Made by a program: the position numbers and the translations under genes
IMG/VR virus record: IMGVR_UViG_3300009509_000053
Coordinates: 1 to 39,365 of that record
Direction: 5' to 3' (one strand)
DNA length: 39,365 nt
From: a virus
Shown here: in pieces, positions 1 through 39,365 of the stretch
Position numbering within the stretch: position 1 is the first letter of the stretch
Layout: every line of letters starts with the position of its first letter
Notes under the pieces: generated by a model
What the model was told of the DNA's origin: nothing
The model's database searches: none
The model's input: the letters and a program-made list of their open reading frames with translations, nothing else

Positions 1-210
1 CACCTCCTCCCGGACCCGGAGGACCACCTGGTCCCGCATCGTCCGCGGCGCGGCCACCGGTGGCATCCCGTGGTTCACCGCCCAGGACTTCGCGGCGGCG
101 GCGCTCCGGAACTTGTCCAGGGCGAACTCGAGGGACTGGACCTGATCCAGATCCAGGTTCAGCGGGAGGAGGAGGTCCGTCCCGCGCTTCACGTTCTCCG
201 CGTTCTTCAT
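1..210 (-). CDS. Partial head-operon protein, unknown
   Basis: The first 70 codons of a gene that runs out of the left edge. It starts at ATG 210, ten bases after the stop of the Mu F-like gene, with AGGAG/GAACAGG-type sequence upstream. The N-terminus contains a stretch (FRSAAAAKSWAVNHGMPP, about residues 34-51) that resembles the pattern 'F...AkaWa..HG' found in N-terminal parts of XkdF-like and related phage assembly proteins, usually encoded between the F-like protein and the capsid. That resemblance is from memory and weak. Position fits a prohead protease, scaffold or capsid-region gene. Function is not established. Confidence 0.6.
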   Translation of the reverse strand, partial: MKNAENVKRGTDLLLPLNLDLDQVQSLEFALDKFRSAAAAKSWAVNHGMPPVAAPRTMRDQVVLRVREEV

Positions 211-219
211 CCTGTTCTC

Positions 220-1242
220 CTAGACCGGGACCACCACGGTCCGACAGTTTGCGTGGTAGGGCGGGAGGGCCAGTCCAGCGGCCTCCAGTCCACCCTCCCG
301 GGAGGCGGCCTGACGGACCTCCTCCGGGGTCTTCCATCCCACCGCGTCCTTCACCGCGTCCGGGGTCTCCGCCTCCGTCACGGCGAGGATAGACGCCTCC
401 CCGTCCTGGACGCGGAACTCCCGCCCGTGCATCTCCCGGCAGACCTCCGTCGTCCGGGCGTCCATCACCGCGTCGATCCGGTAGGTGGTGAACCCCGCGT
501 CCCGGATCCCGCTCAGGGCTCCCCAGGCGGAGGCCCGGTTCCGGACCGTGGAGGACAGCATCCGGAAGTATTCGGAGGTGGACCCGCGGAAGGTCCCCGG
601 GACCCGCGCGGCGGGAACCGTCCCCTGGATCACCCCCCGCATGATCCGGCCCACCTGGTCCCGGCCCAGACCCATCGTCAGGGCCTCCCGGGTCACCGTG
701 GCCAGGATCGTCCGCGAGAGGTGGTTCGACCAGAAGTCCCCGATCCACCACAGTTGCTGTTGTCCCAGGGCGGAGATCGCGTTCCGGTCCGCCTGGTCGA
801 AGGTCCCGGTGATCGTCACCCCGGGCCGACCCGGGCCCGCCGGACCTCCGCCCGGGCGGGCCACCCGCTCCCGGATCCCGCCCCGCGCCAGGAGACCCAG
901 GGCCACCGTCGCGCCGGTCAGGATCGCCAGGGTCCGCCCCGTGTCCCGCTCCCGCATCCTGGCGTCCACCCCGTCCAGGGCCACCGCGACCTCGTCAGGG
1001 GTCAGGCCCTCCGCGGCCAGGGTGGCCACCTCCGCGTCCACCGCCGGGTCCAGGTCCCCGCGGTAGTCGTCGTCCAGCTCCTCCGCCAGGCGGCGCTCCA
1101 GGGCGGTCTCCCGCTCCCCCTGTTTCACCAGCTCCCGCCCGGTGGCCTCCGCCACGGCGTCCGCCAGGGCCAGGAGGTCCGCGTCGGACAGACCCTTCAG
1201 GGCCTCCTGGGTCGCGACGCGGGCGAGGGCGTTCAGGTCCAT
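220..1242 (-). CDS. Mu gpF / SPP1 gp7-like minor head (head morphogenesis) protein
   Basis: A 340-residue protein placed directly after the portal gene, the usual order portal then minor head protein. The C-terminal third has the family signature: DARTTEVCREMHGREF (261-276) followed by PPYHANCRT (327-335), with the Asp, Cys and His residues that are typical of the phage Mu F-like/SPP1 gp7 domain. The N-terminal 120 residues are helical and acidic, and residues 103-119 are hydrophobic. In related phages a few copies associate with the portal and are needed for correct head assembly or DNA ejection. It starts at ATG 1242, just past the portal stop, so the two are translated together. Family call is firm; exact role is inferred. 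Confidence 0.9.
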   Translation of the reverse strand: MDLNALARVATQEALKGLSDADLLALADAVAEATGRELVKQGERETALERRLAEELDDDYRGDLDPAVDAEVATLAAEGLTPDEVAVALDGVDARMRERDTGRTLAILTGATVALGLLARGGIRERVARPGGGPAGPGRPGVTITGTFDQADRNAISALGQQQLWWIGDFWSNHLSRTILATVTREALTMGLGRDQVGRIMRGVIQGTVPAARVPGTFRGSTSEYFRMLSSTVRNRASAWGALSGIRDAGFTTYRIDAVMDARTTEVCREMHGREFRVQDGEASILAVTEAETPDAVKDAVGWKTPEEVRQAASREGGLEAAGLALPPYHANCRTVVVPV

Positions 1243-1246
1243 CCGT

Positions 1247-3349
1247 TCACTCCTCGAAGCTGGGCGGGAGCCAGCCCCCGAACCGTTCCGCCACCTCCGC
1301 CCGGATCAGCTCCGCCAGGGCGTCCGTCGCGGCGTCCTCCTCCGATCGCTCCACGTCGTCCTCCTGAACGTCCGGGAAGGAGGGCTCCGCGGTCCGGTCC
1401 CGCTCCGGTCCGGCGACCTGGAGCCCGGCGCGGCCCTGGGAGGTGGGCTCCCCTCCGCCGGCGGCGGCGGAGGCGGAGTTGCTCTTCATGACCTGGGCCA
1501 GGGTGAGGGAGAAGGGTTGATCCGGCGGTACGAGGTCCGGATCCACGTCCCCCAGGTCCTCGTTCACCACCCGTCCGATCAGCTTCCGGGCGATCCGCGG
1601 GGTCAGGCCCCCGGTCTTCTCCCCCTGGGCCAGGAGGCGGACCATGTCCGCGTTCTCCGTCACGTTCGGGGACAGGGACCGGAACACGGACCAGACCAGG
1701 CGGAGGAACCGGATCAAAACGTCCTTCGTGAAGAACCGGTCCATCCGAGCGCGCTCCGGTGCGAAGACCTGTTCGTCGGCCAGCTTCCGGCTTGCCTCGA
1801 TGGTCTTCCCGGTGAAGTCCTCGCTCTTGCCCACGAAGATGGGTGGGAACCGCCAGGCCCTCCGGACGGACTCGTCGTTCCCCGCCTTGTAGTTCACGAA
1901 CAGGGCGTCGCTGTGCTGCTCCCGGGTTAGGGGGGTGATCTCGATCTTCACCGTCCCCGGGTCCCGCATCCCCTCCATCACCGGTTCCGCCTCCAGGAGG
2001 AGGAACTTCGAATAGTTGTCGTCCCCCTGGATCGCGGCCTCGACGAACTCCTCGATCCGCTCCACGGAGTCGTCGTCCAGCTTCCCGTTCGAGACCGTGA
2101 TGGCCATCGAGGGGACGTTGTTGTTCTTGAACGTGGTGAAGTTGATCTCCTCCGCGGCCCGGCTCCCGAAGATGCAGAACAGGTGACCGATGTAGCGGGG
2201 CAGACCGTAGGGGGACCGCGTGGAGTAGAGGCGTTTGTGACGGACCGGGTTCGCGGTCCAGGCCACCGGCCACCCCGTGGTCCCGGTCCGGATCGCAGTC
2301 CGATCCCCCTCCAGGACCCACCGCGGCATCGAGTCCGTCACCCCGTGGTCCTTCTGGAGGTCCTCCCGCGTGATCACCCGCCCGTCCTTCGACGAGATCA
2401 GGCGCGGGTCCCCCAGCTCCTTGAACCAGACCTTCGTCCCGTTCACGACCTGGACGTAGCGGCGGAACCGCTTGAACCGGGTCACCTCCCGGAGGGTGTA
2501 CGAAACCTGTTCCTGGAGGACCACCTCCTTCCGGATCAGGTGGTCCCGGTCCGCCCGCTCCCGCGGCGCGGCCTCCCCCGCCGGCGCGAGGTCCGGCGCG
2601 TCCTCCAGGGATCCCCCGGAGGGCTCCGGGGCCCCCGGCTCTCCCGGCTCCTCCTCCGGCATCTCCGGGGGAAGCTCCACCAGGCGGACCGACTTCTGGA
2701 TCTGGGGGTCGATGTACTCCGTCAGGTCCTCGTCCATCCGGGAGATGCGGACGGTCCAGGCGGGGAGGTGGTTCAGGGCGTCCAGCTCCGCGGTCCCCGG
2801 GCGCTCGACGAACTCCACGTAAAAGTTCCCCGTCGCCTCCAGGTCCCGGCGGAGCTTGTCCCGGAGTTCCTCCAGGGACTCCCCGTCGTGGGAACAGTTC
2901 TCGAAGAAGTTCTCCGCGTCGGTCTGTTCCTGGACCAGGGTCGCCAGGATCTCCGGCGGCGTGTTCTCGTCCAGCGGAACCCGTGGGTCCAGGCGCCAGC
3001 CGAAGGACTCCACGTTCACCGCCATCGCGTCGATCGCGGGGCCCAGCTCCGTGTTGTTCTCCGGCATCACCGCCAGGGTCAGGAGGTCGAAGGGCGGGGA
3101 GACCACCTTCCCCTCCCGCTCCAGGAGGACGAGCTGGTCGACCTCCCGTTCCTTCACCTCCCCGGAGCTGGCGCCGGAGGCGGTGGGCGCCGGTTCCACG
3201 CCCCCCTGTTTCCGGAGCTTCCGGACGCGGGACAGGCCAAGCACCGTGGCCCGGAGGGCCTGGACGTTCCGGTTCACGATCTCCGCGGCGGCGGGCCGGT
3301 CCGCGTACTCGCGGCGGATCTCTACGGTGGCGGCCTGTTTATCTCCCAC
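1247..3349 (-). CDS. Portal protein (PBSX/SPP1-like)
   Basis: About 700 residues. The portal is the dodecameric ring at the head vertex through which DNA is packaged by terminase. The central part carries the pattern typical of PBSX-type portals: a segment with FKNNNVPSMAITVSNG, then a helix-rich stretch, then RRAWRFPPIFVGKSEDFTG and a C-terminal helical region. The protein is longer than typical 400-550 residue portals: it has an added N-terminal segment and a Pro/Glu-rich insertion (PEEEPGEPGAPEP), probably a disordered loop. I chose GTG 3349 because it has GGGGAG about 8 nt upstream and follows the previous stop (3354) directly; the longer reading frame up to 3418 would overlap the preceding gene. 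Neighbours (terL, F-like protein) support the call. Confidence 0.9.
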   Translation of the reverse strand: MGDKQAATVEIRREYADRPAAAEIVNRNVQALRATVLGLSRVRKLRKQGGVEPAPTASGASSGEVKEREVDQLVLLEREGKVVSPPFDLLTLAVMPENNTELGPAIDAMAVNVESFGWRLDPRVPLDENTPPEILATLVQEQTDAENFFENCSHDGESLEELRDKLRRDLEATGNFYVEFVERPGTAELDALNHLPAWTVRISRMDEDLTEYIDPQIQKSVRLVELPPEMPEEEPGEPGAPEPSGGSLEDAPDLAPAGEAAPRERADRDHLIRKEVVLQEQVSYTLREVTRFKRFRRYVQVVNGTKVWFKELGDPRLISSKDGRVITREDLQKDHGVTDSMPRWVLEGDRTAIRTGTTGWPVAWTANPVRHKRLYSTRSPYGLPRYIGHLFCIFGSRAAEEINFTTFKNNNVPSMAITVSNGKLDDDSVERIEEFVEAAIQGDDNYSKFLLLEAEPVMEGMRDPGTVKIEITPLTREQHSDALFVNYKAGNDESVRRAWRFPPIFVGKSEDFTGKTIEASRKLADEQVFAPERARMDRFFTKDVLIRFLRLVWSVFRSLSPNVTENADMVRLLAQGEKTGGLTPRIARKLIGRVVNEDLGDVDPDLVPPDQPFSLTLAQVMKSNSASAAAGGGEPTSQGRAGLQVAGPERDRTAEPSFPDVQEDDVERSEEDAATDALAELIRAEVAERFGGWLPPSFEE

Positions 3350-3353
3350 GTTG

Positions 3354-3761
3354 TCAGCTCCCCTTGTGCCCGTAGACCGGGATCCCGGCAACCTCGATGC
3401 GGACCGTCGTGGCCCCACCGGCCAGCCCGGTCACGTGGAACCAGACCGACTTCGAGTGGCCCACCCGGACGATCCGCATCTTCGCGGCCCCGCCGGAGAT
3501 CACGATCGTCTGGGCGGTCACCTCGGAGACGAACCCGCCGTTCGGGCTCCCGTCCTTCGCGTCCGACCAGAAGTGGGCCTCCACGTTCGCGGCGGTGGTT
3601 CCCCCCTTCGGGGTCACGATCACCATCAGCTCGTCGAAGTCCGCGCAGTTGATCCCGGCCTCCCGCTTCGTGGGGAGGGCGGCGTCGTTCCCCACCACCT
3701 CCCGGATCAGGCCCAGGTCCGGGGCGTAGGGCACGCGGCCCAGTGGCGTCACGGCGGCCAT
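3354..3761 (-). CDS. Unknown structural protein, beta-rich
   Basis: A 135-residue product between terL and portal. The sequence alternates short hydrophobic and polar stretches with many Thr, Val and Gly residues (for example VRIEVAGIPVYGHKG at the end), suggesting a beta-sandwich fold, and it has no signal peptide or membrane segment. A head decoration, fibre or head-completion role is plausible from position, but I recognise no family. It starts at ATG 3761, right after the preceding gene's stop (3765), and its stop sits 4 nt before the portal GTG, so the set is translationally coupled. Confidence 0.75.
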   Translation of the reverse strand: MAAVTPLGRVPYAPDLGLIREVVGNDAALPTKREAGINCADFDELMVIVTPKGGTTAANVEAHFWSDAKDGSPNGGFVSEVTAQTIVISGGAAKMRIVRVGHSKSVWFHVTGLAGGATTVRIEVAGIPVYGHKGS

Positions 3762-3764
3762 CGC

Positions 3765-4286
3765 TTACCTCCGATCCGACAGCGAGGTCGGGAGGAAGCC
3801 CCACTTGCGCTCGATCGCCTTCGTGACCTCCACCAGCTTCCCCGGCTCCGGGGCGCGCTTCCGGACCGCGCGCTCCACCGCGTCCTCCTCCGGCGCGTTC
3901 ACCGGTACGAAGACCGCGCGGACCTCGAACGGCTCCTCGAAGACGATCTCACCGTCCGCGGACCGGGTGAAGTTCGCTTGGAACGTCCGCCCCGTGTTCC
4001 CGTCCCGGACGATCACGTGGTCCTCGAAGATCCCCTCGAGCCACGCGTCCAGGGATCCGTCCGCCAGGATCACCCGGTTCGTCTGAACGGCGTCCATCAT
4101 CGCCCACACGAAATCCATCAGCTCCTCCCCCTCCCGGAGCTGGAGCTTGTGGACCTCCACGTGGCGACGGCCAGCGTTAGCGGCGCGCCGGAGTCCGGCC
4201 AGCTTCACCACCTGGGCGTTGCTCAGTTTCTCACCGGCCCGGAGCGCCTGTTTGAGCTCAAGGAGATCCTTACCTTCGTTCGCCAT
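3765..4286 (-). CDS. Unknown head-operon protein
   Basis: A 173-residue protein immediately downstream of terL. I chose ATG 4286 because GGAGG lies 5 nt upstream and the ATG overlaps the terL stop region; a longer frame to 4316 would run back into terL. The first 60 residues are helical and basic. The middle (AWLEGIFEDHVIVRDGNTGRTF) resembles the short beta module 'vf.dhVIv...g..y..pY...dgev.fgep.eV' seen in several phage assembly proteins, recalled from memory. The end is acidic then basic. Probably a head assembly factor, but no function can be assigned. Confidence 0.7.
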   Translation of the reverse strand: MANEGKDLLELKQALRAGEKLSNAQVVKLAGLRRAANAGRRHVEVHKLQLREGEELMDFVWAMMDAVQTNRVILADGSLDAWLEGIFEDHVIVRDGNTGRTFQANFTRSADGEIVFEEPFEVRAVFVPVNAPEEDAVERAVRKRAPEPGKLVEVTKAIERKWGFLPTSLSDRR

Positions 4287-4287
4287 C

Positions 4288-5841
4288 TCATCCTCCACTG
4301 GTGGCCAGGCGGACACCCGCCCCGCGTGCGAGGCGGCGAGCCGAGCTGGCGCCGAAGACCCCGACCCGGCGCTTCCTTTTCTTCCGGGCGCGGACCACGC
4401 AACCCAGGGTTACCGCTAGGTCGAGGCTGTCAAAACGGTCGTCGTGCTTCCGCTTCGGGAAGCCGACCAGTTGTTCCTCCAGTTTGTCCGTCCCCGGGTC
4501 GTCCTTCAGGTGGAACACCCGGCCCGCCTCGTAGCGGGCGGCGAGCTTCCAGGCCCGCGTGACCTTGTCCGTCAGGGTGACCACCGGGACGCACCGGTCC
4601 CCGATCTCCTCCCCCAGCTCCCGGTAGACCGAGAACAGGCGGGACTTCTGGAACGCGTTGGCTTCGATTCCGAAGCGGATCGGGTCCCACCGGTCGAAGA
4701 TGTACTGGGCGCGGGAGATCTGGACGTGGTAGGGGAGGCGGCCCGCGAAGTTCTCCAGGACGTAGATGTCCAGGGCCAGCGGGCCCGCGCGGTCGTCCAC
4801 TCCGATCACGGTATCGGAGTATTCGTCGTCCTCCTCCTTCTCCCCGATCGCCAGGTCACAGGCGGACCAGATCTTCAGCTCCATCGAGCGGACCAGCTCC
4901 TCCGCCCGGGCCTCCACGCGGCGGAACATGTCGTCGCGGAAGATGTCCCCGCGCATCCGCGTGGTGCTCTGCTGATACTGCGAGTCGAAGTGGGCGGAGC
5001 CCATCGAGATGCGGAGGGCCTTCAGGTTCTCCGTGGGAAGGAGTTCCTCCGTGATCGACACCCCGTCGATCCCGTCCGCCTCCCCCGTATCCGGGTTCAC
5101 CAGGGCGGGAACCTCGCACACGTTGCCCTTGAACTTCGGGTCGTTCTCCTCCACGTAGGCGTAGACATCCTCGGGGTGGTAGCGCGTCCCCACCAGGTCC
5201 ACCTCCCCGGGGGAACCGTCCCGGCGGACCTGGATCAGGGTGGGGATCAGGGTCTTGTAGAAGAACACCCGGATCCGCTCCCGCTCCCCCTCCGTCCGGG
5301 AGTTCTTCTCGTCCACCAGGTCGTCCGCCTTCACGATGTCGAAGTGTTTCGAGGTCACCGGACCGTCCGCGCCGGCGGCCAGCCATGTCGGCTCCTTCCA
5401 GCGGCGGCGCCGGGTCCGGATCGTGGCGGCGTCCGAGCCCCACTTCTCCCCGCGGAGGTCCCCGAACAGTTCGCAGAACCGCTCCACCTCGAAGCACCCC
5501 TTCACCTCCTCCAGGAGGTCCTTGGCCTGATCCTTCACGCGGGAGCCGATCAGGATCCGGATGTCGGAGTCCAGGAGGGGTTGGAGAACGGAGTCCACCA
5601 CGGTCAGGATCGTGGACTTCCCCGCCCCCCGCGGCGCCAGGTAGAGGCGCCACGGTCCGGGGAGGCGGCGCTTCGCCTCTATCAGGATCAGGTGGAAAGG
5701 GTAGACCTCGTAGCCCAGGATCCGGGCCAGAACGTCCAGGCGACGGTCCTCCAGGACCAGCTTCCGCTGGGCCTCCGATTTCATATCGAGGATTCGGTCC
5801 AGCTCGCGCTGGAGTTCCTCCGCCGTCGGGACCGTGCTCAT
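4288..5841 (-). CDS. terL: Terminase large subunit
   Basis: A 517-residue DNA-packaging motor: an N-terminal ATPase translocates DNA into the prohead and a C-terminal RNase H-like nuclease cuts concatemers. Walker A is APRGAGKST (69-77). Walker B is FDIVKADD (167-174), ending in an acidic pair. The nuclease acidic residues fit D329 (ACDLAIG), E393 (GIEANAFQ) and D471 (HDDRFDSLDLA). The C-terminus is strongly basic (RARKKRKRR). Start ATG 5841 has only a weak ribosome site; a TAGGAT -10 candidate lies at 5851-5856, so the transcript may begin very close to the start. First gene of the leftward head operon, divergent from the candidate small subunit. Confidence 0.96.
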   Translation of the reverse strand: MSTVPTAEELQRELDRILDMKSEAQRKLVLEDRRLDVLARILGYEVYPFHLILIEAKRRLPGPWRLYLAPRGAGKSTILTVVDSVLQPLLDSDIRILIGSRVKDQAKDLLEEVKGCFEVERFCELFGDLRGEKWGSDAATIRTRRRRWKEPTWLAAGADGPVTSKHFDIVKADDLVDEKNSRTEGERERIRVFFYKTLIPTLIQVRRDGSPGEVDLVGTRYHPEDVYAYVEENDPKFKGNVCEVPALVNPDTGEADGIDGVSITEELLPTENLKALRISMGSAHFDSQYQQSTTRMRGDIFRDDMFRRVEARAEELVRSMELKIWSACDLAIGEKEEDDEYSDTVIGVDDRAGPLALDIYVLENFAGRLPYHVQISRAQYIFDRWDPIRFGIEANAFQKSRLFSVYRELGEEIGDRCVPVVTLTDKVTRAWKLAARYEAGRVFHLKDDPGTDKLEEQLVGFPKRKHDDRFDSLDLAVTLGCVVRARKKRKRRVGVFGASSARRLARGAGVRLATSGG

Positions 5842-5923
5842 GCAGGGTGAATCCTACGTCCTGGACCGTAACGGTCCCCACCCACATGAGCGCATTTAAG
5901 GTACTATGTAGACAGGAGGCACA
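5842..5923. promoter_or_regulatory. Divergent promoter region with inverted repeat between terminase genes
   Basis: An 82-bp spacer between two divergent genes. It has a perfect 7-bp inverted repeat with one central base, GGACCGTAACGGTCC (5863-5877), suitable as an operator. Rightward, TACTAT (5902-5907) is a good -10, and AGGAGG lies about 6 nt before ATG 5924. Leftward, TAGGAT (complement of 5851-5856) is a -10 candidate placed so that transcription would start within a few bases of the terL ATG. No clear -35 is seen for either direction. Promoter assignments are inference; the repeat is directly visible. Confidence 0.55.
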
Positions 5924-6829
5924 ATGCCACGACGTGACGACGAAGCGGAGGAGGAGGTCTCCCTCTCGCTGATCGAGCTGGACCGCGCGGGCGCGCGGGC
6001 GCGGACCCGCCGGATAGCCCGGGAGGGCCTCCCGGAGCTTCCCGCGAACGCGGAGGTCTCGGAGCGAAAGAAGGAGGCGGCCCAGTTCCGCGCGGGGCTG
6101 GCGATGATGTGGGACCGGGAGCGGATCCTTCAGGAGACCGGATGGTCCCTCCAGAAGTTCCTGGCGGTGGAACGGTGGTGCAAGGAGGAGGACGAGCGCC
6201 TGGCCCGGGCGCTGGACCCCGCGGCGGTCTGGAGCGAGTACCGCCTGCAACAGCTCCAGGCGGCCCGGGAGCTGGAGGACCTGGCGGAGATCTTCCGGCG
6301 CTCCAAACAGTTCTCCGCCCTGGTGGGGGCGGTGAAGGCCCGCTCGGAGATCCTGGACAAGATCGTGAAGACCGGACAGGACCTCGGCCTGATCAAGCGG
6401 GCGGCCCGGGAGGTGAACATCACCGGGGAGGTGGACTTCACCTCGATGTCCGTCCAGGAGCTTCGCGTCCACCTCCACCGGGAGGTCCGGGGGCTCCAGG
6501 ACCTCCTGACCCCACCGATAGACATCTCCGCCGGCCCCGCGGGGCGCGTCCTGGAACGGGTCCTAGCGCCTCCTGGGGAGCCCGCACCGGAGACCCCTCC
6601 GGAGGGCCAGGGGGAGGTCAAACCGCGCCCAGGGCGGCGGGTGAAGCGCCTGGCGGGGAAGAAACCGCCCGATCCGCCGGCGGCGCTCCGGGAGGCGGTG
6701 GAGGAGGTCCGGGAGGTCCTGGAGGAAGCCAGCGAGGGGATCCAGCGGGAGGTGAAGGTGGCGGTGAACCGGGTCCGCGCGAGGCGGAAGGGGGGCGGGA
6801 CTAGAGGGGGCGCTCCCAGCGGGTCTTAG
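5924..6829 (+). CDS. Candidate terminase small subunit
   Basis: A 301-residue, highly charged, helical protein. Residues 58-150 contain an HTH-like stretch (RERILQETGWSLQKFLAVERWC) followed by a long helix with AVKARSEILDKIVKTGQDLG, a pattern I associate with terminase small subunits and related phage DNA-binding proteins. The C-terminal 100 residues are Pro/Lys/Arg/Glu rich and probably disordered plus coiled coil. In phages the small subunit recognises the packaging site and usually sits beside terL; here it is beside it but on the opposite strand, which is unusual. AGGAGG precedes ATG 5924. Its last 29 bases overlap the convergent XF1762-type gene. Function is inferred from context. Confidence 0.6.
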   Translation: MPRRDDEAEEEVSLSLIELDRAGARARTRRIAREGLPELPANAEVSERKKEAAQFRAGLAMMWDRERILQETGWSLQKFLAVERWCKEEDERLARALDPAAVWSEYRLQQLQAARELEDLAEIFRRSKQFSALVGAVKARSEILDKIVKTGQDLGLIKRAAREVNITGEVDFTSMSVQELRVHLHREVRGLQDLLTPPIDISAGPAGRVLERVLAPPGEPAPETPPEGQGEVKPRPGRRVKRLAGKKPPDPPAALREAVEEVREVLEEASEGIQREVKVAVNRVRARRKGGGTRGGAPSGS

Positions 6830-7661
6830 CGCCCGTGGGGGCCTTCACCGTCCGGGCGCGTCCGGACCGGTTCCAGCCCTCCCGGCGGGCTTCAGTCTTA
6901 GCAACGGCGGTGAACCCCGCGGCCTTCAGGGAGGCCCCGTCCTCCTCCGCCAGGGTGTAGGTGATCAGCTTCCGGAACCCCAGGCGGCGGGCGTGGCGGG
7001 CGGCGGCCCCGTAGAGCTGGGAGGCGACGTTCCGGCGGAGGGCGGTCTCCCCCCAGGTACAGCAACGGGTCACCTCCAGGGTCCCCGGTTCCTTCTGGGC
7101 CAGGATCCGGGAGACCGGGCGGCCCACCGTGATCACGCCCACCCGGGAGAACCCGTTCCAGACCGCGATCCCGAACTTCCAGCCCTGGGGGCGTGGGTGG
7201 TGGCGGTGGTGGCGGTCCACCTCCACGAAAACCTCCTCCTGCCACCCCTTCACCCCGGCGCCGGGGTCCTGGACCCAGGGACGACAGCGAACCACGGAGT
7301 CCCCGCGGTCACCCTCCAGGACCACCTCCCGGACCTCCCGGCCCAGGAGGTCCGTCAGGGCGCCCTCCAGGGGGCGGCCGAAGACCGCCTCCCACCCCTC
7401 CAGCCCCACCGCGTCCCGGGCGGCCTGGCAACAGGGGATCCAGTCCAGGTACGACCCGCCGATCACGTCCAGGAGGTCCTCCGCGTCCTCCCCGCAGAAC
7501 GGACAGGGGAGGGCGGCCTCCAGGCCCAGCTCCTCCAGGCCCGCGTCCTCATACTCCACCCCGGGAACCGGCCCCACCCGCTCCACCTCCGGCGCCAGCT
7601 CCGGCTCCGGCTCCACCGGCTCCGGCCTCCCCAGGTTCAGCTTCAGCTTTAGCTGTTTCAC
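6801..7661 (-). CDS. XF1762-type GNAT-like protein with N-terminal zinc site
   Basis: 286 residues. The C-terminal half (about 150-286) has the pattern I recall for the XF1762/Mom-like GNAT group: FGIAVWNGFSRVGVITVGRPV, LEVTRCCTWG, a helix with LYGAAARHARRLGFRKLITYTL, DGASLKAAGF, then KAPTGAKTRWERP. The N-terminal part has CPFC (53-56) and CC (77-78), a likely zinc site. The best-known relative, Mom of phage Mu, modifies adenine in DNA to evade restriction; whether this protein acts on DNA is unknown. I start it at GTG 7661, with GGAGG 6 nt upstream; the frame stays open further up but only inside the previous gene. It lies next to a PP-loop enzyme, suggesting a joint modification role (inference). 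Confidence 0.75.
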   Translation of the reverse strand: MKQLKLKLNLGRPEPVEPEPELAPEVERVGPVPGVEYEDAGLEELGLEAALPCPFCGEDAEDLLDVIGGSYLDWIPCCQAARDAVGLEGWEAVFGRPLEGALTDLLGREVREVVLEGDRGDSVVRCRPWVQDPGAGVKGWQEEVFVEVDRHHRHHPRPQGWKFGIAVWNGFSRVGVITVGRPVSRILAQKEPGTLEVTRCCTWGETALRRNVASQLYGAAARHARRLGFRKLITYTLAEEDGASLKAAGFTAVAKTEARREGWNRSGRARTVKAPTGAKTRWERPL

Positions 7662-7674
7662 GGCGTCCTCCAGT

Positions 7675-8484
7675 CTAGCAACACCAGGTGTCCACGTCCT
7701 GAACCTCCCCGGCCTCCCCGCGCTCCACCGCCTCCCGGACCTCCGCCAGGGTGAGGTCCTGGCGGAACCGGTGGTCGATCCGCGCCTCCAGCTCCACCAC
7801 CTGGTCCAGGAGGTCCCGGTTATAGGACCCGGCCAGGACCAGGGCGGCCCGCGGGGCGAAGATACAGAAAACACAGGACAGGCGCGGCATCCCCAGGTCA
7901 TACGCGCGGTGGTGGGGGACCCCGGACTTCCGGATCCGGTCCCAGACCTCCGCCACCGTCCAGTCCTGGACCGGGAGCCAGTCCCAGACCTCCCGGGTCC
8001 CGGACTTAGTGGAGGCGCGGGCGTTCCGCTTCAGGGCGGCCTTCTTAGCCCGGGAGGGGGACTCCTCCGCCCGGAGACCCAGACAGTTCAGGAGGCGGAA
8101 GGTCCCGCGGTTCCCGGCGGCGGTCCACTCCCGGTGCATAGCGGTGATCACCTTCCCCACCTGGTCCCGCTTCTGATCTGAGGTACAGTAGCGGGTGGAG
8201 TGGCCCGGCCACATCCGGCGGGCCTCCACCTGGTCCAGGAGGTCCCCCTTCTCCCGCTTCACCTTCCGGAAGGGGACCCCGTAGTGGCGGGCCTGAAGCT
8301 CCGCCAGCTCCCCGGTCCCCGCCCACTCCATCCGGCCCAGGTCCGCGTGAACCACCACCACGCGGTCCAGAACCCCCGCCTCCCGCGCCAGCTCCACCAC
8401 CAGGTCCAGCATAGCCTGGGAGTCCTTCCCCGCGGAGGAGTTCACCAGGATCACGTCCCACTGGGTGAGGTCCGGGCGGTCCAT
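7675..8484 (-). CDS. PAPS reductase-family PP-loop enzyme
   Basis: A 269-residue protein of the phosphoadenosine phosphosulfate reductase/DndC-like superfamily, which activates substrates by adenylation and often moves sulfur. The PP-loop is NSSAGKDSQ (15-23). VVVVHADLG (42-50) and LGLRAEES (135-142) are further family motifs. Cysteines C100 (RYCTSDQKRD), C204 and C207 (CVFC) could hold an iron-sulfur cluster, as in plant-type APS reductase and DndC; the C-terminus ends in CC. In phages such proteins are common but mostly uncharacterised; sulfur assimilation, tRNA thiolation and DNA modification are all possible. ATG 8484 overlaps the stop of the preceding gene (ATGA). Confidence 0.85.
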   Translation of the reverse strand: MDRPDLTQWDVILVNSSAGKDSQAMLDLVVELAREAGVLDRVVVVHADLGRMEWAGTGELAELQARHYGVPFRKVKREKGDLLDQVEARRMWPGHSTRYCTSDQKRDQVGKVITAMHREWTAAGNRGTFRLLNCLGLRAEESPSRAKKAALKRNARASTKSGTREVWDWLPVQDWTVAEVWDRIRKSGVPHHRAYDLGMPRLSCVFCIFAPRAALVLAGSYNRDLLDQVVELEARIDHRFRQDLTLAEVREAVERGEAGEVQDVDTWCC

Positions 8485-8846
8485 CAGGCCACCTCCGCCC
8501 AGGGTCCGGACTTCCAGAAGGTCTCCACCCGCCCGTCCGTCACGCGGTACTCCTCCCCGCGGTCCGCGGCGTCCTGGTACAGGGCCCGGAGGTAGTACGC
8601 GGCGCGGAACCGGTTCTCCAGGCGGACCGCGGCGGAGCTGGAGGCGGGATAGTTCCCCGCCTGGAGGGTGATCTCCGTCTCCAGGTGGTCCACCAGGGTC
8701 AGGACCTCCTCCCGGCGCCCGGCGCGGATAGCGCCCAGGAACGCGCGGTCCAGCTCCCGGGACAGGTCCCGGGCCTGGGTGGAACCGCCGGCGACGGCGG
8801 CGGCGTGGGTGAGGTAGAGAACCGCGAACAGAACCAGGGAAGTCAT
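8484..8846 (-). CDS. Small exported or membrane-anchored protein of promoter module 1
   Basis: 120 residues from ATG 8846, chosen because GGAGG lies 5 nt upstream (GGAGGCCCTG then ATG). The first 20 residues (TSLVLFAVLYLTHAAAVAGG) form a hydrophobic signal or anchor. The rest is helical and charged, with no known motif. The frame continues upstream without a stop to GTG 8894, adding the 16-residue leader MSGKKDRKTQATLEAL, which begins where the module 1 promoter should start transcription. If both starts are used, the longer form would carry a basic tag before the hydrophobic segment, which would favour membrane insertion with the N-terminus inside. Confidence 0.7.
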   Translation of the reverse strand: MTSLVLFAVLYLTHAAAVAGGSTQARDLSRELDRAFLGAIRAGRREEVLTLVDHLETEITLQAGNYPASSSAAVRLENRFRAAYYLRALYQDAADRGEEYRVTDGRVETFWKSGPWAEVA

Positions 8847-8893
8847 CAGGGCCTCCAGGGTGGCTTGGGTTTTTCTATCTTTCTTCCCGCTCA

Positions 8894-8952
8894 CATTTAT
8901 ATCTTACCACACGCTAAGAACGTGTCCAGAGGAAAGTGTACAAGAAAGTGTA
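8894..8952 (-). promoter_or_regulatory. Promoter-operator module 1 with leaderless GTG
   Basis: Read on the minus strand: TACACTTT boxes (8945-8952 and 8933-8940, 12 bp apart), -35 TGGACA (8923-8928), 16-bp spacer, -10 TAAGAT (8901-8906), six bases, then GTG at 8894. The palindrome TCTTA-N8-TAAGA (8902-8919) overlaps spacer and -10, so a bound dimer would block polymerase. The GTG sits about where transcription should start. It opens the in-frame leader MSGKKD... of the gene ending at 8484. A short GGGG-TTAG-CCCC hairpin (8957-8968) just upstream may end transcription from the preceding operon. Confidence 0.75.
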
Positions 8953-8997
8953 GAAGGGGGCTAACCCCAGGTAAACGTGGGAAAGAAAGTTAGAGGG

Positions 8998-9504
8998 TCA
9001 CCAGTTCCGGAGGGCCTTCCGGGCGATAGACAGGAGGCGCCGGAGGTCCTTCTCCTCCAGCTCCAGGAGATCCCGGCGGGACAGAACGTCCCCCGCCGGG
9101 ACGGACAGGCGGGCGGTCCAGGACCCGGAGCGGGCCCGGAACTTCTCCACCCGGAGGTGGTTCTCCTTCCGGGCCTGGCCCGCGGGGCGGACCACCGCCC
9201 AACCCCAGTCCGACCACCGGACCGCCAGGAGGCACCGGTCCACGTGGGCGGTCCCCTTCACGATCCCCACCAGGTTCCGCCCGTTCACGAGGCTCATCCG
9301 GCGGAGGCGCGCCACCTCCGCGGCGTCCGCCTCCCGCCGGCCCACCACGGAGAACCCGTCCCGGAGGATCACCCGGTTCCGGTCCAGGACCTCCCGGGCC
9401 TCCCCCGTGGACGAGTCCACGGACCGGACCACCGCGGCCTCCCGCCCACCGTCCGACCCGATCACGGCGATCCACACGTGATCCCCCACGTGGTAGCGCG
9501 TCAT
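8998..9504 (-). CDS. Unknown protein, 168 aa
   Basis: I do not recognise a family. The N-terminal half (MTRYHVGDHVWIAVIGSDGG, then VILRDGFSVVG) looks like a small beta barrel of KOW/Tudor type, often used to bind RNA, DNA or protein. The middle has WSDWGWAVVRPAG and the C-terminus is a basic helix (LLELEEKDLRRLLSIARKALRNW). No membrane segment or cysteine pair. ATG 9504 overlaps the stop of the preceding gene (ATGA). Last gene of the transcript that begins at module 2. Confidence 0.7.
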   Translation of the reverse strand: MTRYHVGDHVWIAVIGSDGGREAAVVRSVDSSTGEAREVLDRNRVILRDGFSVVGRREADAAEVARLRRMSLVNGRNLVGIVKGTAHVDRCLLAVRWSDWGWAVVRPAGQARKENHLRVEKFRARSGSWTARLSVPAGDVLSRRDLLELEEKDLRRLLSIARKALRNW

Positions 9505-9686
9505 TCCACCGCCTCCACCTTCTCCGTGAAGACCGCCCCCGCCAGGGGGTCCCCCACCTCCGCCTTCTTCACCCGGTAGATCTGGAGCTGGCGGTCCGCC
9601 TCCTCCCGCGCGGCCTCCTCCGTGGGGGCGATCCCCCAGGCCCGCGGGAGTCCGTCCGGGTCCAGCTTCATCACCATCACCCTCAT
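9501..9686 (-). CDS. Small unknown protein, 61 aa
   Basis: A 61-residue acidic protein starting with VMKLDPDGLPRAWGIAPTEEAAREEADRQLQIY, which looks like a short beta strand followed by an amphipathic helix. This pattern is common in small phage proteins that lack a known function. ATG 9686 has GGAGGTGACGG directly upstream and overlaps the stop of the HTH gene; its own stop overlaps the next ATG. The coupling on both sides makes it a real gene despite its size. Confidence 0.65.
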   Translation of the reverse strand: MRVMVMKLDPDGLPRAWGIAPTEEAAREEADRQLQIYRVKKAEVGDPLAGAVFTEKVEAVE

Positions 9687-9904
9687 CCCGTCACCTCCTC
9701 CCGGCGGCGGTAGGCCCGGGGGTGGTAGGCGGACAGGTCCTCCCGGCGGATCACCCAGACCGTCCCCACCTTCTGGGCCTTCAGGCGCCCGTCCTGGATA
9801 GCGTAGAGAACCGCCACCCGGGACACCTTCAGGAGGGCGGCCACCTCCGTCACGGACAACAGCGACGGCGGGGCGGCCACCCGCTTCTTACGTGTCTTTC
9901 CCAT
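9683..9904 (-). CDS. Excisionase-family helix-turn-helix DNA-binding protein
   Basis: 73 residues with a basic N-terminus (GKTRKKR) and a single MerR/excisionase-like domain: LLSVTEVAALLKVSRVAVLYAIQDGRLKAQKVGTVWVIRREDLSAY (about 15-60, helix-turn-helix then a small wing). This family includes phage Xis proteins, which help integrase in excision, and also simple transcription regulators. No integrase is visible in the window, so a regulator of the nearby repeated promoters is as likely as an excisionase. ATG 9904 has GGAGG 5 nt upstream and overlaps the previous gene by 17 nt. Confidence 0.85.
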   Translation of the reverse strand: MGKTRKKRVAAPPSLLSVTEVAALLKVSRVAVLYAIQDGRLKAQKVGTVWVIRREDLSAYHPRAYRRREEVTG

Positions 9905-10235
9905 CTTCTCCTCCGTTCTCCGGCGCGTCCTGGACGCACCGGTGGCAAGCGCAAGGTCCCAGGGCGCGGAAACAGATCCGGCGGTCCGTGGCCCACCCCA
10001 CCACGGAATCCCGGATCCGGACCGCCCCCTCCAGGGTCTCCTGATCCACCTCCTTCCCCGCCTCCAGCTTCTCCATCAACCCGTCCACCACCACCTGGAC
10101 CCCGGCGGCCAGGAGGAGGGGGAAGTTAGCGGGCCCCGCGCACTTCTCACAGATAGCCCCCACCCCGGCCCCGTGTTCACACCAGGGACCGCGGCCCAGG
10201 AGGTCCGTCTCCTTCAGGGGGAACCCCCGGGTCAT
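9888..10235 (-). CDS. Unknown cysteine-rich protein, 115 aa
   Basis: Starts at ATG 10235, which overlaps the stop of the preceding gene and has GGTGGAGGG upstream; the frame extends to 10271 only inside that gene. The N-terminus has WCEHGAGVGAICEKC and the C-terminus ICFRALGPCACHRC, four or more cysteines that could form a zinc site at each end, joined by a helical middle (LLAAGVQVVVDGLMEKLEAG). Probably an intracellular zinc-binding protein; no family recognised. Confidence 0.7.
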   Translation of the reverse strand: MTRGFPLKETDLLGRGPWCEHGAGVGAICEKCAGPANFPLLLAAGVQVVVDGLMEKLEAGKEVDQETLEGAVRIRDSVVGWATDRRICFRALGPCACHRCVQDAPENGGEDGKDT

Positions 10236-10924
10236 CCCTCCACCTTCCGCTTCTCCAGGAGGGCCTGGCAACGCTTACAGGTCACCGCCTCCGGGTCCTC
10301 CGTCAGGGAGGGCTCCCGCCGGCGGAAGGAGTAGCCCCGGCGGGTCTTCCGGCCCGCCAGGCACGCGGCCACCCGCCGGGTCCGCCCGTCCTTCTCCTCC
10401 TTCTCCGCCAGGTGGCGGATCCACGCCTTCCGGCGCTTCTCCTCCGGCGGCGTGGCGGCCTCCACCTCCGCGCGGCGCTTCTCCTGGGGGGAGAACTCCG
10501 CCCCGGCGGGGCGGAACCGGGCGCCGGACAGGCACGTTCCCCCGCGGGACCCCTCCATCTCCAGGACCCCCGCCAGGACCTCCTCCCGGAGGGCGCGCCT
10601 CACGTGGTCCAGGAGCGGGCGCCCGTTCAGGCCCCGGAACCGCAACCGGGAGAACGGGAGGAGGCCCTCCCCCAGCTCCCCCTCCGGGAGTCCGTCCAGG
10701 ATCTCCTGGCCCCGGGCGCGGAGGCGGCGCTCCACATCCGTGGCGGTGAAGTAGTAGGTGGACCCGTGGAAGTCCCGCCCCGCCAGGCGGGACTCCAGGG
10801 CCCGGGCCCAGATCCACCTCCAGGCCCGGCGGACCTCCTCCGGGACGTTCACCCGGACCGCGTTCCCGGGTCCGGCCCGTCCGGAGGGCCTCCGCCTCCG
10901 CTTCTCCCCAAGTGTCAACTTCAT
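10232..10924 (-). CDS. Unknown basic protein, 230 aa
   Basis: A 230-residue, strongly basic protein. After an Arg-rich start (GEKRRRRPSGRAGPG) comes a segment with STYYFTATDVERRLRARGQEIL, which looks like a small alpha/beta domain, then a helical region rich in Lys, Arg and Glu, and a C-terminal CKRC. The composition suggests nucleic acid binding, but no motif is decisive. ATG 10924 has a GGAGGTGAACGG ribosome site. A terminator-like hairpin lies just upstream at 10944-10963, so expression may depend on read-through from module 2. Confidence 0.7.
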   Translation of the reverse strand: MKLTLGEKRRRRPSGRAGPGNAVRVNVPEEVRRAWRWIWARALESRLAGRDFHGSTYYFTATDVERRLRARGQEILDGLPEGELGEGLLPFSRLRFRGLNGRPLLDHVRRALREEVLAGVLEMEGSRGGTCLSGARFRPAGAEFSPQEKRRAEVEAATPPEEKRRKAWIRHLAEKEEKDGRTRRVAACLAGRKTRRGYSFRRREPSLTEDPEAVTCKRCQALLEKRKVEG

Positions 10925-10943
10925 CCGTTCACCTCCGTCTAAA

Positions 10944-10963
10944 AGCGGGCCCCGGAGGGCCCG
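10944..10963 (-). terminator. Terminator-like hairpin with T run
   Basis: A perfect 8-bp stem, GCGGGCCC (10944-10951), CGGA loop, GGGCCCGC (10956-10963). Read leftward the stem is followed by TTTT (complement of the A's at 10940-10943), the form of an intrinsic terminator. It lies between the stop of the DUF6011-like gene and the start of the 230-residue gene on the same strand, so it probably attenuates rather than ends the operon. Confidence 0.6.
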
Positions 10964-10969
10964 CGGGTT

Positions 10970-11431
10970 CTAGATCCGCCCCGCGCACTCCGGGCCCAGG
11001 CCCAGGCGGAGGGACTCCGGGACGGTCAGCTCCCGCCCGCACCGTCCGCACCGGCCCGAGTGGTGGACGGACAGGGCCTCCGGGAGGTCCCGTCCGGAGT
11101 TCAGGCGCTCCCAGAACCAGGTCCAGGCCCGCGCGGAGGGCGCCTCCGCGGAGACCCGGGACTTCCGGCTCCGGCGGTAGTCCCCGGAGTCCAGGAACAG
11201 GGTCCCCAGGAACGTGTAGTCCGTGGTGTTCTCCGGCCCGGTCAGGACGGACACGAAGCGGACCCGCGCCTCCCAGTCCCGGGTAAGTCCCCCGCGCTCC
11301 GTCTCCTTCCGCGGCGCCTCCACCCGGAACGTGAACCGCCCGCCCGTGGCGCGGTTCTCCAGGGTGACCACCGCGTTCCCCGCCAGGAGGTAGTCCCGGA
11401 CGTGGGCCCGCTCCAGCTCCGTGCTAGTCAT
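10970..11431 (-). CDS. DUF6011-like zinc-ribbon protein
   Basis: 153 residues. The C-terminus CGRCGRELTVPESLRLGLGPECAG matches the DUF6011 pattern 'CgrCgr.Lt.peS...GiGP.Ca', a three- or four-cysteine zinc ribbon found at the ends of many phage and actinobacterial proteins. The N-terminal 100 residues (FTFRVEAPRK, TDYTFLGTLFLDSGDY) form a beta-rich domain often found with DUF6011, possibly single-strand nucleic acid binding, but this is not proven. ATG 11431 overlaps the end of the preceding gene by a few bases. Confidence 0.75.
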   Translation of the reverse strand: MTSTELERAHVRDYLLAGNAVVTLENRATGGRFTFRVEAPRKETERGGLTRDWEARVRFVSVLTGPENTTDYTFLGTLFLDSGDYRRSRKSRVSAEAPSARAWTWFWERLNSGRDLPEALSVHHSGRCGRCGRELTVPESLRLGLGPECAGRI

Positions 11432-11687
11432 CTGCCACCTCCTCCGCCGGGACCAGGACCAGGCGCCCGTGGTTAGAGGAACCGGGGCGGACCACCCGCA
11501 CCCGCGCCCACCGCTTCAGGGGGACCCCGGACAGGTGGGCGGAGACCACCACGCCCACGGTCTCCGTCTCCGACGCGGCCAGGACCGGGGAGGTGGGGGC
11601 GGGACCGCCCAGGGGGTTCAGGGTGACCACCTTCCCGATAGTCACGGCGAAGGTCAGGAACTTCACGATCGTGCCAACGGCGTCCAC
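11424..11687 (-). CDS. Small protein of promoter module 2
   Basis: 87 residues from GTG 11687, which has AGGAGGCC upstream. The first 25 residues (VDAVGTIVKFLTFAVTIGKVV) are moderately hydrophobic, possibly a membrane-associated helix. The remainder is beta-rich (ETVGVVVSAHLSGVPLKRWARVRVV). No family recognised. The frame is open up to GTG 11726, giving the leader MSGKKETQNQEAP before the Shine-Dalgarno start; the leader is one of five related ones in the window. Confidence 0.6.
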   Translation of the reverse strand: MDAVGTIVKFLTFAVTIGKVVTLNPLGGPAPTSPVLAASETETVGVVVSAHLSGVPLKRWARVRVVRPGSSNHGRLVLVPAEEVADD

Positions 11688-11725
11688 GGGGGCCTCCTGG
11701 TTCTGGGTTTCTTTCTTCCCGCTCA

Positions 11726-11761
11726 CATTATCATCTTAGCGCGTGGGAACATATCTGTCCA
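11726..11761 (-). promoter_or_regulatory. Promoter-operator module 2 (divergent copy)
   Basis: Minus strand: -35 TGGACA (11756-11761), 17-bp spacer, -10 TAAGAT (11733-11738), six bases, GTG 11726. The operator is degenerate here: TCTTA (11734-11738) is kept but the far half reads GAACA (11747-11751). The TACACTTT box is not in its usual place. An ACACTTT in the opposite orientation follows at 11772-11778. The loss of one operator half predicts weaker or different control of this copy. Confidence 0.65.
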
Positions 11762-11764
11762 TAG

Positions 11765-11982
11765 GCTAACATACACTTTTTCATACTCCGGCGTTATCAC
11801 TCAGCTAATAGTGAAAAGGGCCCGCGGAGCTGGATCCAGCTCCGGCGCCTCATTCAGGGCGTCCAGGAGGCGCCAGGAGGCGCCGGAGGTTCAGGGGGTC
11901 CCAGGGTGGCGGGGCGGGGCGTTCCGGCGCCTGGCGGGGCGCCTGGGGGCCCGGGCGGGCCCCCTGGGGGCGGGTCCGGGGG
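11765..11982. other. Non-coding spacer with palindrome and hairpin
   Basis: No gene is supported here. It contains a perfect 20-bp palindrome CGGAGCTGGATCCAGCTCCG (11825-11844), two tandem copies of AGGAGGCGCC (11865-11884), and a hairpin with an 8-bp stem, GGGGGCCC-GGGC-GGGCCCCC (11945-11964), just after the stop of the next gene on the minus strand, which probably ends that transcript. The A+T-richer start (11766-11820) is upstream of module 2 and may hold activator sites. Confidence 0.5.
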
Positions 11983-12399
11983 TCAGTCCATCCGGCCCCA
12001 CTCCCACCCCACGGTGGGCTTCAGCTCCTCCACCTCCACCCCGTTCTCCTCCGCGGCGACCTTCATCCGGCTCCGCTCCACGCGGGAGGTGGGGCGGGGG
12101 AGGGCGTCCAGGGCGGCCTGGAGGATCCCCGCGGCCCGGTCCCGGCACCACGAGCAGTCCGCCTGACCCGGCGGGGAGACCACCACCAGGGCCCGGGCGA
12201 TCAGCTTCCGGGAGGGGATATAGGGGACGGTCAGGCCCGCGCCCAGGACGCACGTCCCGCGGTCCCCGCCGGAGGCGGCCAGGTCCGCGCGCCACGCCTG
12301 GAACGCCTCCTCCCGGGCGCCGGCCAGCTTCTCCAGGTCCGCGTCCTGGAGGGCCAGGACCAGGGGTCCGGTCAGCCCGTACATTCTGACGACTCTCAT
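11983..12399 (-). CDS. Unknown protein, 138 aa
   Basis: 138 residues; starts at ATG 12399 with overlap to the preceding stop (ATGA) and GGAGGTGGGAA upstream. The N-terminal half is alpha/beta (RVVRMYGLTGPLVLALQDADLEKL), the middle has CVLGAGLTVPYIPSRKLIARALVVVSPPG followed by CSWC, and the C-terminus is helical, ending in GWEWGRMD. The CSWC pair could bind a metal. No family recognised. Last gene of the transcript that begins at module 3; a strong hairpin follows its stop. Confidence 0.65.
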   Translation of the reverse strand: MRVVRMYGLTGPLVLALQDADLEKLAGAREEAFQAWRADLAASGGDRGTCVLGAGLTVPYIPSRKLIARALVVVSPPGQADCSWCRDRAAGILQAALDALPRPTSRVERSRMKVAAEENGVEVEELKPTVGWEWGRMD

Positions 12400-12614
12400 T
12401 TCCCACCTCCGATCAGGGCGGTCAGGTTCTCCGCGTCCTCCACCGGGACCTCCAGGCGGCGAAGCTCCGCCTGGTGGCGGACCAGGAGGGCCTCCAGGTC
12501 ACCCTGGAGGGCGTCCAGGTCCCGCGCCTCCACCGGGTGACCGTCCTCCCGGGCCTCCTCCGACGCCAGCTCCGCCGAGTAGGACAGGGCGGAGATCAGG
12601 ATCCACGCCTTCAT
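12396..12614 (-). CDS. Small helical protein, 72 aa
   Basis: 72 residues from ATG 12614 with GGAGGTGAACTG upstream. The N-terminus (KAWILISALSYSAELASEEA) is a short hydrophobic helix that could be a signal or membrane-edge helix, followed by an acidic helix and coiled-coil-like segment (LDALQGDLEALLVRHQAELRRLE). No family recognised. A GC-rich hairpin separates it from the preceding gene of the operon. Confidence 0.6.
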   Translation of the reverse strand: MKAWILISALSYSAELASEEAREDGHPVEARDLDALQGDLEALLVRHQAELRRLEVPVEDAENLTALIGGGK

Positions 12615-12635
12615 CAGTTCACCTCCGTCAGTTCT

Positions 12636-12657
12636 GGGGGCCCCCGCGGGGGCCCCC
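12636..12657. terminator. GC-rich intergenic hairpin
   Basis: GGGGGCCCCC (12636-12645), GC, GGGGGCCCCC (12648-12657): a self-complementary element that folds into a stem of 8-9 bp. It lies between two same-strand genes and lacks a T run in the leftward direction, so it may act as a pause, an attenuator or a weak terminator rather than a full intrinsic terminator. Confidence 0.5.
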
Positions 12658-12669
12658 GGGTTTACGGTT

Positions 12670-13017
12670 CTAGTCCCGCTCCGCGGCGCCCAGGAGCGCC
12701 TCCACGGAGATCACCACCGCGGGGGCGGCCTGGGCCCACTTCAGGGCGCCGAAGGAGAACAGGTCCTCCAGCTCCGTCTCCGCCCGGAGGTCCCCGCCCG
12801 GGGCGAAGACTTCCACGCGGGCCCGGTAGATCCCGCGCTCCCGGCAGTCCACCCGCGCGGAGACCAGGGCCTCCGTCAGGGTCCCGTAGCGGAGGACCTC
12901 CGGGGAGGGCTGTCCGAAGATCTCCCCGCCGTCCACCTGGGTCAGGTGGTCAAAGCCCACCTGGCGGTTCCCGTAAAGACAGATAGAAACCAGGGACTTC
13001 TTCGACTTCCGGCTCAT
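12670..13017 (-). CDS. Small protein of promoter module 3
   Basis: 115 residues from ATG 13017 (AAGGAGGCCCAG upstream). It starts basic (SRKSKKS), then VSICLYGNRQVGFDHLTQVDGGEIFG and a helical stretch TLTEALVSARVDCRERGIYRARVEVFAPGG, suggesting a small alpha/beta fold. No family recognised. The frame is open back to GTG 13062, adding the leader MSGKKDSQNPRKEAQ. Because the leader is rich in Lys and Asn like the others, the tagged form would differ mainly in charge. Confidence 0.65.
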   Translation of the reverse strand: MSRKSKKSLVSICLYGNRQVGFDHLTQVDGGEIFGQPSPEVLRYGTLTEALVSARVDCRERGIYRARVEVFAPGGDLRAETELEDLFSFGALKWAQAAPAVVISVEALLGAAERD

Positions 13018-13061
13018 CTGGGCCTCCTTCCGGGGGTTCTGGCTATCTTTCTTCCCGCTCA

Positions 13062-13108
13062 CATTTATATCTTAGCACGTGGTAAGAACCTGTCCAGAGG
13101 AAAGTGTA
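13062..13108 (-). promoter_or_regulatory. Promoter-operator module 3
   Basis: Minus strand: TACACTTT (13101-13108), -35 TGGACA (13091-13096), 16-bp spacer, -10 TAAGAT (13069-13074), six bases, GTG 13062. The operator (13070-13087) reads TCTTAGCACGTGGTAAGA on the plus strand, an 18-bp palindrome with only one mismatched pair, centred on CACGTG. Homology with module 4 extends about 50 bp further upstream (a GAAGTGAA/AAAGTGAA stretch, then a GGAAGGTGG...GGGATTACAGG-like run), so these two copies duplicated most recently. Confidence 0.8.
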
Positions 13109-13161
13109 CGAGGAAGTGAAAAAAGTGGGAAGGTGGTGGGATTACAGGAGAAAAAAGTGGG

Positions 13162-13725
13162 CTAGAAGTGGGGGTCCGTGTGGTGCTCCCGGAGGCCCAG
13201 GACCACGCGGCCCGCCCCGCGGGCCCCCTTCAGGCGGTAAACCCCGTCCCGGCGCCGGGTGGCCACGTATTCCCGCCCGTCCGGGTCCTCCACGTAGAGG
13301 AACCCGCCGTTCCCCGTGGGGCGCCGGCGGTCCGCGCGGAGGCGGATCCGGTGACCGGAGGGGGAGACCTCGACGACCGTGGCGGCGGTCTGGTCCGACC
13401 AGTGGTAGACCGTGGCGCCCATCCCCACCACGGGCTTCAGCTCCCGCTCCAGCTCCTCCAGGACGCGGACCTCCTCCTCCCCGGTGACCGGGGCGGTCCC
13501 GCGGTGGAGGCCCCGGAGGGAGGCCCCGGCGCCCGGGATCTCCGCGTCCAGGACGCGGTGGGCCCCGGCCTCCGTGGCGGCCAGGGCGGAGAAGCGCCCG
13601 AAGACCGCCTCCATCCCGGGCGCCCAGACCGCGGTCCAGCGGTAGAGGGGGAGACCCGCGCGGCGGGCCTCCCGGATCTGGGCCTCCCGCTCCCGGCCCG
13701 TCCTGTTCAGGTTCGACGCGTGCAT
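13162..13725 (-). CDS. Conserved phage protein of unknown function, 187 aa
   Basis: Starts at ATG 13725 with GGAGGTGAACCT upstream; the frame extends further but only through the preceding gene. The C-terminal 90 residues contain GMGATVYHWSDQTAATVVEVSPSG and end in GLREHHTDPHF. This matches a pattern I recall in many phages, 'ysDr.AyTVveV.s......lG.R..Y.DP.F', an uncharacterised domain with probable beta structure. The N-terminal half is helical (REREAQIREARRAGLPLY, EEVRVLEELERELKPVV). Function unknown. Confidence 0.7.
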   Translation of the reverse strand: MHASNLNRTGREREAQIREARRAGLPLYRWTAVWAPGMEAVFGRFSALAATEAGAHRVLDAEIPGAGASLRGLHRGTAPVTGEEEVRVLEELERELKPVVGMGATVYHWSDQTAATVVEVSPSGHRIRLRADRRRPTGNGGFLYVEDPDGREYVATRRRDGVYRLKGARGAGRVVLGLREHHTDPHF

Positions 13726-13761
13726 AGGTTCACCTCCCGGGGGCGCGGCCCCCTTCTCCTG

Positions 13762-13789
13762 GCCCCCCGCGTTCCAGGACGCGGGGGGC
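13762..13789. terminator. Strong intergenic hairpin
   Basis: A 10-bp perfect stem, GCCCCCCGCG (13762-13771), loop TTCCAGGA, CGCGGGGGGC (13780-13789), in the gap between the 156- and 187-residue genes. It lacks a clear leftward T run. A second GC hairpin (about 13739-13753) lies just after it. Probably a pause or attenuation point within the module 4 transcript. Confidence 0.5.
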
Positions 13790-13813
13790 GGGTCTGATCT
13801 GACACCACCCGGA

Positions 13814-14284
13814 TCAGCGGGCGTCCTGAAGACAGGACGGACACACCCCGTCCTCATCCACCGGGTCCCCGTGGTCCGGACAGGCCAGCTCCAGCTCATC
13901 CGCGAACGGGATCCCCTCCGCCCCGGACAGGTAGCGGACGCGGACCGGGTAGCGCCCGGACCCGTGGCGGGAGTGGACCTCCGCCACCACCGCCAGCTTC
14001 CCGAACGCCACCACCTGGTCCCCCGGCTCCACGCGCCACCGCCAGCCCTCCGCCGGCCCCGCCAGGATCTCCTCCTGGTGGACCTGGAGCTGGACCTGGA
14101 GCTTCTCCTCCGCGTAGGCCACCAGCTCCTCCAGGTGGAGGCCCTGGGCCTCCCACCCGCGGGGGAGGAAGGACAGCTTCCACATCCCCCCGGACTCCAC
14201 CAACCACCACCGCCCGCGGGGGTCCGCCCACCGGCGGCCCTTCTCCGGCTTCTGTTCAGCCCTGAACAACGTCACGGTACACAC
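13814..14284 (-). CDS. Unknown protein with C-terminal zinc motif, 156 aa
   Basis: 156 residues from GTG 14284, which has GGAGGTGATCCC upstream. Begins CTVTLFRAEQKPEKGRRW and has GRWWLVESGGMWKLSFLPRGW, an acidic helix with QVQLQVHQEEIL, then GDQVVAFGKLAVVAEVHS (beta barrel-like) and ends in CPDHGDPVDEDGVCPSC, a probable zinc knuckle (C-x(12)-C-x2-C with a His). No family recognised. It may bind RNA, DNA or a host protein; this is speculative. Confidence 0.65.
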   Translation of the reverse strand: MCTVTLFRAEQKPEKGRRWADPRGRWWLVESGGMWKLSFLPRGWEAQGLHLEELVAYAEEKLQVQLQVHQEEILAGPAEGWRWRVEPGDQVVAFGKLAVVAEVHSRHGSGRYPVRVRYLSGAEGIPFADELELACPDHGDPVDEDGVCPSCLQDAR

Positions 14285-14305
14285 GGGATCACCTCCTTCT
14301 GGGTT

Positions 14306-14608
14306 TCAGTAAACGCTCCAGGAACCAGGGACGGGAGGAACCTCCGCGGAGGCGGGGAGGATCCGGTCCGTGTCCGGGTGAAAGACCACCCCCAGGACGT
14401 TCCCGCTCCGCTCCCCCGCGGCGTAGGCCCGCCGGACCGCCTCCTCCGCCAGGCGGTGATCCGCCTCCGTGATCTCACCGTGGGCGCCGGCCCGCGCCGG
14501 GTTAGCCTCCACGTCCCACGACCCGTCCGGGGCCTGGGTGAACGTGTGGCCCAGGTCCGCCAGGGCCTTCTGGTAAACGGTAAGGATCAGGACGGTCAGG
14601 TTCTCCAC
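14306..14608 (-). CDS. Unknown protein, 100 aa
   Basis: 100 residues from GTG 14608 with AAGGAGACC upstream, the second gene of the module 4 transcript. The N-terminus (ENLTVLILTVYQKALADLGHTF) is helix, and EITEADHRLAEEAVRRAYAAGERSGNVLGVVFHPDTDRIL suggests an alpha/beta fold. No motifs, no membrane segment. Its sequence resembles no family I can name. Confidence 0.6.
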   Translation of the reverse strand: MENLTVLILTVYQKALADLGHTFTQAPDGSWDVEANPARAGAHGEITEADHRLAEEAVRRAYAAGERSGNVLGVVFHPDTDRILPASAEVPPVPGSWSVY

Positions 14609-14620
14609 GGCGGTCTCCTT

Positions 14621-14812
14621 CTAGTTCTTCACCAGGACGTGAACGGCGGTCAGGTTCTCAGTCCGGAGCCCGGCGGCCTCCACCTCACTCCGGAACCGGT
14701 CCGCGGCCTCCACGGTCCGGAACGCCCAGGTCTCCGTGGACTGGGGGTTCAGGTCCGCCCGCTTCCCGTTCAGCTCCGCGGCCCGCGCCTTCCGGTTCTT
14801 CAGGTTCTTCAC
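14621..14812 (-). CDS. Small protein of promoter module 4, 63 aa
   Basis: 63 residues from GTG 14812 (AAGGAGGCCGCC upstream). Basic N-terminus (KNLKNRKARAAELNGKRADLN), then a beta-alpha-beta-like end (TWAFRTVEAADRFRSEVEAAGL... VHVLVKN). No family recognised. The frame is open to GTG 14854, adding the leader MSGKKDNRNQKEAA. With such a short protein, the 14-residue leader would change size and charge noticeably. Confidence 0.6.
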   Translation of the reverse strand: MKNLKNRKARAAELNGKRADLNPQSTETWAFRTVEAADRFRSEVEAAGLRTENLTAVHVLVKN

Positions 14813-14853
14813 GGCGGCCTCCTTCTGGTTCCGGTTATCTTTCTTCCCGCTCA

Positions 14854-14912
14854 CATTTATATCTTAGCACGTAGTAAGAACCTGTCCAGACAAAAGTGTA
14901 CGAGAAAGTGAA
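14854..14912 (-). promoter_or_regulatory. Promoter-operator module 4
   Basis: Minus strand: a CACTTT repeat (complement of 14905-14912), TACACTTT (14893-14900), -35 TGGACA (14883-14888), 16-bp spacer, -10 TAAGAT (14861-14866), six bases, GTG 14854. Operator 14862-14879 (plus strand TCTTAGCACGTAGTAAGA) has both half sites intact and one extra centre mismatch relative to module 3. Confidence 0.8.
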
Positions 14913-14948
14913 AAAAGTGGGAAGGTGGCGGGATTACAGGAAAGAAAG

Positions 14949-15146
14949 TTAGCGGCGGGGGGTCAGGAGTTCATCCGCCAGCTCCCGGAGGGCCTCCTCC
15001 AGGCGGGCCTGATCCGCCGGAGACCACCGATCCGGGCGGTCCTCCTCCCCGTGGGAGGGCTCAAAGGGCCACCCGGCGGACAGGAGGCCCAGGACGGACT
15101 CCCCCACCAGGCGGCGGGCCCGGCGTTTAGCCTCCCGGCGGGTCAC
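14949..15146 (-). CDS. Small basic protein, 65 aa
   Basis: 65 residues from GTG 15146, which overlaps the stop of the previous gene (GTGA). Starts TRREAKRRARRLVGESVLGLL, an Arg-rich helix, then a Pro/Asp-rich loop (WPFEPSHGEEDRPDRW) and an acidic helix (ARLEEALRELADELL). The charge pattern suggests a helical hairpin, perhaps RNA or protein binding. No family recognised. Confidence 0.55.
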   Translation of the reverse strand: MTRREAKRRARRLVGESVLGLLSAGWPFEPSHGEEDRPDRWSPADQARLEEALRELADELLTPRR

Positions 15147-15421
15147 CGCGGGGGTCCTCCGCCGGCCAGCCCCAGCTCCCGGCGGGCGCGCTCCAGGAGG
15201 TCCGCGTCCGCGGAGAACTCCAGCTCCACCAGCTCCTCCGCGGTCTGGGCGGCGACCTCCAGGGCCTCCGCGTGGTCCTCCTGGAGGGCCTCCAGGGCGT
15301 CCACCAGGGCCCCCAGTCCCAGGTCCCCGTCCCAGCACCCGACCCCCATAGTGGCCCGGGCCTCCTGGGCGGCCGACGCCAGGACGTTCACGGCGGCCAG
15401 GACATCCAGCTTCCTACGCAT
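15143..15421 (-). CDS. Helical acidic protein, 92 aa
   Basis: 92 residues from ATG 15421 with GGAGGTGACGTT upstream; the open frame continues further but only over the neighbouring gene. Mostly helical (KLDVLAAVNVLASAAQEARAT, LVDALEALQEDHAEALEVAAQTAEELVELE), with CWDGDLGLG between the helices. It resembles small phage proteins that form helical bundles. No function can be assigned. Confidence 0.6.
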   Translation of the reverse strand: MRRKLDVLAAVNVLASAAQEARATMGVGCWDGDLGLGALVDALEALQEDHAEALEVAAQTAEELVELEFSADADLLERARRELGLAGGGPPR

Positions 15422-15434
15422 AACGTCACCTCCC

Positions 15435-15450
15435 GGGCCCCGGAGGGCCC
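15435..15450. terminator. Short intergenic hairpin
   Basis: GGGCCC-CGGA-GGGCCC, the same stem and loop core as the terminator-like hairpin at 10944-10963 but shorter and without a T run. It lies between two same-strand genes of the module 5 transcript. Confidence 0.35.
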
Positions 15451-15459
15451 CGTTCAGGT

Positions 15460-15720
15460 TCAGCGGGTCCGCCCCACCAGGGCGTCCCAGCAACGCGCCA
15501 CGGTCCGGCGGGGAACCCCCCGGCAGGACCACAGGAGGAGGAGGGCGTCCTGGGCGCGGTCCGCGTCCACGTCCTCCGTCCAGACCCCCCCGTTCACCCA
15601 CAGGGTCCACAGGAACGGACCACCGGCGGGATCCGGGCGGACCTCCGCCTCCACCAGGAGGTCCTCCAGCCCCCGGTGGCGCCGGCGGATCACGTAGCGG
15701 GCGGCCCGCGTCCTACTCAC
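15460..15720 (-). CDS. Unknown protein, 86 aa
   Basis: 86 residues. Probable start GTG 15720, which overlaps the end of the preceding gene; the ribosome site is weak, and the frame extends to 15762. Sequence begins SRTRAARYVIRRRHRGLEDLLVEAEV, then FLWTLWVNGGVWTEDVDADRAQDALLLLW and a basic end. The middle matches a beta strand, Asp/Ala-rich turn and helix pattern seen in small phage proteins. No family recognised. Confidence 0.55.
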   Translation of the reverse strand: MSRTRAARYVIRRRHRGLEDLLVEAEVRPDPAGGPFLWTLWVNGGVWTEDVDADRAQDALLLLWSCRGVPRRTVARCWDALVGRTR

Positions 15721-16021
15721 CGCCCACCGCCTTCCAGAACCCGCACCCCTCCGGGTGGTCACAGTCCGCGGAGATCCCGTCCCCCGGGAGGCACCCGCAC
15801 CCCGGACACGCCTCCGGGTTCAGCTCCTCCGCCAGCTCCTCCGCCAGCTCCAGGGCCTCCTCCTCCTCCTCCACCTGGGCCACCACCACCGGGAGACCCG
15901 TCTCCGGGTCCTCCTGGGTGAGGTTCAGGACGAAGAACTCCACCCCGCCGTCGCGGGTCTGGAGGCGGTCCACGCGGACCGTGGTGGTGGAGAAAACGGT
16001 GGAAAGGGTGGAGCTGGACAT
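15713..16021 (-). CDS. Small acidic protein of promoter module 5 with cysteine-rich end
   Basis: 102 residues from ATG 16021 (CTGGAGGCCACC upstream). N-terminus SSSTLSTVFSTTTVRVDRLQTRDGG is Ser/Thr rich, followed by a beta stretch, a very acidic helix (VEEEEEALELAEELAEELN) and CPGCGCLPGDGISADCDHPEGC, a likely zinc site of four to five cysteines plus His. The frame is open back to GTG 16072, giving the leader MSGNGNSGTQNPNLEAT, the most divergent of the five. Confidence 0.65.
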   Translation of the reverse strand: MSSSTLSTVFSTTTVRVDRLQTRDGGVEFFVLNLTQEDPETGLPVVVAQVEEEEEALELAEELAEELNPEACPGCGCLPGDGISADCDHPEGCGFWKAVGGE

Positions 16022-16071
16022 GGTGGCCTCCAGGTTGGGGTTTTGGGTTCCGCTGTTTCCGTTCCCGCTCA

Positions 16072-16118
16072 CATTTATATCTTAGCACGTGGTAAGAACC
16101 TGTCCAGTAAAAAGTGTA
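16072..16118 (-). promoter_or_regulatory. Promoter-operator module 5
   Basis: Minus strand: TACACTTT (16111-16118), -35 TGGACA (16101-16106), 16-bp spacer, -10 TAAGAT (16079-16084), six bases, GTG 16072. Operator 16080-16097 is identical to module 3. Divergent from the rightward operon at 16215. Confidence 0.8.
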
Positions 16119-16214
16119 TGCGGATCTGTAGAAAAGTGATATGAGCTGGAAATGACTACATTCTTAGTTCGTCAGGCTCATGCAGGCTAGAACAGACAGA
16201 CGGAGGTGAAGCAC
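16119..16214 (+). promoter_or_regulatory. Rightward control region of the plus-strand operon
   Basis: No gene. Candidate promoter: TTAGTT (16164-16169), 18-bp spacer, TAGAAC (16188-16193), with transcription expected near 16200, just before GGAGG (16202-16206). TTCTTAG at 16161-16167 matches the operator half site of the five modules, so the same factor could bind here. GGCTCATGC (16175-16183) recurs twice at 18.3 kb. The -35/-10 call is weak. Confidence 0.4.
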
Positions 16215-16952
16215 GTGGGAAAGGCGTACAAAGCCCCGAAGAACGGCGATCGAACTCGATACGTGTCCCGCCACGCGGTGGCCCGCCTCCGGGAGCGGGC
16301 GGAGGTCCCGGCCCACCTGGACGACGACTCCCTGTCCCGCGTCCTGGACGACGCGGTGGTGGCGGCCTACTCCCTGGGGAAGAACGAGAACGTGGTGGAC
16401 GAGCACGGCGACCCGGCGGACCTGGTGGACATCTCCGGGACCCTGGACGGACTGACCGCCCGGGGCCAGGTCTTCGCCCTGGTGAAGCGGAACGCGCGGG
16501 AGAACAGCGAGCGGGAGGAGGCGGTGGTGACCGTCCTGGGGGACCGCTCCGCGGAGCTGGTCCGCCGGGAGACCCGGGAGGGCGCCGGGTTCGGGGTGAT
16601 GGCGGAGGCCCTCCGCGGGGTGAGGGTCCCGGAGGCGCCGGAACGTCCGCGGAACTGGATCCAGGACCCGGAGCCCCCGCCCCCGGCGGACCCGCCGGAG
16701 GATCGCGGGTGGGCCTCCGCGCCGGACGCGAGGAAGCTCCTCGAGGAGGCCCGGGAGCGGGCCCCGGCGGAACTCCGGGCGGAGGCCCACGCGGCCCGGG
16801 CGGACTACGTGGTGATCCGGGCGGCGGACGCGGGGGCCCTGAAGCGCCTGTCCCGGGAGGAGGCCCTGGAGGTCCTCCGGGCGACCCCGGACGCGACCCT
16901 CCTCCGCGTGGTCCCCTTCCGCGTGACCGTGACCGTGGACCTGGACGGATGA
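16215..16952 (+). CDS. Unknown protein, first gene of rightward operon
   Basis: About 245 residues. I use GTG 16215, nine bases after the GGAGG; a GTG at 16206 overlaps the ribosome site itself. The N-terminal 70 residues contain RYVSRHAVARLRERAEVP, a His/Arg pattern seen in small domains of phage proteins ('RHAveRyreR'), function unknown to me. The middle is helical, then a Pro-rich linker (EPPPPADPPED) and a C-terminal beta-rich part (YVVIRAADAGALKRLS, VVPFRVTVTVDLDG). Its stop overlaps the next ATG. As the first gene of an operon divergent from the repeated modules, it is a candidate regulator. Confidence 0.7.
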   Translation: MGKAYKAPKNGDRTRYVSRHAVARLRERAEVPAHLDDDSLSRVLDDAVVAAYSLGKNENVVDEHGDPADLVDISGTLDGLTARGQVFALVKRNARENSEREEAVVTVLGDRSAELVRRETREGAGFGVMAEALRGVRVPEAPERPRNWIQDPEPPPPADPPEDRGWASAPDARKLLEEARERAPAELRAEAHAARADYVVIRAADAGALKRLSREEALEVLRATPDATLLRVVPFRVTVTVDLDG

Positions 16953-17668
16953 GCTCGATCCGGGAGATCCGCCGGTTCCAGCGGCGGGCCCTGGAGGAGC
17001 GCCTGGTGGCCAGGATCGCGGAGGCGGCCTCCCACGGGACGGAGGCGGAGCTGGAGGAGGCCCGGGCCAGTTACGCCGAGTTCATGGCGGCCCTCCGCCG
17101 GGAGAAGGTGGCGGCGGAGTGGAGGCGGACGGAGGAGGCGCGGACCTGGGGACGGAGGGGGCGCGGCCCGCGCCGGAGGGAACCGCCCCCGGCCCCCGTC
17201 CCGGCGGAGCCCCCGGAGGATCCCGCGGCCCGCCTCCGGCGCCTGGAGGTGACCCACGTCCTCCGCCACCCCCTCCCCGGTCCGCGGTGGCCCGCGTTCT
17301 TCGCCCCGTCGGACCCGGGCGCCCGGGCCTTCCTCCGGGAGGTCCTCCTGGACGTGGGCCCGTTCCACCGGGACCTCCTCCGCGCGGAGGTGATCCACCT
17401 CCTGGCGCGCTCCCGCCCCCGCGGGCGGAACGCCCTCGCGGCGGCCCTGGGCTCCCACCGGGCGGAGCTGGACCCGGTGGTGGAGGACCTCCTGGCGCGG
17501 AACGCCCTCGCCCGGAACCCCCGGAGCGGGGCCCTCACCGCCTCCGCCTGGGTGAAGAACCTCATCCGCGGTCTGGAGGGCCTCCCCCCGGAGACCGTCT
17601 CCCCGGTCCGGCCCCCGCCGGCGGACCTGGGTCCACGGAAGATCAGGAACGAAAGGATGTCCGAATGA
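16949..17668 (+). CDS. Unknown protein with possible C-terminal winged helix
   Basis: 239 residues from ATG 16949 (ATGA overlap with the previous stop). N-terminal helical and charged (IREIRRFQRRALEERL), then a Pro/Arg-rich linker (about 68-95). The C-terminal region 145-200 (AEVIHLLARSRPRGRNALAAALGSHRAELDPVVEDLLARNALARN) has the spacing of a winged helix-turn-helix: helix, helix with AAALGSHRAEL as recognition helix, then a short wing. It could be a transcription factor or a replication-initiation protein. Assignment rests on pattern, not on a named family. Confidence 0.65.
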   Translation: MSSIREIRRFQRRALEERLVARIAEAASHGTEAELEEARASYAEFMAALRREKVAAEWRRTEEARTWGRRGRGPRRREPPPAPVPAEPPEDPAARLRRLEVTHVLRHPLPGPRWPAFFAPSDPGARAFLREVLLDVGPFHRDLLRAEVIHLLARSRPRGRNALAAALGSHRAELDPVVEDLLARNALARNPRSGALTASAWVKNLIRGLEGLPPETVSPVRPPPADLGPRKIRNERMSE

Positions 17669-17979
17669 GCGTTAAAAAGCGCCTGGAGAAGACCCTGGAG
17701 ACCTTCCCCCTGGACTCGCGCGCGGCCCTGGAACGCCTCGTGGAGGCGGTGGACGCGGACCTGGACGAGCTGGCGGACGCCACGGACTCCGCGGTGGACC
17801 AGCTCCGCCGCGGGGTCGTCACCCTGACCGAAGGGGTCCTCGCCCTGGGCGACGGCGTCCTCCGCCTGGAGGCCCGTCTCCGCGCGGTCACGCGCTCCGC
17901 GACGCGGGCGGACCCGGGCCTGGTGGCGGCGCTGGCCCGCCTCCGGGGCGAGTCCAGCGAGTCCGGCCCCCGCGAATGA
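17665..17979 (+). CDS. Helical coiled-coil protein, 104 aa
   Basis: 104 residues from ATG 17665, overlapping the previous stop; AAAGGATG lies upstream. Sequence is almost entirely helical with heptad-like spacing (LDELADATDSAVDQLRRGVVTLTEGVLALGDGVLRLEARLRAV), suggesting an oligomeric coiled coil. Last gene of the rightward operon. May oligomerise with its neighbours; no function known. Confidence 0.7.
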   Translation: MSVKKRLEKTLETFPLDSRAALERLVEAVDADLDELADATDSAVDQLRRGVVTLTEGVLALGDGVLRLEARLRAVTRSATRADPGLVAALARLRGESSESGPRE

Positions 17980-18527
17980 GCTCATAACAGCTTTCCCCGC
18001 CGCGGGGGGCGCGCAAATCGGGCGGTCCAGCCCCTCATGGGGGCGCCGGCCCCCATGCCCCGCCCCGGCCTCACCCGGGGCTCGCTCGCGCGCTCCGGCC
18101 CCCCTGGGCCAGCTCCACGTGGGCCTCCGCGGCCAGGAGGAGGCCCGCCTCCCCGCTCCCCCTGGGATCCCGGCCTTCCCCGGCCTTCTCATACAGACCC
18201 TTTAGGGTCTTCTGGGCGGGGCGGGGGAAGTCCCCGCGACCACAGGGCGAAAGCCCGCCCCCCAGGGCGGGGCGCGATGCCCCTCGCGACGGGGGGAGCG
18301 GTAAGAGGGCTCATGCTGGCGAGGAGGGTGGCGTGGACTTCTCCCTGGTATGGGCTCATGCGGTGGGGTTCAGGTGCGTTGTGCTGGGGTGGGGTGGGCT
18401 CCGGGGTCTCCGGCTCCACGGTGGGCTTCACCGTCTCCTCCCGTCCACTCCGTGGCGAACCTTCACTCCCCCCTGGGTGGAGTTCCTCCCCTGGGATGTG
18501 GTCATCCTACATGAGGGGTCGGTCCCT
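17980..18527. other. 548-bp gap with stem-loop cluster, candidate ncRNA, origin or terminator region
   Basis: Lies between convergent operons and has no supported gene. It holds a 9-bp hairpin CATGGGGGC-GCCG-GCCCCCATG (18036-18057), probably ending rightward transcription. From 18195 to 18288 there are five successive short stem-loops: AGACCC/GGGTCT with TTTA loop (18195-18210), GCGGGG/CCCCGC (18221-18237), GGGC/GCCC with GAAA loop (18245-18256), CCCGCCC/GGGCGGG with CCCA loop (18254-18271, partly exclusive with the former), and CGCGA/TCGCG (18273-18288). GGGCTCATGC is repeated at 18307-18316 and 18352-18361. It could be a structured RNA, an origin or a bidirectional terminator. Confidence 0.5.
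18036..18057 (+). terminator. Hairpin after rightward operon
   Basis: Perfect 9-bp stem with four-base loop, 57 bp after the last stop of the plus-strand operon. There is no T run after it, so it is a GC-type (L-shaped) terminator candidate as often seen in high-GC bacteria. Confidence 0.45.
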
Positions 18528-19076
18528 CTACCACGCGGTCCCGTCCGCCCCGTCCTTCACCCCCGCCTCGTAGGCCCTGTCCGCCTCCGCCTGGGCGGCC
18601 TCCTCCAGGGTCTCCACGTCCTCCACCAGGTTCAGGGCGGCCCGCCTGTCCACCCCCTCCGGTAGGTTCCGGGTCAGGTGCTTCAGGCGGTTCCTCATCC
18701 GGTGGGCGCGCTCCTCCCCCAGGAACCTGTCCCCGAGGGTGCGGGGGACGGTTCCCCTCCGCTCCTCCAGGGGGACGGTCACGGTCAGGCGACAGGTCCC
18801 CGCCTCCTTCTCCCCCTCCGTGGCGGTCACCTCCACCTCGGCGCGGTCCAGGCGGGCGTTCAGGACGGTCCCCTCCTCCACCTCCTCCCGGGAGACGACC
18901 CGGGCGTGGCCCAGGAGGCGGCCCTCCGCGTTCAGGACCGGGACGCGGTGGGCCTCGCTCAGTCCGTCCACCCAGTCCCGGAAGGCCCGCTCCAGGGCCA
19001 CCTCGTCCACCGCGTCCCCGTCCCCGGTGACCTCCCCGGGGGACAGGACCACGAACCCCACGTCCTTCAGAAGCAT
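18528..19076 (-). CDS. Unknown protein, 182 aa
   Basis: 182 residues from ATG 19076 with GGAGGGAGCG upstream. The N-terminal 110 residues are beta-rich and acidic (VGFVVLSPGEVTGDGDAVDEVALERAFRDWV, then RVPVLNAEGRLLGHARVVSREEVEEGTVL, CRLTVTVPLEE), a layout that resembles a small beta-barrel or DUF-type structural domain. The C-terminus is helical (RMRNRLKHLTRNLP... EEAAQAEADRAYEAGVKDG). Last gene of the long leftward operon, before the hairpin-rich gap. No family recognised. Confidence 0.7.
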   Translation of the reverse strand: MLLKDVGFVVLSPGEVTGDGDAVDEVALERAFRDWVDGLSEAHRVPVLNAEGRLLGHARVVSREEVEEGTVLNARLDRAEVEVTATEGEKEAGTCRLTVTVPLEERRGTVPRTLGDRFLGEERAHRMRNRLKHLTRNLPEGVDRRAALNLVEDVETLEEAAQAEADRAYEAGVKDGADGTAW

Positions 19077-19085
19077 CGCTCCCTC

Positions 19086-19307
19086 CTACGCTTCCCCGGC
19101 GGCCTCCCACCTCATCACGCGGAAGGTCGCGGGCCTCCCTCCCAGGCACCCGTGGACCTGGGTCACGTGGCGGCCCGACTGGCGGGCCAGGGCGGTCAGG
19201 CACGCGTCGCACGTCAGGTGGACGCGGACCCCGTGGGCGGTGACCACCACCAGGAGGCCCGGGCGCTCCTCCGCGCGGACCTCCCCCGGACAGGTCTCGC
19301 ACTTCAT
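19086..19307 (-). CDS. Small zinc-binding protein, 73 aa
   Basis: 73 residues from ATG 19307, overlapping the previous stop (ATGA). CETC (3-6) and CDAC (33-36) with a His between them form a likely zinc ribbon, and a third Cys (HGCLGG) follows. No catalytic residues are evident. Such one-domain zinc proteins are common in this operon. Function unknown. Confidence 0.65.
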   Translation of the reverse strand: MKCETCPGEVRAEERPGLLVVVTAHGVRVHLTCDACLTALARQSGRHVTQVHGCLGGRPATFRVMRWEAAGEA

Positions 19308-19507
19308 CCCCGGCCCTCCTCCGGTGGGTCCCGCCAGGAGCGGACCAGGTTCACCGCGGCCTCGTCCACCGCCCCCTCCGCCTCCTCCGTCCCCTCCTCC
19401 TCCGAGATCACCACCGCCAGGACGGCGGCGCGGGCGTTCCTCCGGAGGTCCAGGAGCTTCATCCCCGCCTCCAGGAGCTTCAGACCCAGGCGTCCACGAA
19501 GCGACAT
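19304..19507 (-). CDS. Small helical protein, 67 aa
   Basis: 67 residues from ATG 19507 with TGAGGACG upstream; the same frame is open further upstream only because it shadows the next gene. Begins SLRGRLGLKLLEAGMKLLDLRRNARAAVLAVVI, an amphipathic helix with a hydrophobic end, then an acidic run (SEEEGTEEAEGAVDEA). Possibly membrane-surface associated. No family recognised. Confidence 0.6.
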   Translation of the reverse strand: MSLRGRLGLKLLEAGMKLLDLRRNARAAVLAVVISEEEGTEEAEGAVDEAAVNLVRSWRDPPEEGRG

Positions 19508-19512
19508 CGTCC

Positions 19513-19917
19513 TCACCCGATCCAGAGCTGGTCGGCGGTCTTCGTCACCGGGAACCGGACCGGCTTCACCGTGACCTTCAGCCCGTTGATCCGGAAACAC
19601 TCCGGCGGCGGCCCGTGCTCCCGGAGGTGGCGCGCCAGCTCCTCCACCTCCAGCGGGGTCAGGCGTCCGCCCTCCACCGTGACGATCCACCGCGGGAGGT
19701 CCAGTCCGTGGAGGGCCCAGGCCAGGGCGCGCTCCCTCTGTTCCGCCGTCCAGGGCTCCGTCTGGATCCCCTCCGTGGCGCGGCGGGCCTTCTCCAGCCA
19801 ACGCTCCGCGGCGTCCCCGGTCAGGACCACGACCCCCTCGCCCCCGCAGTCCGGGCAGTCCACGCGGGCCTCCCCGGTGAGGTCCGTGCATGGGCACTCC
19901 AGGTGTACCTTCTTCAT
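19513..19917 (-). CDS. Unknown protein with N-terminal DnaJ-like zinc motif
   Basis: 134 residues from ATG 19917 with GGAGGAACG upstream. The N-terminus CPCTDLTGEARVDCPDCGGEG contains one CxCxxxx..CxxCxGxG unit as in DnaJ-type zinc fingers, which bind unfolded or specific partner proteins. The rest is alpha/beta: AAERWLEKARRATEG, WIVTVEGGRLTPLEVEELARHLREHG, then ECFRINGLKVTVKPVRF. No family recognised beyond the zinc unit. Confidence 0.7.
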   Translation of the reverse strand: MKKVHLECPCTDLTGEARVDCPDCGGEGVVVLTGDAAERWLEKARRATEGIQTEPWTAEQRERALAWALHGLDLPRWIVTVEGGRLTPLEVEELARHLREHGPPPECFRINGLKVTVKPVRFPVTKTADQLWIG

Positions 19918-20138
19918 CGTTCCTCCTCCGCGTCCCGGTCCTCCGCCGGGTCCCCCTGGCGCGGACAGTCCGGCCAGTGGCGCGGCGGCCAACCCAGGGT
20001 GGCGCGGTTACAGTCCGCGCACCAGTATGTCGTCCCGGAGGCGGACTCCCGGATCCCCCACCTCCGGCGCGTCCCTCCCCACCACCGGAAGGAGCTGGGC
20101 TTGCGGAACGGCGTCCCGGGCCAGGTGGCGCGGCTCAT
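19914..20138 (-). CDS. Small Arg/Trp-rich zinc protein, 74 aa
   Basis: 74 residues from ATG 20138 (overlaps the previous stop at 20135). SRATWPGTPFRKPSSFRWWGGTRRRWGIRESASG is basic and Trp rich; CADC (about 39-42) and a later Cys and His residues (HWPDCPRQ) could bind zinc. It resembles small DNA/RNA-binding zinc proteins. The end is acidic. No family recognised. Confidence 0.55.
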   Translation of the reverse strand: MSRATWPGTPFRKPSSFRWWGGTRRRWGIRESASGTTYWCADCNRATLGWPPRHWPDCPRQGDPAEDRDAEEER

Positions 20139-20410
20139 CCGCCCAGGGTCCTGATCCGGGAGGCGGCCCACTCGGGCTCGAGGCGACAGAGGGTCTCCAG
20201 GGAGACCTCCCGGCCCTCCAGGGTGCGGTAGACCCGCGGACCCCGCTCCTCCAGGCGCCGGCGGCGGAGGGCCACGGCGTCCGCCCGGAGGCGCGCCAGC
20301 TCCCGCCCGATCCGCTCGTCCTCCAGGTAGTAGCCCTCCCCGTCCACGTCGTCCAGGCGGTCCGCCAGGGCCACCGCGGCCTCCAGGAGGGCCTTCTCAT
20401 CCGATCTCAT
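20135..20410 (-). CDS. Unknown helical protein, 91 aa
   Basis: 91 residues from ATG 20410, overlapping the stop of the preceding small ORF (ATGA-type). Helical and charged: KALLEAAVALADRLDDVDGEGYYLEDERIGRELARLRADAVALRRRRLEE, then a short end RVYRTLEGREVSLETLCRLEPEW. The Arg-rich helix could bind nucleic acid or a partner. No family recognised. Confidence 0.65.
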   Translation of the reverse strand: MRSDEKALLEAAVALADRLDDVDGEGYYLEDERIGRELARLRADAVALRRRRLEERGPRVYRTLEGREVSLETLCRLEPEWAASRIRTLGG

Positions 20411-20514
20411 CTTCTTAGCCTCCTCCACCCCCTCCAGACCGCCTCCAGGACCTCCGCGGCCAGGACCGCCGGCCAGGTCCAGGGGAGGAGGGTCCCGCGG
20501 AGGAGGCGCTTCAC
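20407..20514 (-). CDS. Small membrane peptide, 35 aa
   Basis: 35 residues from GTG 20514, preceded by GGAGGGGAGG. KRLLRGTLLPWTWPAVLAAEVLEAVWRGWRRLRR has a basic start, a hydrophobic Trp-containing helix (residues 8-27) and a basic end, the form of a one-pass membrane peptide. Its stop overlaps the next ATG, so translation coupling supports it. Could be a lysis accessory (small holin-like) peptide or a membrane regulator; the sequence alone does not decide. Confidence 0.5.
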   Translation of the reverse strand: MKRLLRGTLLPWTWPAVLAAEVLEAVWRGWRRLRR

Positions 20515-20590
20515 CCTCCCCTCCGGCGCCCTCCCCGGGCGCGGCGGTCCGGAGACCGTGGTTCGCCACGCGTGGGGATCCCCACGACAG

Positions 20591-20923
20591 TCAGAACGTC
20601 GGCCCACCGGCCCCGCGTCCCAGCTCCACCTCGCCCACGCGGACCTCCAGCTCCGCCACCTTCTCCGCCAGGGCCTCCACCCGCTCCAGGACCGGCGCCA
20701 CCTCCGCCAGGTGGGCCTCGAGCCACTCCAGGCGGTCCCGGACCTCCGGGAGGGTGACCGGGACCTCCAGGGAGGGGACTATCTGTCCCGGCCCGTGGAG
20801 GAGTTCCCGGACCGCGCGGAGGACCTCCTCCGCTTCACCGGGCAGCGAACGCACCGGCTCAGGAGTTCCAGGGGCTCCATCCCCGGGCCCAGGCCCACGG
20901 GACACGTCGTCACGATCTGCCAT
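20591..20923 (-). CDS. Coiled-coil protein, 110 aa
   Basis: 110 residues from ATG 20923; GGAG lies 6 nt before the ATG. The first 30 residues are Gly/Pro rich; residues 60-100 are a clear coiled coil (VRDRLEWLEAHLAEVAPVLERVEALAEKVAELEVRVGEVELG). This gene overlaps the next one (20779-20985) by 145 nt in another frame. An internal start giving only the coiled coil is possible. No function known. Confidence 0.6.
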   Translation of the reverse strand: MADRDDVSRGPGPGDGAPGTPEPVRSLPGEAEEVLRAVRELLHGPGQIVPSLEVPVTLPEVRDRLEWLEAHLAEVAPVLERVEALAEKVAELEVRVGEVELGRGAGGPTF

Positions 20924-20985
20924 CTTCCGCTCCGTTCCTCCGCGGTCATCTCCGCCCCACAGTGGACCGCCACGGGGGACCGCAT
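20779..20985 (-). CDS. Small cysteine protein overlapping the coiled-coil gene, 68 aa
   Basis: 68 residues from ATG 20985, overlapping the stop of the metalloprotease-like gene (ATGA), which is the normal coupling in this operon. VAVHCGAEMTAEERSGRWQIVTTCPVGLGPGMEPLELLSRCVRC has four Cys and a His with zinc-like spacing. The C-terminus is basic and Ser rich. It shares 145 nt with the coiled-coil gene, so one of the two reading frames may be shorter than drawn. Confidence 0.5.
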   Translation of the reverse strand: MRSPVAVHCGAEMTAEERSGRWQIVTTCPVGLGPGMEPLELLSRCVRCPVKRRRSSARSGNSSTGRDR

Positions 20986-21602
20986 CAGTCCACCGGGTAG
21001 CCCGCCCGGCGGATCACCTCCTCCGCGGCGCTCGAGTAGGCGCTCCGGGACCAGGGCGCCGGCCAGGCCCACAGGTAGGCGCCGGAGGACATCGTCTTCG
21101 CCCTCGACGCGGCGTGGTCCCTCACGTCCGCGGGCGTCATCGTGCGGTCCGCCAGCCCGGCGCGCCAGGCGGTCCGGTCCGCGTCCAGCTCCAGGTAGAA
21201 CCGTCCCGCGGCCAGGCCCGCCGGGAGGGGTAGCACGAAGTAGACCAGGGCGTTCAGGGGAGCCCCGAGCCAGGCCCGGAGGCGCCGGGAGGCCCAGGCC
21301 ACCGGGAAGGCCCACCACCCGAACCAGGTGGATTGCGTCGTGTGGCGGCCCTCGTGGCGGATCAGGCGGAGGGACAGGCGCGCCCAGGCGCGGGGGTATC
21401 CCTGGCGCGTGATGAACGTGGTGGCGAAGTCCTCCAGGAACCGCCGGCGGGACAGGCCCAGGGCCAGAAACCCCAGGGTGAAGACCACCCCCACGACCCA
21501 CAGGAGGGTCCAAGCCCAGTGGTCCTTCGTGGTGACCACCGCCACCGGCTCCGCGGCGGCGGCGGCCTTCTGGTAGCGACTCCGCTCCACCGTCCAGGTC
21601 AT
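20985..21602 (-). CDS. Membrane-associated HExxH metalloprotease candidate
   Basis: 205 residues. IRHEGRHTTQ (81-90) holds an HExxH zinc-protease motif (His83, Glu84, His87), and ELDAD (138-142), about 50 residues later, offers a third ligand, as in gluzincin-like proteases with 'E..AD'. Two hydrophobic segments lie at about 30-50 and 112-133. The pattern 'HE..H..Q...G......E.eA' resembles DUF4157-like and related small membrane peptidases, but I cannot name the family. ATG 21602 has GGAGGTGAGACG upstream. Targets could be host envelope or phage proteins; unknown. Confidence 0.7.
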   Translation of the reverse strand: MTWTVERSRYQKAAAAAEPVAVVTTKDHWAWTLLWVVGVVFTLGFLALGLSRRRFLEDFATTFITRQGYPRAWARLSLRLIRHEGRHTTQSTWFGWWAFPVAWASRRLRAWLGAPLNALVYFVLPLPAGLAAGRFYLELDADRTAWRAGLADRTMTPADVRDHAASRAKTMSSGAYLWAWPAPWSRSAYSSAAEEVIRRAGYPVD

Positions 21603-21620
21603 CGTCTCACCTCCTCCGGG

Positions 21621-21935
21621 CTAGTCTCCGCGCTCCGGCCCGGACGCGGAAGGGGGATGCGTCCCGTGACCCGGTAGCGGATAGCCTGGGTGGGGCGTGG
21701 ACAGGCTCATCCCGCCCGCCTCCCGGAAACACTCCCCCACGTCGCAGTCGTGGTGGCAGTAGCCCCCGTCGTGCGGACACCGGCGGGGGAAGCCCTCCAG
21801 CTCGAGGTCCTGGTAGAGGGCCTCCCGGAGGGTGTCCGCGTCCTCGTGGTCATAGACGGCGAAGCCCCGGCGCTCCAGGTGGGCCTGAAGCTCCGCGCGG
21901 TCCAGCCCGTTCACGAACTCCCGGAGGGCCTTCAC
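21621..21935 (-). CDS. Conserved phage protein with cysteine cluster, 104 aa
   Basis: 104 residues from GTG 21935, overlapping the deaminase stop (GTGA). The N-terminal half is helical (KALREFVNGLDRAELQAHLERRGF, DADTLREALYQDLE). Then comes CPHDGGYCHHDCDVGEC, a probable zinc cluster, followed by FREAGGMSLSTPHPGYPLPG, which I recall as common in phage proteins of unknown function. The end is disordered. Confidence 0.65.
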   Translation of the reverse strand: MKALREFVNGLDRAELQAHLERRGFAVYDHEDADTLREALYQDLELEGFPRRCPHDGGYCHHDCDVGECFREAGGMSLSTPHPGYPLPGHGTHPPSASGPERGD

Positions 21936-22534
21936 GGCTTCACCAGGCCCAGGAGGGGACGCACGTCCAGGAACTCCACCTCCAGCCCGGCGCGGCGGAG
22001 GATCGTCGCGGCGTCCTGCGAGAGGGCGTATCGGCTCTCGTACGTCTCCCCGTAGACCACGCGGGTCAGCCCGGCCCGGATCAGGCGCTTCGAGCAGTCC
22101 CAGCAAGGGGAGGCGGTCGTGTAGACCGTGGCGCCGGCGGGGGAGACCCCCTCCAGGGCGCACTGGAGGAGGGCGTTCTCCTCCGCGTGGAGGGTCCGCA
22201 CGCAATGCCCGTCCCGGATCAGGTGACCCCCCTCCAGCTTCGATCCGCCGCACTCGGGACACTTCGTCCACGTCACCCCGCGCGCCAGGTCCTCATCCTC
22301 CGCTTCCCACTCGCACTCGTAACAGATCACCTCCGAACAGTGGGGGAGGCCCGGAGGGCTCCCGTTGTAGCCCCCGGCCAAGATCCGCGTGGAACGGGCG
22401 ATCACCGCGCCCACCCCGTGGCGGCCCGGGTCGAACAGAAGCTCCGGCCCGCGGTCACACGTGGACCGCGTGGCGGCCAGGTGGGCGTGGAGCATGAAAA
22501 ACGCGTCCCAGGGTAGGCGTGGAATCCTGAACAT
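21932..22534 (-). CDS. dCMP deaminase
   Basis: 200 residues; converts dCMP to dUMP, the substrate for thymidylate synthesis. The zinc-dependent deaminase motifs are HAEEN (116-120) and SPCWDC (142-147). Between the first strand and the catalytic motif is a zinc-ribbon insertion (CYEC at 71-74, CPEC at 92-95), as in some phage and bacterial ComE-like deaminases. The start is ATG 22534 with GGAGG 7 nt upstream; the longer frame has no ribosome site. Fits the nucleotide pathway with the nearby ribonucleotide reductase. Thymidylate synthase itself is not in the window. Confidence 0.93.
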   Translation of the reverse strand: MFRIPRLPWDAFFMLHAHLAATRSTCDRGPELLFDPGRHGVGAVIARSTRILAGGYNGSPPGLPHCSEVICYECEWEAEDEDLARGVTWTKCPECGGSKLEGGHLIRDGHCVRTLHAEENALLQCALEGVSPAGATVYTTASPCWDCSKRLIRAGLTRVVYGETYESRYALSQDAATILRRAGLEVEFLDVRPLLGLVKP

Positions 22535-22620
22535 GTAGTTTCCTCCTGTCACGATCACGTCCGGCGAGAGTAGGCGCCCGTCACTCCGGAACGGTACGAA
22601 CCCACCCCCTTCACTCTGCA

Positions 22621-23148
22621 TCAGCCCACCACGTTCCGCGCCTTCGCGGCGGCGCTCCAGATGCTCCAGTCCAGCTCCCGGGGTGTCAGACCCCGCCGGC
22701 GGGCCTCCGCCAGGAACGCCTCCTCCAGGCGGCGGTAGACCCCCGGCGTGGCGGGGGTGTTCTCCGGCGCCTCGTGGCCCAGCTTCCGGAGCCAGCGGAG
22801 AACGTGGCGGTCCAGGACGGCGTGGCGGGCCTCCGGACGCGTCCACAGGACGAAAAATCGGGCTGTCTTAGGTCCTATCCCCGGGATCCGCTCCAGGCGC
22901 TCCGGCCCGCACCGGCGGAGGTCCGGCGGGTCCTCCACGAACCCACGGAGGGCGCGCTCGATCACCGCGTAGCGTCCGGAGCGGGCCTCCCGGAGGAGGT
23001 CCGGGTGGGCGGCCAGGTGGCGGATCGGGTGCGTCCCCGGCGGAACCACCTCCCGGAGGCGCGAGATCACCCCGTTCGCGAAGGTGGCGGACTTCCCCGC
23101 CACCACGATCGAGTAGACCAGATGCCACTCCAGCTCGCGGGCGTCCAC
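22621..23148 (-). CDS. HhH-GPD DNA glycosylase (Nth/OGG-like)
   Basis: 175 residues. LERIPGIGPKTARFF (85-99) is a helix-hairpin-helix with Lys94 where bifunctional glycosylases carry their catalytic lysine, and AVLDRH (110-115) places Asp113 at the catalytic aspartate. This is the core of HhH-GPD base-excision enzymes such as endonuclease III and 8-oxoguanine glycosylase. There are no C-terminal iron-sulfur cysteines, unlike EndoIII, and it is shorter (175 versus about 210). Substrate unknown. It starts at ATG 23148, adjacent to the previous stop. Possibly repairs or processes modified bases in phage DNA. Confidence 0.8.
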   Translation of the reverse strand: MDARELEWHLVYSIVVAGKSATFANGVISRLREVVPPGTHPIRHLAAHPDLLREARSGRYAVIERALRGFVEDPPDLRRCGPERLERIPGIGPKTARFFVLWTRPEARHAVLDRHVLRWLRKLGHEAPENTPATPGVYRRLEEAFLAEARRRGLTPRELDWSIWSAAAKARNVVG

Positions 23149-23544
23149 CTAGTCCTCCCCCTCCGCCCCGCGGAGGGCCTGGCGGGCGAACTCCTCGTGC
23201 GCCACGTCCCCCAGGCGGCGGGTCTTCATCTTCTTGATCACCGCGTCCCGCGCCAGGACGGCGGAGGTCACCCGGAGGGCCTGGAGGGTCTCGTACTCCT
23301 CCCCGGAGACCACCGGATCCAGCTCCAGGGCCTCCACGTTCCGCAGGACGGAGCGGGCGGCCACCAGGACGCGGAGGATCGGCTCCATCTCCCGCCGGCG
23401 GATCACCAGGGCGGCGGGGGTCTTCGAGCCCACCATCCCCACCTCCACCACCACGAAGCCCGCCTCCTCCGCCTCCCGCTTCAGGCGCTTCAGGGCCTCC
23501 AGCTCGTCCGGGTTCAGTCCACCGGGTAGGGTCAGATCTGCCAC
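23149..23544 (-). CDS. Unknown protein, 131 aa
   Basis: 131 residues from GTG 23544 with GGAGGAACCC upstream. After LNPDELEALKRLKREAEEAGFVVVEVGMV (helix-strand), the middle PAALVIRRREMEPILRVLVAARSVLRNVEALELD is helical, then an Arg/Lys-rich end (DAVIKKMKTRRLGDVAHEEFARQALRG). No family recognised. First gene after the ribonucleotide reductase, separated by a gap with a hairpin. Confidence 0.65.
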   Translation of the reverse strand: MADLTLPGGLNPDELEALKRLKREAEEAGFVVVEVGMVGSKTPAALVIRRREMEPILRVLVAARSVLRNVEALELDPVVSGEEYETLQALRVTSAVLARDAVIKKMKTRRLGDVAHEEFARQALRGAEGED

Positions 23545-23699
23545 GGGTTCCTCCTTCAGTAGGGACCGCCGGGAGGGCGTCGTGTTGGACCCGGCTCCAG
23601 CGGGTCCGGCGGACACGGGCGCGGCGGTCCAGCGGGGAACGCCCTTCGTCCCGGCTCGCCCTCCCTCCCCCTCACTAGGCTATAGCTGAAATGAGGCGA
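23545..23699. other. Spacer after nrdJ with hairpin
   Basis: 155 bp without a supported gene. GGACCCG (23587-23593), 7-base loop, CGGGTCC (23601-23607) form a 7-bp hairpin, a possible terminator for the nrdJ transcript. No promoter with a convincing -10 was seen. Confidence 0.35.
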
Positions 23700-26453
23700 T
23701 CACCCACACCCGTTCGTGGTCCCACAGGTGGGGCAGCGGTGACACCCGCCGTTCGGCTCCATGATAGACCCACAGATCGCACAGGGCGGCCCGGAGGTCC
23801 AGGCCCTCCCGGTGGGCCTGGCCACCGTCTCCAGGGCCTCCTGGAGCGAGTGGGCCTCCCTGGGAGGCGCTTCCTCGCCCTCCTCCAGGTAGCGCCCGGC
23901 GGGGAACCGGATCCCGAGCCAGCGGACGATGTAGTCCAGGACGGAGGTCACCGGGTTGATCTCCGGGTTGTCCGTGAACCCCGCCGGCTCGAAGCGGGTC
24001 CGCCCGAACTTCTCCGCCAGGACCTCCCAGGGAACCCCGTACTGTAGCGAGATCGAGACCGCGGTGGCCCAGGCGTCCAGAAGCCCGGAGACCGTGGACC
24101 CCTGCTTGGCCATGACGACAAACAGCTCCCCCAGGCGCCCGTCCGGGTACATTCCGGCGGTGAAGTAGCCCTCGTGACCCGCCACGTCGAACTTGTGCGT
24201 CTCGCTCCGGCGGGTCCGCGGGAGGCGCTCCCGCTCCCCCACCCGCGCCACCGGCGGCGGGGGGCTCCAGGCGGTCCCCGCGCGCTTCCCGTTCCCGTTC
24301 TTCCCGTTCCCGCGCTCCAGCGGTTGCGTCCGCTTCGACCGGTCCCGGTAGACCGTGATCGACTTCAGACCCAGGCGGTGGGCCAGGAGGTAGACCGCGC
24401 CCACGTCCTCCGGCGTGGACTCCTCCGGGAGGTTCACGGTCTTCGAGACCGCCCCGGACAGGAACGGTTGGACCGCGCCCACCATCCGGACGTGTCCCTC
24501 CCAGGAGATCACCCTCCCCGCGGCGTCGCTCAGGGCGCAGTCGAACACGGCCAGGTGTTCCGGTCGGACCTGGGAGCCCACCAGGGTCCCCTTCTCCCGG
24601 AGGTGGGTCAGGACCAGCTCCACGTCCGCCCCGTCGTAGCCCAGGTTGCCCAGGGCCAGCCCCACGGACCGGTTCTCGTAGACCAGCTCCCCGCCACCCA
24701 CCAGGGCCTTCCGCTTCACCAGGGCGATGTCCGGCTCCACCCCCGTCGTGTCGCAGTCCATCAGGAACGCGATGGTCCCGGTGGGCGCCAGGAGGGTCGT
24801 CTGGGCGTTCCGGACCCCGTGGACCTCCGCCAGCTCCCGCGCCTCCCTCCAGGCGCTCCGCGCGGCGGTCCGGACCTCCGTGGGGACTGGGGGGATCGCG
24901 TCCGCGCGGCGGGCGGTGGCGGCGATCCCGTCCAGGGCGCGCTCGTGGGAGCGGAGGACCGCCTGGAGGTAAGTCCGGTTGCGTTCGTAGCCCTGGAAGG
25001 GCCCCCTCCGCGCGGCCAGCTCCGCCGAGGTCCGGTAGGCCACCCCGGTCATCAGGGCGGTCAGGGCGGCGGCGTGGGCCCGGCCCGCGTCCGAGTCGTA
25101 GGGAACCCCGGCCACCATCAGGTAGGCGCCCAAATTCGCGTAGCCCAGACCCAGCGGACGGAACCGGCGCGCGTTGAGCTCGATCCCCGGCGTGGGGTAG
25201 CTCGCGCGGTCCACCAGGATCTCCTGGGCGAGGATCAGGGTCTCCACCGCGTGGATGAAGTCCTCCACGTCCAGGGTCCCGTCCACCCGCTGGAACCGCC
25301 GGAGGTTCAGGCTCGCCAGGTTGCAGGCACTCTCGTCCAGGAACACGAACTCCCCGCACGGGTTCGAGGCGCGGATCTCCCCGTCCTCCGGGCACGTGTG
25401 CCAGCGGTTCACCGCGTCGTGGAACTGGATGCCCGGGTCCCCGCACTCGTGCGCGCTCCGGATCAGGGCGTCCCACAGGTCCCGCGCCGGGACCTCCCGG
25501 AGGACCTCCCCGTTAGTCCGGGCGCGGAGGGCCCAGGTCCCGCCCTCCTCCACCGCCTCCAGGAACGCGTCCGGAGTCCGAAGCGAGAGGTTCGCGTTCT
25601 GGAAGAACACGGACCGGTAGGCGTCCCCGTCTATCCCGCCGGAGTAGCCCGCGGCCTCCAGGGCGGCGGCCTTCCGCTCCTCCTCCACCTTGCAGGTCAG
25701 GAACTCCACCGCGTCCGGGTGGTCCGCGTCCAGGACCACGATCTTCGCGGCGCGGCGGGTCTTCCCCCCGCTCTTGATCACCCCCGCGAAGGCGTCGTAG
25801 CCCCGGAGGAAGGAGACCGGCCCGGAGGCGGTCCCGCCCCCGGACAACGTCTCCTCCCGGCCCCGGAGGGCAGACAGGTTCACCCCGGCGCCGGATCCGT
25901 ACTTGAAGATCAGGCCCTCCGTTTTCGCCAGGTCCAGGATGGACTCCATCGAGTCCTCCACCCGGTTAATGAAGCACGCGGAACACTGGGGGCGCTCCTC
26001 CACCCCGACGTTGAACCAGACCGGGGAGTTGAACGCGGCCCGCTGGTTCACCAGGAGGTGGGTCAGATCCGCCGCGAAGGTCTCCACCTCCGCGGCGTTC
26101 AGGTACTCGTCCGCCAGCCCCCAGGCGGAGATCGTGCGGACCACGCGCTCGAGGAGCTGGCGGACGGAGGTCTCCCGCTCCGGCGTCCCCAGCTTCCCGC
26201 GAAGGTACTTGCTCGCCACCACGTTCACGGCCATCTGGGACCAGGACTCCGGCGCCTCCACGTCCTCCTGTTCGAAGACCACCTTCCCGTCCGCTCCCTC
26301 GATGCGCGCGGTCCGCCGGGACCACGGTCCGGCGGCCTCCAGGACCTCCTCCGCGGTCTGTCCCTCCCCGGTGAACCTCCGGCGGTAGCGTGGACGGCGG
26401 GCGGGGCGGGCGGATTGAACGGCGGTGGGCGTGGTGGTGATCAGGTCGGGCAT
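23700..26453 (-). CDS. nrdJ: Adenosylcobalamin-dependent ribonucleoside-diphosphate reductase (class II)
   Basis: 917 residues; reduces ribonucleotides to deoxyribonucleotides using a B12-derived radical, so it works with or without oxygen. The active-site loop NPCGE (364-368) supplies the thiyl cysteine C366 with N364 and E368. The redox pair fits C160 (CSACF) and C377 (SACNL). GSGAGVNLS (187-194) and the C-terminal zinc site CAICGS...CPTCG complete the NrdJ pattern. Size matches the large NrdJ type. Start ATG 26453 has GAGGAGGGAG upstream. It supplies dNTPs for phage replication and needs cobalamin from the host. Confidence 0.96.
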   Translation of the reverse strand: MPDLITTTPTAVQSARPARRPRYRRRFTGEGQTAEEVLEAAGPWSRRTARIEGADGKVVFEQEDVEAPESWSQMAVNVVASKYLRGKLGTPERETSVRQLLERVVRTISAWGLADEYLNAAEVETFAADLTHLLVNQRAAFNSPVWFNVGVEERPQCSACFINRVEDSMESILDLAKTEGLIFKYGSGAGVNLSALRGREETLSGGGTASGPVSFLRGYDAFAGVIKSGGKTRRAAKIVVLDADHPDAVEFLTCKVEEERKAAALEAAGYSGGIDGDAYRSVFFQNANLSLRTPDAFLEAVEEGGTWALRARTNGEVLREVPARDLWDALIRSAHECGDPGIQFHDAVNRWHTCPEDGEIRASNPCGEFVFLDESACNLASLNLRRFQRVDGTLDVEDFIHAVETLILAQEILVDRASYPTPGIELNARRFRPLGLGYANLGAYLMVAGVPYDSDAGRAHAAALTALMTGVAYRTSAELAARRGPFQGYERNRTYLQAVLRSHERALDGIAATARRADAIPPVPTEVRTAARSAWREARELAEVHGVRNAQTTLLAPTGTIAFLMDCDTTGVEPDIALVKRKALVGGGELVYENRSVGLALGNLGYDGADVELVLTHLREKGTLVGSQVRPEHLAVFDCALSDAAGRVISWEGHVRMVGAVQPFLSGAVSKTVNLPEESTPEDVGAVYLLAHRLGLKSITVYRDRSKRTQPLERGNGKNGNGKRAGTAWSPPPPVARVGERERLPRTRRSETHKFDVAGHEGYFTAGMYPDGRLGELFVVMAKQGSTVSGLLDAWATAVSISLQYGVPWEVLAEKFGRTRFEPAGFTDNPEINPVTSVLDYIVRWLGIRFPAGRYLEEGEEAPPREAHSLQEALETVARPTGRAWTSGPPCAICGSIMEPNGGCHRCPTCGTTNGCG

Positions 26454-26471
26454 CGGGGCTCCCTCCTCGAG

Positions 26472-26828
26472 CTAGAAGCCACACGCGTCTAGGCGCCTGG
26501 CCAGGTTCAGACGAAACAGTTTCAGCGTAACGTCGCTCGCGGGGGCGTTCTCGTACTCCTCCGCCACGAACCGCGCGATCTCCGCGGCGATCCGGCGGTC
26601 CTCCGGCGCCAGGTGAAGGATCAGCGGTTCCGCGTCCAGGATCGACGGATCCCACGGAGACCAGCGGACCAGCGCCACCAGGGCGTCCAGGTTGTAGCGT
26701 GGTGCGAAGCTAGGACGTTCCCAGCGTCCGAACCGCGCCAGGAACTCCGCGTCCCTCCCCGTGTACTTCTCCAGGCGCGCCAGCGCCTCCTCGACCAGAC
26801 TAGAAACGACGGACCCCGGGTTCTTCAC
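26472..26828 (-). CDS. Unknown protein, 118 aa
   Basis: 118 residues from GTG 26828 (GGAGGAGGTGAACCC upstream); frame open further to 26849. Sequence KNPGSVVSSLVEEALARLEKYTGRDAEFLARFGRWERPSFAPRYNLDALVALVRW has helix with a Trp-rich middle; ends DVTLKLFRLNLARRLDACGF. Helical, soluble, no motif. Lies directly upstream of nrdJ. No function known. Confidence 0.6.
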   Translation of the reverse strand: MKNPGSVVSSLVEEALARLEKYTGRDAEFLARFGRWERPSFAPRYNLDALVALVRWSPWDPSILDAEPLILHLAPEDRRIAAEIARFVAEEYENAPASDVTLKLFRLNLARRLDACGF

Positions 26829-26845
26829 GGGTTCACCTCCTCCTG

Positions 26846-27049
26846 TCAACAGTCTTTACAGACGTAGATCCGGGGTTGAGTCGGGTCGGTCACGTGGGGC
26901 GGGATCGTCCGGAGTTCCTTCAGGGAGAACTCCCGCCCGCACCGATGGCAGGCGATCAGCTTCTCCCCGAACAGGGAACCGGGCGCGGTGGAGGGATCAG
27001 ATCTTCGTGGACCCACGGCCAACCGGCGCCCGGACGGAACTATCTTCAA
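26846..27049 (-). CDS. Small zinc-ribbon protein, 67 aa
   Basis: 67 residues from TTG 27049, which has GGAGG six bases upstream. The C-terminal half IACHRCGREFSLKELRTIPPHVTDPTQPRIYVCKDC is a classical two-pair zinc ribbon (CxxC and CxxC). The N-terminal 30 residues are basic and variable, and a start further in would leave the ribbon intact. No family beyond the ribbon. The 70-bp gap upstream (27050-27123) shows no convincing promoter. Confidence 0.6.
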   Translation of the reverse strand: MKIVPSGRRLAVGPRRSDPSTAPGSLFGEKLIACHRCGREFSLKELRTIPPHVTDPTQPRIYVCKDC

Positions 27050-27123
27050 GGGGGACCTCCGCGAACGGATCTCAGCCTAGCGTGTCCGGACTCACCCACC
27101 CCAGGGGTATGGAGTCATACTCG

Positions 27124-27828
27124 TCACGGCGTCCAGATCCGGCGCTCCCCCGGCGGCGGGAGCTTCGGAGGATCGTCCTCCGACTCCTCCGGCGCCTCCG
27201 CGCGCTTCATCTCCGCGCGGAGCTGATCGATGCGGCCCTCGAGCTGAACCAGGACCTCCTCCGTCTCCTTGTCCAGCTCCGTGTTCACCTCCCGGACCTT
27301 GGCCACGAAGGCGATCGCCTCCTCCAGCGCCCGGGCCTGGAGGTAGATGGACAGGATCAGGGCCACGTCCACCGCCTCCGTCCCCAGCTCTTGCGCCAGC
27401 TCCCACAGGCGGCCCGCGATCTCCACGCGGCGCTCCGCGGTGGTCTCCTTCCGCCGGGTCTCGTCCGCCAGGGCGGCGCGTTCCTGGAGGCCCGCGCTCC
27501 GCTTCTCCATGTCCGCCCGCGCCCCCTCGTCCCACCCCGCGAACTCCTTGTCCAGGAACCGCTCCATCGTACTCACCACCACGGAGGCGGCGTTGCTGGC
27601 CTGGATCAGGTGCTTCACCGTCCCCTTGTAATGAACGAACTGGGTGTGGAGGGCGCGGAAGTTCTGGTCCAGGTCCGCCAGGTGTTGCGTGTTCTTCTGG
27701 ACCTGGGCCTTCAGCTCCTCCAGCTCCTTCCGGCGGTCCCGGGCGGCCTTCAGGGCGTGGAGTTCCGCCTTCTCCGCCCGGTCCGCGGCGTTCGCGGCGT
27801 CCCGCTTCATCTTATCCTTCGTGCTCAT
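27124..27828 (-). CDS. Long coiled-coil protein, 234 aa
   Basis: 234 residues from ATG 27828 (GGAG six bases upstream; a GTG just before it is also in frame). Starts with a very helical region (STKDKMKRDAANAADRAEKAELHALKAARDRRKELEELKAQVQKNTQHLADLDQNF), and heptad-like helices continue to about 200, then a Pro-rich end (EESEDDPPKLPPPGERR). It looks like a rod-shaped or scaffold-type protein. It overlaps the preceding gene by 17 nt. No family recognised. Confidence 0.7.
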   Translation of the reverse strand: MSTKDKMKRDAANAADRAEKAELHALKAARDRRKELEELKAQVQKNTQHLADLDQNFRALHTQFVHYKGTVKHLIQASNAASVVVSTMERFLDKEFAGWDEGARADMEKRSAGLQERAALADETRRKETTAERRVEIAGRLWELAQELGTEAVDVALILSIYLQARALEEAIAFVAKVREVNTELDKETEEVLVQLEGRIDQLRAEMKRAEAPEESEDDPPKLPPPGERRIWTP

Positions 27829-28165
27829 CACTCACTCCTATCGCGCGGAGGACCGCCTCCGCTTCGTTGGTCTGCATCCGGTGGACAATCTGGACCACCA
27901 GGCGCCAGAACTGGCCCCCGTGGCGGTCCCGGGGGAGTTCCAGGTCCCGGTCCTCCTCCAACAGGGTCATGTGCTCCTCCACCGTCAGGAGCGGGCCCAG
28001 GGCGCGGAGGCGCTCCGGGGGCTCCGGGGCCTTCACCTTCGTCACCGCCTGACCCAGATCCCGCGCCACCTCCTCCGGTACGTCTCGAAGCTCCCCCTCC
28101 TCCCGGGCGCGCTCCAGGAGCCACGCCAGGGTGGAGGTCCGGATCACCGCGTAGCCATCACTCAT
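27812..28165 (-). CDS. Unknown protein, 117 aa
   Basis: 117 residues from ATG 28165, overlapping the stop of the SDR-like gene. SDGYAVIRTSTLAWLLERAREEGELRDVPEEVARDLGQAVTKVKAPEPPERLRAL is alpha-rich; TVEEHMTLLEEDRDLELPRDRHGGQFWRLVVQIVHRMQTNEAEAVLRAIG follows. The Trp and the His-rich stretch could form a small helical domain. No family recognised. Confidence 0.6.
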   Translation of the reverse strand: MSDGYAVIRTSTLAWLLERAREEGELRDVPEEVARDLGQAVTKVKAPEPPERLRALGPLLTVEEHMTLLEEDRDLELPRDRHGGQFWRLVVQIVHRMQTNEAEAVLRAIGVSDEHEG

Positions 28166-28997
28166 CGCACGCCTCCGCGCCCCCGTGTCCGTTCACGCAA
28201 CACGGTCCGCCCGGCGTGTCGTGCTGGGCCTCCCCGCAGATCGAACACCGGGTCCCGGTGGGCGGGAAGTCGTCCGCCCGCGGCCCCGCCGTGGTCTGGA
28301 CCACCACGGGCCCCACCTCCAGGTCCTTCCCGGTCACCCTCCAGGGGATCTGGAGTCTCGTGATCTCGTTCAGGAACACGTCCGACGACTTCCGGTGCTT
28401 CGCATCCGTGGCCAGGGCGGCGATCAGCTTCGCCCCCTCCTCCACCGGCGCGGTCCGGGCGCCCTCCGGGATCCGCGCGTCCGGGAGGCGGCGCTCCCCC
28501 TCCAGCTCCGGGAGGTGGGCGAAGTAGATCCCCAGGGCGGGCGGTCGGTGCCAGTAGACGAGGGCCTGGTGGAGGCACCGCGCCAGGAACACGTCCGGGC
28601 GCCCCCGGGGCGCGTCCTCCAACACGTCCTCCGTGGATGCGACCACCACCCGCTTCAGGGCCCGCACGTCCAGGAGGTCCATCACGAGGCGGACGGTCTG
28701 GACCACGTAGCCCTCGAACGCGGTCCGGTAGAGGGACCGCTCCGGCTCCAGCGGGTGGCGCATACTCAGGACCACCAGGGAGTCCGGCGGCCCGTGCTTC
28801 ACCGGATCCCACCGGTAGGATTTCACCTCCAGGCGCGCGAAGCGGGGGAACTCCGCGGTCTCCTCGTCCAGCCAACACGTGGACAGGTCGTCCAGGACGA
28901 ACACGTCATGACCCGCCTCCACCAGGAGGTCCACCACGTGGGAGCCCAGGAACCCCGCCCCGCCCAGGACCAGGACCCGCTTCGAGCTCGAGCTCAT
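28158..28997 (-). CDS. SDR-like (NAD-dependent epimerase family) protein, catalytic Tyr/Lys missing, C-terminal zinc site
   Basis: 279 residues. The N-terminus RVLVLGGAGFLGSH (7-20) is a Rossmann NAD(P)-binding loop as in nucleotide-sugar epimerases, and VVVAST (116-121) is where SDRs place the catalytic Ser/Thr. The YxxxK catalytic pair is not seen: the expected place reads ARCLHQALVYWH. So it may bind NAD(H) or a nucleotide without the usual reaction. The last 30 residues CSICGEAQHD and CCVNGHGGAEAC form a likely zinc site, unusual for an SDR. ATG 28997 overlaps the previous stop. Confidence 0.75.
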   Translation of the reverse strand: MSSSSKRVLVLGGAGFLGSHVVDLLVEAGHDVFVLDDLSTCWLDEETAEFPRFARLEVKSYRWDPVKHGPPDSLVVLSMRHPLEPERSLYRTAFEGYVVQTVRLVMDLLDVRALKRVVVASTEDVLEDAPRGRPDVFLARCLHQALVYWHRPPALGIYFAHLPELEGERRLPDARIPEGARTAPVEEGAKLIAALATDAKHRKSSDVFLNEITRLQIPWRVTGKDLEVGPVVVQTTAGPRADDFPPTGTRCSICGEAQHDTPGGPCCVNGHGGAEACDE

Positions 28998-29350
28998 CTC
29001 CGCCTCCCTCCCCGCCGACGGGCGCGGCGCTCCGGCTTCCCGCGGGCGCGGGCCTTCGTGGGCCTGGACGGCTTCAGGGTGATCGTCTGGGCCACCACGT
29101 CAACGCCGACCACCTCCATCCACCACCCCGCCACCGGCCCGACTTCGTCTCCTACGCTGAACCGGGGCCACCCGTCGGGGACGCGGGTCCCGGGTAGCGG
29201 CTCGCTGTCCGCCTCCGCCTTCTCCTGGTTCCGCGTCGCGCGCTTCAGGGCCTCCTCCACCGTCTCCTCCGGCGTCCGGCGCCGGATCACCCGCTCCACC
29301 CCCTCCAGGTCCCGCGCCACCTCGTGCAACCTCCCCGTGTCCGGGTTCAT
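28994..29350 (-). CDS. Unknown protein, 118 aa, in conflict with upstream frame
   Basis: 118 residues from ATG 29350 with GGAGGTGAAG upstream. Helical N-terminus (EVARDLEGVERVIRRRTPEETVEEALKRATRNQEKAEADS), then FSVGDEVGPVAGWWMEVVGVDVVAQTITLKP, a beta-barrel-like (KOW-type) stretch, and a very basic end. The whole 118-residue frame has good amino acid composition, whereas the overlapping frame of the neighbouring gene becomes Gly/Arg-only. Stop overlaps the SDR start. Confidence 0.65.
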   Translation of the reverse strand: MNPDTGRLHEVARDLEGVERVIRRRTPEETVEEALKRATRNQEKAEADSEPLPGTRVPDGWPRFSVGDEVGPVAGWWMEVVGVDVVAQTITLKPSRPTKARARGKPERRARRRGGRRR

Positions 29351-29780
29351 TCTTCACCTCCGGTCGTTTGAAGTTCAGGACCGCCTCCGCCTCCGCCCGG
29401 GAGAACGGCGTCCCGTAGTCCAGGCGCGCGTCCCCGAGAGGGCTCCGCGCGTCCAGGCGTCCGTCGTGGATCATCAGGTCCACCGCGGCGGCCACGCGGT
29501 CCGCGGCCAGCTTGTCGAAGGGGCTCCCCTCCGTCAGGGCGTAGGTCGTGAGGCGGTCCGTCTCGTCCCACACCAGGGCCACGAACTCCTCCTGGACGTT
29601 CCGCTGGAGGTCCTCCCCGGCCCGGGCGCGGCGGATCGCCTGGCGGAGGGCCTCCCGCGCGGGGGAGGAGTCCACCTCCCCCTCGTCGTCCAGCCCGATC
29701 AGGTCCGGGTCCACCTCCACCTCGAACTCGTGCATCCCCGCCGGACGGTAGACCCGGATGTAGAACAGTTCACTCGCCAC
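29100..29780 (-). CDS. Unknown protein, possibly ending near 29340 (frame conflict)
   Basis: From GTG 29780 the protein (ASELFYIRVYRPAGMHEFEVEVDPDLIG, later LQRNVQEEFVALVWDETDRLTTYALTEG, AADRVAAAVDLMIHDGRLD) looks real to about residue 145 (LNFKRPEV). After that this frame has no stop until 29100 and turns into a Gly/Pro/Arg shadow of the next gene. A stop in the +1 frame lies at 29347-29349, with the ATGA overlap typical of this genome. So either a base error or a genuine frameshift ends the protein near 29347. No family recognised. Confidence 0.5.
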   Translation of the reverse strand: MASELFYIRVYRPAGMHEFEVEVDPDLIGLDDEGEVDSSPAREALRQAIRRARAGEDLQRNVQEEFVALVWDETDRLTTYALTEGSPFDKLAADRVAAAVDLMIHDGRLDARSPLGDARLDYGTPFSRAEAEAVLNFKRPEVKNEPGHGEVARGGAGPGGGGAGDPAPDAGGDGGGGPEARDAEPGEGGGGQRAATRDPRPRRVAPVQRRRRSRAGGGVVDGGGRR

Positions 29781-29790
29781 GGTCCACCCC

Positions 29791-30921
29791 CTACCTGATC
29801 CGCCACCTGCGAAGCTCCCGGTCCAGGGCCCCGCGGGTCTTCGGACCGGCGTCCCCGTCCACGGACAGGGACCAACTCCGCTGGAAGATCCGGACGGACC
29901 GGTGAACGGCGTCCTGGTCCACCTCCGGCCAACCCACGTAGTAGCCCAGGCGACGGAGGGCCTCCACCGTCTCCTCCGGCGTGTCCAGGTCCCCCTCGAT
30001 CTCCAGCGGGTTGAAGTCGTCCAGGTCCTCCTCCGCGCGGTCCGCCTGGCGTTCGTCCAGCTCCCGGAGCATCCACGGGTCGTCCTGGTCCTCGAACTTG
30101 TCCTCCACGTCGTCCAGCTCCGCCAGCCACTCCAGGTCGTCCACGTGGTCCGTGGAGTACAGGACGGCGTGGCGGATCGCCTGGAGGTCCAGCGGGAGGA
30201 CGATGTCGTTCTTCTGGGGGTTCAGGTTGTGGTGGGCCAGCATCCAGACCGGATCCAGCTCCCCAGGGTACATCGCGTTGAGGTAGCGGAGGATCGTGAT
30301 CACCGTGGCCACGGACCCACGGGAGAAGCTCTCCCACCAGGTGACCCCCTTGGGGGACTGAACGCGGATCACCTCCCCGCGGAACGGCGTGGTCCAGCCC
30401 TCCGGCCACCAGAAGAACTCCAGCTCCTCCGGGTCCGCGTCCATGAAGAACGCGTTCCACGACACCCCCGGGTGGATCGGCTTCCCCTTCAGGTGCGGAC
30501 GGAGGATCCCGGCGTTCCTGATCTCCGTCCCGGCCAGGTAGCGGTTCACCCATCCCGCATGCCAGGCGGGGTGATCCGGGGAGACCACCTGGACCGCCTC
30601 CGAGCGGAGGTCCTTCGCCAGGTCCAGGTCCTTCCGGATCTGATCGAAGCGGCGGTCCAGGGCCTTCGCCACCACCCACTGGGTGGAGGCGCGATGCTGG
30701 AGGACGAAGTGGCGGAGGGTCCCCGCGAAGTTCGTCCCCGCCGTGTAGTGGAGGGTGTGGCCGATAGGGTGACCGTGTTGCCACTCGTCGTAGTGGTTCG
30801 TGCTGGGCCAGTGGGGATGCAGCTTCGGGATCGCGACCCGGACGTACTCCGCGGAGTACACCGCCAGGCGCTCGAAGAAGTCCCGGGCCTGGGCCTGGGT
30901 GTAGTGTTCCACGCGCTTCAT
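29791..30921 (-). CDS. Endolysin: N-acetylmuramoyl-L-alanine amidase with peptidoglycan-binding domain
   Basis: 376 residues. The zinc-dependent amidase fold (amidase_2 type) shows in HPIGHTLHYTAGTN (51-64, His58 as a zinc ligand candidate), ASTQWVV (78-84), and LAHHNLNPQKND (229-240) with His230/231, Lys237 and Asp239. It would cleave the bond between muramic acid and the stem peptide. The C-terminal 55 residues (GYYVGWPEVDQDAVHRSVRIFQRSWSLSVDGDAGPKT) fit a PG_binding_1 domain, where 'vDGdaGpkT' is the signature. An acidic linker (about 262-318) joins them. No signal peptide is seen, so export needs a holin, not identified here. Confidence 0.9.
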   Translation of the reverse strand: MKRVEHYTQAQARDFFERLAVYSAEYVRVAIPKLHPHWPSTNHYDEWQHGHPIGHTLHYTAGTNFAGTLRHFVLQHRASTQWVVAKALDRRFDQIRKDLDLAKDLRSEAVQVVSPDHPAWHAGWVNRYLAGTEIRNAGILRPHLKGKPIHPGVSWNAFFMDADPEELEFFWWPEGWTTPFRGEVIRVQSPKGVTWWESFSRGSVATVITILRYLNAMYPGELDPVWMLAHHNLNPQKNDIVLPLDLQAIRHAVLYSTDHVDDLEWLAELDDVEDKFEDQDDPWMLRELDERQADRAEEDLDDFNPLEIEGDLDTPEETVEALRRLGYYVGWPEVDQDAVHRSVRIFQRSWSLSVDGDAGPKTRGALDRELRRWRIR

Positions 30922-31328
30922 CGTTCTTTCCTCCGGTCAACGACCACGATCACGTCGAAGACCCGCACGGGCGGCCCAACGTCGACGTACTCGTGGATCC
31001 AGTGGTCCACGTCCTCCAGGCGGCGCTTCCGCTGGAGGACCCGGATCTCGTCCCTTGTCAGTCGCACGTAGCCCGGCGGGTGGCCCCGCGTCCGGACCCG
31101 GCGGCGGATCTGACTTCGCACGTACGAGAGGATCTGATGGACCCGGCGGATAGGCGGCGCGGCGTACCCGAAGCCCGAGCACTCCCGGCACTGGGCCCCA
31201 CAGGACGGACAGCGACACCCGAAGGAGACCTCCGGCGGCGCCGGCGGCGTCTCGCACTCGCACGTCATCCGGCGGTACTCCTCCGGATCCCGCACGAAGG
31301 GATCGTCCACGTCCATCTTGCACCACAC
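30918..31328 (-). CDS. Zinc-rich protein, 136 aa
   Basis: 136 residues; possible starts GTG 31328 or ATG 31316. The N-terminus has CECE (23-26), CRCPSCGAQCRECSGFG (38-54), a dense cysteine cluster with a zinc ribbon (CPSC...C..C). Then an Arg-rich helical region (SYVRSQIRRRVRTRGHPPGYVRLTRDEIRVLQRKRR) and a beta end (VFDVIVVVDRRKER). Likely zinc and nucleic-acid binding. It overlaps the amidase start. No family recognised. Confidence 0.65.
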   Translation of the reverse strand: MWCKMDVDDPFVRDPEEYRRMTCECETPPAPPEVSFGCRCPSCGAQCRECSGFGYAAPPIRRVHQILSYVRSQIRRRVRTRGHPPGYVRLTRDEIRVLQRKRRLEDVDHWIHEYVDVGPPVRVFDVIVVVDRRKER

Positions 31329-31334
31329 GTGGCC

Positions 31335-31820
31335 TCATCTCCTCCCCCGGGGTCTCCGCGGGTGGTAGACCAACACCACCTCGGACAGGGCCCGCGGCCT
31401 CCCCAGGCGCTTCCACAGGGCCCTCGACAGGTCCGCCACGGCGCGCCACCGCCAGCCCTCCGGCGGACGCGGGCGCGTCCAGACCTTCCAACGTCCCTCC
31501 CGAACCGCTCCGGCCAGCTTCCCGCGGTAGATCCCCCAGGGTCCGCCGTCCGCCACCTCCGCCCACGCGCATCGCTTCGTCAGGCGGGCGCACACCAGGA
31601 CAGGCGTCCCGCACCCCAGGCGGCGCCACTCTCGATGTGCAATGTGGACGGAGCCACGACGGTAGCGGCGGGGGCGGCGGGGCGTGTCGCACGCCATCAC
31701 CGGTGAGTCCGCGGCGGTGAAGCTATCCCCCGGCCAGTAGACCGACAGGCGGCCCACCTCCACCTCCGGAGAACCCAGGGCCAGGAACGCCACCACCGCG
31801 CGGATCACCACCTCAGTCAC
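31335..31820 (-). CDS. RlpA-like double-psi beta-barrel protein
   Basis: 161 residues. Residues 23-150 follow the RlpA/expansin-like double-psi beta barrel: GRLSVYWPG (start strand), AHREWRRLGCGTPVLVC (61-77, compare 'AHrtLplGT.v.V'), EVADGGPWG (88-96, compare 'VnDRGP', Asp91 is the likely catalytic Asp) and DLSRALWKRLG (130-140, compare 'iDlS.aAa..lG'). RlpA proteins bind or cut peptidoglycan without stem peptides. The first 18 residues (VVIRAVVAFLALGSP) form a hydrophobic signal or anchor. It lies just upstream of the amidase and so may help lysis or wall entry. Call is from motif recall. Confidence 0.65.
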   Translation of the reverse strand: MTEVVIRAVVAFLALGSPEVEVGRLSVYWPGDSFTAADSPVMACDTPRRPRRYRRGSVHIAHREWRRLGCGTPVLVCARLTKRCAWAEVADGGPWGIYRGKLAGAVREGRWKVWTRPRPPEGWRWRAVADLSRALWKRLGRPRALSEVVLVYHPRRPRGRR

Positions 31821-32022
31821 GACGCCACCGGTCCACCGCGTGGCGCATGTTCTTCAGGGCCTCCGCCATCTTGTCCGTCACGAAGTCCTTCTCCTCGATC
31901 CACTCCTGCATCCCGGAGACCTTCTCCCCCACGGAGGCGGCGAAGTCCTCCGCCTCCTCCGGGAGTTCCTCCAGGTCGTTCAGGATGGACTCGCACAGTT
32001 CCAGGGCCTCCTCGGCTTCCAC
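31813..32022 (-). CDS. Small acidic coiled-coil protein, 69 aa
   Basis: 69 residues, overlapping the next gene's start by 8 nt. EAEEALELCESILNDLEELPEEAEDFAASVGEKVSGMQEWIEEKDFVTDKMAEALKNM is nearly all helix with acidic heptads, ending in basic residues. Probably a coiled-coil or small helical bundle protein. No family recognised. Confidence 0.65.
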   Translation of the reverse strand: MEAEEALELCESILNDLEELPEEAEDFAASVGEKVSGMQEWIEEKDFVTDKMAEALKNMRHAVDRWRRD

Positions 32023-32026
32023 GAGA

Positions 32027-32449
32027 TCACCTCCTCGACTTCAGTTTCTTCACGCGCGGACCGTGAGCCAGCTTAACACTCGCTAGGGCCTCCGGTAAGC
32101 GAGATTGTCTGAACGCTCCGGCCAGGCGGAGGTCCACCTTCACCCGGCGGACCGTGGCGGGCGGGAGGATCTCCCAGCCCCGCCGGCCCAGCTCGTCCAC
32201 CAGGAGGCGCGCCAGGTCCCCCGCGGGCTTCTCCGTCAGGGCGTCCCGGGCGCGGTCCACCAGGGACTTCAGGAGCCCGGCGAAGAACCGCCCGTGCTTG
32301 TCCTCCTCGTCCTTCCCCTGGAGGGCCTCCACCAGCTCCTCGATGCTGGTCTTCACGGAGGTCCCCATGTAGTCCGCCACCACCTCCCGCGCCACGTCGT
32401 CCAGCTCCACCCGGTCCGCGCCGGGTAGGTCCAACCAGCGTTCAGCCAT
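32027..32449 (-). CDS. Unknown protein, 140 aa
   Basis: 140 residues from ATG 32449 (GGAG seven bases upstream). Helical N-terminal part (VARSIEELVEALQGKDEED... FFAGLLKSLVDRARDALT) then KVDLRLAGAFRQSRLPEALASVKLAHGPRVKKLKSRR, a basic tail suited to nucleic acid binding. Overlaps the resolvase stop by 8 nt. No family recognised. Confidence 0.6.
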   Translation of the reverse strand: MAERWLDLPGADRVELDDVAREVVADYMGTSVKTSIEELVEALQGKDEEDKHGRFFAGLLKSLVDRARDALTEKPAGDLARLLVDELGRRGWEILPPATVRRVKVDLRLAGAFRQSRLPEALASVKLAHGPRVKKLKSRR

Positions 32450-33158
32450 CACCGTGCTCCGGGTTCTCCGCGAAAGGCGTGTCTAACACGTTCCGCGGGT
32501 TCTGCTTCGTGGTCCGGAGGAGGACCCGGCGGGCCCCCTCCTCCAGGTCCTCCAGGCGCTCCAGGCCCGCCCGGACGCGAAGCTCCGTCCGGAGGAGCTG
32601 GGCGATCGAGTAGGCGTCCGCCACGTTCCCGGCGGCCCCGTCGGTCTTCCCCAGCTCCAGGAAGTTGTGGCGCTCCCAGCGGTCCCGACAGGCCAGGACC
32701 ATGTCCGCCTTCTCCGCGTCCCCCTTCCCCGTGGTGAAGATCTTCACCGCCTGAACGTCGTAGACCCGGAAGGGGACGTTCATCCTCCAGAGTTCCAGGC
32801 GGATCACCCCGCCCACTTCCCCCAGAACGTGGGCGAACGCCTTCCGCGCCAGGGCGTAGTCCTCCAGGGCGGCGTGGGTGGGGGCCCACTTCTCCACGAA
32901 GCGGCGAACCGCGTACTTGATCCCCTCCAGGCGAGCGGTCCGCGCGGTCTCGTCCCCGGCCTTCACCTCCACCGGCGCCAGGGCCCCGCGGTCCTTCAGC
33001 TTCGCGGCGGCGGTCTTCGTGTCCGCCCAGAACATCACGTCCGCCAGCTTCCCGTCCACCAGGGCCACCGCGGCGGTCCCCCGCGCGGACTGGTCGATCC
33101 CCACCAGGGGACCGTCCCCCGTCACGTGGGGGCGCTTCAGGCGCTTCACCGTGGGCAT
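32442..33158 (-). CDS. RuvC-like Holliday junction resolvase
   Basis: 238 residues from ATG 33158 with AGGAGGGAACG upstream. An RNase H-like nuclease that cuts four-way junctions left by recombination. Motifs: GIDQSARGT (20-28, catalytic Asp22), ALEDYAL (97-103, Glu99), and a C-terminal acidic site GNVADAYSIA (177-186, Asp181). GKGDAEKADMV (144-154) matches the RuvC-like 'g.G.A.K..v' region. Phage relatives resolve branched DNA before packaging. Fits the recA/sbcCD module. It overlaps the start region of the methyltransferase end. Family firm, substrate preference not known. Confidence 0.88.
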   Translation of the reverse strand: MPTVKRLKRPHVTGDGPLVGIDQSARGTAAVALVDGKLADVMFWADTKTAAAKLKDRGALAPVEVKAGDETARTARLEGIKYAVRRFVEKWAPTHAALEDYALARKAFAHVLGEVGGVIRLELWRMNVPFRVYDVQAVKIFTTGKGDAEKADMVLACRDRWERHNFLELGKTDGAAGNVADAYSIAQLLRTELRVRAGLERLEDLEEGARRVLLRTTKQNPRNVLDTPFAENPEHGDG

Positions 33159-34012
33159 CGTTCCCTCCTGTCCTTCACCAGGCGCGCGGCGGCGGCCCGG
33201 ACCTGAACGGGATCCAGGTCCACGTAGAGGCACCGGCGACCCGCGCGGTCCGCGGCCACCAGGGCGGTCCCCGTCCCCCCGCATAGGTCCAGGACCAGCC
33301 CACCCTCCGGCGCGCCGGCCCGGATCAGGTCCGTCGTAACGTCCAGGGGCTTCTGGGCCCGGTTCAGGAACTCCCCCTTCGGCTTCAACGCGTCCCGCCG
33401 GAGGCGCTCCGCGGCGTGGACCACCGGGCGCTCCACCCACCACGGACAGACCGCCGGGAAGAACTCCCCGTCCGGCGCGGACACGAACCAGTTCCGTTGC
33501 TTCGGGAGGGCGGCCAGGTCGAAGTAGGCCCCCTCCCCGCCGGACATCACCAGGAACTCGCACGCGGAGACCACGCAACGCTTCCGGATCGAGTGGGGCG
33601 GGTTCGACTTCGCCCAGACGTAGGAGGGCCAGACCTTCAGCTCCGCGGCCCGGAGCATCCGCTTCAGGTCCGAGATCCACCAGTCGCTCGTCCAGACCCA
33701 GACGTTCCCCCCCGGCGCCACGGCGGCGGCGGAGGCGGTCAGGCGCTCCAGGAGGGCGCGGAGGGCGGGTTCGTCCAGGCGGTCCCACGCCTCGTTCAGG
33801 AACATGTCCTTGTGACCCTCCAGGCGGATCACCTCGTCACTGGCCAGGGCGTAGGGGGGATCCGCCAGGACCAGCGACGGCGGACCCTCCACGCGGCGGA
33901 GGAGGCGCTCCAGGAACGCGCGGTCCGCGGCGTCCCCGCACGCGACCACGTGCTCGCCCACCTCGTCCTCCCAGACGAAGCCCGGCGCCACCTCCACCCG
34001 AGCCCGCTTCAC
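33146..34012 (-). CDS. DNA methyltransferase (N6-adenine or N4-cytosine, DPPY type)
   Basis: 288 residues. Motif IV DPPY (51-54) comes before the SAM-binding motif LDLCGGTGTA (241-250), the order of beta-class amino-methyltransferases. DPPY is usual for N6-adenine enzymes, though some N4-cytosine enzymes share it. RNRAQKPLDVTTDLI (217-230) is the typical link before the SAM motif. No restriction gene lies beside it, so it is an orphan, likely to protect phage DNA or regulate. ATG 34012 overlaps the SbcC-like stop (ATGA); the resolvase start lies inside its 3' end. Confidence 0.92.
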   Translation of the reverse strand: MKRARVEVAPGFVWEDEVGEHVVACGDAADRAFLERLLRRVEGPPSLVLADPPYALASDEVIRLEGHKDMFLNEAWDRLDEPALRALLERLTASAAAVAPGGNVWVWTSDWWISDLKRMLRAAELKVWPSYVWAKSNPPHSIRKRCVVSACEFLVMSGGEGAYFDLAALPKQRNWFVSAPDGEFFPAVCPWWVERPVVHAAERLRRDALKPKGEFLNRAQKPLDVTTDLIRAGAPEGGLVLDLCGGTGTALVAADRAGRRCLYVDLDPVQVRAAAARLVKDRRERCPR

Positions 34013-36225
34013 GCGTCCCTCCAGACCGCGGACCGGTCCTCGTCCTCCCAGCGGTGGACGTTCACCACGGAGGAGAACTCCCTCCGAACGTCCGCGTGGG
34101 TGATCAGGAGGGCCTGGCGGATCCCCAGGTCCGGGAGGCGCCGGCGGAGGAGATCGTGGAGGGCGGCCCGGTTCACCTCGTCCAGGGCCCCGTCCGGCTC
34201 GTCGATGAGTAGATGTTCACACCGGACCGCCCGGGACTCCCCGGGGAGGCGGGCCAGGCCCAGGCGCACCCCCAGGGACAGGAGGACTTTCCCGCCCCCG
34301 CTGTCGAGCTCGAAGGAACTGGCGTTCCCACCGTCCGCCACCTCCAGGCGGAGTTCGTCCCGGCGGCGCCGGCGGCGGGGCGTCCCGCACTCGCGACAGC
34401 GGTGGGTGCGTTCCCCCTTCTCGAAGGGGGCCCCGCACGCCAGACAGGCGGCCTCCCAGTCCTTCAGCTCCCGGGTGGGTGAGAACTGGACGCGGAGGGC
34501 GGTCCCCAGGTCCTCGAGGACCTGGTTCATGCTGTCCTCCGCCAGTCCGAATGCGTTTTCCAGCTCCCGGCTTGGTATCCCGGCGGCCCCGAATGCGTAG
34601 CTCGACCAGGCCAGCTTGGAGATCCGGTCCCGGACCATCCCCCGTTCGTCCTCCAGCTTCTCCAGCTCCGCGGCGGCGCGCTCCAGTTCCGCCACGGAGG
34701 CGCGGGCGGCGGCCAGGTCCTCCTCCCACCCCGTTAACTCCTGGCGGACGGTCTGGAGGGCTGTCGCCTTCTCCGCCACCGCCTCCTCCGCCCCCGGTCC
34801 CACCTCCGGGAACTTCTCCAGGTCCCGGCGGGCCCGGGTCAGGGCGCGGGCGGTCTCCGTCCTGGCCAGCTTCACCCGCTTCACGGCGGCCTCCGCGTCC
34901 TCCAGGGCGCGCTTCGCGGCCTCGAAGCCCCGCTCCGTCTCCGCCAGGGTGGGGAGGTCCTTCAGCTCCTCCAGCGCCCGGACCCCCTCCTCCACCAGTC
35001 GAACGTCCTCCAGGCCCATCTCCGCCTTCCACTCCAGGGAGACGATCCGCTCCTCCAGTCCGGTCAGGGCGCGGCGGGCGGTCAGGCCCTCCCGCTTCAC
35101 CTCCTCCAGAACGGCGGCGTCCGGCGCCACCCGGTCGCACGCCTCCCGTAGGACCGGACAGACCCCGGTTCGCGTCCGCTCCAGCTCCCGGAACTTCTCC
35201 AGGAGGGCCTTCCGGAGGGAGGACCGCTCGTCGCGCTCCCGCCGGACTCCCAGGAGGTCCTCCCGGATCTGGGCCAGCTCCGCCCGGAGGTCCCGGAGGC
35301 GCGCCTCCTCCTCCTGGAGGCGGTCCAGGCGGTCCTTCCGTCCCCGGGCCTCCTGGAGGGCTTCCTTCGCCCGTGTGAACGCGAGGTCCCGGTTCTGAAG
35401 CTCCCCCTCCGCCTCCGCCCGCTCCCGCTTCACCTCCTCCTCCAGGCGCGCCACCTCCCGGCGGAGGTCCGCGCGCCGGCCCCGCTCCTTCACCGCCAGC
35501 TCGAGCTTGGCCTTCTCCGCGGCCAGCTCCGCGGCCAGGGTGTCCACCTGGAGGCGCGTCCGCTTCACCAGCTTCTCCGAGTCCGCCACCGCGGCGCGGA
35601 ACTCCCCCTCGCTGTCCAGGACGCGGCGGAGGCGGATCTCCCGGGCCTCCAGCTCCCGGAGCTGGGCCTGGGCGGCCCGGAGGCGCTTCCCCGCCAGGTC
35701 CGCCCGTGGGATCCAGCGGTCCGTCCGGAACCAGGGGGAAACCACCCGGCGCTTCTCCGCCGGCGTGGCCTTCATGAACGCGTGCATCTCCCCCTGCACG
35801 AACGCGCAGGTCATCAGGTACTCGTCCGCGGTCAGGCCCAGGATCTCCCGCTCCACCGTCCGGAGGAGGTCCGCCTCCGACACGTGGGACCCGTTCAGGA
35901 GACGGATCGGATCCCCGGAGGGCGTCCGGCCCCGCCGGATGCTCCAGTCCCGCCCGTCCGAACTCTCCACGTCGGTCTCCACCCACGACTCCTCCCGGCC
36001 CAGGGCCAGGCGGTGGGGGAACTCCTCCAGGCGGGACCCGCGGAACTTCCCGAACAAGGCGTACAAGGGCGCGTCCACCGCGAAGTAGGACTTCCCCGCG
36101 CGGTTACTCCGGACCCCACTCTCCTCGTACTCCCCGACGACCACGGTGGGACCCTCCGGGAGGAGGACCTCCCACTCCGCCAGGAACGGGCCCGCGTTGT
36201 TCAGGGCTATCCGCTTGAAGATCAT
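34009..36225 (-). CDS. SbcC/Rad50-like (T4 gp46-type) ATPase subunit of exonuclease
   Basis: 738 residues from ATG 36225, which overlaps the previous stop. ABC-type ATPase that, with the SbcD-like partner, processes DNA ends. Walker A is SNRAGKS (40-46), the ABC signature SGGGKVLLSLG (642-652), Walker B HLLIDEPDGALDE (671-683) and a switch His in LLITHAD (706-712). A long coiled coil fills 180-540 with a hook at C356-P-V-L-R-E-A-C363, a CX6C variant of the usual CxxC zinc hook. A second zinc ribbon (C594, C597, C610, C613) sits between coiled coil and ATPase lobe. Confidence 0.92.
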   Translation of the reverse strand: MIFKRIALNNAGPFLAEWEVLLPEGPTVVVGEYEESGVRSNRAGKSYFAVDAPLYALFGKFRGSRLEEFPHRLALGREESWVETDVESSDGRDWSIRRGRTPSGDPIRLLNGSHVSEADLLRTVEREILGLTADEYLMTCAFVQGEMHAFMKATPAEKRRVVSPWFRTDRWIPRADLAGKRLRAAQAQLRELEAREIRLRRVLDSEGEFRAAVADSEKLVKRTRLQVDTLAAELAAEKAKLELAVKERGRRADLRREVARLEEEVKRERAEAEGELQNRDLAFTRAKEALQEARGRKDRLDRLQEEEARLRDLRAELAQIREDLLGVRRERDERSSLRKALLEKFRELERTRTGVCPVLREACDRVAPDAAVLEEVKREGLTARRALTGLEERIVSLEWKAEMGLEDVRLVEEGVRALEELKDLPTLAETERGFEAAKRALEDAEAAVKRVKLARTETARALTRARRDLEKFPEVGPGAEEAVAEKATALQTVRQELTGWEEDLAAARASVAELERAAAELEKLEDERGMVRDRISKLAWSSYAFGAAGIPSRELENAFGLAEDSMNQVLEDLGTALRVQFSPTRELKDWEAACLACGAPFEKGERTHRCRECGTPRRRRRRDELRLEVADGGNASSFELDSGGGKVLLSLGVRLGLARLPGESRAVRCEHLLIDEPDGALDEVNRAALHDLLRRRLPDLGIRQALLITHADVRREFSSVVNVHRWEDEDRSAVWRDA

Positions 36226-36656
36226 TCCTTCACCCCCGCGTCCGCCTCCCGCGCCAGGGTGGCGGCGAACTTCACCTTCTCCTCCGCGTCCTCCGCGGTC
36301 ACCTCCTCCGCGAACAGGCGGAGGGAGTCCTCCAGCGGGAGATCCACGTGGTGGCGGGCGTCCCGCGTCACCTTCCGGCGGATCACCTGGACGGTGGGGA
36401 CCTTGCAGTAAACCGCGCCGGCGTCCAGGATCGTCTGACGAAGCTCGTGGCGCGCCACGTGCTCCACCAGCTCCTCCGGAACCAGGATCACCGGCTTCAC
36501 CCGGGCGCCGGCCACCTCCTCCGGGTCCACCCGGAACCGCCCGTCCCACGACGCCTCCAGCTCCCAGCGAAGCTCGATGGTCCGGTCCGCTCCGACCTCC
36601 AGGAACCGCTCCCGCGGGCGCCGGAGGCCCGCGGTCCGCTTCAGGCGCTTCGCCAT
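36222..36656 (-). CDS. Unknown protein in recombination operon, 144 aa
   Basis: 144 residues between the SbcC- and SbcD-like genes. AKRLKRTAGLRRPRERFLEVGADRTIELRWELEASWDGRFRVDPEEV begins basic then beta-rich; GARVKPVILVPEELVEHVARHELRQTILDAGAVYCKVPTVQVI has mixed alpha/beta; the end is an acidic helix. The position suggests a helper of recombination or replication. ATG 36656 overlaps the next stop. No family recognised. Confidence 0.65.
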   Translation of the reverse strand: MAKRLKRTAGLRRPRERFLEVGADRTIELRWELEASWDGRFRVDPEEVAGARVKPVILVPEELVEHVARHELRQTILDAGAVYCKVPTVQVIRRKVTRDARHHVDLPLEDSLRLFAEEVTAEDAEEKVKFAATLAREADAGVKE

Positions 36657-36943
36657 CAGACCTTCTCCGTCTCCCGCATCACCTCCACCACGTCGTAGAA
36701 CTCCTGGCGAACCTCCGTGAACAGGCGGCGGAGGGCGCCGGCGTGGGTCTCCCCCGGCTCCAGGTTCCCCGCCACGCCCAGGTTGATCATCAGGCTCTCG
36801 TACTGGGCGACGCGATACTTCCGTTCCAGGGTGATCCAGACCCGCTCCGGCGCCGGCGGCGCCTCCGGGAGCTGGACCCCGCTCCCGCCCGGCGGCGGTT
36901 TCACCGCGTCCGTCTTCATCGTCTTCAGTCTTTTCTCCGTCAC
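36656..36943 (-). CDS. Unknown protein, 95 aa, sharing a 9-residue motif with SbcD
   Basis: 95 residues from GTG 36943 (GGAGGTGAAGTT upstream), overlapping the SbcD-like stop. VWITLERKYRVAQYESLMINLGVAG followed by LEPGETHAG (61-69) and ALRRLFTEVRQEFYDVVEVMRE. The 'yr.aqYEs..i..G' start followed by 'GET...a...l...v' is a pattern I recall from small phage proteins of unknown role in replication regions. The motif is encoded by a 30-bp stretch identical to one in the SbcD-like gene. Confidence 0.65.
   Translation of the reverse strand: MTEKRLKTMKTDAVKPPPGGSGVQLPEAPPAPERVWITLERKYRVAQYESLMINLGVAGNLEPGETHAGALRRLFTEVRQEFYDVVEVMRETEKV
36736..36765. repeat. 30-bp exact repeat, copy A
   Basis: Identical over 30 bases to 37251-37280. 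Both copies encode LEPGETHAG in frame on the minus strand, copy A in the 95-residue protein, copy B in the SbcD-like protein. The flanks are unrelated. Confidence 0.8.
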
Positions 36944-37725
36944 AACTTCACCTCCGCGGCCACCAGGCCCTTCGGGTCGTCAGCCTCCCCGAAATCCACG
37001 TGGAGGGCGGAACCCACCACGGTCACGCGTTCCAGTTCTTGGTAGCGGTGAACGTGGCCCGCGTAGACCCGGACCAGGTTCTCCGCCTCCAGGACGCGGC
37101 CCGGGATCTTCAGGCCCACGTCTCGTTGCACCGTGTCCAGCTTCCCGTAGGTGGCGCCCGGGACCTCCAAGTGAGTGAACGCCAGGAACGGGCGCCCGGA
37201 GATCTCCTCCAGGGCCTCCGCCACGCGGTGATCCAGGTAGGCGGCGGCGTCGCCGGCGTGGGTCTCCCCCGGCTCCAGGTCCGTCCACTCCGCGGCCTCC
37301 CAGTCCGTGATGAACGGGAGGAACAGGAGGTCCACCTCCTCCAGGCGCCGGACCTCCGGCGCCTCGATCACCTCCACCCCGCCCAGGAGGTCCGCCACCC
37401 GGAGAACCGGGCGGAGGGCGTGGTTCCCGCCCCGCGTGGGCTTGTCGTGGTTCCCCGCCAGGATGAACGCGCGGCGGGTGACCCCCAGCGTTCGGTCGTG
37501 GTGGGCCCACCCGTGGAGCTTCCCCAGGTGGTTCACCGCCAGCTCGTAGGCGGCGGGCCCGGGACGCGGGTGGTGGAACAGGTCCCCCAGGTCCACGTAA
37601 ACCTCGGGGTCCTCCTTCACCACCAGCTCGAAGCACCGGTCCAGGATCCGGGCCTGTTCCTCCAGGCGCTCCATCCCGTCCGAGACGAGGCCCAGGTGCT
37701 TGTCCCCGCTGGCCAGGACCTTCAT
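36940..37725 (-). CDS. SbcD/Mre11-like metallophosphoesterase (T4 gp47-type)
   Basis: 261 residues from ATG 37725 (GGAGGGAGAACTG upstream). Nuclease partner of the SbcC-like protein. Five metallophosphoesterase motifs are present: SGDKHLG (6-12, Asp8 and His10), DLGD (45-48), GNHD (91-94, Asn92 and His93), THLEVPG (184-190, His185) and GHVHRYQ (223-229, His224 and His226). This makes Mre11-type DNA exonuclease and endonuclease activity likely. Size is smaller than cellular SbcD (about 400), as in phage gp47-like proteins; the C-terminal DNA-binding part is reduced. Confidence 0.93.
   Translation of the reverse strand: MKVLASGDKHLGLVSDGMERLEEQARILDRCFELVVKEDPEVYVDLGDLFHHPRPGPAAYELAVNHLGKLHGWAHHDRTLGVTRRAFILAGNHDKPTRGGNHALRPVLRVADLLGGVEVIEAPEVRRLEEVDLLFLPFITDWEAAEWTDLEPGETHAGDAAAYLDHRVAEALEEISGRPFLAFTHLEVPGATYGKLDTVQRDVGLKIPGRVLEAENLVRVYAGHVHRYQELERVTVVGSALHVDFGEADDPKGLVAAEVKL
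37251..37280. repeat. 30-bp exact repeat, copy B
   Basis: Second copy of the element at 36736-36765, inside the SbcD-like gene (residues 150-158). Confidence 0.8.
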
Positions 37726-38036
37726 CAGTTCTCCCTCCGGTCCACGTGCTCCACCACCGCCCGGAGGATCTCCTCCTCCCGGAAGTCCAGCTCCACCTCC
37801 GCGCCGGACCCGATCCGTCTCACCTCCCGGTAGAAGGCCACCGCGGCGGCGGCCAGCTTCAGGAGGCGGCGGTCCTCCGTGGGGAGGTCCCCGTCGCACG
37901 TGGCACCGAACACCCGGGCCACGAGCGCGATCGCTTCCAGGTGTCCGTCCCGACCCAGGTCTCCCCCGTAGTTACAGGCGCGCACGAACGCCCCCAGGCG
38001 CTCCCCGGTCCGGGTCTTACGATCTGAAGTCTGCAT
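37725..38036 (-). CDS. Unknown protein, 103 aa
   Basis: 103 residues from ATG 38036 (GGAGGAGTTGA upstream); overlaps the recA-like gene's end by 20 nt. QTSDRKTRTGERLGAFVRACNYGGDLG then helical AIALVARVFGATCDGDLPTEDRRLLKLAAAAVAFYREVRRIG and FREEEILRAVVEHVD. Small helical protein in the recombination operon; no family recognised. Confidence 0.65.
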   Translation of the reverse strand: MQTSDRKTRTGERLGAFVRACNYGGDLGRDGHLEAIALVARVFGATCDGDLPTEDRRLLKLAAAAVAFYREVRRIGSGAEVELDFREEEILRAVVEHVDRREN

Positions 38037-39228
38037 TCAACTCCTCCGCCAGCTTCGTCCAGTTCACCACCCCGTCCGCGTCCACCTCCCGGAGCCAGTC
38101 CAGGAGCTTCGCCTTACTCTCGGCCACCAGCTCCCCGCGGTGAAAGTAGCCCCGCGCCTTCGTGTAGGTCACCAGCCCGCGGAGGATCGCCTCCTCCCGG
38201 ATCTCCCGCGGGAGGTCCAGACCCAGGGGTTCCTGACCCGCGGCGCCCACGGAGGAGTAGAAGAACGCCAGCTCGTCCAGGTGCGGACCCAGGGAGTTCT
38301 TCACCACCTCCACCTCGTGCTTCTCCCCCACCAGGACCTTCGTCTCCCCCTTCCCCGTCTCCGCCTTCACCCGGCCCACGGCGGTCACCCGGCAGATCCA
38401 CCCGCCGTCGTAGATCGGGGCGGTCCCGCCCTTCACCTTGTAGGTCTTCTGACCCGGCATCGCGTCCAGGCGGACCGACTCCCGCTGGATGAACACCAGG
38501 ATCTCGTCCCGCTCCAGGGTGGGTACGATCCGGTCCAACCACTTCGAGGTGAGCATCGCCCGGATCGGGTAGCCCCGCGCCCCCACCGTCCCCTTCAGGA
38601 GTTCCTCCAGCTCCGTGGAAGGGGTCAGGCGGTTCACGGAGTCGATCCCCACCGCCAGGAACGCCCCCTCCGGGAGGGCCCCGTCCAGCTTCGCCTTCCG
38701 GAACTTCCCGCGGAATTCCTCCACCCGCTCGATGGTCTCCTCGTAGGTCTTCGGCTTGAAGTAGGCCACCTCGTCCAGGGCCCCGCAGATCGTGGAGAAC
38801 CACGCCAGGTCGACCCCGCGACACTCCGCGTCCACGAACAGTCCCCACCCACCGGTGGCCCACGCGTCGTAGAGGATCTCCGCGAGCAACAGGGTCTTCC
38901 CGCCCTGACTAGGCCCGTGGAGGACCCCGAGCATCCCACCCGGGATCCCCCCGCACTTCAGAGCCCGGTTCAAGGAGGTGATCCTGGACGGGCAGACCAT
39001 CGGCGGCGGGATGTCCGCCCACAGGGAGAAGCCCTCGATGGAGCGGACCACCTTCGACAACTGCTTACTCCGCGCCGAAACAGGCGGGGGGCGGGGGGAG
39101 GCGGTCTCCCGGGACGGTTCCTCCGTCCCGCCGGCATCACCGCCACCGGAGGCGGCGGGCGCTTTCCGGGGTGGAGCCACGTCCCCCGCCCCCCGTTGTT
39201 TCTTCACGCGCTTCGTCTTCGTGGTCAT
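38017..39228 (-). CDS. RecA-like recombinase (UvsX/RecA family)
   Basis: 403 residues from ATG 39228 (GTG 39231 is also in frame; the ribosome site is weak). Forms filaments on single-stranded DNA and exchanges strands. Walker A is GPSQGGKT (106-113 counting from GTG), a catalytic-type Glu follows in VDAEC (133-137), Walker B is FLAVGIDSVN (191-200), and SKWLDRIVPTLERDEILVFIQRE is the RecA-core region after it. Residues 1-60 are basic, then Pro/Ala/Gly-rich and probably disordered, longer than in cellular RecA. Top of the recombination operon in this window. Confidence 0.88.
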   Translation of the reverse strand: MTTKTKRVKKQRGAGDVAPPRKAPAASGGGDAGGTEEPSRETASPRPPPVSARSKQLSKVVRSIEGFSLWADIPPPMVCPSRITSLNRALKCGGIPGGMLGVLHGPSQGGKTLLLAEILYDAWATGGWGLFVDAECRGVDLAWFSTICGALDEVAYFKPKTYEETIERVEEFRGKFRKAKLDGALPEGAFLAVGIDSVNRLTPSTELEELLKGTVGARGYPIRAMLTSKWLDRIVPTLERDEILVFIQRESVRLDAMPGQKTYKVKGGTAPIYDGGWICRVTAVGRVKAETGKGETKVLVGEKHEVEVVKNSLGPHLDELAFFYSSVGAAGQEPLGLDLPREIREEAILRGLVTYTKARGYFHRGELVAESKAKLLDWLREVDADGVVNWTKLAEELNADFRS

Positions 39229-39237
39229 CACGTCCGC

Positions 39238-39365
39238 CTAGAACGGGTCGCCGTCGTCTGCCACGTACTCCGCGTCGCACCCCGGGTGCGGACACTTCGT
39301 CGCGTCCTGGGGGACCGCCTCCCGGCACTTCGGGCAGATGTCGTAGTCCTCCCCCTCCTTCGGGA
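39238..39365 (-). CDS. Partial zinc-ribbon protein
   Basis: Only the last 41 codons are in the window; the gene begins beyond the right edge. The visible part reads PKEGEDYDICPKCREAVPQ and then KCPHPGCDAEYVADDGDPF: a zinc ribbon (CPKC plus CPHPGC) with an acidic tail. Its stop (TAG) lies 7 bp before the GTG 39231 of the recA-like gene, so it is in the same operon. The single visible ribbon does not identify a family. Confidence 0.6.
   Translation of the reverse strand, partial: PKEGEDYDICPKCREAVPQDATKCPHPGCDAEYVADDGDPF

Follow-up and report, generated by a model that had tools for sequence, protein, structure and literature searches.

A repeated promoter cassette with predicted leaderless and Shine-Dalgarno starts kept in frame in a clade of uncultured phages

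In the 39,365-nt stretch of phage DNA analysed here (the window), five genes on the minus strand are each preceded by a copy of the same cassette: a sigma70-like promoter, a predicted leaderless start codon, a short open leader and, in frame with the first, a second start with its own Shine-Dalgarno (SD) sequence. Comparison with related phages shows that selection has preserved the reading frame from one putative start to the other. We consider it quite probable that the element is a dual-initiation cassette, in which both starts would be used and selection would act on the register rather than on the leader amino acids.

Five exact TAAGAT-N6-GTGAGCGGG sites were found on the minus strand, with the GTG at 8894, 11726, 13062, 14854 and 16072. 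All five have the same order: TGGACA, a spacer of 16 or 17 nt, TAAGAT, 6 nt, GTG, a leader of 39-51 nt containing GGAGGCC-NNN, and a second start in frame. This agrees with the first-pass annotation of the DNA, which had described a five-copy promoter with a leaderless GTG, an in-frame leader and an SD start. A search allowing up to three mismatches revealed no match elsewhere in the window (chance expectation at 3 mismatches 0.54, at most 3 in 100 shuffles). A sigma70 scan of positions 6800-19000 (approximately 12 kb) returned exactly five TGGACA-16/17-TAAGAT promoters, where 0.2 were expected.

The cassettes and their genes, all on the minus strand, are numbered from the highest coordinate. 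The -35 elements (TGGACA) were located by the sigma70 scan, the -10 elements (TAAGAT) by exact match and by the scan. Cassette 1 has its -35 at 16101..16106 and its -10 at 16079..16084, with TGC ahead making an extended -10. Its 51-nt in-frame leader MSGNGNSGTQNPNLEAT (16022..16072) opens with the predicted leaderless GTG 16072 and contains GGAGG (16027..16031), 5 nt ahead of the second start, ATG 16021. Gene 1 (15713..16072) encodes 119 aa from the GTG and 102 aa from ATG 16021; a family match was sought for it and none was found. In cassette 2 (-35, 14883..14888; -10, 14861..14866) the 42-nt in-frame leader MSGKKDNRNQKEAA (14813..14854) runs from the predicted leaderless GTG 14854 through the SD AGGAGG (14818-14823) to GTG 14812, giving gene 2 (14621..14854) 77 or 63 aa. 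Cassette 3 (-35, 13091..13096; -10, 13069..13074) has a 45-nt in-frame leader, MSGKKDSQNPRKEAQ (13018..13062), with the predicted leaderless GTG 13062, the SD AGGAGG (13023-13028) and the second start ATG 13017; gene 3 (12670..13062) is 130 aa long from the GTG and 115 aa from the ATG. The spacer of cassette 4 (-35, 11756..11761; -10, 11733..11738) is 17 nt. Its 39-nt in-frame leader MSGKKETQNQEAP (11688..11726) joins the predicted leaderless GTG 11726 to GTG 11687, which is preceded by AGGAGG (11693-11698), and gene 4 (11424..11726) has 100 aa from the former and 87 aa from the latter. Cassette 5 (-35, 8923..8928; -10, 8901..8906) carries the 48-nt in-frame leader MSGKKDRKTQATLEAL (8847..8894), with the predicted leaderless GTG 8894, GGAGG at 8852-8856 and the second start ATG 8846, so that gene 5 (8484..8894) encodes 136 or 120 aa. 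A PAPS-reductase-like gene (7675-8484) comes after gene 5.

The five leaders (48, 39, 45, 42 and 51 nt for the GTGs at 8894, 11726, 13062, 14854 and 16072, respectively) are free of stops and run in frame into an ATG or GTG. In their variable part the frame-0 codon-usage score exceeded that of dinucleotide shuffles (P = 0.0014). The first-pass annotation had noted that the frame survived five length changes; the frame stands, and the count is corrected to four, as five copies represent four changes. The corresponding chance probability is (1/3)^4 = 1/81, or (1/3)^5 = 1/243 if the GTG is specified beforehand. As evidence for a kept frame, the window alone is suggestive and no more.

A clade of relatives, all of them metagenomic contigs of uncultured phages, was recovered with a portal alignment. 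No relatives were found by a DNA similarity search of annotated phages, a search for the exact promoter in viral contigs, a single-sequence terminase scan or tblastn with gene 5, and the divergence in a first terminase alignment was too high for scanning. Scans with PAPS reductase and DUF6011 identified phages that have a gene in common with the window and lack this cassette. Two of these gene-sharing phages, G001 and G002, have repeated promoters of other kinds and were used for comparison. An Rfam search gave no family matches. Genome contigs searched with the terminase yielded distant matches only (27-37%), and hence no host or prophage. An archaeal host was considered since the longest terminase match was ANMV-1 (26%). 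A bacterial host is more likely in view of the sigma70-like promoters and of an amidase/peptidoglycan-binding protein encoded in the window.

Six related phages contributed about 25 more cassettes, bringing the total to about 30 with the window. In nearly all of them an ATG or GTG stands six bases past TAAGAT, though the intervening hexamer varies. The -10 hexamer thus lies approximately 6-7 nt upstream of a start codon in 5/5 window copies and in nearly all cassettes of the relatives, the arrangement typical of leaderless genes; the position tolerates exchange of GTG (window) for ATG or GTG (relatives) and opens a frame with coding periodicity. A blind rule applied to the cassettes having both starts placed 22/22 in frame; they come from seven phages, the window among them, and have ten different leader lengths. 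Cassettes inside one phage are copies of each other, and the 22 are not independent trials. Ten lengths require at least nine net changes of triplet size, for which (1/3)^9 = 5e-5. None of 21 leaders contained a frame-0 stop. In 18 non-redundant leaders, taken without the start codon and the last three codons, GC content at the three codon positions was 38/48/70%, and 0 of 20,000 random frame assignments were as extreme.

The helicase orthologues reveal how the register was retained. The distance from the start to a homologous segment is 14 nt in one leader and 10 nt in the other, and that from the segment to the ATG is 22 and 23 nt; the -4 and +1 indels cancel, and the phages use two different frames for the homologous stretch with the register intact. 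Simple triplet slippage as the source of the triplet length changes was ruled out, because these leaders differ by -4 and +1. The first-pass annotation had held that stops or frameshifts in the leaders of relatives would speak against it. These were looked for, and the proposal withstood the check: the sole frameshifted leader had also lost its leaderless ATG. In a cassette of phage G003, ATC stands in place of the ATG and the 20-nt leader is out of frame, with the SD-led body of 51 codons intact (GC3 98%). This is a single example, in which an assembly error is possible. At G010:70668 ATA replaces the ATG, yet the frame is retained.

Some cassettes have one start only. Four have no second SD start (G009 10749 and 19296, G010 5408 and 4517), one is without a leaderless codon, and G003 7961 and G010:15368 are SD-only. 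The helicase orthologue L216 (61%), which lies outside the clade, lacks the cassette, and its gene opens with the SD start. The one-start cassettes and the L216 orthologue give comparative support to each start by itself, and both starts are therefore probably used where both occur. The SD core was present in 21/21 leaders, with hardly any variation in its spacing, compared with 3.1 in shuffles; the comparison is partly circular as the leaders were defined by the SD. In the same 21/21 leaders the SD is properly spaced ahead of the second start on the same predicted transcript as the 5' start codon.

The following mechanism would account for these features. The promoter, with its TTGACA-like -35, a spacer of 16-17 nt and a mostly extended -10 (TGnTAAGAT), would, judging from its spacing, start the transcript exactly at the ATG/GTG. 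Ribosomes would initiate there in leaderless mode and read the short hydrophilic leader directly into the gene, while the SD inside the leader would direct initiation on the same mRNA at the second in-frame start, the beginning of the gene proper. The two routes would give two proteins per gene, differing by an N-terminal extension of approximately 6-17 residues (35 in one case). The register between the starts, not the leader amino acids, would be held by selection, because an out-of-frame leaderless start would waste ribosomes on a useless peptide overrunning the SD start. The most likely purpose would be to keep expression robust in any state of the host initiation machinery. More tentatively, the cassettes might serve a phage-wide programme in which translation switches between 70S leaderless and canonical 30S/SD initiation as infection alters the host machinery, with the isoform ratio following; we think this possible and rather doubtful. 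If true, the clade would have placed leaderless starts in register with the SD starts of many genes.

If the genes started at the GTG/ATG alone, with a variable N-terminus, the SD and the second start would be relics of an earlier leader. Cassettes without a second SD start exist, and phage G002, which has two genes in common with the window, carries at least ten repeated promoters with a predicted leaderless ATG and no SD. Against this, the SD core is retained through leader length changes and indels, GGAGGCC-NNN-start is exact in the five window leaders, which have otherwise diverged, and the SD-only cassettes and the L216 orthologue indicate that the second start can work alone; we therefore regard a leaderless-only reading as unlikely. 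The leader could instead be the ordinary 5' UTR of copied promoters, its 5' GTG/ATG being incidental or a mere ribosome dock, a role that it has in some E. coli mRNAs, with no fused protein made. The 1/81 of the window by itself is insufficient against this reading, and phage G001, which has the PAPS reductase in common with the window, is by its sequence a true example of an ordinary 5' UTR behind copied promoters: its SD-led leaders of 25-29 nt have no frame relation to the gene and no conserved opening start codon, and begin with a GUC(U/C)UCGGAC-like element. The leaders of the clade do have a frame relation (22/22, with compensating indels), are stop-free and GC3-periodic, and exchange ATG and GTG at one position, and some of the genes have a leaderless start only, all of which makes the 5' UTR reading very unlikely. 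That the pattern arose by chance, or as an artefact, through promoter duplication in a GC-rich sequence poor in stop codons is hardly credible: the cassettes are paralogous, hence not independent, but seven phages have the same register over ten leader lengths and with compensating changes that are not triplets.

A further reading, compatible with dual starts, would make the leader a functional N-terminal tag (for targeting, interaction or stability) that the cassette adds to many proteins. Leader peptides within a phage are alike across unrelated genes (MSGKK four times; MSKTTESK three times and MNKTTESK; MTTTKKT three times), and every one is strongly hydrophilic, with many K/T/E/N/S/R residues. 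However, the within-phage likeness is explained by cassette copying, no leader sequence is common to different phages (MSGKK.., MSKTTESK, MTTTKKT.., MNDGGNE), and the homologous helicase DNA is read in two frames. Orthologous leaders differ by just four substitutions (three synonymous, one not), too few for a test. The translated leader and the genuine second SD start proposed in the first-pass annotation are supported by the ATG/GTG exchange, the kept frame, the compensating indels, the periodicity and the one-start cassettes, whereas a conserved functional tag is not: a tag is weakly supported and quite improbable, and it is the register that is preserved.

With dual initiation, these cassettes would amount to a repeated comparison, set up by nature, of the leaderless and SD modes on one message, in which either start is knocked out in some members. 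The comparative evidence suggests selection against 5'-terminal start codons that are out of frame. Annotation is concerned as well: these phage genes would have two genuine N-termini, where gene finders give one.

Two proteins from alternative in-frame starts of one gene are known from the lambda S holin/antiholin. The start-associated sequences of cluster K mycobacteriophages, suggested earlier as an analogy, are likewise short repeated elements, found close to several phage gene starts; they lie in the ribosome-binding region and do not consist of a promoter, a leaderless codon and a translated leader. The analogy does not apply, and they are, as far as can be judged, not a relative. A 5' ATG or GTG suffices for leaderless initiation in mycobacteria and is also required for it (PMC4633059). 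The leaderless mycobacterial genes and the leaderless genes of Deinococcus-Thermus, with a -10 TANNNT adjoining the ORF (PMC12340547), resemble the cassettes in the -10, the short gap and the first-codon ATG/GTG; there it is usually the sole start, whereas the phage cassettes add an in-frame SD-led start after 6-17 codons. Shigella virF (PMC5101355) also yields two N-terminal isoforms from in-frame starts, one via a leaderless mRNA, which makes the shorter form; the phage leaderless start would make the longer one, both forms would come from a single promoter and a single mRNA, and the layout is copied before many unrelated genes. E. coli mRNAs with a 5'-terminal AUG and a downstream SD start (Beck, Fleming and Janssen 2016, PMC4965119), in which 70S ribosomes bind the 5' AUG and translate from it, are similar in that a single mRNA is both leaderless and SD-led. 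The genes chosen there were out of frame (bicistronic), single host genes and without a repeated cassette, whereas the phage starts are in frame with a register conserved across phages, and offer the in-frame class for direct test where published tests of 5'-terminal AUGs covered out-of-frame cases. Each initiation mode is already known; the repeated in-frame combination of a leaderless and an SD start across a phage clade appears to be new.

The window, an IMG/VR virus record of 39,365 bases, has a GC content of 71%, and its genes are strongly coding (GC3 92%). The five promoter copies reported in the first-pass annotation proved to be exact: TAAGAT, six nucleotides and then GTGAGCGGG, all on the minus strand, with leaderless start codons at 16072, 14854, 13062, 11726 and 8894. 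The leaders (51, 42, 45, 39 and 48 nt, respectively) are, as had been claimed, open and in frame with an ATG or GTG led by a Shine-Dalgarno (SD) sequence. A plain sigma70 scan covering the 12 kb around the cassettes returned just these five promoters. In frame 0 the variable part of the leader has a coding score above that of dinucleotide shuffles (P = 0.0014, the five copies being related and not independent). Taken by itself the window is suggestive, with a frame argument of 1/81 (or 1/243). Elsewhere the phage carries a large ribonucleotide reductase (23700-26453; its best matches are, by annotation, class II or B12-dependent enzymes) and SbcC-like, metallophosphatase, RuvC-like, RecA-like and DNA methylase genes. 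A tRNA-Arg (CCG) called by ARAGORN at 32002-32092 overlaps predicted coding genes, and is probably false or a remnant.

No close relative was found among annotated phages. A clade of metagenomic viral contigs was reached via portal protein alignment and enlarged by terminase alignment, promoter pattern and helicase alignment; portals are mostly 64-67% identical, terminases about 70%. Cassettes, partly paralogous, are present in G009 (3300032397_000005), G006 (3300036761_003779), G005/G004 (3300017963_004945, 3300017971_000499), G003 (3300017987_000287), G010 (3300017963_000014) and G014 (3300009082_000738). Their common promoter is a TTGACA-like -35, 16 nt, (TGn)TAAGAT, N6 and (A/G)TG, and the reversed pattern, used as control, had zero matches in the records of these relatives. 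The leaderless codon is GTG throughout in the window and mostly ATG in the relatives, and the preceding hexamer varies (ATAAAT, GATAAT, GAGAGT, ATTATT, TATATT, GAGGAT). Since the codon is kept as a start while neighbouring bases change, the position behaves like a start codon.

The second start was defined by a frame-blind rule, as the first start codon within 75 nt having an SD core 3-9 nt upstream; leaders thus have an SD by definition, which makes the SD statistic partly circular. Wherever the leaderless codon is intact and the rule finds a second start, the two are in frame (22/22 cassettes, in part related copies). Ten leader lengths occur (18, 21, 24, 33, 36, 39, 42, 45, 48 and 51 nt), requiring at least nine changes, a conservative count that already gives (1/3)^9 = 5e-5. 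Frame-0 stops were absent from the 21 unique leaders, 20 of which have a stop in frame +1. With the start codon and last three codons of each leader left out, GC by codon position was 38/48/70% in 18 non-redundant leaders, and none of 20,000 random frame assignments was as extreme.

Some cassettes lack one start. G003 has a paralogous pair, ATGAACGACGGAGGGAACGAG|ATG and ATCAACGACGGAGGGACGAG|ATG, in which the copy without the leaderless ATG is also out of frame; what follows its SD start is still an unbroken frame of 51 codons (GC3 98%). In G010 the leader at 70668 stays in frame, yet the leaderless position reads ATA. Leaderless-only cassettes occur in G009 (10749 and 19296) and G010 (5408 and 4517), and an SD-only cassette precedes a recombinase-like protein (by eye) at G010:15368.

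The simplest account is that transcripts would begin at the A/GTG and be translated from there by the leaderless route, and that the same transcripts would be translated from the SD start as well. Dual use of the starts is inferred from sequence, as would be any regulatory switching from one to the other. Irrespective of purpose, if ribosomes in any case initiate at a start codon placed at the 5' end, a leader kept in frame would give a usable protein and an out-of-frame leader none, which would explain the register, the freedom of the leader sequence and why both losses coincide in G003.

The proposal that the leader serves as a conserved peptide tag was not borne out by the helicase orthologues (called UvrD-like by eye from sequence). 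Their leaders measure 36 nt in G006 and G014, 33 in G009 and 105 in G010. In G006 a homologous stretch (GAGTCCC..AAAGGAG) lies 14 nt from the leaderless start and 22 nt from the ATG; in G009 the two distances are 10 and 23 nt, so that changes of -4 and +1 cancel. The stretch is read in two frames (AGT CCC AAA AAG GAG in G006, GTC CCA GAA AGG AGT in G009); it is therefore the register that is conserved, not the amino acids. Orthologous leaders differ by four substitutions only: ACA/ACG and ACC/ACA, synonymous, and ACT/ATT, nonsynonymous, between G006 and G014, and CCG/CCT, synonymous, between G009 and L213. This agrees with coding, the number being too small for a test. Outside the clade the closest helicase orthologue, L216 (61%), lacks a cassette and starts at an SD-led ATG, and its ordinary upstream region holds a similar AGAAAGGAG stretch. 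The helicase leader thus appears to be a former UTR, made coding by the arrival of a leaderless promoter upstream. An ordinary 5' UTR of copied promoters was rejected as an explanation of the leaders. An example of that kind is the comparator phage G001, whose leaders are 25-29 nt long and have no conserved start codon and no frame relation. Within the stretch examined, G001 has only PAPS reductase in common with the window.

Other promoter elements were observed. In the window copies the -35 is immediately preceded by a TACACTTT(T/C) element (at about 8929-8945, 13097-13110 and 14889-14902, among others), which is inverted in the 11726 copy and recurs in G003 (L155 near 7961 and 6912); G009, G006 and G010 have a CTTTTCC-like stretch in its place. 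It is a possible activator or UP-like site. Spacer and -10 form a near-palindrome, TTACCACGTGCTAA (e.g. 13070-13084), near-symmetric also in the 8894 copy despite its divergence (TTAGCGTGTGGTAA) and represented by CACGTG in G003; a repressor controlling all copies could use it as an operator.

Repeated promoters occur in the comparator phages too. G002 (L016, IMGVR_UViG_3300010362_000016) has an array of TTGACAAC..ACGTACGTGNTATA followed by ATG after 6-7 nt; its genes are apparently leaderless, without SD, and one is the orthologue of the window DUF6011 gene (10970-11431). G001 (L009, IMGVR_UViG_3300021511_000005) has seven TTGACAT-NN-TCCGC-N5-GGTCA copies; in the six whose leaders were read, a GUC(U/C)UCGGAC-like sequence, possibly a UUCG-type hairpin near the mRNA start, is followed by GGAGGCTC before the ATG.

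As far as could be judged, the cassettes bear no relation to mycobacteriophage start-associated sequences, the analogy drawn initially. Escherichia coli has mRNAs with a 5'-terminal AUG plus an SD start, from which the authors picked out-of-frame cases; removing the 5' AUG altered downstream expression to varying degrees (PMC4965119).
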